IMG/VR virus record: IMGVR_UViG_3300048582_000241
Location: 1-50,804 of that record
Direction: 5' to 3' (one strand)
Origin: a virus
Length of the DNA: 50,804 nucleotides
Position numbers and translations under genes: made by a program. The notes under the pieces were generated by a model, which saw only the letters and a list, made by a program, of their open reading frames with translations, made no database searches and had not been told where the DNA came from. Positions 1 through 50,804 of this stretch are shown piece by piece; within the stretch, counting starts at the first letter, position 1, and each line of letters opens with the position of its first letter.

Positions 1-1177
1 TAAAAGTTCCATAATAGGTTTCTTTGCCATCAGTTGCGTTAAATAACTTTTCAATAGTATTTGCCGCATTATTGGCACTCCACGTATTTAAGGTAATTGC
101 TGTGTTTTTGTTTCGAACTAAATTACCTTCTTTGTCTTTGTCAAAAAGTTGAAAATCTTGTCCGGTAACTTCTTTATACGTTTTATTGTATAGGTCATTT
201 AATCTACTAAGGCGAACATATTTGTTTCTTCCATTTGATGCAAGTAATCCAGGATATTTTTTATTAATTTCTTTTCTTTCATCATCATCCATGTCAAGAG
301 CCATGTTGACATCTAATGAATCAGGAGAGCCGGACAACGTACTTTTTTTAAACTTTTGAACTTCTTTACCATTTGCAGTTTTTGCGACAGCATAGTCAAC
401 TTCACTACTTTTTAAAACTTTTTCTAAATCTAAAAGAGTTTGTTTTTTCTTTTCAAGTTCAGGAGATTTTGCCTTATTTTCTTTGTCTATTTCAGCATTA
501 AAATAAGGGAGAAATCCTTTTTTTTGATATTCTATTTGAAGATTTACAGCTTCTTGATCTAAAAGTCCTTCCGGTTCTTTACCTGATTTTCTACGTTCTT
601 GAATTTTGGCAAGACGTTCATTGTATTGTTTATAATTTTTATCAACAACTTCTTGTGTGTATCCGTAATTTTTAAATTCATTTAAACCACGACCTTCTCC
701 ATAAAAATCAGGGTTTTCATCAGCGTTTGGGATATTAGTATCTCCATTAAAAAATTTATACTTTTTTAATATTTGAGCAACACTAGACATATAACCTTTG
801 TTTTTGTCTACTGTTGGAGCATACGAAGGTTGAATCATTGCCATAGCAGTAATAGGGTCTTTGGCGTTTTGATATTTTGCCGACCATTTTTTAACTCTAT
901 TTTCAATTGCTTGATCAATGGTGTCAAATTTTTTCCAAACTCTTTTTTCAAGAGTATCTCCTTTGTCTGTTTGGCCAAATGGATTGTTGTATGTTTTTGC
1001 AATATTTGAACTGCCATAACCGCTTTCCAAAGCAAACTGAGTAGCAGTTATTTCAGGAAACTTGTCTCCAAGTTCTTTCGCTTTATTATATACATACCAA
1101 TATTTTTGGTCATTAGTGCCATTAACTGGATATGAATTTTCAGAACTGGCTTCTGTTGTTTTTTTAGGATCTGGCAT
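1..1177 (-). CDS. Large virion protein with N-terminal GH73 glucosaminidase domain (3' end outside window)
   Basis: The reading frame starts at 1177 and stays open to the first base of the window, giving 392 residues of a longer protein. Residues about 30-145 look like a glucosaminidase (GH73/FlgJ-type) domain: the ALESGYG motif carries the expected catalytic Glu (E51) and is followed by NNPFGQ and by a terminal segment containing YAPTVDKNKGY and a helix ending in LKKY. The remainder is Lys/Glu-rich and unrecognised. It starts 5 bases beyond the stop of the preceding internal-virion-type gene and lies in the late tail block, so it probably cuts peptidoglycan during DNA entry instead of acting as the lysis enzyme; an M15 endolysin is present elsewhere. 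The domain call is from motifs only; the function in the particle is inferred. Confidence 0.72.
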   Translation of the reverse strand, partial: MPDPKKTTEASSENSYPVNGTNDQKYWYVYNKAKELGDKFPEITATQFALESGYGSSNIAKTYNNPFGQTDKGDTLEKRVWKKFDTIDQAIENRVKKWSAKYQNAKDPITAMAMIQPSYAPTVDKNKGYMSSVAQILKKYKFFNGDTNIPNADENPDFYGEGRGLNEFKNYGYTQEVVDKNYKQYNERLAKIQERRKSGKEPEGLLDQEAVNLQIEYQKKGFLPYFNAEIDKENKAKSPELEKKKQTLLDLEKVLKSSEVDYAVAKTANGKEVQKFKKSTLSGSPDSLDVNMALDMDDDERKEINKKYPGLLASNGRNKYVRLSRLNDLYNKTYKEVTGQDFQLFDKDKEGNLVRNKNTAITLNTWSANNAANTIEKLFNATDGKETYYGTF

Positions 1178-1182
1178 GATAA

Positions 1183-1839
1183 TTAGATTGAAAAGTTAGA
1201 CTGTGCTTCTCTTAATTTTTTTAAATTCGAAAGAGCCATTTCTCCTTCTTGCATTTTATAATCTTGTTCGCGTTTTGTTTTTAATAACTCACGTTCTTGT
1301 TTATAATTATTTCGTTCATCACGGCGAGCATCCTGCATATCCATTGCAGTATCTATACCTGAATAGATTAATCCTGCACCGGCACCAATAGTTGCTCCCC
1401 AAGGGCCACCAACGGCCATACCTGCCTGTGCTCCAGACATGGTAGTGTTTAATATGTTTGAAGCTCCTTGTGCTGCAGAAGTTGTTTTTGTAGTGGCAGT
1501 AGTAGCTACGTTTTGAACAAGTCCCATAATGGAACCTCCTTCGTTTTGACCTTGTGTGCCTAAAAAGTTTGAAGGTTTTTCTTTTTCTTTTGGTGCTTCT
1601 TCGGTTGATGTTTCAACTATTGCAGTTACTTTTTTACCATCAGAAGTATAATCACTAGGAATAATATCCATCAAAGCATCAAGACCAAAAGTATCTTCTT
1701 TTTTCTTTTTAGTTATAAAATCAATTGCTCCCTCAGACTTTTCAGGAGTAGCAGTATTCAATTGTTCATCAATTTTTTTCAATTCTTCATTGCTTTTTTG
1801 AAGCTGCTCTTTTTGGTAATCATTGAATATATTATACAT
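1183..1839 (-). CDS. Putative internal virion / ejection (cargo-type) protein
   Basis: 218 residues. I start at MYNIFNDYQK (1839), five bases after the stop of the 1515-residue gene; a longer frame to 1920 would overlap that gene by 77 bases. The N-terminus is charged and helical, the middle has a Gly/Ala-rich hydrophobic stretch (GGPWGATIGAGAGLIYSG, about residues 140-160), and the C-terminus is a strongly charged coiled-coil-like helix. A glycine-rich hydrophobic segment followed by a long helix is common in phage proteins ejected with the DNA. The place between the big tail protein and the glucosaminidase protein supports this, but there is no diagnostic motif. Confidence 0.6.
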   Translation of the reverse strand: MYNIFNDYQKEQLQKSNEELKKIDEQLNTATPEKSEGAIDFITKKKKEDTFGLDALMDIIPSDYTSDGKKVTAIVETSTEEAPKEKEKPSNFLGTQGQNEGGSIMGLVQNVATTATTKTTSAAQGASNILNTTMSGAQAGMAVGGPWGATIGAGAGLIYSGIDTAMDMQDARRDERNNYKQERELLKTKREQDYKMQEGEMALSNLKKLREAQSNFSI

Positions 1840-1843
1840 AATT

Positions 1844-4800
1844 CTACAAATAACTGTTTCTGACAAAGTTAATAAATGATAAGATATCAATCTTATTATT
1901 TTTTTCGGATAAGAATTCAACTTCTAAATAGAACCATGAACCTCTTAAATCATCCCAATCTGTCCGGTTTTTAGTCGGAACAGTATGTAAACCTTCTTTT
2001 ATATTGTACTTGTAATGACTTCCAAATATAGTTCTTTCCTGACCTAAAGAAGTTTTAATATACATTTTATGGAACGGATAATCTACGTTGATAACTCCGG
2101 CCCAATGTTTTAAAATCTTGACAGAAGTAAACTCTTTGTTAATCATTATTCCAACCACAATTTTTTTGTCTTGTTCAAATAAATTCAAATAAATACCTCT
2201 GTTCAATTGGTGTAATTTTGAACTACTAGGATCTCCAAGTACTATTTCTTTGATAGGAGCAAACACTTGATGATTCCATGTGATATACAAATCATTATTG
2301 TATTCAAAAAATCCATTGAAACATTTTAAAAGTTCGTTGTAACTCAATGTATAAAAAGAACCGTTTTTAGTTCTTAAACGAATAACTGTTTCTTTGAATT
2401 CATCATCATAATATCCTTCTGAGTCAATAACTGGATTTTCTTTAAACAAATCATAGATTTCATGGTGGAGTTCATTTTCCAATAACAAACCTTTTGTTAC
2501 TCTAACAAACTCATTTCTTTTTTCATCATAAAAACTAAATCCTACAATGTCAGCCTGAGAACTTAATATTGGTGCGACAGCTCTACGAATAGAAGTTCCA
2601 AAGTCAGAAAGGTAGTCGTGATCTTGTACTGGAGTTCCTGAACCTTGTGCAACAGAAATTTCTCCGTTGCTAGTTGGAATCATAGTTCTAGGATCAATCA
2701 ATAGTTTTGCTGTTTTGGTTTCTTGAATAGCAAATACCTGATCTAAATAATAACCTAAATTAAAAATAGTTCCTTTGTCTTTGTCAAGCTCGTAGAAGTT
2801 GTTAATTCTAAAATTGGACCAACTGTCATAAAAGTTACCTCTCAATTTTTCATCGGAAACAGCAAGTATATTTCCCATGTTTGGATCATCTTTAAATCTA
2901 AACGGTTTTGGTATATAGCTTTTTAAAGAGCTTTCTTGAAAATATCCTTCATTAATTTTTTCACTTAAAAGACCAAAGTTACTGGCTATGTTTTGTCTCC
3001 AAAATAAATTTTCACTTGACAGTTTAGGCTCAATCATAGATTCTAAAACAACAGCATAGCACCATGCTCCGGTACGAGTATAGTCTTCTTCTTCATGCTT
3101 ATTTTCACAACCTCCTGAATTATTCATGTCTTTAAACCCACGTTCATTGTCAGAGAAATAATTTTTATTTCGAATATACAATGTCATGTAACAGTCTCCG
3201 TAAACTTTAAACATTTGGCTTCCATTAGAAGTTTTTAGCACTGGTATTGTTTCAGACAAAGCAGTAAATACGTTTTGAGAATAAGCAAGCTCGGAACGGC
3301 CACCGTAAACACTCTCACGATTGTTTCTGTAAATATTAACTAAAGCATGGGTGTCATACGTTCTTATTCCTCCAGAGAGACGAACTTCGCCATCAGGAAC
3401 AAATCCTACTTGACTAATGAAATCGTTTGTAAAAAAGTCGTTTTCTGTTGCAATAACAACAGTATTTCTACCAATGGAAAAATTACTTGAATTAAACAAT
3501 TCAGATTTGGCTCCATCTTCTGAACCGCATTTTTCAGATTTACGTGCATAGTTAGAATAAAACCATGATTGTCTGGCCAAAGTCAAAGCATTGTTTGATA
3601 TTTCAAAATTAGTATCAAAATCAGTTCCCGGAATAATTTCCCCATCATTTAAAATAGCAGCGTTTTTTACTGGAAACAATTGTTTATCTGCAGACCTCTC
3701 GTTTGCAAAAACTGAAATATTAATCCAATACGGTTTATAATTGTCACTAAAATCAATTTCATTGGCATATACTTTTCTTGAAAATTTAGGATAAACTTCT
3801 CCCGATGATTGTCTAATTGCCGTAGGAGTATGGTCAGTATTTAATCTTCCTACTCTTTGAACTTGTCCAATTTTAAGGTAATCTTCAATGATTTGATTTT
3901 GCGTTACTTCCGGAGAATCAAAATAGAATAACTTTCTGTTAGTAACAATTCTAGTTGTAGAATTTTCATATCCTGAATCTTCCAGTTCCGGATTACTATC
4001 ATATTGTGTTAATCCATTTCCATCATAAGTAGGTCCTCCGTTATAAGGCAAATTCCATTTTTGTTCTACTTCATCAGGCATTTGAATATTTTCCGAATGA
4101 AAAAAGTTCTGGCATCTTTCTAGTGGAGCAGAAATTCCTTGTGTCAAAATAGTTCTGTTCGCTTGATCTCTTTCAACATACAAAAGTTGATACATTGAAA
4201 CAAGCTTTTGAATGTTGCAGCTTAATCGTACTTCAACTCTCAATTTTACTTTTTCAGCATATAGCTTATTACCGACAACTCTAGAATTTTGGTAATAGTC
4301 CATTGAATAAAAAGGAGTACCTGAATCATCTAATCCTTTTTTGAATTCTCCGTGTTCCGGAATGAATATATCTCCCAAAGGAATAGCAAAAGATTGATTT
4401 CGATCCATAAAAGTTTGTAAAGACAAACGATAAATTTCACCTTTAACAAATGTCTTGGCATAATTTGGTTCTTTTAAATTAAGCAATGGCGAACTTCCAG
4501 GATATACAGCTGTTGCTTTGGTAAGTATTTCTTCCAGTTCTGTTTGATAAGTGATTTTAATACCGTTTCCTTTATTAAAACCTAAAGATACGGCACCATA
4601 TATCAATGAAGACGTGCTTACTGTTATTGGATTAAAAACAATGTTTTTTTCAATGTCTTCAACCACTTGAGCAGTATTGTACTGGAACTGATAAATATTC
4701 ATATCAGTTTGAATCAAATCATCTACCGGTAAAAAAACAATTTTATTTTGAGTATACTCAAATTTTAAATTCGGAAACTTTGTTGTAAACTCTACTGTTT

Positions 4801-6391
4801 CCTGAATGGTGTCTAACCAAGCAAAAATTGCATCATTAAAATTCAAATAGGTTTGTGAATTATTTACAAAACTTTCTTCTATAAATTCACTAGTTTGAGT
4901 GTTTGCAATTTTTATTGTAAAACTCTGGAAAACCTGAATTGAATTGTAAAGCTTTTTATCAATATAAAAAAGTTCATCAGTATTGTTTGGATCAATGTAT
5001 CTGTATTGCCATGGTGCAGGATTGATTAAACAATTGTGCGTTTCTCCATCGATATCCCATGAGTGTAAAGCAAAATCTTCTGTAATGTTTAATAATTCCG
5101 TAGGCAAAGGATCATTGCGTAATCCGGCCACAATTAATTTGTTTCTATTGGCCACTAAATCGGAAACATAACGAAAGCTATTTTTTCTTTCAGTAAGGTC
5201 ACTGATTGTAATTGTGTTTTGAAATTCAGGTTCGTTTCCAGTATGGTCAAAAACGACAATACTATTTATTGGCTTAACTCCTAATGAACGGATTGATGTC
5301 GGAGCACCTTTTGCTTGATACTCAATTGCAACAGCTTCAATCTCATTGTAGTTTTGAAAACTCAAAACGTTACATTGAATTGTTACTTTTTTGTTTGTGA
5401 TTTCAGCGATGTCTCCGCCGGCATAATCATTGCCAGTACCTTCTTTGACTATTTTAATTGGAAATGAAAACGGACTAAATTCCGTAAACTGTCCATTAGC
5501 TGTAATAAGTCGGTAAGAATAGAAAACAGTTCCCGATCTAATTGAGCCATCTTCCGTGATAGAAACAACTCTAGGTTGTAGCATAGAAGCATTTTGAATA
5601 GTATCCAGTTCCGAAACGTTTCTTTGAGAAAGGTTTTGGTCCATGATATTAATCACTCTAAACGAGTTTGTGTATTCTGTATAGTAAACTCTTTTGTAAA
5701 AATTGTTTTCAAAAATACCCCATGCTTTAATTTTTCCATTCATTGGCCAGTTTTGGAATCCGGCCCAAAGCAATTTGTCATAGATGTTTCCATTGGAATC
5801 TTTTTTTAAAGAAATAATACAATCAATGAAATCTACGTTATTTTCATAGTTTTCATTGTTAAATCCAACAGGACAAGGAATTAAATTTTCTACGTCTAAA
5901 TTTTCAGTATAGTAGTCTGTTAAATCAATTTCATCAGGAACAGCATCAACACAAGAAACGTTTGCATTAAAATTTAATGCATCTTCACTAGGAACAAACA
6001 CTGGAATAATAAGTTCAATTTCAGAAACGTGTGGATCTAAGTCTATGACTATATCATCATCAAGCAATGGTATTGTAACACCAAAAGAACTAGCTTGTAA
6101 TTTATTGACTGTAATGTAATCGATGGTTCCTTCTCCAACTACTATTTCAGATTTACATTTTAAAAATAAAATTAGTTCATCTTCAAAGGCCCAAAATCCC
6201 AAGTAAGCAACAATATTTGGATTAGTATACACAAGCTTTGTTCCTTGAATTGAGGAATAAGCAATAGTTCCATTTTTGGAATACAAGCGACCGTTAACTC
6301 CTTTATGGAAACTATTGGTACTTTCTACGTTATTATTTTTTCCGGATTTCATCCCTTCTAAAAAAAGATGAAGTATTTGTGTGTTTTTCAT
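1844..6391 (-). CDS. Very large tail protein, muzzle / 'stabilization protein'-like
   Basis: At 1515 residues this is the longest complete gene in the window. It opens with MKNTQILHLFLEGM and an NGRLYSKNGTIAYS segment, and near residue 290 has a YSYRLITANGQFTEFSP segment. Such patterns remind me of the large proteins called stabilization or muzzle proteins that close the short tail of crAss-like phages. The composition is mixed beta with many Asn, Tyr and Phe, and no transmembrane segment is seen. It follows a terminator (6423-6448) and a TAnnTTTG promoter element (6412-6419), so it may begin a separate late transcript that continues into the internal-virion and glucosaminidase genes. Alternatives are a tail-hub or receptor-binding protein. 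Confidence 0.55.
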   Translation of the reverse strand: MKNTQILHLFLEGMKSGKNNNVESTNSFHKGVNGRLYSKNGTIAYSSIQGTKLVYTNPNIVAYLGFWAFEDELILFLKCKSEIVVGEGTIDYITVNKLQASSFGVTIPLLDDDIVIDLDPHVSEIELIIPVFVPSEDALNFNANVSCVDAVPDEIDLTDYYTENLDVENLIPCPVGFNNENYENNVDFIDCIISLKKDSNGNIYDKLLWAGFQNWPMNGKIKAWGIFENNFYKRVYYTEYTNSFRVINIMDQNLSQRNVSELDTIQNASMLQPRVVSITEDGSIRSGTVFYSYRLITANGQFTEFSPFSFPIKIVKEGTGNDYAGGDIAEITNKKVTIQCNVLSFQNYNEIEAVAIEYQAKGAPTSIRSLGVKPINSIVVFDHTGNEPEFQNTITISDLTERKNSFRYVSDLVANRNKLIVAGLRNDPLPTELLNITEDFALHSWDIDGETHNCLINPAPWQYRYIDPNNTDELFYIDKKLYNSIQVFQSFTIKIANTQTSEFIEESFVNNSQTYLNFNDAIFAWLDTIQETVEFTTKFPNLKFEYTQNKIVFLPVDDLIQTDMNIYQFQYNTAQVVEDIEKNIVFNPITVSTSSLIYGAVSLGFNKGNGIKITYQTELEEILTKATAVYPGSSPLLNLKEPNYAKTFVKGEIYRLSLQTFMDRNQSFAIPLGDIFIPEHGEFKKGLDDSGTPFYSMDYYQNSRVVGNKLYAEKVKLRVEVRLSCNIQKLVSMYQLLYVERDQANRTILTQGISAPLERCQNFFHSENIQMPDEVEQKWNLPYNGGPTYDGNGLTQYDSNPELEDSGYENSTTRIVTNRKLFYFDSPEVTQNQIIEDYLKIGQVQRVGRLNTDHTPTAIRQSSGEVYPKFSRKVYANEIDFSDNYKPYWINISVFANERSADKQLFPVKNAAILNDGEIIPGTDFDTNFEISNNALTLARQSWFYSNYARKSEKCGSEDGAKSELFNSSNFSIGRNTVVIATENDFFTNDFISQVGFVPDGEVRLSGGIRTYDTHALVNIYRNNRESVYGGRSELAYSQNVFTALSETIPVLKTSNGSQMFKVYGDCYMTLYIRNKNYFSDNERGFKDMNNSGGCENKHEEEDYTRTGAWCYAVVLESMIEPKLSSENLFWRQNIASNFGLLSEKINEGYFQESSLKSYIPKPFRFKDDPNMGNILAVSDEKLRGNFYDSWSNFRINNFYELDKDKGTIFNLGYYLDQVFAIQETKTAKLLIDPRTMIPTSNGEISVAQGSGTPVQDHDYLSDFGTSIRRAVAPILSSQADIVGFSFYDEKRNEFVRVTKGLLLENELHHEIYDLFKENPVIDSEGYYDDEFKETVIRLRTKNGSFYTLSYNELLKCFNGFFEYNNDLYITWNHQVFAPIKEIVLGDPSSSKLHQLNRGIYLNLFEQDKKIVVGIMINKEFTSVKILKHWAGVINVDYPFHKMYIKTSLGQERTIFGSHYKYNIKEGLHTVPTKNRTDWDDLRGSWFYLEVEFLSEKNNKIDILSFINFVRNSYL

Positions 6392-6411
6392 ACGATTAAA
6401 TAACTAGTAGA

Positions 6412-6419
6412 CAAATTTA
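6412..6419 (-). promoter_or_regulatory. Possible -7 element (TAAATTTG) before the 1515-residue tail gene
   Basis: TAAATTTG matches the Bacteroidota -7 consensus TAnnTTTG and ends 20 bases before the start codon at 6391. No convincing -33 TTG sits at normal spacing because a terminator T-run occupies that place. Confidence 0.4.
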
Positions 6420-6422
6420 AAC

Positions 6423-6448
6423 AAAAAAAAGATGCTTAGATAAGCACC
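6423..6448 (-). terminator. Rho-independent terminator after the 211-residue gene
   Basis: On the minus strand an 8-pair stem (GGTGCTTA with TAAGCATC, one G-U pair) is followed by eight T. It separates the fibre/lysis transcript from the large tail gene. Confidence 0.7.
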
Positions 6449-6457
6449 TGATTTTCT

Positions 6458-7093
6458 TTATTTTTTAATTTGGAAAATTGTGAATTTATAACCAAGCCAT
6501 ATTCTTTGGTCAGTATCAAATCCAGTAGTAAATGAATTACCTTTTGCGTTTTCAAATTCGAGGTTTGCTTTTGTTACAAATGAATCAAATTCTTTTGTAT
6601 TACCTATTTCTAAACCACCAAGTAATCTGAAAACAGTTGCTTTTGATGATGGTACTTCTGTTTCAAGTTTTTTTTCTTTTATTGTATAATCGAATCCAAT
6701 TGATTGAACTTTTCCTTGAACAGTTCCTTTAGCAGTAATTTTTAAATCATTATCTTCAAAATCTTTTGTAAATTCTTTAATTTCAATAGCTTTTAAAAGA
6801 ATAGCCATTCTTTCCATACTGTCTTTGGCTTTTGTGTATTGCTCAAAGATTTTCATATTAATAGGATTTTCAATTTCAACTTTTTTTTCTTTCCATTTTA
6901 AAACTGTTTTTTCAATTTTAATTGTATCGTGGATTGGTTTCTCAGGTTTAAAACTTCCGGTTACTGCAGGAACGGTAACGGTAACTGTTTCTGTGTTTGG
7001 TTCACAAGAATTTTGTAACCAAATAATCAAAACCAATATTGCAATTATGAAATATGGTATTGTTCGCGAATTGATAAAGCTTAAATTGTACAT
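6458..7093 (-). CDS. Membrane-anchored protein of unknown function in the tail/lysis block
   Basis: 211 residues with one hydrophobic segment near the N-terminus (about residues 13-29, PYFIIAILVLIIWLQNSCEP). The segment is followed by a Thr/Val/Pro-rich linker and a charged, largely beta C-terminal part. A Cys lies right after the hydrophobic stretch (NSCEPNTE), but the preceding residues are not a good lipobox. One membrane anchor plus a periplasmic domain could suit a spanin-like or host-envelope role, but I do not recognise the family. It is the last gene before the terminator at 6423-6448. Confidence 0.6.
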   Translation of the reverse strand: MYNLSFINSRTIPYFIIAILVLIIWLQNSCEPNTETVTVTVPAVTGSFKPEKPIHDTIKIEKTVLKWKEKKVEIENPINMKIFEQYTKAKDSMERMAILLKAIEIKEFTKDFEDNDLKITAKGTVQGKVQSIGFDYTIKEKKLETEVPSSKATVFRLLGGLEIGNTKEFDSFVTKANLEFENAKGNSFTTGFDTDQRIWLGYKFTIFQIKK

Positions 7094-7101
7094 ATTTTTT
7101 T

Positions 7102-7398
7102 TTATTTACGGGTTCCGGGTACTAGAATTTCAAGAGTAAAAGGAGCACCAATTTGTGGTTTGTTGCTTGCATCATTATATGTCGGCCAGACACTATAACT
7201 TCCTACTGGAAACTCATTGTTTTCAACAACAAAAACCATTTTTCCATTGGCGGCATCAGTTACAATAGGACTAAATTGCGGCATTACAAAAGAATCATCA
7301 TCCCGAATAGAATTTAGTTTTAAATTTGTAGCTCCAGTTAAATTATCATCTACGGTTGTTTCGATATCGAAAACTTGACCAAAATATATATTACTCAT
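7102..7398 (-). CDS. Small beta-rich virion protein
   Basis: 98 residues, no signal or membrane segment. Alternating hydrophobic residues (MVFVVENNEFPVGSYSVWP) suggest a single Ig-like or BppU-like beta-sandwich domain. Its start overlaps the end of the repeat-containing fibre gene by 8 bases, so the two are translationally coupled. The role as a fibre or baseplate accessory is inferred from position. Confidence 0.55.
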   Translation of the reverse strand: MSNIYFGQVFDIETTVDDNLTGATNLKLNSIRDDDSFVMPQFSPIVTDAANGKMVFVVENNEFPVGSYSVWPTYNDASNKPQIGAPFTLEILVPGTRK

Positions 7399-8239
7399 AA
7401 ACGATACTATTTGAATTTTTTGATTTAATAATACTTGATTTAAATTGTACTTTTTTAGTAACTTTTGAAAAACTAACTACTTTTTTAGTAACCTTTGAAA
7501 AGGTAACTGCTTTTTTTGTGATTTCTGAAAAATCAATTACTTTTTTTCTAACTCTTGAAACGGCATAGAATCGTTCTATTTTTCCTAAATAGATAACGTT
7601 TATATCTAAACCGTTAATATTAATAACTGCTATTCCCAGTTCAACAACAGCATTTTGTGTTGGTTCTGCAAGCATTTGGAAACCTTCAATAATTAATTGT
7701 GCGGTTTCTATTGTTGTATTGGCGTCTCCGGAAACACTAGCTTCTAAAGCATCAATAATTATTTGTGCACTTCCTAATGTGATTTCAGCATTAGATGAAA
7801 CAAGCATTTGAAATCCTTCAATTATAGCTTGTGCATTTTCAAGATCAACATTTGCTTTTCCAGTTGGAGTAAATGAAAAAGCATTAATTATAATTTGTGC
7901 ACTTGCTAAATCAACATTTGCTTCTGCAATAGGATTTAATTGAAATCCTTGAATTAAAATAAGAGCATCATCTAAATCAACATTACTATCTCCAGTAGCC
8001 GAAGCTTGATATCCTAAAAGTAAAATGCTTGCTGTATCCAAATCTACAGTTACATTAATACTTGCTAAATAATTGATTACAACTCTTTTATCAAGAGTAA
8101 ATAATACAGTTGTTGGTAACGCAACAACATTTGCTCCTTGTGTTATTTCTTTTGTAACAAAACCTTGAACAGGATTAGCAGTACCCTTATCTCTTACAAG
8201 GATAACTTCAGCTCCTCCAAAGTTCAAATTATTTGCCAT
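7391..8239 (-). CDS. Repeat-built fibre-like protein with two different internal repeats
   Basis: 282 residues. Residues about 60-215 contain six or seven copies of a unit of about 25 residues with the core NVDLxxAQIIIxGFQ. The C-terminal 50 residues hold four copies of a basic ten-residue unit (for example VTKKVVSFSK and ITKKAVTFSK). The N-terminus has an Ig-like flavour. Such regular beta repeats are typical of trimeric fibre shafts, and the Lys-rich tail might bind a partner or cell-surface glycan. It sits between two other fibre-type genes with 1- to 8-base junctions. No named family is recognised. Confidence 0.6.
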   Translation of the reverse strand: MANNLNFGGAEVILVRDKGTANPVQGFVTKEITQGANVVALPTTVLFTLDKRVVINYLASINVTVDLDTASILLLGYQASATGDSNVDLDDALILIQGFQLNPIAEANVDLASAQIIINAFSFTPTGKANVDLENAQAIIEGFQMLVSSNAEITLGSAQIIIDALEASVSGDANTTIETAQLIIEGFQMLAEPTQNAVVELGIAVININGLDINVIYLGKIERFYAVSRVRKKVIDFSEITKKAVTFSKVTKKVVSFSKVTKKVQFKSSIIKSKNSNSIVYE

Positions 8240-8240
8240 T

Positions 8241-10379
8241 TTAGCTCAATGTAATTATTGCGTATAAATCAATACTTCCCGGCAATGAAGCAGTAGGCAC
8301 AAATCTTCTTCTTCTTCCGACGGTGTCAGCTCCTATTCCAGCAACCCAAGCAGCACCATCCCAATATTCAAATGTTCCGTTAACACTTCCTGAACTTGAT
8401 TGAGACAATACACCGATGTTTGTATCTGCTCGGTAAATTGTAATGTTATGAACTGGTAAGGCACCACCATACAGTTGTGATTGTACCCAACCAAATGTTC
8501 CGTTACTAGTATTAAAATCTACATAGTTCCATCTATACATAAATGGAAGTGCATCATTGTTTTCGTAAATTAATGCCAAAGAAAATATTCTGTTTGGTAG
8601 CATAATTACTCCTGCAGTTCTAAATCTAAAAGCAAACTGAATAGCAGTAGGAACTCCTACTCCAGTTAAATCTCCATTTTGTGGTACCGCTGTCCATGAT
8701 CCACTGTTGTCATCAATACCTGATGTTCTTACTTCAAGTAAATACATATCAGGAGAAACTCCCATAGTATTATCTCCAATGTTTGTCATTGAATTTACTA
8801 CTGCTCTGTATAGTTTTCCCGGAACTGCTCCTAAGTTAATTTTTGGGCAAATAATTCTATTGGTAACTTCTGCTTCAAATTCTAAATCTGCGGCTAAAGG
8901 ATAGGCTACCATTGCATTAATTGTAGTAGTAACTGCTTGTGCAAAAACAAAAAACAACCAACCATCTTCCGCCCAAAGAAAAGGAATGCTACTAGTAACA
9001 CTATGCACAAAAATCGGACTGTCAGTATCTCTACTGGCCGACGGTAATTGTGCTGTTAAACACCCACTTCTTCTGTCTATTTGTTGACCGCCGGTGTAAT
9101 AATCCGTGATGTAAATTGTTCCTGTGGAAGTATTACCAACAATTATTAATTTATCTAATGCTTGTGAAATATCCATAGCAATAAAACCACCTGTTACAAT
9201 GTTAGTAGTTGCTCCACCAGGAGTTACTTCCGACATTGAATCTGCAACAAAAGTTGTGCTACCTGCTGTTATAGAGGCCAAAGGTATTCTTAAAATTCTT
9301 GTAGTTGTAAAAGCATAAAGAGAAGGTACACCTGCCCCTGGACCATGATTTAATGTAGCTTCTCTACCATTATTGTTTTGAGAAAGGTTTCCTGTTACTG
9401 TTTGAGCCCCTGTAATAACAAGATTAGCTCCAGTCAACACAAAAGCTCCTGCAGTTGGAGTAAGAGCTGCTCTAATGTTATATTTATAAATTACTAATGA
9501 AGTTGCTGCTCCTTCTGTACAATAAATAAATTGTTCTGTAAGAGAAGTTAAATCTCCAATAGCACAACCTCCAATAACATCATTAGTAATTGTGGCCGCA
9601 TCTTTTAACCAATAAGTAGCTTTAATTTTATCTACTGTTGTAGCTGCTGGAATAGCTGTTGCAGGACTATTAAAGTCTGCAAACTGCAAACCTTTAGTAA
9701 CAAAAACACCTCCGTTAGTTGCGGTTGCATTTGTTGTAGCTTGAATAAGCATTAAATCTTGAATAACGTAAGGAGTTCCGGCAGTAATAGTTCCTGCAGA
9801 ACTTGTTAATGTAATTCCAGTAGCAGAACCAATGGCAGATATTTGATACCAAGTTACAATTGCGTTTGGATTTGTTGAGCCAAAACCAATTCGAGAACCT
9901 ACTGATAAACCTACATTCCAAGCTGAGCCTGTCCCTGTAACAGCAGTACCACTTACTCCTACGGTTCCAGTTGTATAGTTATATAAAGAAGCTCTGATAC
10001 CTCTTACAGTATGGTTAGTTGCTGTTGGAAAAGTACATGTAATAGCTCCTTGAAAAGCATAAGTGTTTGTAGAAGGTTTAAATGTCCATAATTGTACTCT
10101 ACGGGTTGCTGCAGCAGTAGCGACATCAGAACCAAATATCCAAAAAAGGTCATCAGTAATTTTAACCGGATGAACAAATTGTGAAGGAATTGCCAATGGA
10201 CTTTCCGCAAAATTAGCAACGCCTAAAGGTTGAGGACCAATAAATTTATCTAAAGGTCCTGCACCTAAATTATATTGTCCTCCATGTTTACCTCTATTAA
10301 TTTTAGTAGCATCATAAGCTCCGCCTACTGCTACTTGATCTAAAGAACCATTAAATATTTGCTCAATTGCTACTTTCAT
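8241..10379 (-). CDS. Large tail fibre / receptor-binding-type protein
   Basis: 712 residues, rich in Thr, Ala, Gly and Ser, with no membrane segment. About residues 130-205 form a recognisable fibre module (starting TVGVSGTAVTGTGSAW, then SVGSRIGF, ending TAGTPYVIQD), a pattern recurrent in phage tail fibres. Further repeats of short beta strands follow (for example TNIVTGGFIAMDISQALDKL), possibly propeller-like. The C-terminus (SVNGTFEYWDGAAW) resembles a surface-exposed tip. The first 17 bases overlap a 59-residue gene. A host-recognition role is inferred from these modules and the position beside the endolysin cassette. Confidence 0.65.
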   Translation of the reverse strand: MKVAIEQIFNGSLDQVAVGGAYDATKINRGKHGGQYNLGAGPLDKFIGPQPLGVANFAESPLAIPSQFVHPVKITDDLFWIFGSDVATAAATRRVQLWTFKPSTNTYAFQGAITCTFPTATNHTVRGIRASLYNYTTGTVGVSGTAVTGTGSAWNVGLSVGSRIGFGSTNPNAIVTWYQISAIGSATGITLTSSAGTITAGTPYVIQDLMLIQATTNATATNGGVFVTKGLQFADFNSPATAIPAATTVDKIKATYWLKDAATITNDVIGGCAIGDLTSLTEQFIYCTEGAATSLVIYKYNIRAALTPTAGAFVLTGANLVITGAQTVTGNLSQNNNGREATLNHGPGAGVPSLYAFTTTRILRIPLASITAGSTTFVADSMSEVTPGGATTNIVTGGFIAMDISQALDKLIIVGNTSTGTIYITDYYTGGQQIDRRSGCLTAQLPSASRDTDSPIFVHSVTSSIPFLWAEDGWLFFVFAQAVTTTINAMVAYPLAADLEFEAEVTNRIICPKINLGAVPGKLYRAVVNSMTNIGDNTMGVSPDMYLLEVRTSGIDDNSGSWTAVPQNGDLTGVGVPTAIQFAFRFRTAGVIMLPNRIFSLALIYENNDALPFMYRWNYVDFNTSNGTFGWVQSQLYGGALPVHNITIYRADTNIGVLSQSSSGSVNGTFEYWDGAAWVAGIGADTVGRRRRFVPTASLPGSIDLYAIITLS

Positions 10380-10542
10380 CTTCTATGTTATTTACTTGCA
10401 TTGCAAGAAAAGTTACTGTATTGTTTTCTGATTCACTTTTTAATTTACAAGGGATATAATCATGTTCATTAAATTCTCCTTCAACACAAGTAATATAATT
10501 TGTGTTTACAGCAACTTCTTGATTTAATACTATTGTTACCAT
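10363..10542 (-). CDS. Small conserved-position protein between two fibre genes (59 aa)
   Basis: An open frame from ATG at 10542 to TGA at 10363 encodes 59 residues beginning MVTIVLNQEVAVN and ending VNNIEDESSN. It fills the only gap in this stretch and overlaps the start of the next gene by 17 bases, as its neighbours do. It contains two Cys (positions about 19 and 32) and is acidic. No family is recognised. The tight spacing and codon use like its neighbours are the main support. Confidence 0.65.
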   Translation of the reverse strand: MVTIVLNQEVAVNTNYITCVEGEFNEHDYIPCKLKSESENNTVTFLAMQVNNIEDESSN

Positions 10543-10554
10543 GATTTTTAGTTT

Positions 10555-10986
10555 TTATGCAACTCTACAAACTCCGTTGGCGTTAATATTAATTGTAAAA
10601 TCTCCACTTGTACTTGAAGCCGGAGCTGCAAATTCATTATAACATATTAATTCATCGGCACTTGCCGCACCTCCTCTAGACTTATAAACAACTGCTCCAA
10701 CGGCATTTGAAATAGTTGCTGTACTAATTACTGGATTATCAGCATCAAAAACAGCTTCGTTGTTTGGAAGATCAAGAGTAACTGTTTTAGATACTAAAGG
10801 AACTCCTCCTGCAGGATAACCGGCACCACTTACTTCATGAGCAACTACATCAGAACGTTTTTCGTGTGTGTCAACGTTAAAAGTATAGGAAGCTCCAACC
10901 AACATTACTTTGATAGTATCGGTTTCACAGTTTATAAGAGCTTTTAAAATGTCTCTTTTAAATGAATTGTAAATAATATTTGCCAT
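10555..10986 (-). CDS. Phage structural protein of a widespread tail-associated family
   Basis: 143 residues. The order DTIKVMLVGASYTFNVDTH, then VSGAGYPAGG, then VFDADNP, AVVYKSRGG and a C-terminal FTININANGV matches a beta-rich family found beside tail fibres in many phages. In that family the first line reads roughly DTIKVALL.SSYTP..DTH. The match is from memory of the pattern and no specific function is established for it that I can state. It lies directly downstream of the endolysin. Confidence 0.65.
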   Translation of the reverse strand: MANIIYNSFKRDILKALINCETDTIKVMLVGASYTFNVDTHEKRSDVVAHEVSGAGYPAGGVPLVSKTVTLDLPNNEAVFDADNPVISTATISNAVGAVVYKSRGGAASADELICYNEFAAPASSTSGDFTININANGVCRVA

Positions 10987-10997
10987 TGGTTTTTATT

Positions 10998-11513
10998 TTA
11001 AATTGTTGGATAATGGTAAGTTTTACCGTTAATTACTTCTGTTGTTAATTTACCTGAGTCAATCAAAGATTTTAATTGTCTCCAATTATAGCCAAAATCA
11101 TTTTGGAAATGTGGGAAATCCCATTTTTTGCCGTTGGAAATAAAACCGTTTTTAAAATCATGTGATTCTAAAATTTTGGTGACTTCTAACCAATCAGAAA
11201 TTCCGTCTTTGTCACCGTCTTTTTTCATGTTCCAAGAAACTTCTTCAAACTTTCCATCACCGTCTTTGTCATAAAGTAATACAATATCAAAAGCTAAACC
11301 GTAATTGTGCATTGACTGTCCGGCTCTTGCGTTTGTTACTTTTGGACGTTTAGCAAATAGTTCCTCTTGCTCTTTTGCCGTTCTGTAAACTTGCGAAAAC
11401 CTTAATCTGCAACCTTTACCAAGAACATTGTTTGCTTCGGTATATGCCGTTTGTGCTTTTACCCTAATTTTAGGATGAAGCGTTTTGATCCGTTCAATCG
11501 TTAAGCTATCCAT
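10998..11513 (-). CDS. Endolysin, M15-family peptidase (L-alanyl-D-glutamate / VanY type)
   Basis: 171 residues. The zinc-ligand motif SMHNYGLAFD (H69, D76) and the downstream DFPHFQ (H135) are those of M15 peptidases, which cut the peptide cross-links of peptidoglycan. Between the two motifs lie two calcium-loop-like sequences, DKDGDGKFEEVS (from residue 82) and KDGDKDGISDWLEV (from residue 98). T5 endolysin is a known M15 enzyme with a calcium-binding loop, so calcium dependence is plausible. There is no signal peptide, so release needs the holin-like proteins encoded just upstream (11515-12628). The enzyme class is well supported; the exact bond is inferred. Confidence 0.88.
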   Translation of the reverse strand: MDSLTIERIKTLHPKIRVKAQTAYTEANNVLGKGCRLRFSQVYRTAKEQEELFAKRPKVTNARAGQSMHNYGLAFDIVLLYDKDGDGKFEEVSWNMKKDGDKDGISDWLEVTKILESHDFKNGFISNGKKWDFPHFQNDFGYNWRQLKSLIDSGKLTTEVINGKTYHYPTI

Positions 11514-11514
11514 T

Positions 11515-11787
11515 TTAGTCAGTATTTGAATTAGTATTATTTATTGGCAAAGAACTGGTATAAGTTGTCAAAGCTAAAAGAGAAACAATAAGTCCAACTT
11601 CTAAGCCTAATAACATAGTGGCCTCAGACAAAGATTTTCCGGATTCCCATTTGTGTATAATGTGCGACATGTTTCTTAAAAAATCTAAGGAAAAGCATAA
11701 TGCTAAAACCCGTCTTATTGAAACTTCTTTATTTTTACCTAGCCACATAGGTTCTATATAACTAAATATTTTTATAATTGTTTTCAT
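11515..11787 (-). CDS. Small membrane protein of the lysis cassette
   Basis: 90 residues with one clear hydrophobic segment near residues 58-80 (MLLGLEVGLIVSLLALTTYT) and a charged N-terminal half. It overlaps the holin-like gene by four bases and ends two bases before the endolysin start, so it belongs to the lysis operon. It may be an antiholin, second holin or pinholin-type partner; the sequence alone does not decide. Confidence 0.6.
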   Translation of the reverse strand: MKTIIKIFSYIEPMWLGKNKEVSIRRVLALCFSLDFLRNMSHIIHKWESGKSLSEATMLLGLEVGLIVSLLALTTYTSSLPINNTNSNTD

Positions 11788-12293
11788 TGATCTTTTCCTG
11801 ATTTAATTAAATTAAAAATTGACCAACCATTTTTTGCTATTTCTTTGATTTTTCCAAGTATATCATATCCTGAACGTTTTGAATTTTCTAAAATAGAAAA
11901 AAACTCTATCACTACACAAACAAAAATTGTTATTAAAGTAACAGTAAGTTCTTTATTAGAAAATGAAAATGTAAAAGATTTAATGAAAAATATCATTTCA
12001 AAAAAATATACAAAAGCAATTACACTCATGTATGTGATTGCTTTGCTTAATGATTTTCTCAGTTTATTTGATTCAATAAAATAAACTTTTATTTTTTGAT
12101 CTGAATTTCTATATTCATTCCAAGAAGCTAAGATTCCTGTAATAAAATCAATTAAAAATGCTCCCGCTAAAAAAACCAATGACCACTGAAAAGTTGATAA
12201 CGATGCAATTGTAATTGTTACAATCATAATAAATAATGCTTCTTGTGGCATGATTTTTATATTTTTATAATTAAAGATAGTTGATGTTTTCAT
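11784..12293 (-). CDS. Holin, phage_holin_4-like
   Basis: 169 residues with three or four hydrophobic segments: about 18-33, 36-54, 88-107 and 118-134. The order FLAGAFLIDFITGILASW, then KLRKSLSKAITY, then IEFFSILENSKRSGYDI is characteristic of the phage_holin_4 (toxin-secretion/phage-lysis holin) family. That family forms membrane lesions that let the endolysin reach the wall. It is followed by the one-segment membrane protein and the endolysin in overlapping order. Confidence 0.8.
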   Translation of the reverse strand: MKTSTIFNYKNIKIMPQEALFIMIVTITIASLSTFQWSLVFLAGAFLIDFITGILASWNEYRNSDQKIKVYFIESNKLRKSLSKAITYMSVIAFVYFFEMIFFIKSFTFSFSNKELTVTLITIFVCVVIEFFSILENSKRSGYDILGKIKEIAKNGWSIFNLIKSGKDQ

Positions 12294-12319
12294 TTTTATT
12301 TGAAATTAAAATTACTAAT

Positions 12320-12628
12320 TTATTGTAACAAAAAACATAAAAACAATATTTTTATTACAGCCCACGGACCACCTAATGCTGTTGCAATAGCATCTTTGTA
12401 ATCCGGTTTATTGTCTTTGTCCCAAGCATCAATAATTTCTTTGATGATACCTGCAAATATTGCGGCAATAATTCCTAAAACGCAAATTTCCCAAAGTCTT
12501 AGGTTGGTTGGTACAAGCATCAATACACACATAGCAATAAAAGCTATATTGTCTCCATAAGCAAAGTGCAATTGCTTGTCTGGAGCAAGCTTAAACAAGT
12601 TCATGATTTTAATAAATAATGTTTTCAT
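12320..12628 (-). CDS. Small membrane protein, DKxxHF-type (YfiM/VanZ-like), lysis cassette
   Basis: 102 residues with hydrophobic segments at about 29-41, 48-63 and 88-101. The pattern DKQLHFAYG near residue 17, followed by KEIIDAWDKDNKPDYKDAIATALGG, is shared with small YfiM-like membrane proteins in which the D, H, E and second D positions are conserved. It lies just upstream of the holin gene. A role in lysis timing is only suggested by position. Confidence 0.6.
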   Translation of the reverse strand: MKTLFIKIMNLFKLAPDKQLHFAYGDNIAFIAMCVLMLVPTNLRLWEICVLGIIAAIFAGIIKEIIDAWDKDNKPDYKDAIATALGGPWAVIKILFLCFLLQ

Positions 12629-12645
12629 AATTTATAGTTTTTATG

Positions 12646-14223
12646 TTAAATTCCTCCATCGGTTACTGACCATCCCCATCCGGTTCTAAGTGTTCCACCG
12701 CTTATGTAAGCATTTGTAAAAACACTTCCTATTAAGTCAACAGTAGTAGCATCTATAACAGTTACATTCCAAGCTTTGTTTGCTTCTGTGGTTCCGAGTA
12801 CTCCTGAAATAAATATTTTGTTTCCAGTAGTTAAACCATGAGCAACAGTAGTTGTAATTCTAATTAATCCACTTCCATTATTAACAGCATTATTTATTAC
12901 TCTTGTAATGTTTGTTCTAGTTAGTAATGCTCTAGCTTCTGTTGAAGCTGCAGTTCTTTTTATTGTATTAAAAGTAATGCTTCTACCAGTTTGTAAACTA
13001 TCTTCTGTCCAACCATTATATATACTGTCTAAATTAGCTGCTGAATAGTCTGCCAAACCTTTTCCTAAGAAAAAATTACTAAAGTTTGTACAAAGTTTAG
13101 GCCTCCAATTTCCTAATGGTTGATTAAATGAAGTACACCCAGAAAACATAGATACCATAGTAGTTACTTTGCTAACGTCCCAATTTTGAATATTATCACT
13201 TCCTCCATTATTAAAATTGACACAATTATTAAACATGTTTCCAGTTGAAGTACAATTGCTTAAATTCCAATTTCCTAAGTTTTGATTAAAATTTATACAA
13301 TCACGAAAAGTAGCTACCATAGTTGTAACTTTTTCTGTATTCCAACTATTTAAAGGTTGATTAAAAGCTGTACAACGTAAAAATGTTTCTCTTAAATTAA
13401 TGCAATTAGTAACATTCCAATTTGAAATAGAAGCATGATTATAATTAATACAATCTCTTAACATCACATATAAACTAAAATCTAAAGTTCTTTGTTCAGC
13501 AGTAAACCATTTGTCTAAAGGTTGATTAAAAATTGTACATCCATCAAAAGTTCCTAAAAAACTAGTTACTTTTGGTATAATCCAATCATTTATATTTGAA
13601 GAACTTCCGTTATTAAAAACTGTATTATTTCTAAACATATTTGAAATTCTAACACAATTAGGAAGATTTAATATTGGCAAAGTTTGATTAAATAAAGTAT
13701 TTGAAAAAGCTGCATTTCCAAATTCAGTATTAGAACCTAATGATATAATTGTTTGAGGAAATATCCAATTAGATAAATTATTAATAAAAGTTAACAAAGT
13801 AGAACCTGCTAAAAAATCATCAAAATAAGTAGATTTTCCAAAATTAGGAACATCTGTTGCCGATATTGTTGTTAATGAATTAATATTTAAAAAACTATTA
13901 GAAGAATTAAGTTTCCAAATACTATTTCCCCATTGTTTTATTTCTATTATTTTTCTTTTATCCATTGTAAATCCAGTAAAATCAAAACTATTTAATTGAC
14001 CATAAACTTCAATATCATATACTCCTGGAGCAGGAAAAGTAATTAAAATAGAACCTGTAATATTATTTATTTCTTGTCCATCTGATGTTTTAACATCATA
14101 ACGAATTGCAGTTGTATTTAAATAAAATTCATTATTTGAACTATTTCCCAAAAGATTAGTATCTACAGTCATTATAAATGGTAAATAATTATATTTTCCT
14201 CTAGTGTAAATTAATTGTCTCAT
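12646..14223 (-). CDS. BspA-like (DUF285) repeat adhesin / tail fibre
   Basis: 525 residues. Residues about 165-400 carry about eight copies of the 25-30-residue BspA/DUF285 unit, recognisable by repeating FNQPL, NW and TTMVxMFxxCxxF elements. This family forms leucine-rich-repeat-like surfaces known from bacterial adhesins. A fibre module follows (VAHGLTTGNKIFISGV, then AYISGGTLRTG), and the protein ends in GWGWSVTDGGI, an ending common to such repeat proteins. It overlaps the preceding fibre gene by four bases. It probably binds the host surface. The DNA is visibly more A+T-rich than neighbouring fibre genes, which would fit exchange of this module. Confidence 0.75.
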   Translation of the reverse strand: MRQLIYTRGKYNYLPFIMTVDTNLLGNSSNNEFYLNTTAIRYDVKTSDGQEINNITGSILITFPAPGVYDIEVYGQLNSFDFTGFTMDKRKIIEIKQWGNSIWKLNSSNSFLNINSLTTISATDVPNFGKSTYFDDFLAGSTLLTFINNLSNWIFPQTIISLGSNTEFGNAAFSNTLFNQTLPILNLPNCVRISNMFRNNTVFNNGSSSNINDWIIPKVTSFLGTFDGCTIFNQPLDKWFTAEQRTLDFSLYVMLRDCINYNHASISNWNVTNCINLRETFLRCTAFNQPLNSWNTEKVTTMVATFRDCINFNQNLGNWNLSNCTSTGNMFNNCVNFNNGGSDNIQNWDVSKVTTMVSMFSGCTSFNQPLGNWRPKLCTNFSNFFLGKGLADYSAANLDSIYNGWTEDSLQTGRSITFNTIKRTAASTEARALLTRTNITRVINNAVNNGSGLIRITTTVAHGLTTGNKIFISGVLGTTEANKAWNVTVIDATTVDLIGSVFTNAYISGGTLRTGWGWSVTDGGI

Positions 14224-14798
14224 ACCAATTCTCCTATTAATCTAAAAGCGTTAGTTTCTCCTAATTGATACAACATTGCTTGCGTGTTTGAATCTTGAGT
14301 TGTTCCTGAGTTACCACTAACAGAAACTCCAACATCTAGGTTCCAGTTTAAAGAAGAACCATCTAAAACATCTGTGTAAACTGTAAAGTTTTCTGGAAGT
14401 CCTTCGGGAACAGTAAGAGTAATATCTCCATCAATAATAAGAGAAGCACCATTGTCTTCTGCTACTAAAGCTCTGTCTGCCGATATTGTTATGTAATTAA
14501 CAGCTCCTTCTCCTCCTCCTCCAAATTCAGAATTGAAATAACCTAAAGCTGTTATTTCTGAAATATATTCATCAATGTTTGCTGTTCCTAAATTATCTTC
14601 TAATTCATTAAATAAAATAATCATTCTAGGAAGATCCTCTACAGATATAACAAAATCAACTGAAAATGCAATATCGTTTTCTTTTCGAATTGAGTGTTTA
14701 CTAGGATAAGTAAATATTCTAGGGTTTGGATCTCCAATAAAATTTGTAGTTGTCACCACTGTGGTGGTCCCTATTTTTTCAATTGCAACATTTCTCAT
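14220..14798 (-). CDS. Fibre-associated virion protein
   Basis: 192 residues without membrane segments. The first 60 residues are mixed; residues from about 95 on are beta-rich (ISADRALVAEDNGASLIIDG, then LTVPEGLPENFTVY), typical of fibre or capsid-decoration domains. It is packed between two fibre genes with a 4-base overlap and a 3-base gap. No family is recognised. Confidence 0.55.
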   Translation of the reverse strand: MRNVAIEKIGTTTVVTTTNFIGDPNPRIFTYPSKHSIRKENDIAFSVDFVISVEDLPRMIILFNELEDNLGTANIDEYISEITALGYFNSEFGGGGEGAVNYITISADRALVAEDNGASLIIDGDITLTVPEGLPENFTVYTDVLDGSSLNWNLDVGVSVSGNSGTTQDSNTQAMLYQLGETNAFRLIGELV

Positions 14799-14801
14799 GA
14801 T

Positions 14802-15746
14802 TTAAAAATTAACTGTTAAACTAACTGTATTTGTTCCTGAAACCAACAAAGGATCTCCATTGATGTCTATAAGCTCAAAATCAATAGTTCCTGTTACTGG
14901 AACATCTATTTCATTGATGCTTAAAACATATTCTAAATTACCAACTCCAAACTCGTTCAAAGTTACTAATAAATCAGTTATAATATTATTTTTTGTTTTA
15001 TACTCAATACCATTGTAAATCACACTTAGTTCGTTATCAGTGTCTACTGGCCAAGCACTTGCACTTAAATTTACGTTTAAATTTACTTTGGCAATTCCAA
15101 AAGGAATACCATATTTTACTTCAACAGAACCTTCTTTGTAATTAATAGTTTCTACTCCAATTTCTTGATCTTCCTCGTCAGAAATAGCAATTAAATCAAC
15201 CAGTCCAACAATATCAAAACGTACAGAATAAATTGTAGGATTGAAACCGTTTTGATTTCCAACTTGATAATAGATAGTTTGATAACCAACACCAATACCG
15301 GTAAAGCTTTCAAACTTTATTAAGCTAAAATCATAATGCATTATTTGAAGGTTTGTATAAATAGGGAAACCATTCAAATTTAAATCTCCAACATTGTTGA
15401 ATCCAGTTATTTTAATACGGTCAACAGAAGTGTTAAATGGAATATAATCAATGACATCATAAACAGCGTTGTTTAAAATTGTTTGAGTTTCATTTGCACT
15501 TGAAGGAGTACCAATTAAGTCTGGAGGACAATTGACAACAATGTTTGCAGTGTTGCTTGTTTCTGTTCCATCTGTAACAGCATATTTTACAACATCAAAA
15601 GGAACACCTAAATGAGCAGAAACTTGTTTTTCAATTTTAAGTTCATCGGTTTTAGGATACAAAGTATTTAAAACGACTGGTATATCATTTACTAAAACGT
15701 TTGTTCTTGCTCCTAATTCAACTATTTTAAAATGAGTATAAGCCAT
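14802..15746 (-). CDS. Beta-rich tail/fibre protein
   Basis: 314 residues, acidic, with many alternating hydrophobic strands suggesting several Ig-like domains (for example SVEVKYGIPFGIAKVNLNVN, then GTIDFELIDINGDPLLVSG). The start overlaps the stop of the 636-residue fibre by one base. No enzyme motif is present. Probably a fibre or connector accessory protein. Confidence 0.55.
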   Translation of the reverse strand: MAYTHFKIVELGARTNVLVNDIPVVLNTLYPKTDELKIEKQVSAHLGVPFDVVKYAVTDGTETSNTANIVVNCPPDLIGTPSSANETQTILNNAVYDVIDYIPFNTSVDRIKITGFNNVGDLNLNGFPIYTNLQIMHYDFSLIKFESFTGIGVGYQTIYYQVGNQNGFNPTIYSVRFDIVGLVDLIAISDEEDQEIGVETINYKEGSVEVKYGIPFGIAKVNLNVNLSASAWPVDTDNELSVIYNGIEYKTKNNIITDLLVTLNEFGVGNLEYVLSINEIDVPVTGTIDFELIDINGDPLLVSGTNTVSLTVNF

Positions 15747-17656
15747 TATTCAACAATTTTTAAATTTCCACTTGCATCTTTGTATAAACTAGATATTGGC
15801 ATGTCAGCTGCTAAAGCGGCGGCATTATCCGCGTATTGCTGAAGCTGTGGCATCATAATAGTATCTTTGATTTTTACAAAAGAGCTATCAATAAAAAGTT
15901 CTGAATTTAAAGCAATATTTGAAAAAGGAAGTCTTGAAAGTTCTTGTTCAGTTTTGTCTCTTAAATAACAATCTTTTAAAAACAAAGGAGTTATTATTTC
16001 TGTTTTTGGATTGTCTGTTTCATCAACAACTTCAATAACACTAATAAATGGTATGCAATCAATGTTTAAATTATTTGCAGCTATTTGTCCTGTTGCATAG
16101 TCTAAAAATGAACTGTCATTAATTATTTTAAAATAATGATTATAAAATAAACGATAGATTATTCCTCCTCCATTGGCATTAAAAACAGCAGGTCTTAATG
16201 GATTTGTACTTTCAATACAAACAAAAGATTCTTGTCCACCTTGGAAAGCGGCAGTATTTTCTTGTGTGTAAAAATTTCCTCCATATTGAAATACAGAACC
16301 ATCTTTTAAATAAATATCATAAACGTGTTCAGAAGGAGCGTAATATTTTTTTGTTTCAATTACTTTGACAGATGAATAATTTACATGTTGATAGTTTCTT
16401 CTAAAATATAAAGTTCCGGTTTCTCCGTAGCAAGATCCTTCTGATTTTCCATAAATTAATTGCTGTTCATAAGCACCTATAAAATGAAAACCTGCTATAA
16501 ACATCGAAATACCAAAAGGAGCATTTCTTCCTTCAAATTGTATTACACCATAGTCTGGAGTTGAAGCTTGAACGTTTCCGGTCATTGTAACTCCTTCTCT
16601 TACAATTGGAATTGTATTTCCTAAATCAGAATAAAGAGTAACATAAGTTATGTCTGTTCTTTTGCTTATTTCGTATGTGATTTCAGAATTAATATCTCCC
16701 AAATAAAAATACGAACCGTTTTGAAACAATGTTGGAGTTCCGTTGTTATATCCTACACTTTTTACAATTCCTTTTCTAGCAGTTCCATTGTGAGCAATTC
16801 TACCGGTACCTCTTAAAAAAACACTTAAGTTATGAGTTAAACGATTACTTCCATCTTTTGGACAGCCAGTAACTAATTCTTGCATATCAAAAACTCTTTC
16901 TAAAGTAGTGTTTGTTCCCGGAACTTCAATGACAGAGTTATTGTCTAAAAAATAAACAACATCATTAATAGCTAAATTTTCATTGATTTGAACATAACTT
17001 TGAATAATAACTCGAATAACCATTCCTCTGTTATCCCATTTATTGTACGGCAAACCGCTATTAACAGAAGGAGAATTTTCACTACCTCTATTTAAAATTT
17101 TATCAATACATTTTAATAAACTTTTAAATGGTTTTGAAACAGAACCGGTTTCTTCGTCTCCAATGTAATTTGAGTTTACATAATAATCAGTTCCTTCAAA
17201 AACAGATGGTAATTCAAAAACTAATCTATTTCCATCGGTTGTAATTAAAATTGAGTTTGATGCTACACTTAAAAACTCATGTCTGTTTTCTGTATCGTTG
17301 TATCCTTTGTAAACTGGAATTCCATCGCCTAAAGAAAATAGATCTAACGTTTCAGGACGTAAAAAGAAATTAAATTCTCTTTCTGAATAGTCAATATTAA
17401 AAACTGTCAATCCATCAGGATATGTAAAGTTTGAAGGCATTAGTCCGGGACCTAGTTCCGGTACTGCTTCTTTCCATTCATATCGGTTTTTGTTTTCTAC
17501 ACAATAAACAATCATTCCTTCGTAATAGGAATATGCTTTGTTATTGTTAGTTCCAAGATTTATTAAAGTTGCAACATCAGGAGTGTACACTTTTACGTCT
17601 AAAGGTATTTGTGCCGGAACAGTTAGTCCTACTGGTATGCTATTAAAATCAGACAT
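15746..17656 (-). CDS. Tail fibre / tailspike-like protein with right-handed beta-helix signature
   Basis: 636 residues. The N-terminal 65 residues (ending GMIVYCVENKNRYEW) resemble fibre attachment domains. Around residue 155 comes YYVNSNYIGDEETGSVSKPF, which is how many parallel beta-helix (pectin-lyase-like) spikes of Bacteroidota phages and cell-surface proteins begin, followed by a long beta-rich stretch. The C-terminus ends in ALAADMPISSLYKDASGNLK. Its start overlaps the upstream connector gene by eight bases. Whether the helix has enzyme activity cannot be read. Confidence 0.65.
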   Translation of the reverse strand: MSDFNSIPVGLTVPAQIPLDVKVYTPDVATLINLGTNNNKAYSYYEGMIVYCVENKNRYEWKEAVPELGPGLMPSNFTYPDGLTVFNIDYSEREFNFFLRPETLDLFSLGDGIPVYKGYNDTENRHEFLSVASNSILITTDGNRLVFELPSVFEGTDYYVNSNYIGDEETGSVSKPFKSLLKCIDKILNRGSENSPSVNSGLPYNKWDNRGMVIRVIIQSYVQINENLAINDVVYFLDNNSVIEVPGTNTTLERVFDMQELVTGCPKDGSNRLTHNLSVFLRGTGRIAHNGTARKGIVKSVGYNNGTPTLFQNGSYFYLGDINSEITYEISKRTDITYVTLYSDLGNTIPIVREGVTMTGNVQASTPDYGVIQFEGRNAPFGISMFIAGFHFIGAYEQQLIYGKSEGSCYGETGTLYFRRNYQHVNYSSVKVIETKKYYAPSEHVYDIYLKDGSVFQYGGNFYTQENTAAFQGGQESFVCIESTNPLRPAVFNANGGGIIYRLFYNHYFKIINDSSFLDYATGQIAANNLNIDCIPFISVIEVVDETDNPKTEIITPLFLKDCYLRDKTEQELSRLPFSNIALNSELFIDSSFVKIKDTIMMPQLQQYADNAAALAADMPISSLYKDASGNLKIVE

Positions 17657-18665
17657 TGTTTAGTTTTTTAAATTTGAAATAAATTGATGAATGAACGTAT
17701 GGATTAATACTCACATACAACATTGTTTTTAAATCTTCAAAATAATGTAAATCAAAAGCATCGGTTACATCATTGTTTAAAGCATCAGAAATTTGAAAAG
17801 TAACAAGTTCAGTTTCTTTAATTGCAAAAGCAATTCTACCGACAGTTGTATAATTAACAACATAACCTTGTTGAAATGCATCAAATAAAGCAGAAGGTTT
17901 TCCTTCAACATATTCTTCTGTAATTAAAGGAATCTCGTCTGTAATTGTCAATACAGGACTATTGATTTGCCAAAAATAAACAGTCAATCCTACTACTGGT
18001 TCCATAGGTTCTTCGATTATAGTTAAACAGCTTTCACATGATTTACAATAATCTTGCAGTGTTTTTTCAAGCAATTCTATTGAGCCCATGCGATTATTTC
18101 CATAGATACTAAGCATTTGGTCTTCGCCAGGCATAAAGTCTTCTCCACGAGCTTCCATGCATCTATTTTCCCATTCCATTTGCATATCTCGTTTTACAAC
18201 AAAATTGCCTTCTCCCATAAATACTTTTGAAGCATAAAGTTTCCATATAATAAAAGCAATAACGGCTTCTGAATGATTATAAGAAACAACTGGATATCCA
18301 TTGCCATCAAACTGTAAGGCCCAATAAGTCCATGTTATTTTGGTGCGTTCTTGTTTATCACAAATAATAATGTGAGAAACATTCTCAAAATATGAACCCG
18401 GACACAATCCATCTTCACAAGATCCAACTTTATCCAGTTCAACAAAATCTTTTGGTTTTTTAATTGAAGTACCATCAAATACTCCGTTGCCGACAAAATG
18501 TACCATTTTTTTCTTTAACAGAAAACCGGCATAAGGATTGATTTCTTTTTCAGCATCAGCAACCAACATAACAATATCATTGAAATGTGGTCGTAAGTTT
18601 TTAATACCAGTTTCAATTGATACTCTTTGTAGTATTTGTTCAAAAGGATATGCACCGCTATTCAT
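17649..18665 (-). CDS. Connector/ring-type tail protein
   Basis: 338 residues. The N-terminal 190 residues are helical with an EILQRVSIETGIKNL start and an ADAEKEINPYAGFLLKK segment. A Cys cluster (CKSCESC) occurs near residue 210, followed by a beta-rich C-terminal domain. The place between MCP and fibres and the two-part build suggest one of the ring proteins linking portal and tail. The Cys cluster is unusual for such a protein and could be a metal or disulfide site. Confidence 0.5.
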   Translation of the reverse strand: MNSGAYPFEQILQRVSIETGIKNLRPHFNDIVMLVADAEKEINPYAGFLLKKKMVHFVGNGVFDGTSIKKPKDFVELDKVGSCEDGLCPGSYFENVSHIIICDKQERTKITWTYWALQFDGNGYPVVSYNHSEAVIAFIIWKLYASKVFMGEGNFVVKRDMQMEWENRCMEARGEDFMPGEDQMLSIYGNNRMGSIELLEKTLQDYCKSCESCLTIIEEPMEPVVGLTVYFWQINSPVLTITDEIPLITEEYVEGKPSALFDAFQQGYVVNYTTVGRIAFAIKETELVTFQISDALNNDVTDAFDLHYFEDLKTMLYVSINPYVHSSIYFKFKKLNNV

Positions 18666-19134
18666 TGTAAAAAGAATTATTTTTAATATAAAAAGTACTT
18701 TTTTCTTTGTAATCTTCTACCTCGTCTAAATTAATGTTTTTTTTCACTTCTTGTATGAGGTTCCAAATTATAATTGTTCTGCCCCTAAGAAATGAAAAAC
18801 TGATTTTTTTTCTTGTGGACCTTGGCCTTAAATACCAAACCAAACTTAAATTTTGAGGAATGTGAATTCCTTGGTCATTTATTCTTTCTCTATTTTTTGC
18901 TCGGACAGCTTTGCCTCCAACTGGAAAATAGTAACTTGAATTTAAATAAAAAACCTCTTTGAAATAAATTTCAAAAAAGGTTCCTATAATTTTTTTGTAA
19001 AGTTTAAAACTTATTGATCTACTCTGTGCATTTTTTCCCAGTTCAATAAAGTAGTTCAGTTTTGGTTTTTTATCAAATAAATCATAGAAGTGTTTTATAT
19101 TAAAAACTTGTATTCCTTTTTTGTCAAGATACAT
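18658..19134 (-). CDS. Small connector-region protein
   Basis: 158 residues, very basic (many Lys/Arg) and rich in Tyr/Phe. No membrane segment or known motif is visible. It overlaps both neighbours by one and eight bases. A small tail-completion or ring protein is likely from position only. Confidence 0.5.
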   Translation of the reverse strand: MYLDKKGIQVFNIKHFYDLFDKKPKLNYFIELGKNAQSRSISFKLYKKIIGTFFEIYFKEVFYLNSSYYFPVGGKAVRAKNRERINDQGIHIPQNLSLVWYLRPRSTRKKISFSFLRGRTIIIWNLIQEVKKNINLDEVEDYKEKSTFYIKNNSFYNE

Positions 19135-19889
19135 TATTGGTCAATTTGTTCGTTATCATGATATCTAATTTGATCAGCTCTAGCATTTTGAACTTCGTCT
19201 TTTTTGGTTTGTAAAATAATACCAAATTCTTTAACCATAATTTGAGATTCTAACTCATTTACTCTTTCTGCAGGAAAAGGATATGGCGAAGTTTCCCAGT
19301 TGTAAAAGTCGCCATCATCCGGATCTACCAAAATTGATTTTAACTTCAAATTAAGGGTTACTGGAAGCGTTGTATTGTTATTTGCGTTGGCAATCTTTTG
19401 AGCCAAAATATGGTCATGAATTAAATTTGTAACAAAATAGACTTCTCCTCCAACAGTTAAATTTGTTGAATTGTGAATTCCTGCGTAAAAAACTAATTCA
19501 CTTTGATCGGTTTTGGCAAATGGATAAACTTGACTTCTAAAATTTTTTTTAGAATTCATATATGTGAAAGAATCTACAATAGCAAGTTCAACTTCATTGT
19601 ATGACAAATACATTCCGTAATTGTTGTTCATTCTGATTATTTGCGGTAAAGTACCTTTTAGCTCATATCCGCTAGGATTGGCAGTAAACAAAGTAGTTGT
19701 AATAGTTTTGGTTTGAAAAGCTTCATCATTAACCACATGTCCATCTTTGTATGCTTTTCGAATTGAATCAGCTCTATATTTTCTCAACATAGAACGAACA
19801 AGGTTTTCATGAACCGGTAAATCATTATTATGTTCGGCACCATTAACAGCGTTTATAATGTCGTAAACTATTTCAAATTCTGTTTTCAT
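19134..19889 (-). CDS. Connector/ring-type tail protein
   Basis: 251 residues. The helical N-terminus with MLRKYRADSIRKAYK and the following YELKGTLPQIIRMNNNYG segment resemble head-tail connector/ring subunits of short-tailed Bacteroidota phages, where a run of such proteins follows the capsid gene. It is translationally coupled to the next gene through TAATG. Confidence 0.5.
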   Translation of the reverse strand: MKTEFEIVYDIINAVNGAEHNNDLPVHENLVRSMLRKYRADSIRKAYKDGHVVNDEAFQTKTITTTLFTANPSGYELKGTLPQIIRMNNNYGMYLSYNEVELAIVDSFTYMNSKKNFRSQVYPFAKTDQSELVFYAGIHNSTNLTVGGEVYFVTNLIHDHILAQKIANANNNTTLPVTLNLKLKSILVDPDDGDFYNWETSPYPFPAERVNELESQIMVKEFGIILQTKKDEVQNARADQIRYHDNEQIDQ

Positions 19890-19894
19890 AACAA

Positions 19895-20551
19895 TTAGTT
19901 TCTTTTACCGTAGGTATTGTTAAATTGATAATTAGGTCCTGCAGCTTCGTCTCCGGCAGTAAATCTTAAACTGTCTGCTGTTTTTAAACAAATCTGCTCA
20001 ACTGCAGATATTGGTAAATCAACAATTATATCTGATGGATTAAAAATGTTTCCAAAAGTTGGTGTTTTTACATAAACAATTTTTGCTTGATCAATTACGT
20101 CTACATTGTTGCTTTCAACTTTAATCTCAAAAACTTTTGCATATCTGTAAACGTGAGGATAAAGACCGGAAGGCTTACGATGCGGATCTCGCTCATAAGC
20201 CTGTCTTTGGCCTTCTTTTACTATATAAACTTTTTTAGCTTTTTGTATTCTGTTTCCACTACCGACATTTACTAAAGGAACGATTGAAATTAAACGATAA
20301 TAATCATTTGGTTCTGCTGCAATAAAAACGCCTGCTCCTTCACTTATTGTCGGGAGAACAGCGTGTTTAATCAATGGTTTTATATCATCACTGATTTCTT
20401 GTGTTGCTTCTAACCATTTGGTTGTTTCTCGTAAAAAATCAAAAGTGCACATCTGAAATCTTTCCATTTTCATAACCAATGGAAATAAATCACTACCTAA
20501 CTTATCAGTTAAAGAATCAATGTGCTTTTCAAAATAGTCGATAGTATACAT
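19895..20551 (-). CDS. Connector/ring-type tail protein (adaptor candidate)
   Basis: 218 residues. A helical N-terminal third (YFEKHIDSLTDKLG, then MKMERFQMCTFDFLRETTKW) is followed by a beta-rich middle and a short C-terminal helix plus extended tail ending FNNTYGKRN. An extended C-terminal tail is usual for adaptor subunits that insert into the portal. The assignment is by position and overall shape. Confidence 0.5.
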   Translation of the reverse strand: MYTIDYFEKHIDSLTDKLGSDLFPLVMKMERFQMCTFDFLRETTKWLEATQEISDDIKPLIKHAVLPTISEGAGVFIAAEPNDYYRLISIVPLVNVGSGNRIQKAKKVYIVKEGQRQAYERDPHRKPSGLYPHVYRYAKVFEIKVESNNVDVIDQAKIVYVKTPTFGNIFNPSDIIVDLPISAVEQICLKTADSLRFTAGDEAAGPNYQFNNTYGKRN

Positions 20552-20561
20552 GGCAAAAATA

Positions 20562-21374
20562 TTAAGCTAAAACAGTGTTTTGGTATTTAGAAATAATAGA
20601 GTTTTTGTGAGCTTTGTACACTTCCGGGTTTTGGTCAAAAAATTCAATGATTGATTGCATTCCTGATCCTACTGGACGTTCTCCCACTTTGTAAATTCCT
20701 CCAATGTCGGTAATAATACCGGCTTCTTTGAATTCATTTATGTAATACACAATCTCTGTGATTTTAATATCGTCAAGCGATTTTTTAAAATTTAAGGCGT
20801 TTTCCATTCCTGATTGAATGTAACCATCTAAAACTTTTTTCAAGTGATTAATGTACCTTGTTTCTTCTGTGATTGATGTTTTGTAAACAATACCTAGTTT
20901 AGAACATAACCAAATCAAATGGTTTTTTTTAGGTGGGTTTTTAGCATCAAACAACATTGCTCTAATTTGAATAAGTTTAGTTTCATTTTCAAATTTAAGG
21001 TCTTCAAATCTGTCTACGTTTTTGATAGTAAACTTTGGATTAGGACGTTTCAATCCCATCTGAACAAGCTTTGCGTGATCTTCATCACTCATGCCGTGAA
21101 TACGAACATCATCGTGTTGGATTAAAGCAGTAACGTTATGCTTGTCAACATCGCTTTTGTCCGGATTAAGGCTAGAAGCAATTTTGTCAATCAATAGCGA
21201 CTCTGTGAATCCGGATTTGGTTTTGAACATGATTCTCTCACTAATGGTTTTACCAGGTGGGACGAATGCGTTGATGTTAGTCACTCTAAAGATTTTTGGA
21301 TCTCTATTAACAGTAAATAAAAATTTACCGATAGCGTCTACATCAAAATTGCCGATTTTTACAGTCTTTGACAT
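20562..21374 (-). CDS. Virion protein encoded directly after the major capsid protein
   Basis: 270 residues. The N-terminal 100 residues include FVPPGKTISERIMFKTKSGF; the C-terminal half is helical with IIEFFDQNPEVYKAHKNSII. The gene follows the MCP terminator by about 30 bases. It may be a capsid auxiliary or head-completion protein. I do not recognise the family and see no catalytic motif. Confidence 0.5.
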   Translation of the reverse strand: MSKTVKIGNFDVDAIGKFLFTVNRDPKIFRVTNINAFVPPGKTISERIMFKTKSGFTESLLIDKIASSLNPDKSDVDKHNVTALIQHDDVRIHGMSDEDHAKLVQMGLKRPNPKFTIKNVDRFEDLKFENETKLIQIRAMLFDAKNPPKKNHLIWLCSKLGIVYKTSITEETRYINHLKKVLDGYIQSGMENALNFKKSLDDIKITEIVYYINEFKEAGIITDIGGIYKVGERPVGSGMQSIIEFFDQNPEVYKAHKNSIISKYQNTVLA

Positions 21375-21405
21375 TTTATAAAAAATTAAGGATTAAATAA
21401 TAAAG

Positions 21406-21432
21406 AAAAAAAGGGAGATTGCTCTCCCTTTT
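21406..21432 (-). terminator. Strong terminator after the major capsid gene
   Basis: A perfect stem AAAAGGGAGA with TCTCCCTTTT around the loop GCAA is followed by seven T on the minus strand, ten bases past the MCP stop. It would make the capsid message largely separate from the downstream tail genes. Confidence 0.85.
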
Positions 21433-21442
21433 AATTTTTCCT

Positions 21443-23146
21443 CTAAGGAGTGATAGTTGGGAAGTTGCCAATACCGGCCATGCCAGATAAAGCTCCTCCG
21501 TTAAAACTACCTTGTCCTCTAAGGATAGCACAAGTTTCTTCGTGGTAAACCACTGGGAACAATTCCGCTAGGTAATGAACAAAAGCACCATCAAATCCAG
21601 AAGATGCCAACATGGTGTCTTCATTCAATAATGAGTGTAGTCCATCAACATATTTCTTTTTGTAGAAACGTCCTTTACCACGAGTAAATAACTCGAAGTT
21701 AGAAACGCCTTCGTTCATAGAAACATTCAAGAAGTACATGTTACCATTACCTACTAAACCGCCATTTCTTTTGTTAAGACCTGGGTGGCTAAACAATTCA
21801 TCTGTCATGAAGACAAACTTATTGTTTTTATAGTGGTAGGCTTCAATTGTAAATCCTAGCTCTACTTTTTTACCGCTTGTTACGTCCATAACAATATTCG
21901 TGTTATGAGCAGCGTTTAAAGCAGAACCATTTGGAACCCATCCCATCAATTTTTTCATTCCAGTATCCCAGTTGTCGTAAGCAACATCATCGCCCACGAT
22001 AATAAAGGTATTACCTGATGAACCAATTGGAGAGTTTCCGGCCAAAAGATTACAGATACCTTGAAGTAAATAAGGAGAAAGTCCTGCATTTACATCGTAA
22101 CTGAAATCGATTGTGTCTTGGAACTGTCTGATCCAACCTTTACCAACTCTTGGAGGATTGATACCGGCTTCGGGTGCCATATTTCCTAAAGTCAATAAAT
22201 TACGACCAGAGTTTTCAAACCATGAGTGAGTACTCGGATCCATTGATGAACTTTGGAAACGACAAGCTAATTCCAAAAACAATCCGAAATATTCATCTGC
22301 TTCCCACTCTCTTTCAAATTGCCATAAACGAGAACCGGCAGAACCTTTTGTTGGAGCACCTAAGCCTTCAACAGTTTTGTCAGTCCAAACAACTCTTTTT
22401 TGGTCTAAAGAGTGTCCTGTGAATGATAATGAATAACGAGATAAAAGAGAGTAGTAAATTTTCCAGTAGTTGGAATTTGTACGTTGGTAACCTTTCAAAG
22501 AACCTTCTCCAAATAAGTTACCACCTTCCATAAGAACTTCATCTTCTGCAATATGAGAAGCACTATAATGAGCATTTTCTCCGATAACTTTAAAGTCATA
22601 GATGAAATGGTCATTAGTTGAAGCTCTACGAACTCTTTGAATCCAAAGGTTAATACCTAAACCACCATCTAAAACGATTTGGTCCATTGGATTAAACTTG
22701 TCTCCGAAAATTCCGTTTGCAGGATCATGCTTTACAGCAATAGAACCGATAACGTCAGTTTGAACGTTTCCGGCATTTGTAGGAGCTTGATAAGTAACTG
22801 TTGTTACAGCAGACATATCAGGCGTAGGGTTATTGGTATCGAACCATGCTCCAAATAATGCACCACCGGTAGCATAAGCAGGTTTAACCATCAAGCTTCT
22901 GAATTGTACGCGGTAAGCGTTATCAGAAATAACTTGGTCAGCGGCAGGTCGTTTGATCCAACCATTTCTCACTCCACCGTTTACACGGCCCGAGTGGAAC
23001 AAGAAAGAAGTGAACTTACAATATCTCTCAAAACGAGACAATACTGTATTGTGCACTTCAAATTTTTTGTCCATTTGTCTAGTTAAAGACAATTCCTCTG
23101 TGTGAATTTGAGGATTGAACATTTCAGGAGTTCCTCTAAGCAACAT
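21443..23146 (-). CDS. Major capsid protein
   Basis: 567 residues, no membrane segment, rich in Gly/Asn/Phe. It is placed right after portal and scaffold genes and carries its own strong terminator, as expected for the most abundant virion protein. The N-terminal helix (LSLTRQMDKKFEVHNTVLSR) is followed by mixed alpha/beta sequence with a glycine-rich C-terminus (GSFNGGALSGMAG). No single sequence motif proves an HK97 fold here; the call comes from gene order, size and composition. The size is at the upper end for crAss-like capsid proteins, so an insertion domain is possible. Confidence 0.75.
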   Translation of the reverse strand: MLLRGTPEMFNPQIHTEELSLTRQMDKKFEVHNTVLSRFERYCKFTSFLFHSGRVNGGVRNGWIKRPAADQVISDNAYRVQFRSLMVKPAYATGGALFGAWFDTNNPTPDMSAVTTVTYQAPTNAGNVQTDVIGSIAVKHDPANGIFGDKFNPMDQIVLDGGLGINLWIQRVRRASTNDHFIYDFKVIGENAHYSASHIAEDEVLMEGGNLFGEGSLKGYQRTNSNYWKIYYSLLSRYSLSFTGHSLDQKRVVWTDKTVEGLGAPTKGSAGSRLWQFEREWEADEYFGLFLELACRFQSSSMDPSTHSWFENSGRNLLTLGNMAPEAGINPPRVGKGWIRQFQDTIDFSYDVNAGLSPYLLQGICNLLAGNSPIGSSGNTFIIVGDDVAYDNWDTGMKKLMGWVPNGSALNAAHNTNIVMDVTSGKKVELGFTIEAYHYKNNKFVFMTDELFSHPGLNKRNGGLVGNGNMYFLNVSMNEGVSNFELFTRGKGRFYKKKYVDGLHSLLNEDTMLASSGFDGAFVHYLAELFPVVYHEETCAILRGQGSFNGGALSGMAGIGNFPTITP

Positions 23147-23238
23147 AACTTTTTTGTTTTAAAGATAAATACTAATTTTTTGTTTTACAGATAGAGAATA
23201 ATTTTTGGTATTAATCAAACGGCCTGCCAAATGAGTAA

Positions 23239-24288
23239 TTAAATTACAACTTTATCTTTCAAACGGTCATCATTTTCTGCTATGACACTACTCCAGTTTG
23301 AGTTATTCTTAGACTTCTCACTTGAATTTTGCGGATTCAGAGCAGTTCCGAAATGGGTTGGTTTTTGGTCGCCTTGAATAGTTTTCACAGCATCCGCAAC
23401 TCCTTTTCCGTAGGTACCGCCGCCAAAAGCCTCAAGCAATTGTGTCTTGTATTTTTGGAACAACGCGAACTCTACCATAACGTCTGGGTTGTCTTTCACA
23501 GATTTAGCGAAGTTACCGGAAATAAAATTCTGATATACTTCGTTTAATTCTTCTCCAGTTGGTTTAAAATTTAAAAAACCATCTGCATGATATTTTTTTA
23601 AGCTAGTTTGTAAATTTTGCTTATTTGCATTTTGCTTTTCAGTAAACTTTTTTTCAATTTCACTATTGATAGCATTTAAACGTTCTTTGCTTTGTTTAAC
23701 TACTGTTTCTTTAACTTCATTTCTGATTTTGTCAGCCATGATTTCAGCAATAACAGGGTCATCTTCAAAACGAGATAATTCAGCTTCAACTTCAATATTA
23801 AAAACTTCTGAACCAATCAATGCTTCTTTACCTACTGCACGATATTGACTTGCTTTGTCAGTTTCAAACTTGATTTTAATTAAATCAAGGTGTGGCTTTT
23901 GCAAAAACTTGTCTGCAGATTCAATGGTTTTTTGTAACTGATTGATTTCTAATTCAGTTTTTTTGTCAGTCTCGTTTTCTTCGCTTTTGGTTACGTTGTA
24001 ACCTTTAGCTTTTAATTCTTCAATAGTTTTGTCCGTTTCATCTAAAGGTTTTAAACCTGAAATGTCGTCATTAAAAACTATGTCTTGATTTTGATCTTCT
24101 CCTGCGGCAGGTGGGTTTGCAGGGGCATTTGGATTTTGTGGATTTTGATTTCCGTCTTGGGCCGAGTTTGCATCTGCTCCTGGAACTGATGGCACTTGCA
24201 CATCATTATCAAAATTCATCGGGATAAAATCGCTATCCTCAAATTGAGGAACAATTTCCTGATCGAATAATTTGTTTTCTGGATCCAT
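23239..24288 (-). CDS. Scaffold-like capsid assembly protein
   Basis: 349 residues. The N-terminus is acidic and then low-complexity Asn/Pro/Gln/Ala-rich (about residues 35-70). The middle is predicted coiled coil with many Glu/Lys (about 85-230). The C-terminus is a basic helix ending DDRLKDKVVI. This build and the place between portal and capsid genes are typical of scaffold proteins that template shell assembly and then leave. There is no protease motif. Confidence 0.7.
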   Translation of the reverse strand: MDPENKLFDQEIVPQFEDSDFIPMNFDNDVQVPSVPGADANSAQDGNQNPQNPNAPANPPAAGEDQNQDIVFNDDISGLKPLDETDKTIEELKAKGYNVTKSEENETDKKTELEINQLQKTIESADKFLQKPHLDLIKIKFETDKASQYRAVGKEALIGSEVFNIEVEAELSRFEDDPVIAEIMADKIRNEVKETVVKQSKERLNAINSEIEKKFTEKQNANKQNLQTSLKKYHADGFLNFKPTGEELNEVYQNFISGNFAKSVKDNPDVMVEFALFQKYKTQLLEAFGGGTYGKGVADAVKTIQGDQKPTHFGTALNPQNSSEKSKNNSNWSSVIAENDDRLKDKVVI

Positions 24289-24314
24289 TTTTTTTTAGTA
24301 AATTAATTATTAGA

Positions 24315-24322
24315 CAAATATA
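24315..24322 (-). promoter_or_regulatory. -7 element TATATTTG before the scaffold gene
   Basis: TATATTTG fits the Bacteroidota TAnnTTTG element and lies 26 bases upstream of the start at 24288, in the only spacer between portal and scaffold. The -33 region lacks a clear TTG. Confidence 0.45.
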
Positions 24323-24327
24323 TAAAC

Positions 24328-26511
24328 TTATTGTTTATTTTTTATAATTAAATCTTTTTCAATTTTAGCTGCCTCACGGAGGTTAGCATTTGCTTCTTTA
24401 TTTTGTTCAACAGCAAACTTATTACCAGTATGGATTTTAGCAACATCAAGGTTGTTTTGAAGCTCCTCTTTGTGGTGTCTGTCTTCTTGTTCAAGTTTGG
24501 CTTTTGCAACAGCATTTTTATCTTCTTCAATAGCCATCATACGTTCATCATTTGCTTTTTTGATTTCTTCCAATGCTCTAACGCCAGTATCAAAAATAGC
24601 TTCTGCTTCGGTAGATGAATCTGCGTTCCACATTTTGATAAGATTTTTTAAGATTGCAGGTTCGTTAGTAGAGCCAAAAAGTTTTTCTCCAACTTGGTCA
24701 ATTCGATTTTTACGATCGTACTCTTTACGGTTGTCAGCAATATGTATACCTAAATCTTCTTGAAAATAAGGAGACATAATTTTCAAAAACTTTGCTTTAT
24801 TATCTCCGGCAAAATAAGTAAAAACATCATTTTCTTTATAAATGAATTTTGATTTTAAAACTAATCTAGTCATTAATGTTTCAACAAAGGAATCAAAAAC
24901 ACCATAGTATTCTTCTTTACGAGCCGAAGCAGAATTTAAATTCATTTCAGCAACAGTAGCTTTTGTATAATCTGCTTGTTGTCCGTTGGCGGCATCATTA
25001 ATACCTGAAATTTTTCCTGCAGTATTTTCTATTAAAGCAAGCAACTGAATAAGCTCTGTCAATCTTCCTTTTTGAGAAACGTTTGCCGAGTTAGCATAAC
25101 CGGAACTACGTTTGTCTTTGGAATTGATGATTTGCATACGGTCACGCTTTAAATGGAAATTTACTTTTTCCAAAGCTTTATCCAGTCCGTATCTGGCCCA
25201 TTCTTTAGGAATCATTGAAGTGTCATAAACTAACACGTTACCATCTAATTGACGTGCATTAAGTCTAATCTCATATAAAATTTCAGAAGCAAAATCTTGT
25301 AATGGTTTTAGTTTTTTGGCTAAAGAGCGAATGTTCCCTGTTCCCATAGAACTTCTACCAACTAAACCAACAGCATCAATAAATCTTTTTTTCATATTTC
25401 CGATTGTTTGCATTTGCTCTTGATCAGGACCAAAAGACAACACAACATCAGGACCTACCATAAAAATATGACGTACATCTTCAATTTCAACGCTTCGAAT
25501 ATCTTCGTTACGGTCTTTTCTTTGTTTGTAATTATCAGGTAAAATTTTTAATTCTTCTTTACCTTCTTTATTTTTAAAAGCTAAAAACTTTGAGGTTTTA
25601 CGTGAAATCCATTTCATAAAGACAACGCGAACTCTTGTTGAGGTAGAATCTACCTTAAACCAATGAGTAGGATTGTATTTTACTTTGTGTGATTGCATAC
25701 CGGCATAATTTTCTACGGTATCCATCTGTTCTTTTGAAAGCTTGTAAGTATTAAAAACTTCATTTATTGATAAAAATTTATCATAAACAAAATATTGCAT
25801 ATCATCTTGAACGCTGTAGTTCATGTTGTAATCATAGAACGAATCAAGTGGATGAGGAATAAATATAGAAGGGTGTCCGTCTCTTTGATCACACACTCCA
25901 AAAGCTTCTTCTGCAATAAGAAAATGTTTTAAAGCATCATACAATCTTTCTTTTTCTTTACGAACAACTAATGTTTGATAGAGAACTTCTTCTGCAATTT
26001 CCTCCGAAACTGTTCGGTAGTTTTTGCTAAATTCTTCTTCGATATCATCAGGGATTTGAATTTCCGGTTTTGGTGTTTCAGGAACAAATCCCAAATCGGT
26101 TTGGACTTCTTCATTTATTGCACGTAATTCTTTTTCTAATAATACATCAATTTTGGCATCAAGTTTTTTAATTACAGCATCTTGGTTTTTTACAAGTGCT
26201 TTTCTTTTTAAAGGGCGTTTTCTGTAATCTCCCAGTACATCTTCAATTGTTTTTTCAATCAATGGATAAACTTCATATTTAGGTCCAAAATTTAATCCAA
26301 ATCTTTCCGTAACCATCTTACGGCATATCTCTTGTTCTCCGGGAGACAACATTGCGTTAGCAGCATAGTACAATTCTTCAATTTCATTTTTCTTTGCAGT
26401 AAAGTAACTTGTAACGCTATATTGGATATAAGACATAATGTGCTGTTTGTGCCATTCTTCGTCTTTTAACTTCTCCGGAATTCTTTGGTTTGGAAAATTA
26501 AAATTGCTCAT
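24328..26511 (-). CDS. Portal protein
   Basis: 727 residues. Helical N-terminus, then YPLIEKTIEDVLGDYRKRPL near residue 80, a usual portal wing start, and RDGHPSIFIPHPLDSFYDY around residue 215. A long helical stem/crown follows, with GKISGINDAANGQQ near residue 505, and the C-terminal 80 residues are coiled coil. The length suits the large portals of crAss-like and related phages. It directly follows the terminase genes and precedes the scaffold. It would form the dodecameric DNA channel at one vertex. Confidence 0.85.
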   Translation of the reverse strand: MSNFNFPNQRIPEKLKDEEWHKQHIMSYIQYSVTSYFTAKKNEIEELYYAANAMLSPGEQEICRKMVTERFGLNFGPKYEVYPLIEKTIEDVLGDYRKRPLKRKALVKNQDAVIKKLDAKIDVLLEKELRAINEEVQTDLGFVPETPKPEIQIPDDIEEEFSKNYRTVSEEIAEEVLYQTLVVRKEKERLYDALKHFLIAEEAFGVCDQRDGHPSIFIPHPLDSFYDYNMNYSVQDDMQYFVYDKFLSINEVFNTYKLSKEQMDTVENYAGMQSHKVKYNPTHWFKVDSTSTRVRVVFMKWISRKTSKFLAFKNKEGKEELKILPDNYKQRKDRNEDIRSVEIEDVRHIFMVGPDVVLSFGPDQEQMQTIGNMKKRFIDAVGLVGRSSMGTGNIRSLAKKLKPLQDFASEILYEIRLNARQLDGNVLVYDTSMIPKEWARYGLDKALEKVNFHLKRDRMQIINSKDKRSSGYANSANVSQKGRLTELIQLLALIENTAGKISGINDAANGQQADYTKATVAEMNLNSASARKEEYYGVFDSFVETLMTRLVLKSKFIYKENDVFTYFAGDNKAKFLKIMSPYFQEDLGIHIADNRKEYDRKNRIDQVGEKLFGSTNEPAILKNLIKMWNADSSTEAEAIFDTGVRALEEIKKANDERMMAIEEDKNAVAKAKLEQEDRHHKEELQNNLDVAKIHTGNKFAVEQNKEANANLREAAKIEKDLIIKNKQ

Positions 26512-26512
26512 T

Positions 26513-26800
26513 TTAAATAATTTTAATTAAGTGATTTTTTTTAAATTCATTCCATTTTTCTGCTGATAATATATTTGGAGCCACACTTTTATTACAGCTT
26601 AATGGTTCGCGAATTTTATCTAATGGATTACAGTTACAAAATTTGCATTTTTTTTTCAATAAACAATCTTTATGAATATGTATTCTGAATATAAATTGCT
26701 CAATATGATAGTCTTTATAAAATTTAGTTTCAATTTTATCTAAATACTTTTTGATAAAAGCATCTTCTTTATTGATACAAAGTTCCTCGTTGCTGTTCAT
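26513..26800 (-). CDS. Small Cys/His-rich protein between terminase and portal
   Basis: 95 residues, with its first 32 bases overlapping the 3' end of the terminase gene. The middle has HIHKDCLLKKKCKFCNC, a dense set of Cys and His that could bind zinc. It is separated from the portal start by one base. No family is recognised. A packaging or assembly accessory role is only suggested by position. Confidence 0.55.
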   Translation of the reverse strand: MNSNEELCINKEDAFIKKYLDKIETKFYKDYHIEQFIFRIHIHKDCLLKKKCKFCNCNPLDKIREPLSCNKSVAPNILSAEKWNEFKKNHLIKII

Positions 26801-29006
26801 CTAGTATCATTTTTAAAATTGATTGGTCTAAATTTAATTCTTTGGCTTTTTTCTCATGTTCAACCATTTCATTTTTCAATTGCTTGTCTTTGGTTTGAAA
26901 TTGTTCAACATATCTATCGTATTCTTCGGGAGACATATCTCTTTCAGGAATGAATGTTTTTGGTTCATAACTATGTTCAGTATATCCTTGAATACGTAAC
27001 TGTCCATCAAAATCAACATAATAAGAAGCTCCCAAATCCGGTTCTTCATATAAAGAGGCGTTGGCAGAATATTCAATTCCATCGGTTATTTCTCCAAAGA
27101 GATCCATTTGGTGGATTTTACACAAACCTAAAGTCATGGCGATATCCGTATTCTTTTCGCCATAGTTCATTAAATCTAAAATGATTGGTTCAAAGAAATT
27201 CTTATAAATGTTTTCGCGAACTTCTTCTTTCAAACATTTAGTCAATGCATCTTTGACTGGGCCAGTCATTTTAATACCTTGCTTGTTACCGTGATTTTTG
27301 GTATTTAAATCTTCAATATCAGGTCGTGCCTTAATGTACTGGTGAGCACCAACGTCCTTAAAGTATCTGATAATGTGGAATTTAGTGTACTCAAATAGTA
27401 CTTCCATATCAAAATATATTGCAAATTTAACCGCATTTTCATAAGCTTCATCATCATCAAAAGAAGCATCCCCACGTTGATAAAGTAAACCCACAGGTTT
27501 ATTGAATTCTCTGGTGGGACCGGAATACACTCGGTAAGCAATGGCACAAAGGGAACTGACTTGTTCCGTAGTTTTTTTATCATCAACTTCTTCATCATAA
27601 CTATCACATGCACCAATATCAGGCTTGTATGGCAAATGCTCTGATTTTGGGTTAAGTGGCTGAGAATCAATCCATACGTGTCCATCGTCGTTGTTTTTAA
27701 AGATAACTTTTGCTTCTTTTTCAACTCGGATTTTGGTTTTTTCTTTTAAGTTTTTTGCACGTTGAAGTAAGTGTGTTATTTCAGGAGTATCTACCCATTC
27801 TAAAACTCCTTTGATAACTGGACTAGGAGCTTCGCCTTGATGAATTTTTTTTAATTGATACTGGAGCTTGATGAGATCAAGCAATCCTCCTTTAGTTTTA
27901 ATGAATACATCTTGAACAACAAGAGGATAAGACTGCAAGTGTTTGATATATGTTTCTTTGGCACGAGAAGCAAGTTTTCTTTTTTCTTCAATAAATTTTT
28001 TGGCAAGCTCTCTATTGGTAACTCCGGTCTCGTAATTAAAGAAAGATATTTTTTCTTTTGTTTTTTCATCTGCAATACCATCCCCAGGATAGTAATAATA
28101 AGCAGGAATAAATATTTGTTTTAAGTTGTGAGCAAAATGATTTTCCCACATTCTTTTGAAAGCAGCTCCACCTTTGTCAATTTCTCCACCAGTTCCGTAA
28201 AGCATTGGAATACCAAACTGATTATCTCCTTCCATTAAACATGGTTTAGTTGCAGCATAAGAATAATCTAAATTGTCAAACAAACCGATTTCTTCAAAAA
28301 TAACAAGAGAATAAGAACCTCCTTCAAAAGCGGAGCTATCCGCGTACATCGTTTTGATTCTAGCTGTAGAATTGATACCACATTTAGTTTCTTGCTTGTT
28401 GATACGATCCATGTAACCAAGTACGATTTCTTTATCATTATTGGTTATTTTTCCGTTACGGTAAGCTATATGAGTGTTGTCTAACGAGGATTTTAATTTT
28501 TCGGCAAACTCTTGTGCTTTATCATCTTTACCGGCACAGATACCAATTTTATTTCTATTGTAAAATGTAAGTTCGTAATTGGCATTAACAGCACCCATTT
28601 CAGATAATCCAATACGTCTGGGTTTAGCAATGATAAGGCCATAACCGTGTTCAATAGCTGCTTCAATTTCTAAAAATATCCAATGATCTAAATCACGATA
28701 GAAAGGAGTTCTAAGTACTTTACGCTTTGCCCCCGGAGGCATAAGTTCAATTTTTGTAAAGTTGAGGTAGTAAAAATGTCGGCCGGTAATCCGAGGCATT
28801 CCTTTTGGTTGGAAACCATTAATACAGTAGAAATCCATTTCATCCCAGAAATCATCATACTCTAAACTTCCGGGTTTTAATGTTTCTGAAAGATTTTTTA
28901 TCTTTTCATTATAAATCATCGGTTGATAAAGCTTTGGGTTCCATTTACTGGACCTTGACTCAACCTGAAAGTTTGGTACTTTTACTTTTGGAAATACTAG
29001 ATTCAT
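26769..29006 (-). CDS. terL: Terminase large subunit
   Basis: 745 residues. A Walker-A-like motif lies at about 127-136 (AKPRRIGLSE) and a Walker B with adjacent catalytic acid at about 233-241 (SLVIFEEIG). In the C-terminal half are nuclease-type acidic positions KPDIGACD (D463, D468) and GDASFDDDEAY. These are the ATP-driven packaging motor and the headful nuclease. Length is at the large end for the family. The start at 29006 lies just six bases after the T-run of a hairpin (29012-29042), which may limit or regulate its expression. Confidence 0.92.
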   Translation of the reverse strand: MNLVFPKVKVPNFQVESRSSKWNPKLYQPMIYNEKIKNLSETLKPGSLEYDDFWDEMDFYCINGFQPKGMPRITGRHFYYLNFTKIELMPPGAKRKVLRTPFYRDLDHWIFLEIEAAIEHGYGLIIAKPRRIGLSEMGAVNANYELTFYNRNKIGICAGKDDKAQEFAEKLKSSLDNTHIAYRNGKITNNDKEIVLGYMDRINKQETKCGINSTARIKTMYADSSAFEGGSYSLVIFEEIGLFDNLDYSYAATKPCLMEGDNQFGIPMLYGTGGEIDKGGAAFKRMWENHFAHNLKQIFIPAYYYYPGDGIADEKTKEKISFFNYETGVTNRELAKKFIEEKRKLASRAKETYIKHLQSYPLVVQDVFIKTKGGLLDLIKLQYQLKKIHQGEAPSPVIKGVLEWVDTPEITHLLQRAKNLKEKTKIRVEKEAKVIFKNNDDGHVWIDSQPLNPKSEHLPYKPDIGACDSYDEEVDDKKTTEQVSSLCAIAYRVYSGPTREFNKPVGLLYQRGDASFDDDEAYENAVKFAIYFDMEVLFEYTKFHIIRYFKDVGAHQYIKARPDIEDLNTKNHGNKQGIKMTGPVKDALTKCLKEEVRENIYKNFFEPIILDLMNYGEKNTDIAMTLGLCKIHQMDLFGEITDGIEYSANASLYEEPDLGASYYVDFDGQLRIQGYTEHSYEPKTFIPERDMSPEEYDRYVEQFQTKDKQLKNEMVEHEKKAKELNLDQSILKMILDEQQRGTLYQ

Positions 29007-29011
29007 ACGAT

Positions 29012-29042
29012 AAAAAAAAATAGGTATTTATAAAATACCTAT
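29012..29042 (-). terminator. Hairpin plus T-run between the accessory operon and terL
   Basis: A 10-pair perfect stem (ATAGGTATTT with AAATACCTAT, 3-base loop) is followed by nine A on the plus strand, that is nine T on the minus strand. It ends the 29057-30949 operon and sits immediately upstream of the terL start codon, so terL must rely on read-through or an unusual promoter. Confidence 0.75.
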
Positions 29043-29056
29043 CAAAATTAAACTTT

Positions 29057-29383
29057 TTATTTTAAAGTTCGCAGAAGTTCTGCAGAATGACTTTTTACCT
29101 TTTCGATAATTTCACTCATTTTCTGTTTTGTTCTTCGACTTTCAACAATGGCCAAATGTGTTTTTTCTGCTAGTTCTGCAGTTACTTGATCAGAAGTCAT
29201 TGATTTTAAAGCATCAATATACTTGTCTTCAAATTGTTGTTTTTCAAATTCTTCGCGAACTTCATGAACTTCAATTAACTCAATAAGAGCATCGTTTGTA
29301 AGTTCTTCAAAATTTTTTCTTTCTCTGATAATACCTAGTTCTACTAGCTTATCTAACAATTCAGTTTTAGTTAAATTTTTCAT
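29057..29383 (-). CDS. Small helical (coiled-coil) protein of unknown function
   Basis: 108 residues, highly charged, starting with a LTKTELLDKLVELGI helix that resembles a SAP/LEM- or Rho-N-like helix-extended-helix motif (residues 4-18 and 24-34). A long coiled coil follows. It is the last gene before the hairpin ahead of terL. Such small helical proteins upstream of terL can be terminase small subunits or DNA-binding accessory factors, but nothing decides between them. Confidence 0.5.
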   Translation of the reverse strand: MKNLTKTELLDKLVELGIIRERKNFEELTNDALIELIEVHEVREEFEKQQFEDKYIDALKSMTSDQVTAELAEKTHLAIVESRRTKQKMSEIIEKVKSHSAELLRTLK

Positions 29384-29393
29384 GTGATTGTTT

Positions 29394-29987
29394 TTAAGTT
29401 AAATTTAATTTATTTGGATTCTCAATTTTTTTATCATGTTCAACAAACTTGCTGTTTTTTCTAGAAAGAATATCTCTTTCTATTCTACTTAATTCATAGT
29501 CCTTTGAAGACACAGCTGACGATATAGCTACTTTTTTATCATAACGGTCATAGAACTGTTTTGATGAGGTTTCGTGTTGCTGTATGGCTCTATTTGTTTT
29601 TTCAATCTTTACATCATCTTCTTCGGCTACTGCAGCAGAGTAGTTTTTTAGCAAACGAATTTTATTTTCTTTTAATATATGTTCGTGTTCAATATCCGGA
29701 TGGAACTGTAACATTTTATATTTTCTAATTGCATTTACAATTAACGGATCATCGGCTTTTAACTTTTCCCTTTTTCCATATACTTCTTCTTGTGCCCGAT
29801 AAAAACGGTCTTTTTCAATGTAATGTTTAAAAGGAGATAAATAGTCTACTGAAAAAGCTACAACTGTAAGTCCTTCAATTTTATGCTTCTTAACCAATTC
29901 GGTAAAGTCCTTAATACCTTTCCAACTGTCGGTGGCCGGATCATCAAGGATTAAATTTGTGTTCTCGTCAAGTTCTAGTAAATACAT
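29394..29987 (-). CDS. Protein of unknown function upstream of terL
   Basis: 197 residues. The N-terminal 55 residues are mixed (LELDENTNLILDDPATDSW) and the rest is charged and helical, with coiled coil at about 100-150. No signal peptide or membrane segment. It lies in the operon that opens at 30949. A structural or terminase-accessory role is possible. Confidence 0.45.
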   Translation of the reverse strand: MYLLELDENTNLILDDPATDSWKGIKDFTELVKKHKIEGLTVVAFSVDYLSPFKHYIEKDRFYRAQEEVYGKREKLKADDPLIVNAIRKYKMLQFHPDIEHEHILKENKIRLLKNYSAAVAEEDDVKIEKTNRAIQQHETSSKQFYDRYDKKVAISSAVSSKDYELSRIERDILSRKNSKFVEHDKKIENPNKLNLT

Positions 29988-29990
29988 AAT

Positions 29991-30296
29991 CTAGGTGTAA
30001 TAGTCAATTTTTTTTATCCATATAGGACCAAAAATATTTTTTGTCACTTTTATAAACAAAAAATTTAAGTCTCCGGTTTCTTCGTTGTAAAAATAAAATT
30101 CAGAAATAAGTCCTTCAAATGGAACTATTTCTGATTTTATCTGAACAAGTCCTTTTACAGCATCATTATGAACAAAAGATTCAAACAAAAGTTGATCCAG
30201 TTCTGTGTTCTGTTTATCTATAAGTTTTAGGTTGTTTACATAATCAGAGTAAACTACGCTTTTGAATATATGAAGTCTTTGATTTTGAAAATTCAT
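29991..30296 (-). CDS. Small protein of unknown function
   Basis: 101 residues, start overlapping the upstream gene by 53 bases. Beta-rich C-terminus (GLISEFYFYNEETGDLNFLF). No recognisable motif; coupled in the operon ending at the terL hairpin. Confidence 0.45.
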   Translation of the reverse strand: MNFQNQRLHIFKSVVYSDYVNNLKLIDKQNTELDQLLFESFVHNDAVKGLVQIKSEIVPFEGLISEFYFYNEETGDLNFLFIKVTKNIFGPIWIKKIDYYT

Positions 30297-30588
30297 CGTA
30301 AATATCTTTAAATCTTCTATAAGTAAAAAAGTAATGATATTTTTCTGAAATGATTTCGTACTTCTCAGTTTTATTCAAATCAGGATAAACAATACTTAAA
30401 CACTCGTAGATAAAACCTATTTTGTAATTATTTTTATGTTTTTTAGATTGCTGCTCCGGAAAGTCCTCCGGAACAACAAATAAAATTAAACCCAGTTTTA
30501 ATTTTTCAAAAAGATAGTTTCTTGTCGCGACATTAAGATTGTTTATTTCCGAAGGATCAGATATTTCTAAACTATTGTGAAGTATCAT
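30244..30588 (-). CDS. Small protein, terminase-small-subunit candidate by position
   Basis: 114 residues, basic and helical in the second half (YPDLNKTEKYEIISEKYHYFF, RRFKDIYDEFSKS). The build, a short helical basic protein three genes upstream of terL, could suit a small terminase DNA-binding subunit, but no helix-turn-helix is certain. It overlaps its upstream neighbour by 17 bases. Confidence 0.45.
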   Translation of the reverse strand: MILHNSLEISDPSEINNLNVATRNYLFEKLKLGLILFVVPEDFPEQQSKKHKNNYKIGFIYECLSIVYPDLNKTEKYEIISEKYHYFFTYRRFKDIYDEFSKSKTSYIQKRSLL

Positions 30589-30949
30589 CTGTTTTTGATT
30601 TAATAACTTTCATTGGTTTTTGGGCGTTTTGCTTTGCTCCAATGATTGCTTGATTGGCAATTGTGTTTTTTGCTTTTACTGTGTAATCAGTAAATTTTTC
30701 GTACTCCAATTTAAAATTCAAATCAGTTAAAACTCTTTTTTCAATTTCAAGTTGAATAGCATTGTAGATGTCTTGACAGTCTTGAATTTTCTGAATTGTT
30801 TCCGGTTCGTACACATCAGATTTAAAATGCTTTGAAGCTTTTCTTGCATTGTACAATAATTGCATTAAAGTATTCAAATCATTAATGTAAACACCTAATT
30901 TCTCGGCGTATGTTTGAAGATCGGTGGTTGAGATTTTACTAAAGTCCAT
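30572..30949 (-). CDS. Helical protein opening the dyad-promoter operon upstream of terL
   Basis: 125 residues. I start at MDFSKISTTDLQTYAEKLG (30949), because the promoter element TATCTTTG lies 18 bases upstream and a longer frame from a TTG at 30970 would run into it. The protein is helical throughout with a Lys-rich C-terminus. Function unknown. It is the first gene of a five-gene operon ending at the hairpin before terL. Confidence 0.5.
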   Translation of the reverse strand: MDFSKISTTDLQTYAEKLGVYINDLNTLMQLLYNARKASKHFKSDVYEPETIQKIQDCQDIYNAIQLEIEKRVLTDLNFKLEYEKFTDYTVKAKNTIANQAIIGAKQNAQKPMKVIKSKTDDTSQ

Positions 30950-30967
30950 ATTTGTTATAATTTTAAA

Positions 30968-30991
30968 CAAAGATAACGGAAATTATTTCAT
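30968..30991 (-). promoter_or_regulatory. Dyad-box promoter A
   Basis: On the minus strand the box ATGAAATAATTTC is followed, 16 bases from its first base, by TATCTTTG. The dyad replaces the usual -33 TTG. It drives the 30949-29057 operon and abuts the terminator at 30994-31018. Four other sites in the window share the same box and spacing. Confidence 0.75.
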
Positions 30992-30993
30992 AT

Positions 30994-31018
30994 AAAAAAA
31001 GCTTTCCGTAGAAAGCTT
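30994..31018 (-). terminator. Terminator after the DUF2829-like gene
   Basis: Perfect stem AAGCTTTC with GAAAGCTT (loop of four) and seven T on the minus strand. It overlaps the stop codon of the gene at 31017 and runs directly into dyad promoter A. Confidence 0.8.
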
Positions 31019-31313
31019 ACATATATTCTTCTTGTTTTTGAATCCAGTCAGAAGCAAGGAGATCTTGATTTGTTGGAGTCCATATCTGAACAGTTCCATC
31101 TTTGCACACTTTTCGAACTTCCGGCATCCGTGTAACAGTAAACGCATCCCCGAGGTCAAAAAAACTTGTCGCTACACCATTCACGTTTTCTCTAGTGTGT
31201 TTGGTCATATCCAAGTTTCCTGAAATTACATGAATACATTCTTCTGAATCCCAACACTCGCGAAGTATAGCTGCTCCTTCTAAAACTAAATTAAATGCTT
31301 CTGGAAATCTCAT
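31017..31313 (-). CDS. DUF2829 / Tad2-like protein, divergent copy
   Basis: 98 residues from MRFPEAFNLVLEGAAILREC (start 31313). It shares the DUF2829 layout with the next gene upstream: F-x-EA near the N-terminus, G-x-x-x-x-R-x-x-W, and a C-terminal WTPTNQDLLASDW that parallels [13 protein letters not shown]. Tad2, a DUF2829 protein, binds the cyclic ADP-ribose signal of Thoeris defence; whether this copy binds the same or another nucleotide is unknown. It has its own TAnnTTTG element (31332-31339) behind a terminator. The call rests on motif pattern and tandem position. Confidence 0.62.
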   Translation of the reverse strand: MRFPEAFNLVLEGAAILRECWDSEECIHVISGNLDMTKHTRENVNGVATSFFDLGDAFTVTRMPEVRKVCKDGTVQIWTPTNQDLLASDWIQKQEEYM

Positions 31314-31331
31314 AGCTTTTGATTTAAAGTA

Positions 31332-31339
31332 CAAATATA
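31332..31339 (-). promoter_or_regulatory. -7 element TATATTTG between the two DUF2829 genes
   Basis: TATATTTG begins at the last T of a terminator's T-run and lies 18 bases before the start at 31313. No dyad box accompanies it, unlike the five dyad promoters nearby. Confidence 0.5.
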
Positions 31340-31366
31340 AAAAAAAACCTCTCATTATGAGAGGTT
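31339..31366 (-). terminator. Terminator between the two DUF2829 genes
   Basis: Nine-pair perfect stem (AACCTCTCA with TGAGAGGTT, 3-base loop) followed by nine T on the minus strand, just after the stop at 31374. Confidence 0.82.
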
Positions 31367-31373
31367 TAATTTT

Positions 31374-31685
31374 TTAATCTAATATGCACCAATCTTCGGC
31401 TAGCATATCTGTTTGAGAAGCAAGCCAACCATTAACAATAGTTCCATCTGCTGCTTTCATACATAAATATGCTGTAAATGGAATTTTTGCTCCAGCAATA
31501 GCATCTTTAGTTAAATAATCTTTTACAGATTGAGGTAATGATTTTACGTTTGGAATAAAATCAACATCTAATGCATCTGCAGGTCTTTGGAATACAAACA
31601 TTCCTTTTCCGTTCCAACCTTCTCTAGCAATTAATTTGCCTTGTTTTACAGCTTCAATAGCTGCTCCAAAATTTTGATTTTTCAT
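31374..31685 (-). CDS. tad2: DUF2829 protein, Tad2-family anti-Thoeris candidate
   Basis: 103 residues. The sequence matches the DUF2829 layout closely: [20 protein letters not shown], then NGKGMFVF near residue 26, an aliphatic middle, [16 protein letters not shown], and the C-terminal [13 protein letters not shown]. Tad2 proteins of this family sequester the gcADPR messenger made by ThsB and so block Thoeris abortive defence. It follows the KTSC gene by two bases and is the last gene of the operon opened by dyad promoter B. Family assignment is strong; anti-Thoeris activity in this phage is inferred. Confidence 0.82.
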
Positions 31686-31687
31686 GA

Positions 31688-31957
31688 TTATAAATTTAAT
31701 TTGTGTTCTCCGACTTTTTCGTATTTCAATTCTTTATTTTTTCTGATATTGGCATCAAACCATGAACCTTTTTCTTTGGTGCCAAATATTTCAGTAAATT
31801 TTTCTCTAGTAACCGGCCAGTACTGATACAGTACATTATTTGGAAACATTACCTGAATGAAAGGAGTACCTGTCTTTTCATCCACATCGTGCCCGATTGC
31901 AGATAGCAATTTTGAATAAGGCACATCATACATTGTTTTATTAAACTTGAAAGCCAT
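31688..31957 (-). CDS. KTSC-domain protein
   Basis: 89 residues starting at [12 protein letters not shown] (31957), chosen because it follows the phosphoesterase stop closely (17-base overlap). An upstream extension would lie wholly inside the phosphoesterase. The layout S-x-x-x-x-IGHD, [34 protein letters not shown] fits the KTSC domain, a small beta-rich fold often appended to nucleic-acid enzymes or found alone in phages. No biochemical role is established that I can assign. It sits between a DHH phosphoesterase and DUF2829. Confidence 0.7.
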
Positions 31958-32876
31958 TTGGAAATATCTTTTTAATGTCTTTGTTCGGCAATATAAAACC
32001 GCATGCTTGTGGGTGGCCGCCGCCGCCAAAGCATTTTGCGATTGACAAAATATCTACATCTTTAGTAGTGTACAAGCTAAACTTCCAAGTCCCATTACCA
32101 TTGTAAACAAACGCCAACATAGCATCGTGGATCTCGGAAACATAATGACCGTTAAAAGTGTTTGAATTAAAGAAGTTTGAATTGGCACAAAGTATATTCA
32201 ATCCGTTGTGATTTATCTCAAACTTGTTGGCCATAATGGATTGATTTATTTTTTCCTGATACTCTAAAATAGCTTTACCAAGAGCTATTTTTTCATCAAT
32301 ACTGATTTGATAGATATCAACATCTTCCGGTTTTGTGTACGTTCTCATTCCATATTGGAAAGGTAACGTTCCGTTATCCCAGTCAAAATCTGCTATTAAA
32401 GCTTTTTCTCCTTGTCTCCAAGTGTCGTACTGGCCGATCAAACGAATGATTTTTTTAATACCATCATTGATATAATCATTGTATTCTACCATTTGAACAA
32501 TCTCCGCACCGGAAAGAACCGATGAATAGTAATAAGTAAAACCAAGGTCTTTTACTTCATACATGGTAATAAGTCCGGTAAGCTCCGTTTTCTCCAAAGC
32601 AATTTTGTTTGTTTTGGCATATTCAACAAAAGCATCAAAAGCAGACTTGTGATGATCGTACCAAAATAATCTTTCTGCATTTTTGGCCAAAGTAAACATA
32701 TCTTCCATCGGTAACGATACGTCTGCCATACCTACAATTTGATTTTTACATTGACGAATATCAAACTTTTCGCCATAATCATAGCCGATTAGTTCAGGAT
32801 CCTGAAATGCTAATCCGGCAACAACACCCGAAAAGATACCATCTAAATCTTTTGAGTGATAAAAAAATTTTCTCAT
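31941..32876 (-). CDS. DHH/DHHA1 family phosphoesterase
   Basis: 311 residues from MRKFFYHSKDLDG (32876). DHH motifs appear in order: HSKDLDG (residues 7-13), ADVSLP, YDHHKS (metal-binding DHH), then an aspartate in IGQYDTW, and C-terminal GGGGHPQACGF of DHHA1. The family includes nanoRNases and phosphodiesterases that cleave short oligonucleotides or cyclic dinucleotides. A start at 32912 is possible but would overlap promoter B. It begins the operon leading to KTSC and DUF2829. Substrate is not readable; involvement in degrading defence nucleotides is a hypothesis. Confidence 0.85.
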   Translation of the reverse strand: MRKFFYHSKDLDGIFSGVVAGLAFQDPELIGYDYGEKFDIRQCKNQIVGMADVSLPMEDMFTLAKNAERLFWYDHHKSAFDAFVEYAKTNKIALEKTELTGLITMYEVKDLGFTYYYSSVLSGAEIVQMVEYNDYINDGIKKIIRLIGQYDTWRQGEKALIADFDWDNGTLPFQYGMRTYTKPEDVDIYQISIDEKIALGKAILEYQEKINQSIMANKFEINHNGLNILCANSNFFNSNTFNGHYVSEIHDAMLAFVYNGNGTWKFSLYTTKDVDILSIAKCFGGGGHPQACGFILPNKDIKKIFPNGFQV

Positions 32877-32901
32877 AGTGTAATGATTTATAATTAGAAA
32901 A

Positions 32902-32925
32902 CAAATGTACATGAAATTATTTCAT
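32902..32925 (-). promoter_or_regulatory. Dyad-box promoter B
   Basis: ATGAAATAATTTC plus TACATTTG at the standard 16-base spacing, 25 bases before the DHH start codon and directly behind a terminator T-run (32931-32939). In this copy the dyad extends to CATGAAATnATTTCATG. Confidence 0.78.
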
Positions 32926-32930
32926 GTAAC

Positions 32931-32960
32931 AAAAAAAAACCCACCGATTAAAGTGAGTTT
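32931..32960 (-). terminator. Terminator ahead of dyad promoter B
   Basis: Stem AAACTCAC with GTGGGTTT (one G-U pair) followed by nine T on the minus strand. It lies about 80 bases past the chaperonin stop and ends that transcript. Confidence 0.72.
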
Positions 32961-33010
32961 TTTTGGAATGGTAAACAAAAGTATAAAACAACATGAATAA
33001 GAGAGAGATT

Positions 33011-33041
33011 CAAATATACAAATTATTTTGATTCAGCAAAA
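33011..33041 (-). promoter_or_regulatory. Possible host-type promoter just past the chaperonin gene
   Basis: TTTTG at 33041-33037 and TATATTTG at 33018-33011 are separated by 18 bases, a good match to the housekeeping Bacteroidota promoter. No gene follows before the terminator at 32931-32960, so a short RNA of about 75 bases is possible; chance occurrence in AT-rich DNA cannot be excluded. Confidence 0.35.
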
Positions 33042-34673
33042 TTAATTATCCATATTTAAAGCTCCTCCTGTTGTTAAAACAATAGCTGCTATACTAACAG
33101 CGTTTAACAATGCGTTTTTTGGCACATCAAATGGATCAACAATACCTGCTTCAATTAAATTGCAGTAACGGTTAACTTTCATGTCGTACCCTTTTGTATA
33201 ACCATCTTCATTTGTTCTTTGCAAAAATTCATCAACTGTTTCTTTACTGATACCTGCATTTTCCATTATTTTTTTAAACGGAGCTTGTAATGCTTCTTTC
33301 AAAATGTACAAAGCAACAACTTCCTCGTGGTTGTTACCATCTTGTTTTAAAATATCGGATTGTTTTAACAACGACAAACCTCCTCCCGGTAGGAACCCTG
33401 ATTTGATTGCTCCAGAAACCGCATTGATAGCATCTTCAATTCTTAGTCGTTTTTCGTTAATTTCAACATCGTTGTATCCGCCGGCATAAACAATGGCATA
33501 TCCATTTCTCAATTTTGACAAACGAATTTTATGCAAGTTTGAAAAATAGTTATCATCAATTTTTGAGGTTATATCTTTTTCAATTTCTTTAATTCGTAAA
33601 TCTAAACGAGTTTTGTCTTGCGTTTCGTTTTTCAAAATAAAGTGTTCTGCATATACTTCTAATTCATCAACAACACCAAAAACACTGTATCGCATATTGT
33701 CAAAATTATCAGTTCCTTCAAAGTTGACAACAGTAGCATCTACATAAGTAGCAATATCTTCCGCATACAATTGTTTTTCAAATTCCGGACCAGGCAGTCT
33801 TAAAGCAGTAATGTTTAATCCTTGCAGTCTATTTTCCATCAACGTAGCCAAAGCATGACTGTTAATGTCTTTGGCAAAAATAACAAGCTGTGGATTCTCT
33901 ACTGCAGATTCTTCTTCCGATTCATAAGCTAGTTGCAATATTTGAACGATACGGTCCGGTTGAGAAATCTCCTCGTTGGTTATAAAAACCAAAGCATCTT
34001 TCATAATGGCAGCTTTTTTCTGTTTGTGGTTAGTCAAAGTAAAATTGATATAACCGCTGTCGTATTTGAAACCTTTGTGAACTTTCATATCATCATAATG
34101 GTTTTCTCCAACAGCTGCAGTAACATATCCATCATAATCAATAGCTTGAAAAGCATCTGAAATTAATTTTGACAATTCAACGTTACCGTTACACGAAACA
34201 GAAGCAATGTCTTGTATCTGCTTTATTTTTTGATTTTCATCAGTACTAATAAAAATACGTTCCAGTTCTAAGCTTTTGATAATTTCTCTTGTGTACTTAA
34301 TGAGGTTGTCTTTTAGCATTACCACATTTAAGCCTGGGTGCTTTTCAATTTGATCAAAACCTTCTTTTAATAATGCCGCCGCCAAAACACTTGCCGTTGT
34401 AGTTCCATCACCGGAAAGCATGTTTGTTTTCAAAGCAACTTCCTTGATCATCTTGGCACCCATGTTTTTTAAATCATTGTCCAAAACAATTTCCTTTGCA
34501 ATAGAAACACCATCATTGATGATTTTTACATTCGGTCCGTTTCGAATAATAATGTTTTTTCCTTTTGGCCCTAACGTGGAACCAATGATTTCTGTTGCTT
34601 CTAAAATACCTTCCAAAATACCTTTGGTGGCTTCCTTAGCACTGTAAGTCGTTTGTTTTTTAATTTCACTCAT
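33042..34673 (-). CDS. groEL: Phage-encoded GroEL-like chaperonin
   Basis: 543 residues, full length for group I chaperonins. Equatorial ATP-site motifs are intact: LGPKGKN (34-40), NDGVSIAKE with D54, and GDGTTTASVLA from G88. A C-terminal RIEDAINAV corresponds to the second catalytic Asp region and is followed by GGG. The apical domain is much more divergent than the equatorial one, and the C-terminal GGM-repeat tail of bacterial GroEL is absent (ends LTTGGALNMDN). It starts one base after the GroES-like gene. It probably folds virion or other phage proteins; the client is unknown. Confidence 0.93.
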   Translation of the reverse strand: MSEIKKQTTYSAKEATKGILEGILEATEIIGSTLGPKGKNIIIRNGPNVKIINDGVSIAKEIVLDNDLKNMGAKMIKEVALKTNMLSGDGTTTASVLAAALLKEGFDQIEKHPGLNVVMLKDNLIKYTREIIKSLELERIFISTDENQKIKQIQDIASVSCNGNVELSKLISDAFQAIDYDGYVTAAVGENHYDDMKVHKGFKYDSGYINFTLTNHKQKKAAIMKDALVFITNEEISQPDRIVQILQLAYESEEESAVENPQLVIFAKDINSHALATLMENRLQGLNITALRLPGPEFEKQLYAEDIATYVDATVVNFEGTDNFDNMRYSVFGVVDELEVYAEHFILKNETQDKTRLDLRIKEIEKDITSKIDDNYFSNLHKIRLSKLRNGYAIVYAGGYNDVEINEKRLRIEDAINAVSGAIKSGFLPGGGLSLLKQSDILKQDGNNHEEVVALYILKEALQAPFKKIMENAGISKETVDEFLQRTNEDGYTKGYDMKVNRYCNLIEAGIVDPFDVPKNALLNAVSIAAIVLTTGGALNMDN

Positions 34674-34674
34674 G

Positions 34675-34944
34675 TTATTGTTTTTTATGTAATCTGATTT
34701 TAAAGGTTTCTACAGAAAGATTATCGTTGTCAATTTTGTAGCAGTCACTACGCAAAAAACCAACAGTATCTCCTTTTTTATATTTGTGGTTTTCAGGAGC
34801 AAGAACAACAGTTCCAAAAACTAAATTCTCGTTTTTTTGCAATGAACTGGAAACAATACCTCTTGCACTTTTAAAAGTACCGGTAGGAGAGTAAACAATT
34901 AAACAGCCGTTTTCGGCACTGAAATCTGAAAAATTAATATCCAT
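34675..34944 (-). CDS. groES: GroES-like co-chaperonin
   Basis: 89 residues, slightly shorter than bacterial GroES (about 95). The order GCLIVYSPTGTFKSARGIVS, with the mobile-loop tripeptide GIV, then NLVFGTVVLAPENHKYKKGD and DTVGF, matches the GroES beta-barrel. The region corresponding to the roof loop is reduced. It is directly followed by the chaperonin gene (one intervening base), which strongly supports a functional pair. Sequence divergence from bacterial GroES is high. Confidence 0.8.
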   Translation of the reverse strand: MDINFSDFSAENGCLIVYSPTGTFKSARGIVSSSLQKNENLVFGTVVLAPENHKYKKGDTVGFLRSDCYKIDNDNLSVETFKIRLHKKQ

Positions 34945-34963
34945 ACTAAAAAATTTGTTTTAC

Positions 34964-34988
34964 AAAAAAAGGGGCAAAACCCCTTTTT
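34964..34988 (-). terminator. Terminator between the tRNA and the chaperonin pair
   Basis: Stem AAAAAGGGG with CCCCTTTTT around a four-base loop, with T-runs on both strands. On the minus strand it ends the tRNA transcript and leaves only about 20 bases before the GroES start, so the chaperonin genes depend on read-through or an unseen promoter. Confidence 0.8.
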
Positions 34989-35028
34989 AATAATTAAAAA
35001 AATAATACACTCAACTTAAAATATTTTG

Positions 35029-35102
35029 TAGCAAGGCCGGGATTCGAACCCGGGACCTGTGGATTATGAGTCCACCGAGCTAGCCAACTGCTCTACCTTG
35101 CG
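35029..35102 (-). tRNA. tRNA with CAU anticodon (Met-elongator or Ile2 type)
   Basis: Cloverleaf on the minus strand: acceptor CGCAAGG with CCTTGCT, D stem GAGC/GCTC, anticodon stem GTGGA/TCCAC with loop CTCATAA (anticodon CAU at 35066-35068), variable loop AGGTC, and T arm CCGGG-TTCGAAT-CCCGG. The three G-C pairs of an initiator anticodon stem are absent, so it is not fMet-type. Position 1 to 72 is a C-U mismatch, and the CCA end is not encoded. It lies 12 bases downstream of dyad promoter C. Elongator Met and lysidine-modified Ile cannot be told apart here. Confidence 0.9.
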
Positions 35103-35114
35103 ATTTGTTATTGA

Positions 35115-35138
35115 CAAAAGTAATGGAAATAATTTCAT
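35115..35138 (-). promoter_or_regulatory. Dyad-box promoter C (tRNA promoter)
   Basis: ATGAAATTATTTC and TACTTTTG with the 16-base spacing; the tRNA 5' end begins 12 bases beyond the -7 element. The dyad box ends one base from the stop codon of the 109-residue gene at 35139. Confidence 0.75.
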
Positions 35139-35468
35139 CTACAAAAAAAATAATATTTTTTTTAATCTTTCAACTTCCGGAGTTTGGTCTTTGTCTTTTA
35201 AGCACATAGGAGTGCCATCGTGATGATTATGATTTAAATCTATAATAAGTAAAAAATTATCAATATAAACGAGCTTATGAAAATCATTTGTAAGTTTTGC
35301 AATTTCTTCTTTATCAAAAGACTTATGGTTACTTAACTCATAGCACTTATAAAAAAAAATTAAGTACCAAACACCATTATATTCTTTTCTTAAATTTGTT
35401 TTAAAAATAAGTGATGTTTTTTTAATCAAAGTCTCTACCATAGGGTAAATAGCATCTGTTTGTTTCAT
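35139..35468 (-). CDS. Small protein of unknown function
   Basis: 109 residues, basic, rich in Leu, Phe and Tyr, with a helical start (YPMVETLIKKTSLIFKTNLR) and a His-rich NHNHHDGTP segment near residue 80. No signal peptide. It overlaps the upstream gene by four bases (ATGA). No family recognised. Confidence 0.5.
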   Translation of the reverse strand: MKQTDAIYPMVETLIKKTSLIFKTNLRKEYNGVWYLIFFYKCYELSNHKSFDKEEIAKLTNDFHKLVYIDNFLLIIDLNHNHHDGTPMCLKDKDQTPEVERLKKILFFL

Positions 35469-35665
35469 GTTTTTAAATCATCTTTTTTTTGTTCAACATA
35501 AGGCCTTTCGCTTTCCTTCCAAACATCATTAAACCAATTTGATTCCGGAGGAACCTCTCCTCCAGTACCAAAAATGGTAATCTTATCCTTTAGGGTATCC
35601 CGTAACTTCGGGATAACAGAATTCCATAGCTTTTGTTTTAATGTATTCTCTGCAGTATTTTCCAT
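35465..35665 (-). CDS. Small protein of unknown function
   Basis: 66 residues starting at MENTAENTLKQKLWNS (35665). The upstream gene overlaps it by 83 bases in another frame, a long but not impossible overlap for this compact genome. It has helical N- and C-termini and a central GTGGEVPPESNWF turn. No motif is recognised. Confidence 0.5.
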   Translation of the reverse strand: MENTAENTLKQKLWNSVIPKLRDTLKDKITIFGTGGEVPPESNWFNDVWKESERPYVEQKKDDLKT

Positions 35666-36074
35666 ATATAAAATAAATATCAATTATCGTGTTCGCGTGT
35701 GTGCGGAAATTATTCTCATATAACCAATGCAAAAATTCTTCTTTATGAGGAACAATAACAAAAACACCATCTATCACACGTAAATCAAAATCAGGTGCCT
35801 CATAATCATAATCATTAATCTTTCTGAAATTTAATAAAAACCGACCAACATTTAAAGTCACAACACACTTGATCTTATCAACTTCTAACAATTGTGATTC
35901 AAATTCAGTCACGTTATGCTCAAAGGCCATACGAGCTAAAAACTTATAATACAGTTCCTCTGCCCTTTTGTAGTCCGTAGCAGCTCTGTCCTCATACAAA
36001 AAAACCATTCCCTTAGTGAAATAGTCCTGAACTGCTCTGTCAATCTTTCTAGTAGTTACTCCCGTTCTTCTCAT
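35583..36074 (-). CDS. Protein of unknown function
   Basis: 163 residues from MRRTGVTTRKIDRAVQDYF (36074); this start overlaps the preceding stop as ATGA, which is why I prefer it to a longer frame beginning at 36140. Helical N-terminus and beta-rich middle (DLRVIDGVFVIVPHKEEF). The N-terminal 30 residues could be a DNA-binding helix pair. No family is recognised. Confidence 0.5.
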   Translation of the reverse strand: MRRTGVTTRKIDRAVQDYFTKGMVFLYEDRAATDYKRAEELYYKFLARMAFEHNVTEFESQLLEVDKIKCVVTLNVGRFLLNFRKINDYDYEAPDFDLRVIDGVFVIVPHKEEFLHWLYENNFRTHANTIIDIYFIYGKYCREYIKTKAMEFCYPEVTGYPKG

Positions 36075-36523
36075 TTGTTCCTTGAATTTTTGTTTAAAAA
36101 AACATGACACTCGCTTGGAGTGCAATTTGCCATAACCCATTCCTTTAATGGTTCTTCATCAGAAAACCTCTCTCCCAAATAATAAGAAGCAACCAAATCC
36201 TTTGGAGCCTTATTGAAAATAGAATTTAATATTTCTGTCTCAGTCTTTTCAGGTTTCAGATTAGTACCTATGAATTCCTCCCTTTTTACCCAACGTAACC
36301 TCGTGCCGCCACGTACCCGATCTAAAACAGGTACATGGCTCTCCAACATCTTTGTGTACCAAACGATATTCTCAATATCCCTCTTGCACAATTTTCTCTC
36401 AACGCCAATAGCATCAGTTATCCACACCTTTTCTACCAACTCCTCTATTAATCCGCTATCGCTTGAGATAAAAGAATTCAAGTCACGCTTCGGTAAATCA
36501 AAATTTAATAGCTCCTTACTCAT
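36071..36523 (-). CDS. Protein of unknown function
   Basis: 150 residues, mixed charge, with a short Arg-rich segment (RVRGGTRLRWVKREEF) near residue 70 and a helical C-terminus. Coupled to the next gene by ATGA and preceded by a 7-base gap. No recognised motif. Confidence 0.5.
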   Translation of the reverse strand: MSKELLNFDLPKRDLNSFISSDSGLIEELVEKVWITDAIGVERKLCKRDIENIVWYTKMLESHVPVLDRVRGGTRLRWVKREEFIGTNLKPEKTETEILNSIFNKAPKDLVASYYLGERFSDEEPLKEWVMANCTPSECHVFLNKNSRNK

Positions 36524-36530
36524 AACTAAT

Positions 36531-36974
36531 CTAAATAACTAAATCTAAATGGGCCCGGTTATGATCCACCAACTCAACATTTTTTTCCAAAAGGTCTAAA
36601 AGGTTGTTCATGTGCTCTACAAAACATTCCGGCTCTTTCATCGGAACAGATTCCTCATTCTTAAGATTTAAAGCATAAATCTGATTTAATTTAGCTTGTG
36701 TCAATGAGGCACTATAACTCAATTGAGCAGTCAATCTAGATAACCTTTGCTCAACAAGACAAAAATGTCTCGGATTCTCTTTTGTGGAATCCATAATTCC
36801 TGCGTTTAACTCGTTGTTTTTAAATTTACTTTCCATATTCTCTGTTTTTAATTGATTATTAACTTTAAATAAAGCATCCGTATCCCGCCAATGTTTAGTC
36901 AATGCTAAACAACTCTCGCAAAAATTCTTCCACAATACAGCCTCATGCATCTGACATAATTTACAAATACCCAT
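36531..36974 (-). CDS. Zinc-ribbon-headed helical protein
   Basis: 147 residues from MGICKLCQMHEA (36974), chosen because promoter D's -7 element lies 24 bases upstream. CxxC at residues 4-7 and another at 19-22 (CESC) form a probable four-Cys zinc site. The rest is a long, mostly helical domain with coiled-coil potential. It opens the operon 36974-35139. Zinc-headed small proteins in phages often bind nucleic acid or host enzymes, but no target can be inferred. Confidence 0.6.
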   Translation of the reverse strand: MGICKLCQMHEAVLWKNFCESCLALTKHWRDTDALFKVNNQLKTENMESKFKNNELNAGIMDSTKENPRHFCLVEQRLSRLTAQLSYSASLTQAKLNQIYALNLKNEESVPMKEPECFVEHMNNLLDLLEKNVELVDHNRAHLDLVI

Positions 36975-36998
36975 AACTAAAATTTTAAATTCATAATT

Positions 36999-37022
36999 CA
37001 AAGATACATGAAATAATTTCAT
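36999..37022 (-). promoter_or_regulatory. Dyad-box promoter D
   Basis: ATGAAATTATTTC and TATCTTTG at the 16-base spacing, 24 bases before the zinc-ribbon gene start, with the dyad continuing as CATGAAATAATTTCATC on the plus strand. The terminator at 37028-37058 lies immediately upstream. Confidence 0.8.
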
Positions 37023-37027
37023 CTAGC

Positions 37028-37058
37028 AAAAAAAAAGCCGCTAGATTACTAACGGCTT
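37028..37058 (-). terminator. Terminator after the lipoprotein gene
   Basis: Ten-pair stem (AAGCCGTTAG with CTAGCGGCTT, one G-U) and a T-run of nine on the minus strand, 22 bases after the lipoprotein stop and directly ahead of dyad promoter D. Confidence 0.82.
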
Positions 37059-37079
37059 AAACATAAAAAAAAATAACCT

Positions 37080-37496
37080 TTACCATCCGCCGCAACTGCC
37101 ACCCCACGAAGTAGTAACGCAATAAACAGATTGACTAAAATGATCCAAAAGCATATATGAACCCGATGTCTCGCAACCAACTATATTTATCGTATATGTA
37201 GAACTCCCATTAGTGTAAACTCCCGGTCCACACTGCCAATAAGCAACAACAACAGGACGAACACGCGAAGCATCTAAATATGTTTTTGGTTTAGATAAAT
37301 CAACAGGATTGTTCTCATCCGAATCAAAAAATACAAATAACGAATCCCCAGTCTGAGTATCCTCTACCAAAGCATAATTATCAGAATCTCGCTCCGAAAA
37401 TTCAACCAAACCCTTTTTCTCCTCAACAACACCAACGTCGTCACTGCAAGAAAATAACATAAAACCTAAAACACCAAACAAAATCAATTTTTTCAT
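37080..37496 (-). CDS. Predicted surface lipoprotein
   Basis: 138 residues from MKKLILFGVLGFMLFSCSDD (37496). The signal ends in a lipobox with Cys at residue 17, followed by S-D-D, which is the kind of acidic export signal that places Bacteroidota lipoproteins on the cell surface. I prefer this start to one at 37550 because the earlier frame crosses the promoter and terminator. The mature part is acidic, then beta-rich with Cys pairs near the C-terminus (WQCGPG, GCETSG, YCVTTSWGGSCGGW). Last gene of the minus-strand half; has its own -7 element at 37524-37531. Phage lipoproteins often block superinfection, but that role is inference. Confidence 0.75.
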   Translation of the reverse strand: MKKLILFGVLGFMLFSCSDDVGVVEEKKGLVEFSERDSDNYALVEDTQTGDSLFVFFDSDENNPVDLSKPKTYLDASRVRPVVVAYWQCGPGVYTNGSSTYTINIVGCETSGSYMLLDHFSQSVYCVTTSWGGSCGGW

Positions 37497-37523
37497 GATA
37501 AATAAATTTTTAATTAATAACCC

Positions 37524-37531
37524 CAAATATA
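37524..37531 (-). promoter_or_regulatory. -7 element TATATTTG of the lipoprotein gene
   Basis: TATATTTG, 27 bases before the start codon at 37496 and at the end of a terminator T-run. No dyad box is at the usual place. Confidence 0.5.
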
Positions 37532-37559
37532 AAAAAAAAAACAGATCCATCCCTGAATC
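37531..37559 (-). terminator. Possible terminator in the divergent region
   Basis: A six-pair stem (GATTCA with TGGATC, one G-U; loop GGGA) followed by ten T on the minus strand. It would end RNA started from dyad promoter E or from 37579-37586. Confidence 0.5.
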
Positions 37560-37704
37560 CGTTTCCCTTTTTTCTTTGCAAATATAATCCCATCGGCATT
37601 GTGGCTTCGTGATGCAAACCTGAGAAAGTTTTTAACGTACCGCATTACAAGTTCACCAACAGTTCAAGCAGAAGTCTCGGTTACAGTCCGCCTTGATTAC
37701 TCCG
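37560..37704 (-). ncRNA. Possible short RNA between dyad promoter E and the 37531 terminator
   Basis: No gene of usual size lies between promoter E (37705-37728) and the terminator at 37531-37559, yet both signals are oriented the same way, so an RNA of about 150-165 bases is expected. A 43-codon frame starting MRYVKNFLRFASRSH runs from about 37646 through the terminator, but its tail is low-complexity and it is probably spurious. A second TATATTTG is at 37579-37586. Existence of the RNA is inferred from signals only. Confidence 0.35.
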
Positions 37705-37728
37705 CAAATATAGTGGAAGTTTCTTCAT
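37705..37728 (-). promoter_or_regulatory. Dyad-box promoter E (variant)
   Basis: ATGAAGAAACTTC and TATATTTG at exactly the same 16-base spacing as the other four copies; the dyad arms changed together (GAAG with CTTC), so pairing is preserved. It is preceded by a run of ten T, as in the other copies, but no gene starts for over 200 bases downstream. Confidence 0.65.
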
Positions 37729-37895
37729 GTGCAAAAAAAAAATTTTTTTGTCGGAGAAAGAGGCATATCCAATAAATATCCCCTCCCTCTCACTTCGTTT
37801 TCCCCCAGTCCCCCCCTAAGTAAACGGAATAAAAAGAGGGACCCAAATGGTTTCTATTGGATACGGCTCTCCATTAACCCCAAACCGTTATCGTT
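37729..37895. other. Non-coding rest of the divergent region between the two transcription halves
   Basis: Together with 37497-37728 this 399-base spacer separates minus-strand from plus-strand genes. It holds an A7/T10 inverted run near 37731-37749, a C-rich stretch (37784-37817) and a 15-base segment GTAAACGGAATAAAA at 37820-37834 that recurs at 39235-39249. No TAnnTTTG element is seen for the plus-strand gene at 37896, so its promoter is unrecognised. Confidence 0.6.
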
Positions 37896-38150
37896 ATGAA
37901 ACGTTCTCTTGTTAATGGCATCTCTAGTGTACTAGGTGGTGTCCACTTTGCTGCTTCTTACACAGCAGAAAAAGCTTTCATTGCTGAAATGAAGCTTAAA
38001 CAAATCCACCTTGGCCAGTCGGCCGAGGACATTGCTGCTAATCGTCGTGCTATTACCCTTGCACGTATTGATCGTCTAGACAGTCTGTTCAAATCTAAGG
38101 AACAGATTCAGGCTGAACTTGTGATCGTTGAACTTAACTCTAACGTTTAG
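37896..38150 (+). CDS. Small protein, paralogue of the gene at 40145
   Basis: 84 residues. A short hydrophobic start (MKRSLVNGISSVLGGVHFAA) is followed by a charged helix with the pattern S-x-E-D-x-x-x-x-R-R-A-x-T. The gene at 40145 shares MKR, LGGxHxA and S-x-x-D-x-x-x-x-R-x-A-x-T in the same order, so the two are paralogues. The start looks like a weak membrane or signal segment without a clear cleavage site. First gene of the plus-strand half. Function unknown. Confidence 0.6.
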   Translation: MKRSLVNGISSVLGGVHFAASYTAEKAFIAEMKLKQIHLGQSAEDIAANRRAITLARIDRLDSLFKSKEQIQAELVIVELNSNV

Positions 38151-38155
38151 TAATC

Positions 38156-38380
38156 ATGAGCACCAAAGTCTTCAACTCCGCTAAATACGGAACCGTTACG
38201 GTTACGTCTTCGACCCACAAACGTACTATGACAAAGTACGTTGTTGATAAAGTCATAACTCACGAGGAGGCTTGCATCATCCAGTTACAACTTGGATATC
38301 ATCCTCACGGCTATGGTGTTTATGGCTTCGAAACTAAATCAACCACGACATCATGGTGTCGTGGTAACTCTTGCGACTAA
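38156..38380 (+). CDS. Small protein of unknown function
   Basis: 74 residues, basic, beta-rich, with a C-terminal segment YHPHGYGVYGFETKSTTTSW and a final Cys pair (CRGNSCD). Five bases after the previous gene. No family recognised. Codon choice is richer in C/G endings than in most of the window. Confidence 0.55.
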   Translation: MSTKVFNSAKYGTVTVTSSTHKRTMTKYVVDKVITHEEACIIQLQLGYHPHGYGVYGFETKSTTTSWCRGNSCD

Positions 38381-38404
38381 TCTTTAATCTTAATCTTATA
38401 TCCT

Positions 38405-38710
38405 ATGAAACCATTCTTATTTATTGCGGCGATGTTTATCGGCATCGCCTTTGGTGGCATGATGGCCACCTATATCTTCTTCGGTCTAATGACATTAGCC
38501 GGATTGATCTTCCTTATCGAATCTATCTCATGGCTTCGATGGATCGTCTATCGTCTGAACTCATTCTTTGACATTGCAATCTTTGTATTGACTGTCATTG
38601 CTACTGTCAAGCTCGGTGTAACTGTTGCAGCTTCGCTCACTGTTGCCGGACTTGGCTTCACTATGTTTTATCGTCCTTATATCAATCGTATTAAATCTAA
38701 AAAACAGTAA
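38405..38710 (+). CDS. Small polytopic membrane protein
   Basis: 101 residues with three or four hydrophobic segments covering almost the whole protein (about 3-22, 24-42, 45-66 and 67-88) and a basic C-terminus (NRIKSKKQ). Unknown function. It and the next gene form a membrane-protein pair. The first 60 bases of this region are 43% G+C by count, higher than the surrounding phage DNA appears. Confidence 0.6.
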   Translation: MKPFLFIAAMFIGIAFGGMMATYIFFGLMTLAGLIFLIESISWLRWIVYRLNSFFDIAIFVLTVIATVKLGVTVAASLTVAGLGFTMFYRPYINRIKSKKQ

Positions 38711-38712
38711 TC

Positions 38713-39162
38713 ATGATTCCATTCACACTCTTGGCTGCCTTTACAATATCATTTGTAATTGTGCTCAAATCTTATCGTATACATATACTATCTGATAAGC
38801 CTTTCAAATTCCCGTATCTACGGTTTGCATTAAATATGCTGTTGCTCACTCTATTCTACATGGTCAACCCAATTGTTGGCCTCATGTTTGGAATACTCCA
38901 ATGTATCTATCATTTCACTACGCTCTACATTATAGAGAAAGTTCATGAAATACAAGAGGATGAACAACGTCACATCGTTGGAGAGATTGATCCTATCGAT
39001 ATCATCCACCAACTAACAGAGGAATACATGGAGATCGAAGATCGAATAATCATCCTCGTTAACACTCCAAAACCTCACTCCAAAGAACTTGTCATGGAAT
39101 TCGTAGAACTCCGTAACAGACAATTCAGAATACTGGAGGAGTATCGTGAGCTACATTACTAA
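38713..39162 (+). CDS. Membrane-anchored protein with helical cytoplasmic tail
   Basis: 149 residues: two or three hydrophobic segments in the first 75 residues (FTLLAAFTISFVIVL, then ALNMLLLTLFYMVNPIVGLM) and a Glu/Ile-rich helical C-terminal half. Its last 38 bases overlap, on the opposite strand, the end of the minus gene at 39125. Function unknown. Confidence 0.55.
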   Translation: MIPFTLLAAFTISFVIVLKSYRIHILSDKPFKFPYLRFALNMLLLTLFYMVNPIVGLMFGILQCIYHFTTLYIIEKVHEIQEDEQRHIVGEIDPIDIIHQLTEEYMEIEDRIIILVNTPKPHSKELVMEFVELRNRQFRILEEYRELHY

Positions 39163-39559
39163 TGATATGCTCCGCTTGGGCCTGACTCAATACATTCAAT
39201 ATGTAGGGATTCACCAAATATTTACCTCGCTCAGGTAAACGGAATAAAATGAGCGATCCAACCATAGCGTTGATAGCTTCATAGTAATTATTCTTTCTCA
39301 TCAACAAACCACAACCACTATAACTCAAATTGATTGTCATTGACTTATCAATCCAATCAAGCTTTGTTTCGTTAAAGTGTGTTCGCGGTAATTTGTTGGC
39401 TATGTTCATCAGAACCAACAGCAAATCTCCATTGGTCCGGTCACTATTATTTAAATTCCAAATATTAAAATAGTTGTGACGAAATCTCCAATTGATTGCT
39501 ATGAAATGATTAACATTTGAAGAATATTTGTATTCTCGAAGGATTTTGTATATTTGCAT
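39125..39559 (-). CDS. Possible replication-initiator-like (RepL/winged-helix) protein, lone minus-strand gene
   Basis: 144 residues. The only minus-strand gene within the plus-strand half. The C-terminal region (LLMRKNNYYEAINAMVGSLI, then LFRLPERGKYLVNPYILN) resembles the end of a winged helix followed by the G-x-Y-x-V/I-NP signature of RepL-type plasmid replication proteins. The N-terminal LLLVLMNIANKLPRTHF could be the first helices. Three palindromes (39659-39765) lie just upstream of its promoter, a usual arrangement for initiator or repressor binding. The resemblance is weak; a transcription regulator is the main alternative. Confidence 0.45.
   Translation of the reverse strand: MQIYKILREYKYSSNVNHFIAINWRFRHNYFNIWNLNNSDRTNGDLLLVLMNIANKLPRTHFNETKLDWIDKSMTINLSYSGCGLLMRKNNYYEAINAMVGSLILFRLPERGKYLVNPYILNVLSQAQAEHIISNVAHDTPPVF
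39227..39256. repeat. Stem-loop with 15-base loop segment shared with 37820
   Basis: TCGCTCA at 39227-39233 pairs perfectly with TGAGCGA at 39250-39256; the loop contains GTAAACGGAATAAAA, which recurs at 37820-37834. It lies inside the coding region of the gene at 39125-39559. Confidence 0.6.
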
Positions 39560-39580
39560 AGTATAAATGCGTTAGTTATA

Positions 39581-39620
39581 AAAGTCGCCTCAGAGTTTCC
39601 CAAAACTAGGCGGCTTTTTT
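39581..39620 (+). terminator. Terminator / leader hairpin upstream of the minus-strand gene
   Basis: AAGTCGCCT with AGGCGGCTT plus an inner AGTTT/AAACT pairing, and a six-T run on the plus strand. It would stop plus-strand transcripts from 37896-39162. For the minus-strand gene the same hairpin lies in the 5' leader. Confidence 0.72.
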
Positions 39621-39627
39621 CGTTCTA

Positions 39628-39635
39628 CAAATGTA
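39628..39635 (-). promoter_or_regulatory. -7 element TACATTTG of the gene at 39125-39559
   Basis: TACATTTG on the minus strand, 68 bases before the start codon, with a TTG at 39652-39650 that is 14 bases upstream (short spacing). The palindromes begin about 25 bases further upstream, so proteins bound there could act on this promoter. Confidence 0.5.
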
Positions 39636-39658
39636 ATAAAAATTCCTTTCAATCCATC

Positions 39659-39765
39659 TTTCGGGTATCAATTTGATACCTGAAATAAAAAAGTTTCGGG
39701 TATCAATTTGATACCTGAAACTATTATTCACATATTTTTCGGGTATCAATCTGATACCTGAAAGT
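39659..39765. repeat. Three copies of a palindromic site (operator or iteron candidates)
   Basis: Copies with the core GGTATCAATTTGATACC (third copy GGTATCAATCTGATACC) are centred near 39672, 39707 and 39750, start-to-start spacing 35 and 43 bases. Each is flanked by TTTCG on the left and TGAAA on the right. The core arms GGTATCAA/TTGATACC are perfect 8-base inverted repeats about one base. The third copy's change lies just off centre. Confidence 0.85.
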
Positions 39766-40144
39766 TTTCAAACAAAAACCTCGCGAACCCCAGTAAAATC
39801 AAGGCTTCCCGAGGTTTCTCACGCGTGGAAAAGATCCAAAAGCTATATTAATAGTATCTTATTGGATCTTATTAAGATTATAAGAGAGATAGGAGATATC
39901 TCTATCTCTTACTCTTTGCCGTTTTCTTGTTAGATTCCTTTGGTATTAATTATAGTAACTGTTAAGATTACTTTTGGTTTATACTATGGTTATATACTTA
40001 ATAGGGAAACGAAAAAAAAAAAAAAAAAAAAGGGATTATATCTTTAAGTTTATTCTAGGATAATGCTTGGGGATATATATCTGGATTTAGTGTTTTAATA
40101 TTAACTATTCTGGGGACAGGGGTTATAACTGAACAATTATTATT
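39766..40144. other. Non-coding region with inverted repeats and an A20 run; origin-like
   Basis: No gene is found. The region contains an interrupted inverted repeat AAACCTCG (39776-39783) with CGAGGTTT (39810-39817), a perfect 9-base inverted repeat AAGATCCAA/TTGGATCTT (39831-39870), and a long near-palindrome centred on GAGATATCTC (39893-39902). It also holds an uninterrupted run of 20 A (40012-40031) and a leader segment (40101-40144) repeated before 40973. With the three palindromes and the initiator-like gene this is the best candidate for a replication origin or control region in the window, but no GC-skew or DnaA-box evidence is claimed. Confidence 0.5.
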
Positions 40145-40147
40145 ATG
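40101..40147 (+). repeat. Repeated 5' leader, copy 1
   Basis: TTAACTAnnCyGGGGACAGGGGT, then CTGAACAAyTATTATyATGA up to the start codon at 40145; the same string is repeated before 40973 with a two-base length difference in the middle. Confidence 0.8.
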
Positions 40148-40474
40148 AAACGATTTATTGTTTTAGGCTTAGGTTTTACTTTAGGCGGCTTTCATTTGGC
40201 TGGTAAGGTAATGAGTGACACTTCGAGTTCATTGGAGGGATACTTGGTTAACAAGGTTGATCCTTCTATTAGTTCTAAGGATGCTATCAACTTACGCAAG
40301 GCACAGACTCGTTTGATCCAGAAGGAGGCTAGGGATGCAGCTGTTAAGTCTGCTAGGTATCTAGGCTCGGGATTATCTGAGATTAGGTTACGTACTTCTA
40401 AGGCATCTGCTTTAGTTATGCAGCGATTTGGTTCTAGTTCTGAGGAAATATCTGTCACTGATGTTTCTAGTTAG
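40145..40474 (+). CDS. Small protein, paralogue of the gene at 37896
   Basis: 109 residues. Hydrophobic N-terminus MKRFIVLGLGFTLGGFHLAG, then Ser/Thr- and Lys/Arg-rich helical sequence (SSKDAINLRKAQTRLIQKEA). It shares MKR, LGGxHxA and S-x-x-D-x-x-x-x-R-x-A-x-T with the 84-residue protein at 37896. A membrane-associated or signal-like N-terminus is likely. The leader upstream is shared with the gene at 40973. Function unknown. Confidence 0.6.
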   Translation: MKRFIVLGLGFTLGGFHLAGKVMSDTSSSLEGYLVNKVDPSISSKDAINLRKAQTRLIQKEARDAAVKSARYLGSGLSEIRLRTSKASALVMQRFGSSSEEISVTDVSS

Positions 40475-40607
40475 GCTATTCCATTTATCTGGGATTATGT
40501 TGTTCTTGACCATAGCTCTCTTTATGAAGGGAGCTTTTGGTTTGATTATTATCTTACTAGGATGCTTACGGTTTATAATGTTGAGTATCATACGACTATT
40601 TAATTAA
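40461..40607 (+). CDS. Possible small membrane protein (48 aa)
   Basis: A 48-residue frame from ATG at 40461 (overlapping the previous gene by 14 bases; an internal start at 40497 is possible) to TAA at 40607. It is almost entirely hydrophobic in the middle (MLFLTIALFMKGAFGLIII). The analogous place after the paralogue at 37896 also has a membrane protein gene (38405), though with another gene between. The gap would otherwise be 157 bases without a gene. It could still be chance. Confidence 0.45.
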   Translation: MFLVRLFHLSGIMLFLTIALFMKGAFGLIIILLGCLRFIMLSIIRLFN

Positions 40608-40631
40608 TTATCATTTAAACTATTTATTATT

Positions 40632-40916
40632 ATGGCTACAACAGCTAAGACTATGCGTAAGAGAGTGCATAAGTTACCGGTTCGTGAGTTGAGTAAAAAC
40701 TCATTTGTATTATTATTATCTACATGTTACGATTTACCATACCATTTGGTTGATCGTGTTTACAGACGGCATGTTCCTTTCAGTATCGACCATGAGGTTG
40801 ATAGGTTAGAAGATACATTTCGTTTTCGATTATCTATTGTTAAACAAGAGCTATCGAGTATAGTTTCTATCGTTGGTATCTTAGATTTCATCGATGATGT
40901 CAATTTGTGTTATTAA
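40632..40916 (+). CDS. Small basic protein of unknown function
   Basis: 94 residues; the N-terminus is strongly basic (TTAKTMRKRVHKLPVRELSK), the rest helical and Leu/Val-rich (FRLSIVKQELSSIVSIVGIL). A basic head on a helical body could bind nucleic acid. Preceded by a TTATTATTATGG start region like its neighbours. No family recognised. Confidence 0.5.
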   Translation: MATTAKTMRKRVHKLPVRELSKNSFVLLLSTCYDLPYHLVDRVYRRHVPFSIDHEVDRLEDTFRFRLSIVKQELSSIVSIVGILDFIDDVNLCY

Positions 40917-40926
40917 TCTATTTATC

Positions 40927-40975
40927 TTAACTAAACCGGGGACAGGGGTGTCAATTCTGAACAACTATTATCATG
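40927..40975 (+). repeat. Repeated 5' leader, copy 2
   Basis: Same pattern as at 40101-40147: TTAACTA, CCGGGGACAGGGGT, then CTGAACAACTATTATCATGA ending in the start codon at 40973. Confidence 0.8.
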
Positions 40976-41578
40976 ACAACAACTGTTAAAACATTTGTGA
41001 GACCAGAGGGTACAGTGGAGTTTAAGGCTATCCACTTAGACATTAAGACTAACAAGTTTACTATGGTTTTAGGCTTTAAGGCCAAGGGTAAACGTAAGTT
41101 TGATTATGAGCCTATCTCCGGTAGATTTGGAGGAGAGCTACGCGATTACTTCACTAAGCTAGTTCCGGAGACTGTTCAGGTAGAGCAGACAACTCCGGAA
41201 GGACCTAAGATTGTTAGGGTTCCTACTGGGAAGATGTATACGCCATTTCAGAAGTATCTATCCAAACGAGGTATTGAGTTTGTTCCTAACATTTTAAGCC
41301 ATATGGTATTTACTGCAGACAATTTCTCTGAGAATTATTCTGAGTTTCCATTCAAGCTTATACGTTACAAAGACAACAACTCGTTGACTTTGGTTAACAC
41401 TGGTACAAAGAAGAAAGTATCTTCTATGGATCCAACTACCGGAGTTACTACTGACAAGTACTTCACTCGTACATTTGAGTACAACGGTAAAGTTCAGAAG
41501 GAATACTTTCCACCGAAATACTACACTCGATTGATTGTTGAGACAGTCAAAGAGGTTGAGGTATATCAAGAGGCTTAA
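40973..41578 (+). CDS. Protein of unknown function with repeated leader
   Basis: 201 residues, basic, beta-rich, with KAKGKRKFDYEPISGRFGGE near residue 45 and a long mixed C-terminal half. No membrane segment. The conserved leader (40927-40975) and the hairpin 10 bases after its stop suggest a well-expressed unit. Possibly a nucleic-acid-binding protein (abundant Lys, aromatic residues and Thr), but no motif proves it. Confidence 0.55.
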   Translation: MTTTVKTFVRPEGTVEFKAIHLDIKTNKFTMVLGFKAKGKRKFDYEPISGRFGGELRDYFTKLVPETVQVEQTTPEGPKIVRVPTGKMYTPFQKYLSKRGIEFVPNILSHMVFTADNFSENYSEFPFKLIRYKDNNSLTLVNTGTKKKVSSMDPTTGVTTDKYFTRTFEYNGKVQKEYFPPKYYTRLIVETVKEVEVYQEA

Positions 41579-41588
41579 TCATTTAATC

Positions 41589-41618
41589 AAGCGGTGCTGC
41601 TATGCGGTGCCGCTTTAA
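41589..41618 (+). terminator. Weak hairpin terminator after 40973-41578
   Basis: AAGCGG at 41589-41594 pairs with CCGCTT at 41610-41615 and is followed by TTTAATA. The T-run is short, so termination may be partial; the next gene starts 11 bases later. Confidence 0.5.
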
Positions 41619-41628
41619 TATATCATTT

Positions 41629-42315
41629 ATGGAAAAAACATATTTAGAGGCTTACTATGAACGTAGGCAAGAAGTTGAGGATGATTTTATAAAGCTTATG
41701 AATGATATTCATTTTGAATATCCACAAGCTGAGATATATCATCAACCCACATCGGATAATCCAAACAGAAAAATTTCATTTGTATGTGTTTTTAATGAAG
41801 AACAGATTGTTGAAATACTTTTCAATGAAGTTCCTTACGCGTTGAAATGTCATGGTATATCAACAATGATTAATTACAACTGCATAATGTTTTCTATTCA
41901 AGACATTATGAACAATATGACACACATTAGCAAATTTTATCGTTCTTCAAAAAAAGATTTTCTTGAACATCATTCTCATTTAATAAAATTTAATCCAATG
42001 AAAACTAAAAAAAAGAAAACTGTAAAAACGTTACAACACGTTGAGTTTACCAAAAAAGAATTCTTAGCTCCAGAGAGCATTAGATCCATGGCCGTTATCC
42101 ATACTAAAATCAAAAAGAATGGCGAGGCATCTGTTAGGATCTCCGACTGTAACCAAAGCATCAAGCTATGGAACGACCTCAACAATCCCGAAGAAGTTCA
42201 TGAAATGATTTTAAAATTAAACACTTTGATTTTAAATCTTCGAGAATTTAAACGGGAGGTTGGATTAAAACTACCGGGAAATGCAGCATCACTTAAATCA
42301 TTTCACAATGAGTAA
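41629..42315 (+). CDS. Protein of unknown function
   Basis: 228 residues from MEKTYLEAYYERRQEVEDDF (41629), preferred to an upstream ATG at 41602 that lies within the hairpin. Helical N-terminus, beta middle, a Lys-rich linker (PMKTKKKKTVKTL near residue 124) and a C-terminal helix pair (MILKLNTLILNLREFKREVG). Two-domain build, no known motif. Overlaps the next gene by eight bases. Confidence 0.5.
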   Translation: MEKTYLEAYYERRQEVEDDFIKLMNDIHFEYPQAEIYHQPTSDNPNRKISFVCVFNEEQIVEILFNEVPYALKCHGISTMINYNCIMFSIQDIMNNMTHISKFYRSSKKDFLEHHSHLIKFNPMKTKKKKTVKTLQHVEFTKKEFLAPESIRSMAVIHTKIKKNGEASVRISDCNQSIKLWNDLNNPEEVHEMILKLNTLILNLREFKREVGLKLPGNAASLKSFHNE

Positions 42316-42571
42316 ATTAATTATCCCCGAGCAAGGAGAAAAACTTACTCCTTCACAAGAATTGTACAATCGATTAATGCAAAGACTACTTGATTCAGGT
42401 AGTCACACTATTCGATTTGAAACATCTTCATGTGCTCCGGCACATGGTTGGTGTGAAACTGAATATGCTATTATGCCATACGTGGCAGAAATTCTACGAA
42501 AAAATGATTGCATTGTTAGCTCTGCTGTCAATCATTTTGTTACTGACTGGACCATTGTAAAAAACTTTTAA
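42308..42571 (+). CDS. Small protein of unknown function
   Basis: 87 residues starting MSKLIIPEQGEKLTPSQ (42308). The middle has ETSSCAPAHGWCETEY and a later NDCIVSSAVNHF. It overlaps its upstream neighbour by eight bases. Cys/His content could bind a metal. No family recognised. Confidence 0.5.
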   Translation: MSKLIIPEQGEKLTPSQELYNRLMQRLLDSGSHTIRFETSSCAPAHGWCETEYAIMPYVAEILRKNDCIVSSAVNHFVTDWTIVKNF

Positions 42572-42573
42572 TC

Positions 42574-42804
42574 ATGGCAAAATCAATTTTCCCTTCGATT
42601 TATTGTTGTGTTATCAACTCTAATGCTGACAATTTCACTCAATATGCTGATGATATTCCGGACATCGAGTTCTTTGAACAAGCTGTACGAGAAAAGACGT
42701 GCTTTACTCTTGAAGAATTTCAAGATAAATTTAATCGTGTAGAAGTAAATAGTAATATTCACTTCATTCGTTTTATTGAGTTCAAAACCAAAGAACGATT
42801 TTAA
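42574..42804 (+). CDS. Small acidic protein of unknown function
   Basis: 76 residues, acidic, with YADDIPDIEFFEQAVREKTC in the middle. Two bases after the previous gene and 26 bases before a strong terminator, so it ends this transcript. Confidence 0.5.
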   Translation: MAKSIFPSIYCCVINSNADNFTQYADDIPDIEFFEQAVREKTCFTLEEFQDKFNRVEVNSNIHFIRFIEFKTKERF

Positions 42805-42830
42805 GGCGATTTAAGAAACTTTTATTAATC

Positions 42831-42866
42831 AAACGACACTCAGTTCATTCAGGGTGTCGTTTTAAT
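42831..42866 (+). terminator. Strong terminator
   Basis: AAACGACAC (42831-42839) with GTGTCGTTT (42854/42855-42863), about 15-base loop, followed by TTTT. It separates 40973-42804 from the genes that follow. Confidence 0.8.
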
Positions 42867-42876
42867 TACACGTCAA

Positions 42877-43047
42877 ATGAAATACGTCTTATTCGTCATT
42901 TATTACAATGACCGTGTTATTGGTTTCAGACCATATTTCAAATTCACTTCTTTAGAAGTTTACGAATTGGCTGCTAAGAAAGATCCAAAAACATGGAACG
43001 ATGGCCAAAATTCTCTACAACAAAAATCAATAATTTTAAACTTTTAG
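42877..43047 (+). CDS. Small protein (56 aa) of unknown function
   Basis: A 56-residue frame from ATG at 42877 to TAG at 43047, beginning MKYVLFVIYYNDRVIGF and ending SLQQKSIILNF. It starts 11 bases after the terminator and ends two bases before the next start, which fills the gap exactly. Beta-strand-like N-terminus. No motif recognised. Confidence 0.6.
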   Translation: MKYVLFVIYYNDRVIGFRPYFKFTSLEVYELAAKKDPKTWNDGQNSLQQKSIILNF

Positions 43048-43049
43048 AA

Positions 43050-43847
43050 ATGAAATTTACTTTCAACAATTGGTATCAAGTCTATTTGAATAACCAGTAC
43101 ATTAGATTGATGGAAGCTACGAGTGATAAAATTTTGTATCATCAACGTGGTTACAAGTATGATGATAAACCCAGAGAAACATCGTATCGAAATGTTTTAT
43201 GGTTTTGGATAAACAAATATTTTGTTACTATGTTTGGTAGATCTAACTTTTCATATTACGCTCATTTTGATATCTACGGTAATCCAGTAGACTCTCAAAA
43301 CAGATGCGGAAATGAAATTTATATTCACACTTCGTTATCATCATGCTTTGAACCGGAGATAACTTTCAGTTACGATAATCAACGTTATAAGTTTAGACCT
43401 CATTCAAACAGAGTGATATCAGAAGATTTTATCAAAGAGCAAGTATTTGCTTATGTGAATAAACATATTCTGTTTGTTTCTGGAATATTTAGAGATTTTC
43501 AAATCCTTCACAATTTAACCAAGAAAGAAACTATTGAGAGGTATCGTTTTCATCTGCAACAAAAAAAGTTGGAAGCATCATACTACGATCGTACACAAGA
43601 GGTTTATGATTACATCTACAAAAAATACAATGTTTGTTTAGAACATGATTTTGGCGATGATGATAAAGCCTACAATTATGTTTTCAATATGTTTAAATCC
43701 GGTAAGGAAAAAAGAAAAGATACTTGTTATATCCGAACTCTTAGACCTTTTGAAATGCTAGATGGATTCGATGGTGACATCGATGAAATAGAAGAATATC
43801 TTGAAGAAAATTACGACTATCCAAACGATAACACAATTTACTTATAA
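43050..43847 (+). CDS. Protein of unknown function
   Basis: 265 residues from MKFTFNNWYQVYLNNQYIRL (43050); an earlier ATG at 42993 lies inside the preceding small gene. Rich in Tyr, Phe and Asn, with a charged helix (RYRFHLQQKKLEASYYDRTQ) near residue 190 and a very acidic C-terminus (DGDIDEIEEYLEENYDY). No enzyme motif or membrane segment. Confidence 0.5.
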   Translation: MKFTFNNWYQVYLNNQYIRLMEATSDKILYHQRGYKYDDKPRETSYRNVLWFWINKYFVTMFGRSNFSYYAHFDIYGNPVDSQNRCGNEIYIHTSLSSCFEPEITFSYDNQRYKFRPHSNRVISEDFIKEQVFAYVNKHILFVSGIFRDFQILHNLTKKETIERYRFHLQQKKLEASYYDRTQEVYDYIYKKYNVCLEHDFGDDDKAYNYVFNMFKSGKEKRKDTCYIRTLRPFEMLDGFDGDIDEIEEYLEENYDYPNDNTIYL

Positions 43848-43849
43848 TC

Positions 43850-44194
43850 ATGAAAAAAGAAGAAATTTTAATTAGGCTTATCGAACACTACGAAAAAGCT
43901 ATAGAAGATTTAACTAAACTAAATCCAAACAGAGGTGAATTTAAACATTACATTGTAGATAATGATATTGGAAATGGTATATGTTATTGTGCTTTTATGC
44001 GATTAGGTGTGAAAATTTATAAAAAAGATTGGGTTGTAAGGAACTATCAACAAATAAGTGATGAAATAAAAAGCAGTTATTGGGGTCCTATATTACCAAT
44101 TCAAGGAACTTACAAAGAATTTATAGTTCCATTGAAACATCGAATATTAATCATGAAACAAGAACTTTTAATACCAGAAAAAAATGAAAACTAG
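43850..44194 (+). CDS. Small protein of unknown function
   Basis: 114 residues starting MKKEEILIRLIEHYEKAIED, a clear amphipathic helix, with a central GNGICYCAFMRLG and a helical C-terminus. It overlaps the next gene by 11 bases. No recognised family. Confidence 0.5.
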   Translation: MKKEEILIRLIEHYEKAIEDLTKLNPNRGEFKHYIVDNDIGNGICYCAFMRLGVKIYKKDWVVRNYQQISDEIKSSYWGPILPIQGTYKEFIVPLKHRILIMKQELLIPEKNEN

Positions 44195-44819
44195 AAACAA
44201 AACAGAATTCAAAGTAGTTGAATATAGTGGAATGTTTGCTGTTTACAAATTAATTAATGGAAATTATAGTGATCGAATGATCACTCAATTTCTTTATATC
44301 AATGAAGAAGAACGCGAACAAGCTTTAGCCTGGGCAAATACATTTGCTCAAAGCGAGAATTTGTTGGATATCTTAGAACAGCAAATTGACAGTACAGCTA
44401 TTGGAAGCATAATTAATATGGCTGCTCAACAACTATATTATAACTGTCTTGGATTTCATCGTGCAATTCATTACGATTCATGTTCATTAGCTGCTGATGC
44501 TATTGAAGATTATTATGATGAATTTGAAGAAAACCATAGTTTAGAAAAACATGTTGAAAAAGAAGTTTTGGCTAATTTAATGACACAACAATTTGAAGAT
44601 TTAAAACCAAAACGTTCTGATTTTCCTGATGAACTTATTGTCAAATTAAAAGATAGATTGGCAACAGTTAAATTTGAAAAACAATTGCTGTTGAGTCGAC
44701 TTGAAAAACTAAAATTTGCGGAGCAACTTGAATTTCAAAAGAAAAAACATTTGCGAACTAATTTGACTGAAATTCAAGATTCAATCAAAAGAGTAAAAAG
44801 TTGGATAGCAGAATATTAA
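44184..44819 (+). CDS. Helical protein of unknown function
   Basis: 211 residues. Mixed N-terminal domain (KVVEYSGMFAVYKLINGNYS) then mostly helix with a coiled coil in the last 80 residues (KFEKQLLLSRLEKLKFAEQL). Last gene before a separate promoter at 44801-44833. Function unknown. Confidence 0.5.
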   Translation: MKTRNKTEFKVVEYSGMFAVYKLINGNYSDRMITQFLYINEEEREQALAWANTFAQSENLLDILEQQIDSTAIGSIINMAAQQLYYNCLGFHRAIHYDSCSLAADAIEDYYDEFEENHSLEKHVEKEVLANLMTQQFEDLKPKRSDFPDELIVKLKDRLATVKFEKQLLLSRLEKLKFAEQLEFQKKKHLRTNLTEIQDSIKRVKSWIAEY

Positions 44820-44833
44820 AATTGTTACATTTG
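44801..44833 (+). promoter_or_regulatory. Promoter of the monocistronic gene 44867-45643
   Basis: TTG at 44801-44803 and TACATTTG at 44826-44833 with 22 bases between match the Bacteroidota -33/-7 promoter. It overlaps the end of the upstream coding region, 33 bases before the start codon. Confidence 0.65.
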
Positions 44834-44866
44834 TAAAAATAATGTTTAACTAAAAAATATTTTACA

Positions 44867-45643
44867 ATGGGAGCAATGACACCTAAAGGACCAAATCCTT
44901 TGATTACAGATTCAAACAGCCCACTATACACAGAGCTTTCAAAGCTAGGTGCAAGATGGGTAACAACTGGCTTAATTGGCGATGCTCAGGTATTTGCCGG
45001 CAGAGGTTACGACCAGTACGTTATTGATACAAATTTCCAAGACAAAATTGATGTCGCCGTTGGAGATTTTGTACTATTAGGAAACAGAAGCGGAGTAGTT
45101 ACTCAGGTAACATTAAACGGTGGTTCAACCAAAGTTATTTCAATCGGAGTTCGCGAAGACATGAAATACCTTCCGGAAGATTACAGAAGTAATCCAACGG
45201 CCTACGGTTATACAGCAACCGGCTTCGATAGACAAATCACCTACATTCTAGATCCTTCGGCTGTAACTGCAGGTAATAGAGTTGCAAACACTTTCCTATT
45301 TATTGGAACTTTGCTTATAATGAAACAAAGAAAAGCTGATCCTGCGACATGGGGAAAATATGCAAACGATGTTTTGTTGGCAAACAGCAAAGGTTTAGAT
45401 CCACTATTTAAAATTGGACCATTACAGCCTAATGCTGATAATATAACAACAGATGAAGGAACAGTAGCACAAGCTTTTACTGGATATTCAATTGTTGATG
45501 GTGCCGATAATTTAACAAACGGAGACGTTGTATGGACTTCTGTTACCAGACAAATTCCTATTGCTGATGGTGAGTATTTCTGCAGCACAACTTCTACATA
45601 CATTTTCATTGAAAATGGTGTTGTTGCAGACCTTCCGGTATAA
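44867..45643 (+). CDS. Beta-rich protein of unknown function in its own transcription unit
   Basis: 258 residues. Gly/Thr/Val/Asp-rich, with strands such as DVAVGDFVLLGNRSGVVTQV and a C-terminal YIFIENGVVADLPV. The composition looks like a virion or secreted beta-protein more than like the small early proteins around it. It has its own promoter (44801-44833) and a strong terminator (45662-45687), which together indicate high or separately timed expression. Codon use is richer in C/G ends than in the flanking genes. Possibilities are a capsid decoration protein placed away from the late block or an abundant early protein; nothing decides. Confidence 0.55.
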   Translation: MGAMTPKGPNPLITDSNSPLYTELSKLGARWVTTGLIGDAQVFAGRGYDQYVIDTNFQDKIDVAVGDFVLLGNRSGVVTQVTLNGGSTKVISIGVREDMKYLPEDYRSNPTAYGYTATGFDRQITYILDPSAVTAGNRVANTFLFIGTLLIMKQRKADPATWGKYANDVLLANSKGLDPLFKIGPLQPNADNITTDEGTVAQAFTGYSIVDGADNLTNGDVVWTSVTRQIPIADGEYFCSTTSTYIFIENGVVADLPV

Positions 45644-45661
45644 TAGATTTAAGAATCAATC

Positions 45662-45687
45662 AAACCACCTTTAGGGTGGTTTTTTTA
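45662..45687 (+). terminator. Strong terminator
   Basis: AAACCACC with GGTGGTTT around a short loop, then seven T. It ends the single-gene transcript 44867-45643. Confidence 0.85.
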
Positions 45688-45694
45688 GCTCTAT

Positions 45695-45925
45695 ATGTCA
45701 TATAAATTATTTCTCATAGGAAAAAAAGCTGTTAAGATATTACAGCGTTTCGACAATAGCGTGCTTGTGGAGTACGTGGCTACTGAAAAACAGTCCAGTG
45801 TAAACCCATCACTCATTAAATCTATTAATGTGGAAAGTAAACGAAATGAAAAAAGTAATCTAAAATCTAACAAAAATGATAACAAAAGGAACAATAGTGA
45901 TCCCCAAACAAGATTTGATTTTTGA
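45695..45925 (+). CDS. Small protein of unknown function, possibly frameshifted at the C-terminus
   Basis: 76 residues. The first 45 are a compact beta pattern (KLFLIGKKAVKILQRF, then SVLVEYVATEKQ) seen in small phage proteins; the last 30 are Lys/Asn-rich low complexity overlapping the next gene by 50 bases. In another frame from about 45820 the sequence reads to a natural-looking end (WKVNEMKKVI) and stops at 45883, so a +1/-1 shift or sequence change near 45820-45850 is possible. Confidence 0.45.
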   Translation: MSYKLFLIGKKAVKILQRFDNSVLVEYVATEKQSSVNPSLIKSINVESKRNEKSNLKSNKNDNKRNNSDPQTRFDF

Positions 45926-46070
45926 AGACAAATCAATAAGTTTTCTCAAAGGTCGAGAATACACAGTTATGAATGACTGCAACACTTTAGAGAAAGCTCA
46001 ACTTATTAATGAAGACAATGAAAATCACACAATTGGTTGTTGGTTCACAAAATTTAAAATCAAAAAATAA
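45876..46070 (+). CDS. Small protein of unknown function
   Basis: 64 residues from MITKGTIVIPKQDL, beta-rich with a final basic CWFTKFKIKK. It overlaps the previous frame by 50 bases and precedes the outer-membrane gene by 21 bases. The SH3-like pattern of G-T/V-I-x-F-L-K-G-R-E-Y is a guess. Confidence 0.5.
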   Translation: MITKGTIVIPKQDLIFEDKSISFLKGREYTVMNDCNTLEKAQLINEDNENHTIGCWFTKFKIKK

Positions 46071-46091
46071 CTTTAAAAACAATTTAAAATC

Positions 46092-46583
46092 ATGAAAAAA
46101 TTCATCACATTATTAATGTTAACAGCAGCTTTTAGCATTAATGCTCAATTCAAATCAGGAGAATTAAAATATTCACAGATTAATATTTTGACAGATCCAT
46201 ACGCCATGTACCAAGAGCAAGGTTTATACATTGGCGGAGAATACGAAAAAGTAGAAAACTGGCTTTATATTAAAGCAGGATTGGAATTCTTTCCGGGACT
46301 TGAAGGCGGATACAACTCCCTTACTTTGGGAGGTGGCCTCAACTTTAAATACGGTCATTTTGATGACTGGAGATATTACGTAGGTATGAAATATGCTTTT
46401 GTAAATCGAGGTAAAGAATTGTATATCAATCCGGCCATCGAAGGAGGTTTATCTTATTCATTTGAAAACGGAACAACCGTTGGATTAAGAGCAGATGCTA
46501 TGTACCGAAATGACTTTCTTTGGTCAGGAGCTAATGCTGATATTCAACTAAGCGGTTTTATATTATTATCTTTTAAATTATAG
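46092..46583 (+). CDS. Predicted outer-membrane beta-barrel protein with signal peptide
   Basis: 163 residues. MKKFITLLMLTAAFSINAQF is a standard signal peptide (cleavage after INA, residue 18). The mature part is a series of alternating amphipathic strands with Gly/Tyr turns (GLYIGGEYEKVENWLYIKAG, YYVGMKYAFVNRG, GTTVGLRADAMYR) and ends GFILLSFKL, like the closing strand of flavobacterial outer-membrane barrels. A phage gene for a host-surface barrel suggests altered receptor or permeability properties of infected cells, for example blocking superinfection; that function is inferred. Confidence 0.75.
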   Translation: MKKFITLLMLTAAFSINAQFKSGELKYSQINILTDPYAMYQEQGLYIGGEYEKVENWLYIKAGLEFFPGLEGGYNSLTLGGGLNFKYGHFDDWRYYVGMKYAFVNRGKELYINPAIEGGLSYSFENGTTVGLRADAMYRNDFLWSGANADIQLSGFILLSFKL

Positions 46584-46585
46584 TT

Positions 46586-46984
46586 ATGGGCTGGACAAGC
46601 AAAAGTTACAGACGTTGGAACTCCAACAAAAGTGAGAGCATTTTTGATGAAAAAGATGCCGAAGAATTTATAACAGAAGAATTTGTATATCATGGTTATT
46701 CATTTGCCATGGTTCATTTTTCAAAAGAATACGATGAATGGGTGCTTTATTGCCTTGCAAAAAATTCCAGAGGAACAACATTTATTTTTGTTGTTTTAAT
46801 CCAATTAAAAGACAACGAAATTTATTGGAAAACTATTTCAGAAGACGAAGGTCCAAGACCGACAAAATGTCCTTCTGAAATTTTTAAGTTTGCTCCAAAG
46901 GCTACTTCTGATTATGCAATAGATTGGAGAAAATCTTGCTTAGAAAATAATACTAAACTTAATAGAATATTTCATAATGTCTAG
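46586..46984 (+). CDS. Small protein, MGWTS-start family of unknown function
   Basis: 132 residues starting MGWTSKSYRRWNSNKS, with VLIQLKDNEIYWKTISEDEG and PRPTKCPSEIFKF. The MGWT start plus EGP-x-x-x-K-C-P pattern seems to recur in proteins of mobile elements, but I cannot attach a function. Three bases after the barrel gene; overlaps the next by eight. Confidence 0.5.
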   Translation: MGWTSKSYRRWNSNKSESIFDEKDAEEFITEEFVYHGYSFAMVHFSKEYDEWVLYCLAKNSRGTTFIFVVLIQLKDNEIYWKTISEDEGPRPTKCPSEIFKFAPKATSDYAIDWRKSCLENNTKLNRIFHNV

Positions 46985-47189
46985 AAAGTTTACCAAAGAA
47001 CAATTACTTAAGCAAGGAGGAACTGAGGACAGTTCTTTACAGATTACTGTTACTCACGATATGGGAGATTATTTATTTTTAATGGTTTACTATATTGACG
47101 GAAACAACCACTACGAAATTTTAGAAACTAAAACAATAAAAAAAAATGACAAATCAAGAATTAGTGACGAACATAATGACGTTCAGTAA
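46977..47189 (+). CDS. Small protein of unknown function
   Basis: 70 residues. Starts MSRKFTKEQLLKQGG, then a beta pair (YLFLMVYYIDGNNHYEILET). Overlaps both neighbours (8 and 44 bases). No recognised motif. Confidence 0.45.
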   Translation: MSRKFTKEQLLKQGGTEDSSLQITVTHDMGDYLFLMVYYIDGNNHYEILETKTIKKNDKSRISDEHNDVQ

Positions 47190-47391
47190 ATACGGTGCAT
47201 TATCACAAGCTTTTGTTATGCAAGCAATCGAACATTTAGCCGACCTTGTTATAGAGCAAGAACAAGATTTACTTGAAGACGACGAGAAAAAACGTTCCGA
47301 AGGTAAAATTAGTTTTATTAGCGTACCGGCATGGATCGGTGTAGCTAAAGAAATCAAAGAACAATTTGTTGAAAACAGAGATAAATTTTAA
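47146..47391 (+). CDS. Small helical protein of unknown function
   Basis: 81 residues, acidic helix with IEQEQDLLEDDEKKRSEG and a SVPAWIGVAKEIKEQF helix. Its start overlaps the preceding gene by 44 bases. No family recognised. Confidence 0.5.
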   Translation: MTNQELVTNIMTFSKYGALSQAFVMQAIEHLADLVIEQEQDLLEDDEKKRSEGKISFISVPAWIGVAKEIKEQFVENRDKF

Positions 47392-47394
47392 GCT

Positions 47395-47664
47395 ATGTAC
47401 CATCAAATTACAAATGAATCTCATCCAAACGGAATGAGACTTCAAGGTGTTGGTATTGTTGTAGGAACTCCTGCAATCAATATCAAGAAAGATGATTATT
47501 TGCTTTGGAACTTTGGCTCCAAATCAAAAGTTGTTGAAATTGTTAGAGAAACAAAAAGCTTTATTGTTATAAATGAGCTTTGTAGTAATGAAAAAATATA
47601 CACTAGAAAACTTAAAAAGACTAGGCTTGTCTGTATTTTACAGCCCAAAAAAGATGGAAATTAA
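47395..47664 (+). CDS. Small protein of unknown function
   Basis: 89 residues, beta-rich (RLQGVGIVVGTPAINIKKDD, then KSFIVINELCSNEKIYTRKL), possibly an SH3-like barrel. Overlaps the next gene by 11 bases. No function assigned. Confidence 0.5.
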   Translation: MYHQITNESHPNGMRLQGVGIVVGTPAINIKKDDYLLWNFGSKSKVVEIVRETKSFIVINELCSNEKIYTRKLKKTRLVCILQPKKDGN

Positions 47665-47893
47665 AACTAAAAAAACTCGAATAACAATTATCGACAACGG
47701 TATTGAAATATTTGATGGTGCCAAAGAAGAATTAGTTGATCTTATAATTGCTTCAAAGCAAATTGCAGAAGCAATAGAAACTGATATTTACGCAGGATTA
47801 ATTAACGACCATGAATTATTTGATTATGATTTGTACAAAGATTTCGCGACCAGGTATTCAAAAGAGAAACAGAGAAACAATATTCAAGAATAG
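47654..47893 (+). CDS. Small protein of unknown function
   Basis: 79 residues from MEIKTKKTRITIIDNGIEIF (47654); an earlier in-frame ATG at 47573 would overlap the preceding gene by 92 bases. Beta hairpin start, then a helix with acidic tail. No motif recognised. Confidence 0.5.
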   Translation: MEIKTKKTRITIIDNGIEIFDGAKEELVDLIIASKQIAEAIETDIYAGLINDHELFDYDLYKDFATRYSKEKQRNNIQE

Positions 47894-47909
47894 ACTTCTT
47901 ATTATTAGA

Positions 47910-48425
47910 ATGGTTTTTGGACCATACGATCCTTCATGGTACGTCAATGGAAAAATTGATAATACTATAAAAACCGTGGCAAAAAGAATTGGTTTATCTT
48001 TTTATATTGTTTCAAATATAATCACAGAATACACAAAAGAACTTCAAGAAAATAAACATTTAACTGATATAATTATGGAAAGCAAAATGAACGTAGTTAG
48101 TGAAAAAGTTCAAAAATTAATTGACGACATCAAAAGAACACAGACGATTGTTAAAAACAATCAACCGGATTTTGATGGCGGAACTTGTAACCTCGATAGT
48201 GTTGTTATCAAACTTCATCGATGGAAACAGTCTGATATTGATATTGTCAATCTTAGAACTGGAGCTAGAATTTCAGAACCTATTTCCGGTTTCTGGAAAG
48301 GATATCGTTTCATAGATGTTGGGGCACAAGGCCAAGCCGACATGAGAACTAAGATGTGTGAAATCGGTAAAAAGGTTTTACAAGAATGTGACCAGACTGT
48401 TGGAATTTATTATCAAATGGATTAA
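47910..48425 (+). CDS. Possible HTH-containing protein of unknown function
   Basis: 171 residues from MVFGPYDPSWYVNGKIDNTI (47910); an earlier in-frame ATG lies inside the preceding gene. Residues about 15-40 (NTIKTVAKRIGLSFYIVSNI) look like a helix-turn-helix. A helical linker and a C-terminal mixed domain (VVIKLHRWKQSDIDIVNLRT, SGFWKGYRFIDVG) follow. It may be a DNA-binding regulator; the HTH is only a pattern match. Confidence 0.5.
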   Translation: MVFGPYDPSWYVNGKIDNTIKTVAKRIGLSFYIVSNIITEYTKELQENKHLTDIIMESKMNVVSEKVQKLIDDIKRTQTIVKNNQPDFDGGTCNLDSVVIKLHRWKQSDIDIVNLRTGARISEPISGFWKGYRFIDVGAQGQADMRTKMCEIGKKVLQECDQTVGIYYQMD

Positions 48426-48427
48426 TC

Positions 48428-48721
48428 ATGGTAATTTATCAACTAATTTCTTTTGTCAATGCATTTAACAAAAGATCAAAAAAATGGGAAAGCCTTAGAA
48501 ACATAACAAAAGTTTTTGTTGGCAAAGAAGGTTTGAAAAGTGCTTATTTTGAATTTGAAAATGAAGTTCGCGAACAAAAATATTACAATGAAATTTCACT
48601 TACAAATTATAGTGAGATAAAAGGTAAAGTTGAAGTTCACAAACCTCATGTTCATAAAAACGGAACATTGGCTTATTGGGGAGACAAAGTTTTACATTCA
48701 TACAATCCAAAAAATATTTAA
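48428..48721 (+). CDS. Small protein of unknown function
   Basis: 97 residues starting MVIYQLISFVNAFNKRSKKW, mixed with a His-rich segment (VEVHKPHVHKNG) near residue 75. Two bases after the previous gene and three before the RadC-like gene. No family recognised. Confidence 0.5.
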   Translation: MVIYQLISFVNAFNKRSKKWESLRNITKVFVGKEGLKSAYFEFENEVREQKYYNEISLTNYSEIKGKVEVHKPHVHKNGTLAYWGDKVLHSYNPKNI

Positions 48722-48724
48722 CCT

Positions 48725-49177
48725 ATGAAATTAATCGATAAGAGAGGTGTTCAAATTTTAAAATTGACTGCTAAAAAAGCTGAAATAGAAGGAGTAAAAA
48801 TAAATAGCTCCAAACAAATTTGGGAATTTTGTTTAACCATTTTTGATCCCGACACATTGCATTTGGATGAAGATTTTTATGTTATTATGCTTTCAAGAAA
48901 TTTACACACTAAAGGTGTTTTTCATGTTTCTAAAGGCGGAATGTATGGAACTGTAGTTTGTTTGCACAAAATGTTTGCAGCAATATTACAATACGGTTGT
49001 TCATGTATTGCTTTAGCACACAATCATCCAACTGGAACTATGGTTGCAAGTGAAGCAGACAAAGACATTACAAAAAAAATAAAAGAAGCTTGCAAAGTTT
49101 TAGAAATTAAACTTGTTGATCACGTTATTATTTCTGACAATTCATACTTGTCATTTGCCGACGAAGGAATACTTTAA
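48725..49177 (+). CDS. RadC-like JAB/MPN domain protein
   Basis: 150 residues. The JAMM metal motif is visible: E49 (DEDFYVIML), then HNHPTG with H99 and H101, and SEADKDI with D112. RadC family proteins have this zinc metalloprotease-like fold. They are very common in mobile elements and phages of Bacteroidota, but their exact activity is unsettled and the old link to DNA repair is doubtful. Length equals a single domain without the N-terminal HhH region of chromosomal RadC. Confidence 0.82.
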   Translation: MKLIDKRGVQILKLTAKKAEIEGVKINSSKQIWEFCLTIFDPDTLHLDEDFYVIMLSRNLHTKGVFHVSKGGMYGTVVCLHKMFAAILQYGCSCIALAHNHPTGTMVASEADKDITKKIKEACKVLEIKLVDHVIISDNSYLSFADEGIL

Positions 49178-49194
49178 CCTTTAAAAATTTAATC

Positions 49195-49398
49195 ATGGCT
49201 AAAAAAATCAAACCTTGTAAATGCGGATCAACCGAATTTATAATTATTGAAGCAAACGTTTGGGATGCTATTTTAACCGAAGAAGACAATGAAATTTCTG
49301 CTTTCAATATGGAAGGAGGAGTTACTCATATTCTTTGTAAAAAATGCAACAAAAACTTAACTGAGAAATACAAACAAGTGAACGTTAATTTCAATTAA
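49195..49398 (+). CDS. Small zinc-ribbon protein
   Basis: 67 residues. CKCGS near residue 8 and CKKCNK near residue 51 form a four-Cys zinc ribbon separated by about 40 residues. Such small ribbons bind nucleic acid or proteins; no target is evident. In the run of small genes after the RadC-like gene. Confidence 0.6.
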   Translation: MAKKIKPCKCGSTEFIIIEANVWDAILTEEDNEISAFNMEGGVTHILCKKCNKNLTEKYKQVNVNFN

Positions 49399-49399
49399 T

Positions 49400-49648
49400 A
49401 TGAAAAAAATATTAATTCTAGCTTGTGCAGAACAACAAAATCTTTTTGATGAAGCAATCAAAAAAATGATGGCAGAAGAAATAGTTTTGATTTTAAGTAA
49501 TATTGAACCTGAAAAAGTTGTTAATCCACCTTTGGAAATTCAACCAGTAATTATTAAAAATACTACTTCAAAAAAATTTCAAATAAAAATTAACGATTTT
49601 TCTAGAAACAAATTCTTTGACAAACCCAAAAACAATTTTAAAAAATGA
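49400..49648 (+). CDS. Small protein of unknown function
   Basis: 82 residues. N-terminus MKKILILACAEQQNLFDEAI could be a short hydrophobic strand; C-terminus is very basic and Asn/Phe/Lys-rich. Overlaps the next gene by four bases. Function unknown. Confidence 0.45.
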   Translation: MKKILILACAEQQNLFDEAIKKMMAEEIVLILSNIEPEKVVNPPLEIQPVIIKNTTSKKFQIKINDFSRNKFFDKPKNNFKK

Positions 49649-49890
49649 GCTGCACATACAAAAAAAACAGCGTAGAACCTTGCGACAATTGTCCAAAGTT
49701 AATTACATCATTATATAGTTGTAAGCTATTGCAAGAGAATATTGATGAAAATTATTTAGATTCATATGGTGTAACAAAATCAGAATTTAAAACTTTTTCA
49801 GAATTTAAAATTCCTGTTTGCAAACACGAAAACATTAAAAGCTCCGATGGATTAGACGAATGTTTAGATTGCGGTGCCAGTAATTATTAA
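49645..49890 (+). CDS. Small Cys-rich (zinc-binding candidate) protein
   Basis: 81 residues. Cys pairs CDNC near residue 13, a Cys at about 26, and C-terminal CKHE...CLDCG form probable zinc sites. Between two small genes with a 4-base overlap. No family recognised. Confidence 0.55.
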   Translation: MSCTYKKNSVEPCDNCPKLITSLYSCKLLQENIDENYLDSYGVTKSEFKTFSEFKIPVCKHENIKSSDGLDECLDCGASNY

Positions 49891-49901
49891 TTAAAAAAAC
49901 C

Positions 49902-50054
49902 ATGGCATTTAAAAAATACTACGAACTTAATATTCATCAAAAAATAAATATTAAACAATATGCTATTGACCTTTATGGTAAACGATGGCATACTAAAAAA
50001 CCTGATTTTCTAAAAAAATTAAACGAATTACAAATTCACAGAATCTTAAATTAA
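49902..50054 (+). CDS. Small basic protein (50 aa) of unknown function
   Basis: A 50-residue frame from ATG at 49902 to TAA at 50054: starts MAFKKYYELNIHQKINIK and ends LNELQIHRILN. It fills the gap between neighbours with 11- and 6-base spacers and has the codon use of the region. Helical and basic. No motif recognised. Confidence 0.6.
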   Translation: MAFKKYYELNIHQKINIKQYAIDLYGKRWHTKKPDFLKKLNELQIHRILN

Positions 50055-50060
50055 TACACT

Positions 50061-50402
50061 ATGTTAGTAACTAGAAAAAACATTTTAACCGGTAAATTAA
50101 ATCAAATGGAAATTGATATTACCAAAGAACAATTGGACCAAATGGATAACAGCAATGATGCTGCATTTCGAAATGAAATCAGAAAAAATCTTTCTTTGAC
50201 TGAAAGAGAATTTCTGATTTCCGGAATGTCATTAGAAGAACAGGAACAAATGTTCGGTAGACTTTCATTTAACAATGATGAGGAAAATGATGATGAAGAT
50301 GAAGACGACGAAGGTATTTATGGAATAATTTATCCAGACGATTACAACGGTCCAACTGGCCACGGAGACATTTGTTATTCTGATGCTGATCCCGGACTGT
50401 AA
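50061..50402 (+). CDS. Acidic protein of unknown function
   Basis: 113 residues. Starts MLVTRKNILTGKLNQMEIDI, then a helix pair and a very acidic C-terminal stretch (NDEENDDEDEDDEGIYG). Strongly negative small phage proteins sometimes mimic DNA or bind basic host proteins; that is speculation here. Its stop overlaps the next start as TAATG. Confidence 0.5.
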   Translation: MLVTRKNILTGKLNQMEIDITKEQLDQMDNSNDAAFRNEIRKNLSLTEREFLISGMSLEEQEQMFGRLSFNNDEENDDEDEDDEGIYGIIYPDDYNGPTGHGDICYSDADPGL

Positions 50403-50804
50403 TGGAAACTGTTTATGAAAAAAGATGGGGTTATTATATTAATGTTTATGATAGCCCTTATCCAAATGGCAACGTGATTGAATCAATAGTATGGTGTGAT
50501 TTAAAATTTAATCTTTTTGTTAAATACAAATGGTATTTTGAATACAGATATGCTTTACTTCGAATTAAGCATCCAAAATCTTTGATACGACATGAGCAGT
50601 TTACTCGAGAGCTTAAAAAAGAAGAAATCATAGACCACCAGAGAAACAAAATTATTGGTAAAAAACGAACTATTACTAAATTCAAAAACAGACTTACTGA
50701 CTTTGAAAATAATTGGAGCAGTATTTTTCCAATTGAAGAAGATAAATTTTATCAAGAAGGTGTTGCTAAATTACAACGATTAGAATCAGAATTAATTGAA
50801 CTTC
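50402..50804 (+). CDS. Protein of unknown function (3' end outside window)
   Basis: An open frame from ATG at 50402 runs past the window end; 134 residues are visible, starting METVYEKRWGYYINVYDSPY. Rich in Tyr/Trp then Lys/Glu helical sequence. Too incomplete for a family call. Confidence 0.5.
   Translation, partial: METVYEKRWGYYINVYDSPYPNGNVIESIVWCDLKFNLFVKYKWYFEYRYALLRIKHPKSLIRHEQFTRELKKEEIIDHQRNKIIGKKRTITKFKNRLTDFENNWSSIFPIEEDKFYQEGVAKLQRLESELIEL

Follow-up and report, generated by a model that had tools for sequence, protein, structure and literature searches.

A spacer palindrome in register with the -7 element marks a promoter class of crAss-like phages and is a putative operator of a phage regulator

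Introduction

Does a palindrome that recurs inside several promoters of one phage mark a jointly regulated set of genes, and how would it act? We address this question in a crAss-like phage of Bacteroidota, using a partial genome of 50,804 nt (the whole stretch of DNA analysed, hereafter the window), which lacks ~25 kb of the phage. In crAss001, middle and late transcription likely depends on the host polymerase (PMC8375218). A preliminary description of the window had pointed to five minus-strand sites at which an ATGAA-N5-TTC box precedes TAnnTTTG, and had suggested that this dyad stands in for recognition of a missing -33 element.

Results

All five sites (Table 1) are letter-exact matches to ATGAA-N5-TTC-N3-TAnnTTTG at the positions originally reported, and no sixth copy was found in the window. 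The dyad consensus is T-GAAAT-N-ATTTC-(A/C), i.e. TGAAATNATTTC(A/C). Chance occurrence in sequence of this composition is a poor explanation for the box, as GAA-N5-TTC-N3-TAnnTTTG was observed five times in the window, whereas 300 dinucleotide shuffles gave 0.043 copies on average and never more than one each. When all distances of 0 to 40 nt between dyad and TAnnTTTG were scanned, the sole peak was at 3 nt, and a re-scan of the late-block TAnnTTTG elements of the window found none carrying the dyad, as had been claimed. The suggestion that both dyad arms change jointly holds at site 5 (GAAG/CTTC), while in relatives inner positions also vary on one arm (GAAAAAATTTC, GCAATTATTTC); arm covariation was therefore rejected as a general rule.

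Direct reading of the promoters refuted the view that the -33 element is absent from its normal place. TTTG lies 19–20 nt before TAnnTTTG at four of the five sites (spacers of 20, 19, 20 and 19 nt at sites 2, 3, 4 and 5; site 1 alone lacks it), which equals the canonical separation of the two elements (their positions after PMC9723704, PMC7366714). Across phages, an exact TTTG at this spacing is found in 7 of the first 13 dyad promoters, versus a -33 TTTG in only 1 of 20 promoters that lack the dyad in these phages. A missing -33 is thus the rule for dyad-less promoters, and the dyad does not appear to replace this element. The -7 sequence TAnnTTTG is perfect in all 16 dyad promoters with the 3-nt spacing, and the dyad occupies approximately -26 to -16 (centre near -21), inside the -33/-7 spacer and not at -33. 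The T-run, previously listed as a separate shared element, proved to be the U-tract of a hairpin at four sites (strong terminators at sites 1, 2 and 4, a weak A/T hairpin at site 3), with only an A/T tract at site 5, so that its interpretation as an activator or UP element was rejected. The terminator hairpin immediately 5' of site 2 has a folding energy of -12.4 kcal/mol (see Table 1 for those at sites 1 and 4), and at most sites terminator, T-run, dyad and -7 form a compact cassette. Since four of the five sites have TTTG and the T-run is mostly terminator U-tract, these are ordinary Bacteroidota sigma-A promoters but for the dyad in their -33/-7 spacer. The occurrence of TTTG in 7 of 13, together with a perfect -7 throughout, implies that dyad promoters are able to work unaided; exact TTTG is absent from the remaining 6 of the first 13, and therefore not all of them are obviously strong.

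Table 1 Coordinates of promoters, downstream features, terminators and a candidate gene in the window.
Feature	Coordinates	Strand	Details
Site 1 promoter	30968..30991	-	Dyad core 30979-30989; -7 TATCTTTG 30968-30975; TTTT, not TTTG, at -33
Site 2 promoter, full	32902..32933	-	TTTG 32930-32933; dyad core 32913-32923; -7 TACATTTG 32902-32909
Site 3 promoter	35115..35145	-	TTTG 35142-35145; dyad core 35126-35136; -7 TACTTTTG 35115-35122
Site 4 promoter	36999..37030	-	TTTG 37027-37030; perfect dyad ATGAAATTATTTCAT; -7 TATCTTTG 36999-37006
Site 5 promoter, first of block	37705..37735	-	TTTG 37732-37735; variant dyad GAAGAAACTTC 37716-37726; -7 TATATTTG 37705-37712
Site 1 target gene, ~125 aa, first of operon leading to terminase	30572..30949	-	ATG 18 nt past TTTG; L051 and L052 have positional counterparts, also behind dyad promoters
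Site 2 target gene, DHH phosphoesterase	31941..32876	-	phrog_4771, E 1.3e-30; ATG 25 nt past TTTG; L051 and L052 orthologues also follow dyad promoters
Site 3 target, tRNA-Met (CAT)	35028..35102	-	5' end 12 nt past TTTG
GroES-position gene (34675-34944) and GroEL (33042-34673)	33042..34944	-	Downstream of tRNA; GroEL phrog_5725, E 4.7e-103
Site 4 target gene	36531..36974	-	N-terminus MGICKLC...; ATG 24 nt past TTTG
Site 5 predicted transcript, ~170 nt, untranslated	37531..37700	-	No nearby start codon; ends in strong terminator, stem ~37540-37564
Terminator stem AAGCTTTC-TACG-GAAAGCTT	30999..31018	-	-8.1 kcal/mol; U-tract extends into site 1
Terminator stem adjoining site 4 on upstream side	37035..37058	-	-14.6 kcal/mol
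Winged-helix-like protein gene	39125..39559	-	Low-confidence model resembling winged-helix proteins

The distances to the start codons at sites 1, 2 and 4 and to the tRNA 5' end at site 3 agree with those first described, and the start-codon distances of dyad promoters are typical of Bacteroidota. If TAnnTTTG spans -12 to -5 (PMC9723704), the +1 of site 1 is predicted near 30963; the predicted starts of sites 2 to 5 are 32897, 35110, 36994 and 37700. Dyad-less promoters of the window include those at 31339, 29050, 24322 and 6419. Transcription that reads through from site 3 probably extends to the GroES-position gene and GroEL; the relative L052 has one dyad promoter for its GroES gene and another for its GroEL operon. 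The predicted site 5 transcript contains no long ORF in any of the three frames, and Rfam gave no match besides the tRNA.

A first pattern scan of IMG/VR with ATGAA-N5-TTC returned 17 matches, none of them relative-like, and a scan with the core tightened to GAAATNATTTC returned two, L051 and L052, both relatives. Together, these blind motif scans recovered the crAss-like relatives L051, L052 and L135 among mostly unrelated coding matches. L149, a relative recovered by a motif-independent terminase search, carries three dyads in the corresponding gene block, each at exactly 3 nt. We found that the dyad stands exactly 3 nt before TAnnTTTG at 16 promoters in five phages (5, 5, 2 and 3 copies per genome in four of them), and every perfect GAAATNATTTC outside genes in the window, L051 and L052 lies at this distance. 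The dyad is kept at promoters of orthologous genes (DHH phosphoesterase, pre-terminase operon, chaperonin) whose proteins are only ~40–60% identical. Extra palindromes precede other promoters at 7, 12 and 14 nt in the L149 record and at 19 nt in L052, one of these off-register palindromes being located at the orthologue of the gene that L135 has downstream of its dyad promoter. They are probable extra copies of the dyad and look real, and a strictly invariant 3-nt spacing was dropped. More distant kin were without a dyad (DHH-bearing L055 and L056, Cellulophaga phage phi14:2, and L148 and L151, in which the terminase is ~45% identical). Single-protein queries for related loci gave no matches, and alignment queries succeeded.

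Among ~40 proteins of L052 and ~40 of the window, Pfam and PHROGs recognised no classical helix-turn-helix family, and Pfam gave no match to a MerR-family protein or a MotA/AsiA relative, the L052 record being near-complete; sequence searches can miss such proteins. The winged-helix-like gene (Table 1) is the only candidate regulator gene that co-occurs with the dyads: it has two homologues in L052, is also found in the L149 record, and no homologue was detected in the dyad-less relative L148. The model of its product has a pLDDT of 51 and no Foldseek match at E<=0.001. Upstream of the gene, in the window and in L052, lies a different repeat, GGTATC...GATACC, which may therefore be what the protein targets; the protein may also be a replication initiator. 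It is a weak candidate for the dyad-binding regulator and, despite its co-occurrence with the dyad, was set aside given its own differing upstream repeat and poor fold model. The predicted model of a conserved early protein (40973-41578) was too poor to interpret.

Discussion

Judged from its sequence, register and conservation, the dyad is very probably a transcription-factor site that defines a regulon, and we infer that the regulator is likely encoded by the phage. The chances that this regulator represses appear about even and activation is a somewhat weaker possibility, which gives a role in repression or timing a slight edge. We therefore put forward, at roughly even odds, that the dyad is a putative operator at which one dimeric phage regulator would bind between -33 and -7 and, most likely, occlude host RNA polymerase at sigma-A promoters. 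Given the position of the dyad, usually 3 nt before TAnnTTTG, the bound dimer would span approximately -27 to -15. One regulator for a shared operator would mean that all dyad promoters of a phage are controlled jointly, i.e. those of the chaperonin, tRNA-Met, DHH phosphoesterase, pre-terminase operon and small RNA, and occlusion would mean that promoters competent in themselves are kept silent, or are silenced, at a particular infection stage. Sites inside the RNA polymerase footprint of bacterial promoters are usually repressor sites, and the putative copies at 7, 12, 14 and 19 nt suggest a tolerance of spacing more compatible with an operator than with a rigid contact to polymerase. Against repression from an operator, the strong 3-nt preference across 16 promoters would rather be expected of a factor in contact with RNA polymerase, 6 of the first 13 promoters are without an exact TTTG at 19–20 nt, and the Pfam and PHROGs search of both protein sets is without a classical helix-turn-helix match.

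Such a factor could be a phage activator acting with host sigma-A from within the spacer, at a set distance from the -7, by a logic like that of MerR-type activators or T4 sigma appropriation; it would pass the genome from virion RNA polymerase to host polymerase. We consider this possible, at about one chance in three. The spacing of exactly 3 nt in five phages argues for it, as do the missing TTTG in 6 of the first 13 promoters and the perfect TAnnTTTG in all, T4 middle promoters likewise needing an excellent -10 (PMC2988021), and the later genes of a lytic phage that carries an RNA polymerase in its virion have to be transcribed by host polymerase (PMC8375218). However, 7 of the 13 have a normally spaced -33 TTTG, dyad-less promoters of the same phages mostly do without a -33 and show no substitute, probable copies stand at 7–19 nt, and no MerR or MotA/AsiA relative was seen by Pfam. 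That a spacer-bound phage activator redirects the sigma-A polymerase of the Bacteroidota host to chaperonin and packaging genes, as the switch from virion RNA polymerase in the crAss-like lineage, is rather unlikely.

It is improbable that the dyad-binding protein is a host regulator exploited by the phage. The promoter elements are of plain host type, and Bacteroidota genomes do contain a few isolated sites of this type (four Chitinophagaceae genomes have one in front of a tRNA, for example), but 300 Flavobacteriaceae genomes contain only 15 sites in 13 genomes and at most two per genome (the phage host may lie outside this family), and the -33 form of the motif has 24 separate single matches in 84,980 species genomes, of which many are coding or come from unrelated phyla. 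A host regulon was therefore rejected for Flavobacteriaceae and is globally unlikely, and none of the host genomes scanned has a comparable dyad set, which together with the conservation in related phages supports the earlier proposal of a phage-lineage promoter class marked by the dyad. Even less credible is an origin without any protein, with the dyad as a by-product of terminator-promoter cassette copying or as a DNA or RNA hairpin. The compactness of the cassette would agree with copying, yet flanks, N3 spacer and terminator stems vary freely, unlike the dyad, its register and TAnnTTTG, and the dyad persists across phages with proteins only ~40–60% identical. In addition, the dyad lies upstream of the predicted start and is therefore absent from the RNA, which argues against an RNA hairpin.

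Dyad promoters share with Bacteroidota sigma-A promoters the perfect TAnnTTTG, the TTTG 19–20 nt upstream (in 7 of 13) and the start-codon distances, and differ by adding a spacer palindrome outside the host consensus. Phage operators repeated at several promoters include lambda-type operators, mycobacteriophage stoperators and SPbeta operators. As in those systems, one sequence here recurs at several promoters or gene junctions per genome within the polymerase footprint; in contrast, each promoter has a single site, no repressor gene was identified and no integrase or lysogeny genes were recognised. MerR-family spacer dyads also place a palindrome between promoter elements in register (here 16 promoters at exactly 3 nt, with few probable exceptions), but MerR promoters have an unusually long spacer, whereas 19–20 nt is normal Bacteroidota spacing, and no MerR protein was found by Pfam. 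T4 middle promoters similarly carry a phage-specific box, common to a gene class, at a near-fixed distance from a perfect -7/-10. However, the MotA box is asymmetric, monomer-bound, centred at -30 and replaces the -35 (PMC2988021), whereas the dyad is located near -21, downstream of a -33 that most window sites keep, and no MotA/AsiA relative was found by Pfam.

The general principle of a repeated operator in phage promoters is already familiar. Our literature searches turned up no report of an operator or promoter dyad in crAss-like phages, and to our knowledge no sigma-appropriation system has been described for phages of Bacteroidota. The timing of middle and late genes in crAss-like phages is hardly known, and a conserved cis element that would mark one co-regulated gene set, with start sites predicted to the base, makes this timing directly testable. 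The dyad could serve as bait for fishing out its regulator, and the dyad promoter is a candidate regulated promoter for Bacteroidota genetics.

Anatomy of the dyad promoters

Direct reading confirmed that all five minus-strand dyad sites claimed in the preliminary description match the described sequence exactly. The composite GAA-N5-TTC-N3-TAnnTTTG occurs five times in the window, whereas 300 dinucleotide shuffles gave 0.043 copies on average and never more than 1, and among dyad-to-TAnnTTTG spacings of 0–40 nt, 3 nt was the sole outlier. The further claim that these sites lack a -33 TTG at its usual position was wrong, as TTTG is present at sites 2–5 with a 19- or 20-nt spacer, and only site 1 has TTTT. 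The T-run common to the sites is the U-tract of an upstream intrinsic terminator (sites 1, 2 and 4; weak at 3), and in four of the five sites the -33 TTTG is the end of this run. Fusion of terminator to promoter seems to be a general habit of this phage.

Features of the window and of the relative L052 (sites read 5' to 3' on the minus strand)
Feature	Position (strand)	Sequence	Remarks
Site 1	30968-30991 (-)		Operon before terminase; upstream hairpin -8.1 kcal/mol
Site 2	32902-32933 (-)	TTTG-TTAC-ATGAAATAATTTCATG-TACATTTG	DHH phosphoesterase; hairpin -12.4 kcal/mol
Site 3	35115-35145 (-)	TTTG-TAG-ATGAAATTATTTCCAT-TACTTTTG	tRNA-Met; weak A/T hairpin
Site 4	36999-37030 (-)	TTTG-CTAG-ATGAAATTATTTCATG-TATCTTTG	Gene of unnamed function; hairpin -14.6 kcal/mol
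Site 5	37705-37735 (-)	TTTG-CAC-ATGAAGAAACTTCCAC-TATATTTG	Block's first promoter; A/T tract only
Site 5 transcript	37531-37700 (-)		Predicted, non-coding, ~170 nt; strong terminator; no Rfam match
Dyad-less promoters	31339-31367 (-), 37531-37564 (-)	TATATTTG	Adjoined by terminator U-tract; no space for -33
Terminase	26769-29006		21–24% identity to crAss-like terminases
TAnnTTTG promoter, terminator-like hairpin, start codon	29017-29050 (-), 39585-39635 (-)		Before terminase and winged-helix-like gene; hairpins possible attenuators
Winged-helix-like gene	39125-39559 (-)		
Three near-identical 27-bp palindromes	39659-39685, 39694-39720, 39737-39763	TTTCGGGTATCAATTTGATACCTGAAA	Upstream of winged-helix-like gene
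Early block	37896-43000 (+)		No recognisable TAnnTTTG promoters 5' of first genes
L052 PRTRC-type genes	~30013-33464 (+)		PRTRC_E, Prok_Ub, Prok-E2_D, ThiF, in a crAss-like relative
L052 histone H1-like (Hc1) gene	4134-4313 (-)		59 aa; between DHH and GroES in dyad-controlled block

Across the first 12 dyad sites the fixed letters were T GAA A(T) N A(T) TTC (A/C) N N TA nn TTTG, with slightly asymmetric flanks (T 5' of the left arm in 13/13, A or C 3' of the right arm). TAnnTTTG was mapped at -12 to -5 in F. psychrophilum (PMC9723704), which would place the dyad core at -26 to -16, centred at -21, with TTTG running from roughly -36/-35 to -33/-32. Of the first 13 dyad promoters, 7 have exact TTTG with a 19–20-nt spacer; after filtering, the figures were 6/11 for dyad versus 1/20 for dyad-less promoters (Fisher p = 0.004, a small-sample, post hoc comparison). 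Dyad promoters are thus more canonical than dyad-less ones, the opposite of the earlier view, and substitution of the dyad for -33 is unsupported.

Conservation in related phages

The window, a 50.8-kb IMG/VR virus record, shares its gene order (structural block, portal, terminase, small genes, GroEL, divergent early block) with Cellulophaga phage phi14:2, a crAss-like member of the Steigviridae; no DNA-level match was found in the phage collection. The related record L052 (77.7 kb) is near complete, since it has terminase at both ends; judged against it, the window is an incomplete phage genome, from which ~25 kb carrying replication genes is missing, as is a 3963-aa gene at the virion RNA polymerase position. 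An early block whose first genes show no recognisable TAnnTTTG promoter is what would be expected if it is transcribed by a virion RNA polymerase.

When 2.9 million IMG/VR contigs were scanned blind for TTTG-N5-6-GAAATNATTTC-N3-TAnnTTTG, two matched, L051 and L052, both relatives of the window phage with a DHH phosphoesterase (and a terminase in L051, a chaperonin in L052). With -33 omitted, 66 matches were obtained, of which L135 (proteins up to ~51% identical to L052) was the sole additional relative, and nearly all others were without T-run and resembled coding DNA from unrelated phages. When the window, L051 and L052 were scanned for the palindrome only, every perfect GAAATNATTTC lay 3 nt 5' of a perfect TAnnTTTG, except a coding copy at 30347; the one-off variants GAAAAAATTTC and GCAATTATTTC were likewise at 3 nt. 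A terminase-alignment search, in which the motif was not used, recovered L149 (73.6 kb; terminase 61% identical to the window's), in which three promoters of the same block, directly 5' of terminase, have the dyad at exactly 3 nt (GAAATAACTTC, GAAGTTATTTC, GAAATTTTTTC). The total with the dyad at 3 nt is 16 promoters, spread over 5 phages. Neither L148 (77 kb) nor L151 (31 kb), both with terminases ~45% identical, yielded a dyad promoter when scanned in full, and no dyad was found in phi14:2 or two distant DHH-bearing phages, so the element is confined to a single lineage.

The dyad is kept at promoters of orthologous or positionally equivalent genes: DHH phosphoesterase (window, L051, L052), the operon directly before terminase (window, L051, L052, L149), chaperonins (tRNA-GroES-GroEL in the window, and in L052 one promoter for GroES and another for the GroEL operon) and the block's first unit (site 5; L052 7486). 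The proteins behind these promoters are roughly 40–60% identical, and the letters between fixed positions have diverged.

Copies probably also stand at other spacings. L135 has a dyad, at 3 nt, before a replication-block gene, whose L149 orthologue is preceded by a perfect 19-bp palindrome, AGATGAAATTATTTCATCT, lying 12 nt upstream of TAAATTTG, and whose L052 orthologue has a near-palindrome 19 nt before the promoter, within a terminator hairpin; two other L149 promoters have copies 7 and 14 nt upstream. These off-register copies are probable rather than proven dyads. Strong palindromes were over-represented at non-coding positions in the window, L052 and L149 (p = 0.005, 0.0001 and 0.004), with no such over-representation in L148.

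Possible binder and mechanism

A dimer bound at -27 to -15 would fall within the region that the polymerase covers. Because the -33 and -7 elements are canonical and some positional tolerance exists, occlusion by a repressor or timer is favoured, and we give repression about an even chance. Activation is a possible but less probable reading, in view of the marked bias towards exactly 3 nt before TAnnTTTG and of the fact that a lytic phage must pass its later genes on to the host polymerase (PMC8375218). A host factor, or no protein at all, is together unlikely. The binder is not obviously a host protein: in 300 Flavobacteriaceae genomes there were 15 dyad composites, spread over 13 genomes with no more than two in any one (although the phage's host may lie elsewhere), and the 24 matches to the -33 form among 84,980 species genomes were all separate and single. 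Four Chitinophagaceae genomes (L033, L039, L040, L049) have TTTG(T/A)TTAAGAAATGATTTCCTTTACTTTTG directly 5' of a tRNA gene, a host promoter that fits the dyad form by coincidence.

On the phage side, neither Pfam nor PHROGs scans detected a classical regulator in the window or L052. A winged-helix-like gene is present in all three large dyad-bearing records (one copy in the window, two in L052, one in L149) and was not detected in dyad-less L148. Its protein model is poor (pLDDT 51), with best PDB matches mainly to winged-helix proteins, none significant, and in the window and L052 it has distinct upstream repeats of its own, different from the dyad; it is a weak candidate for the dyad-binding regulator. 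In L052, GGTATCATAGGTGATACC-type repeats occupy the equivalent place before both homologues, and the L149 record has none before its homologue. The window's repeats look like iterons or autoregulatory operators by a replication origin.

The natural comparison is with T4 middle promoters, whose MotA box is asymmetric, monomer-bound, centred at -30 and replaces -35 (PMC2988021), whereas the phage dyad is palindromic and centred at -21. The dyads probably act by a familiar type of mechanism. Judged from sequence, the dyads are a real, conserved operator family embedded in promoters, which, as far as the papers searched show, is new for crAss-like phages.
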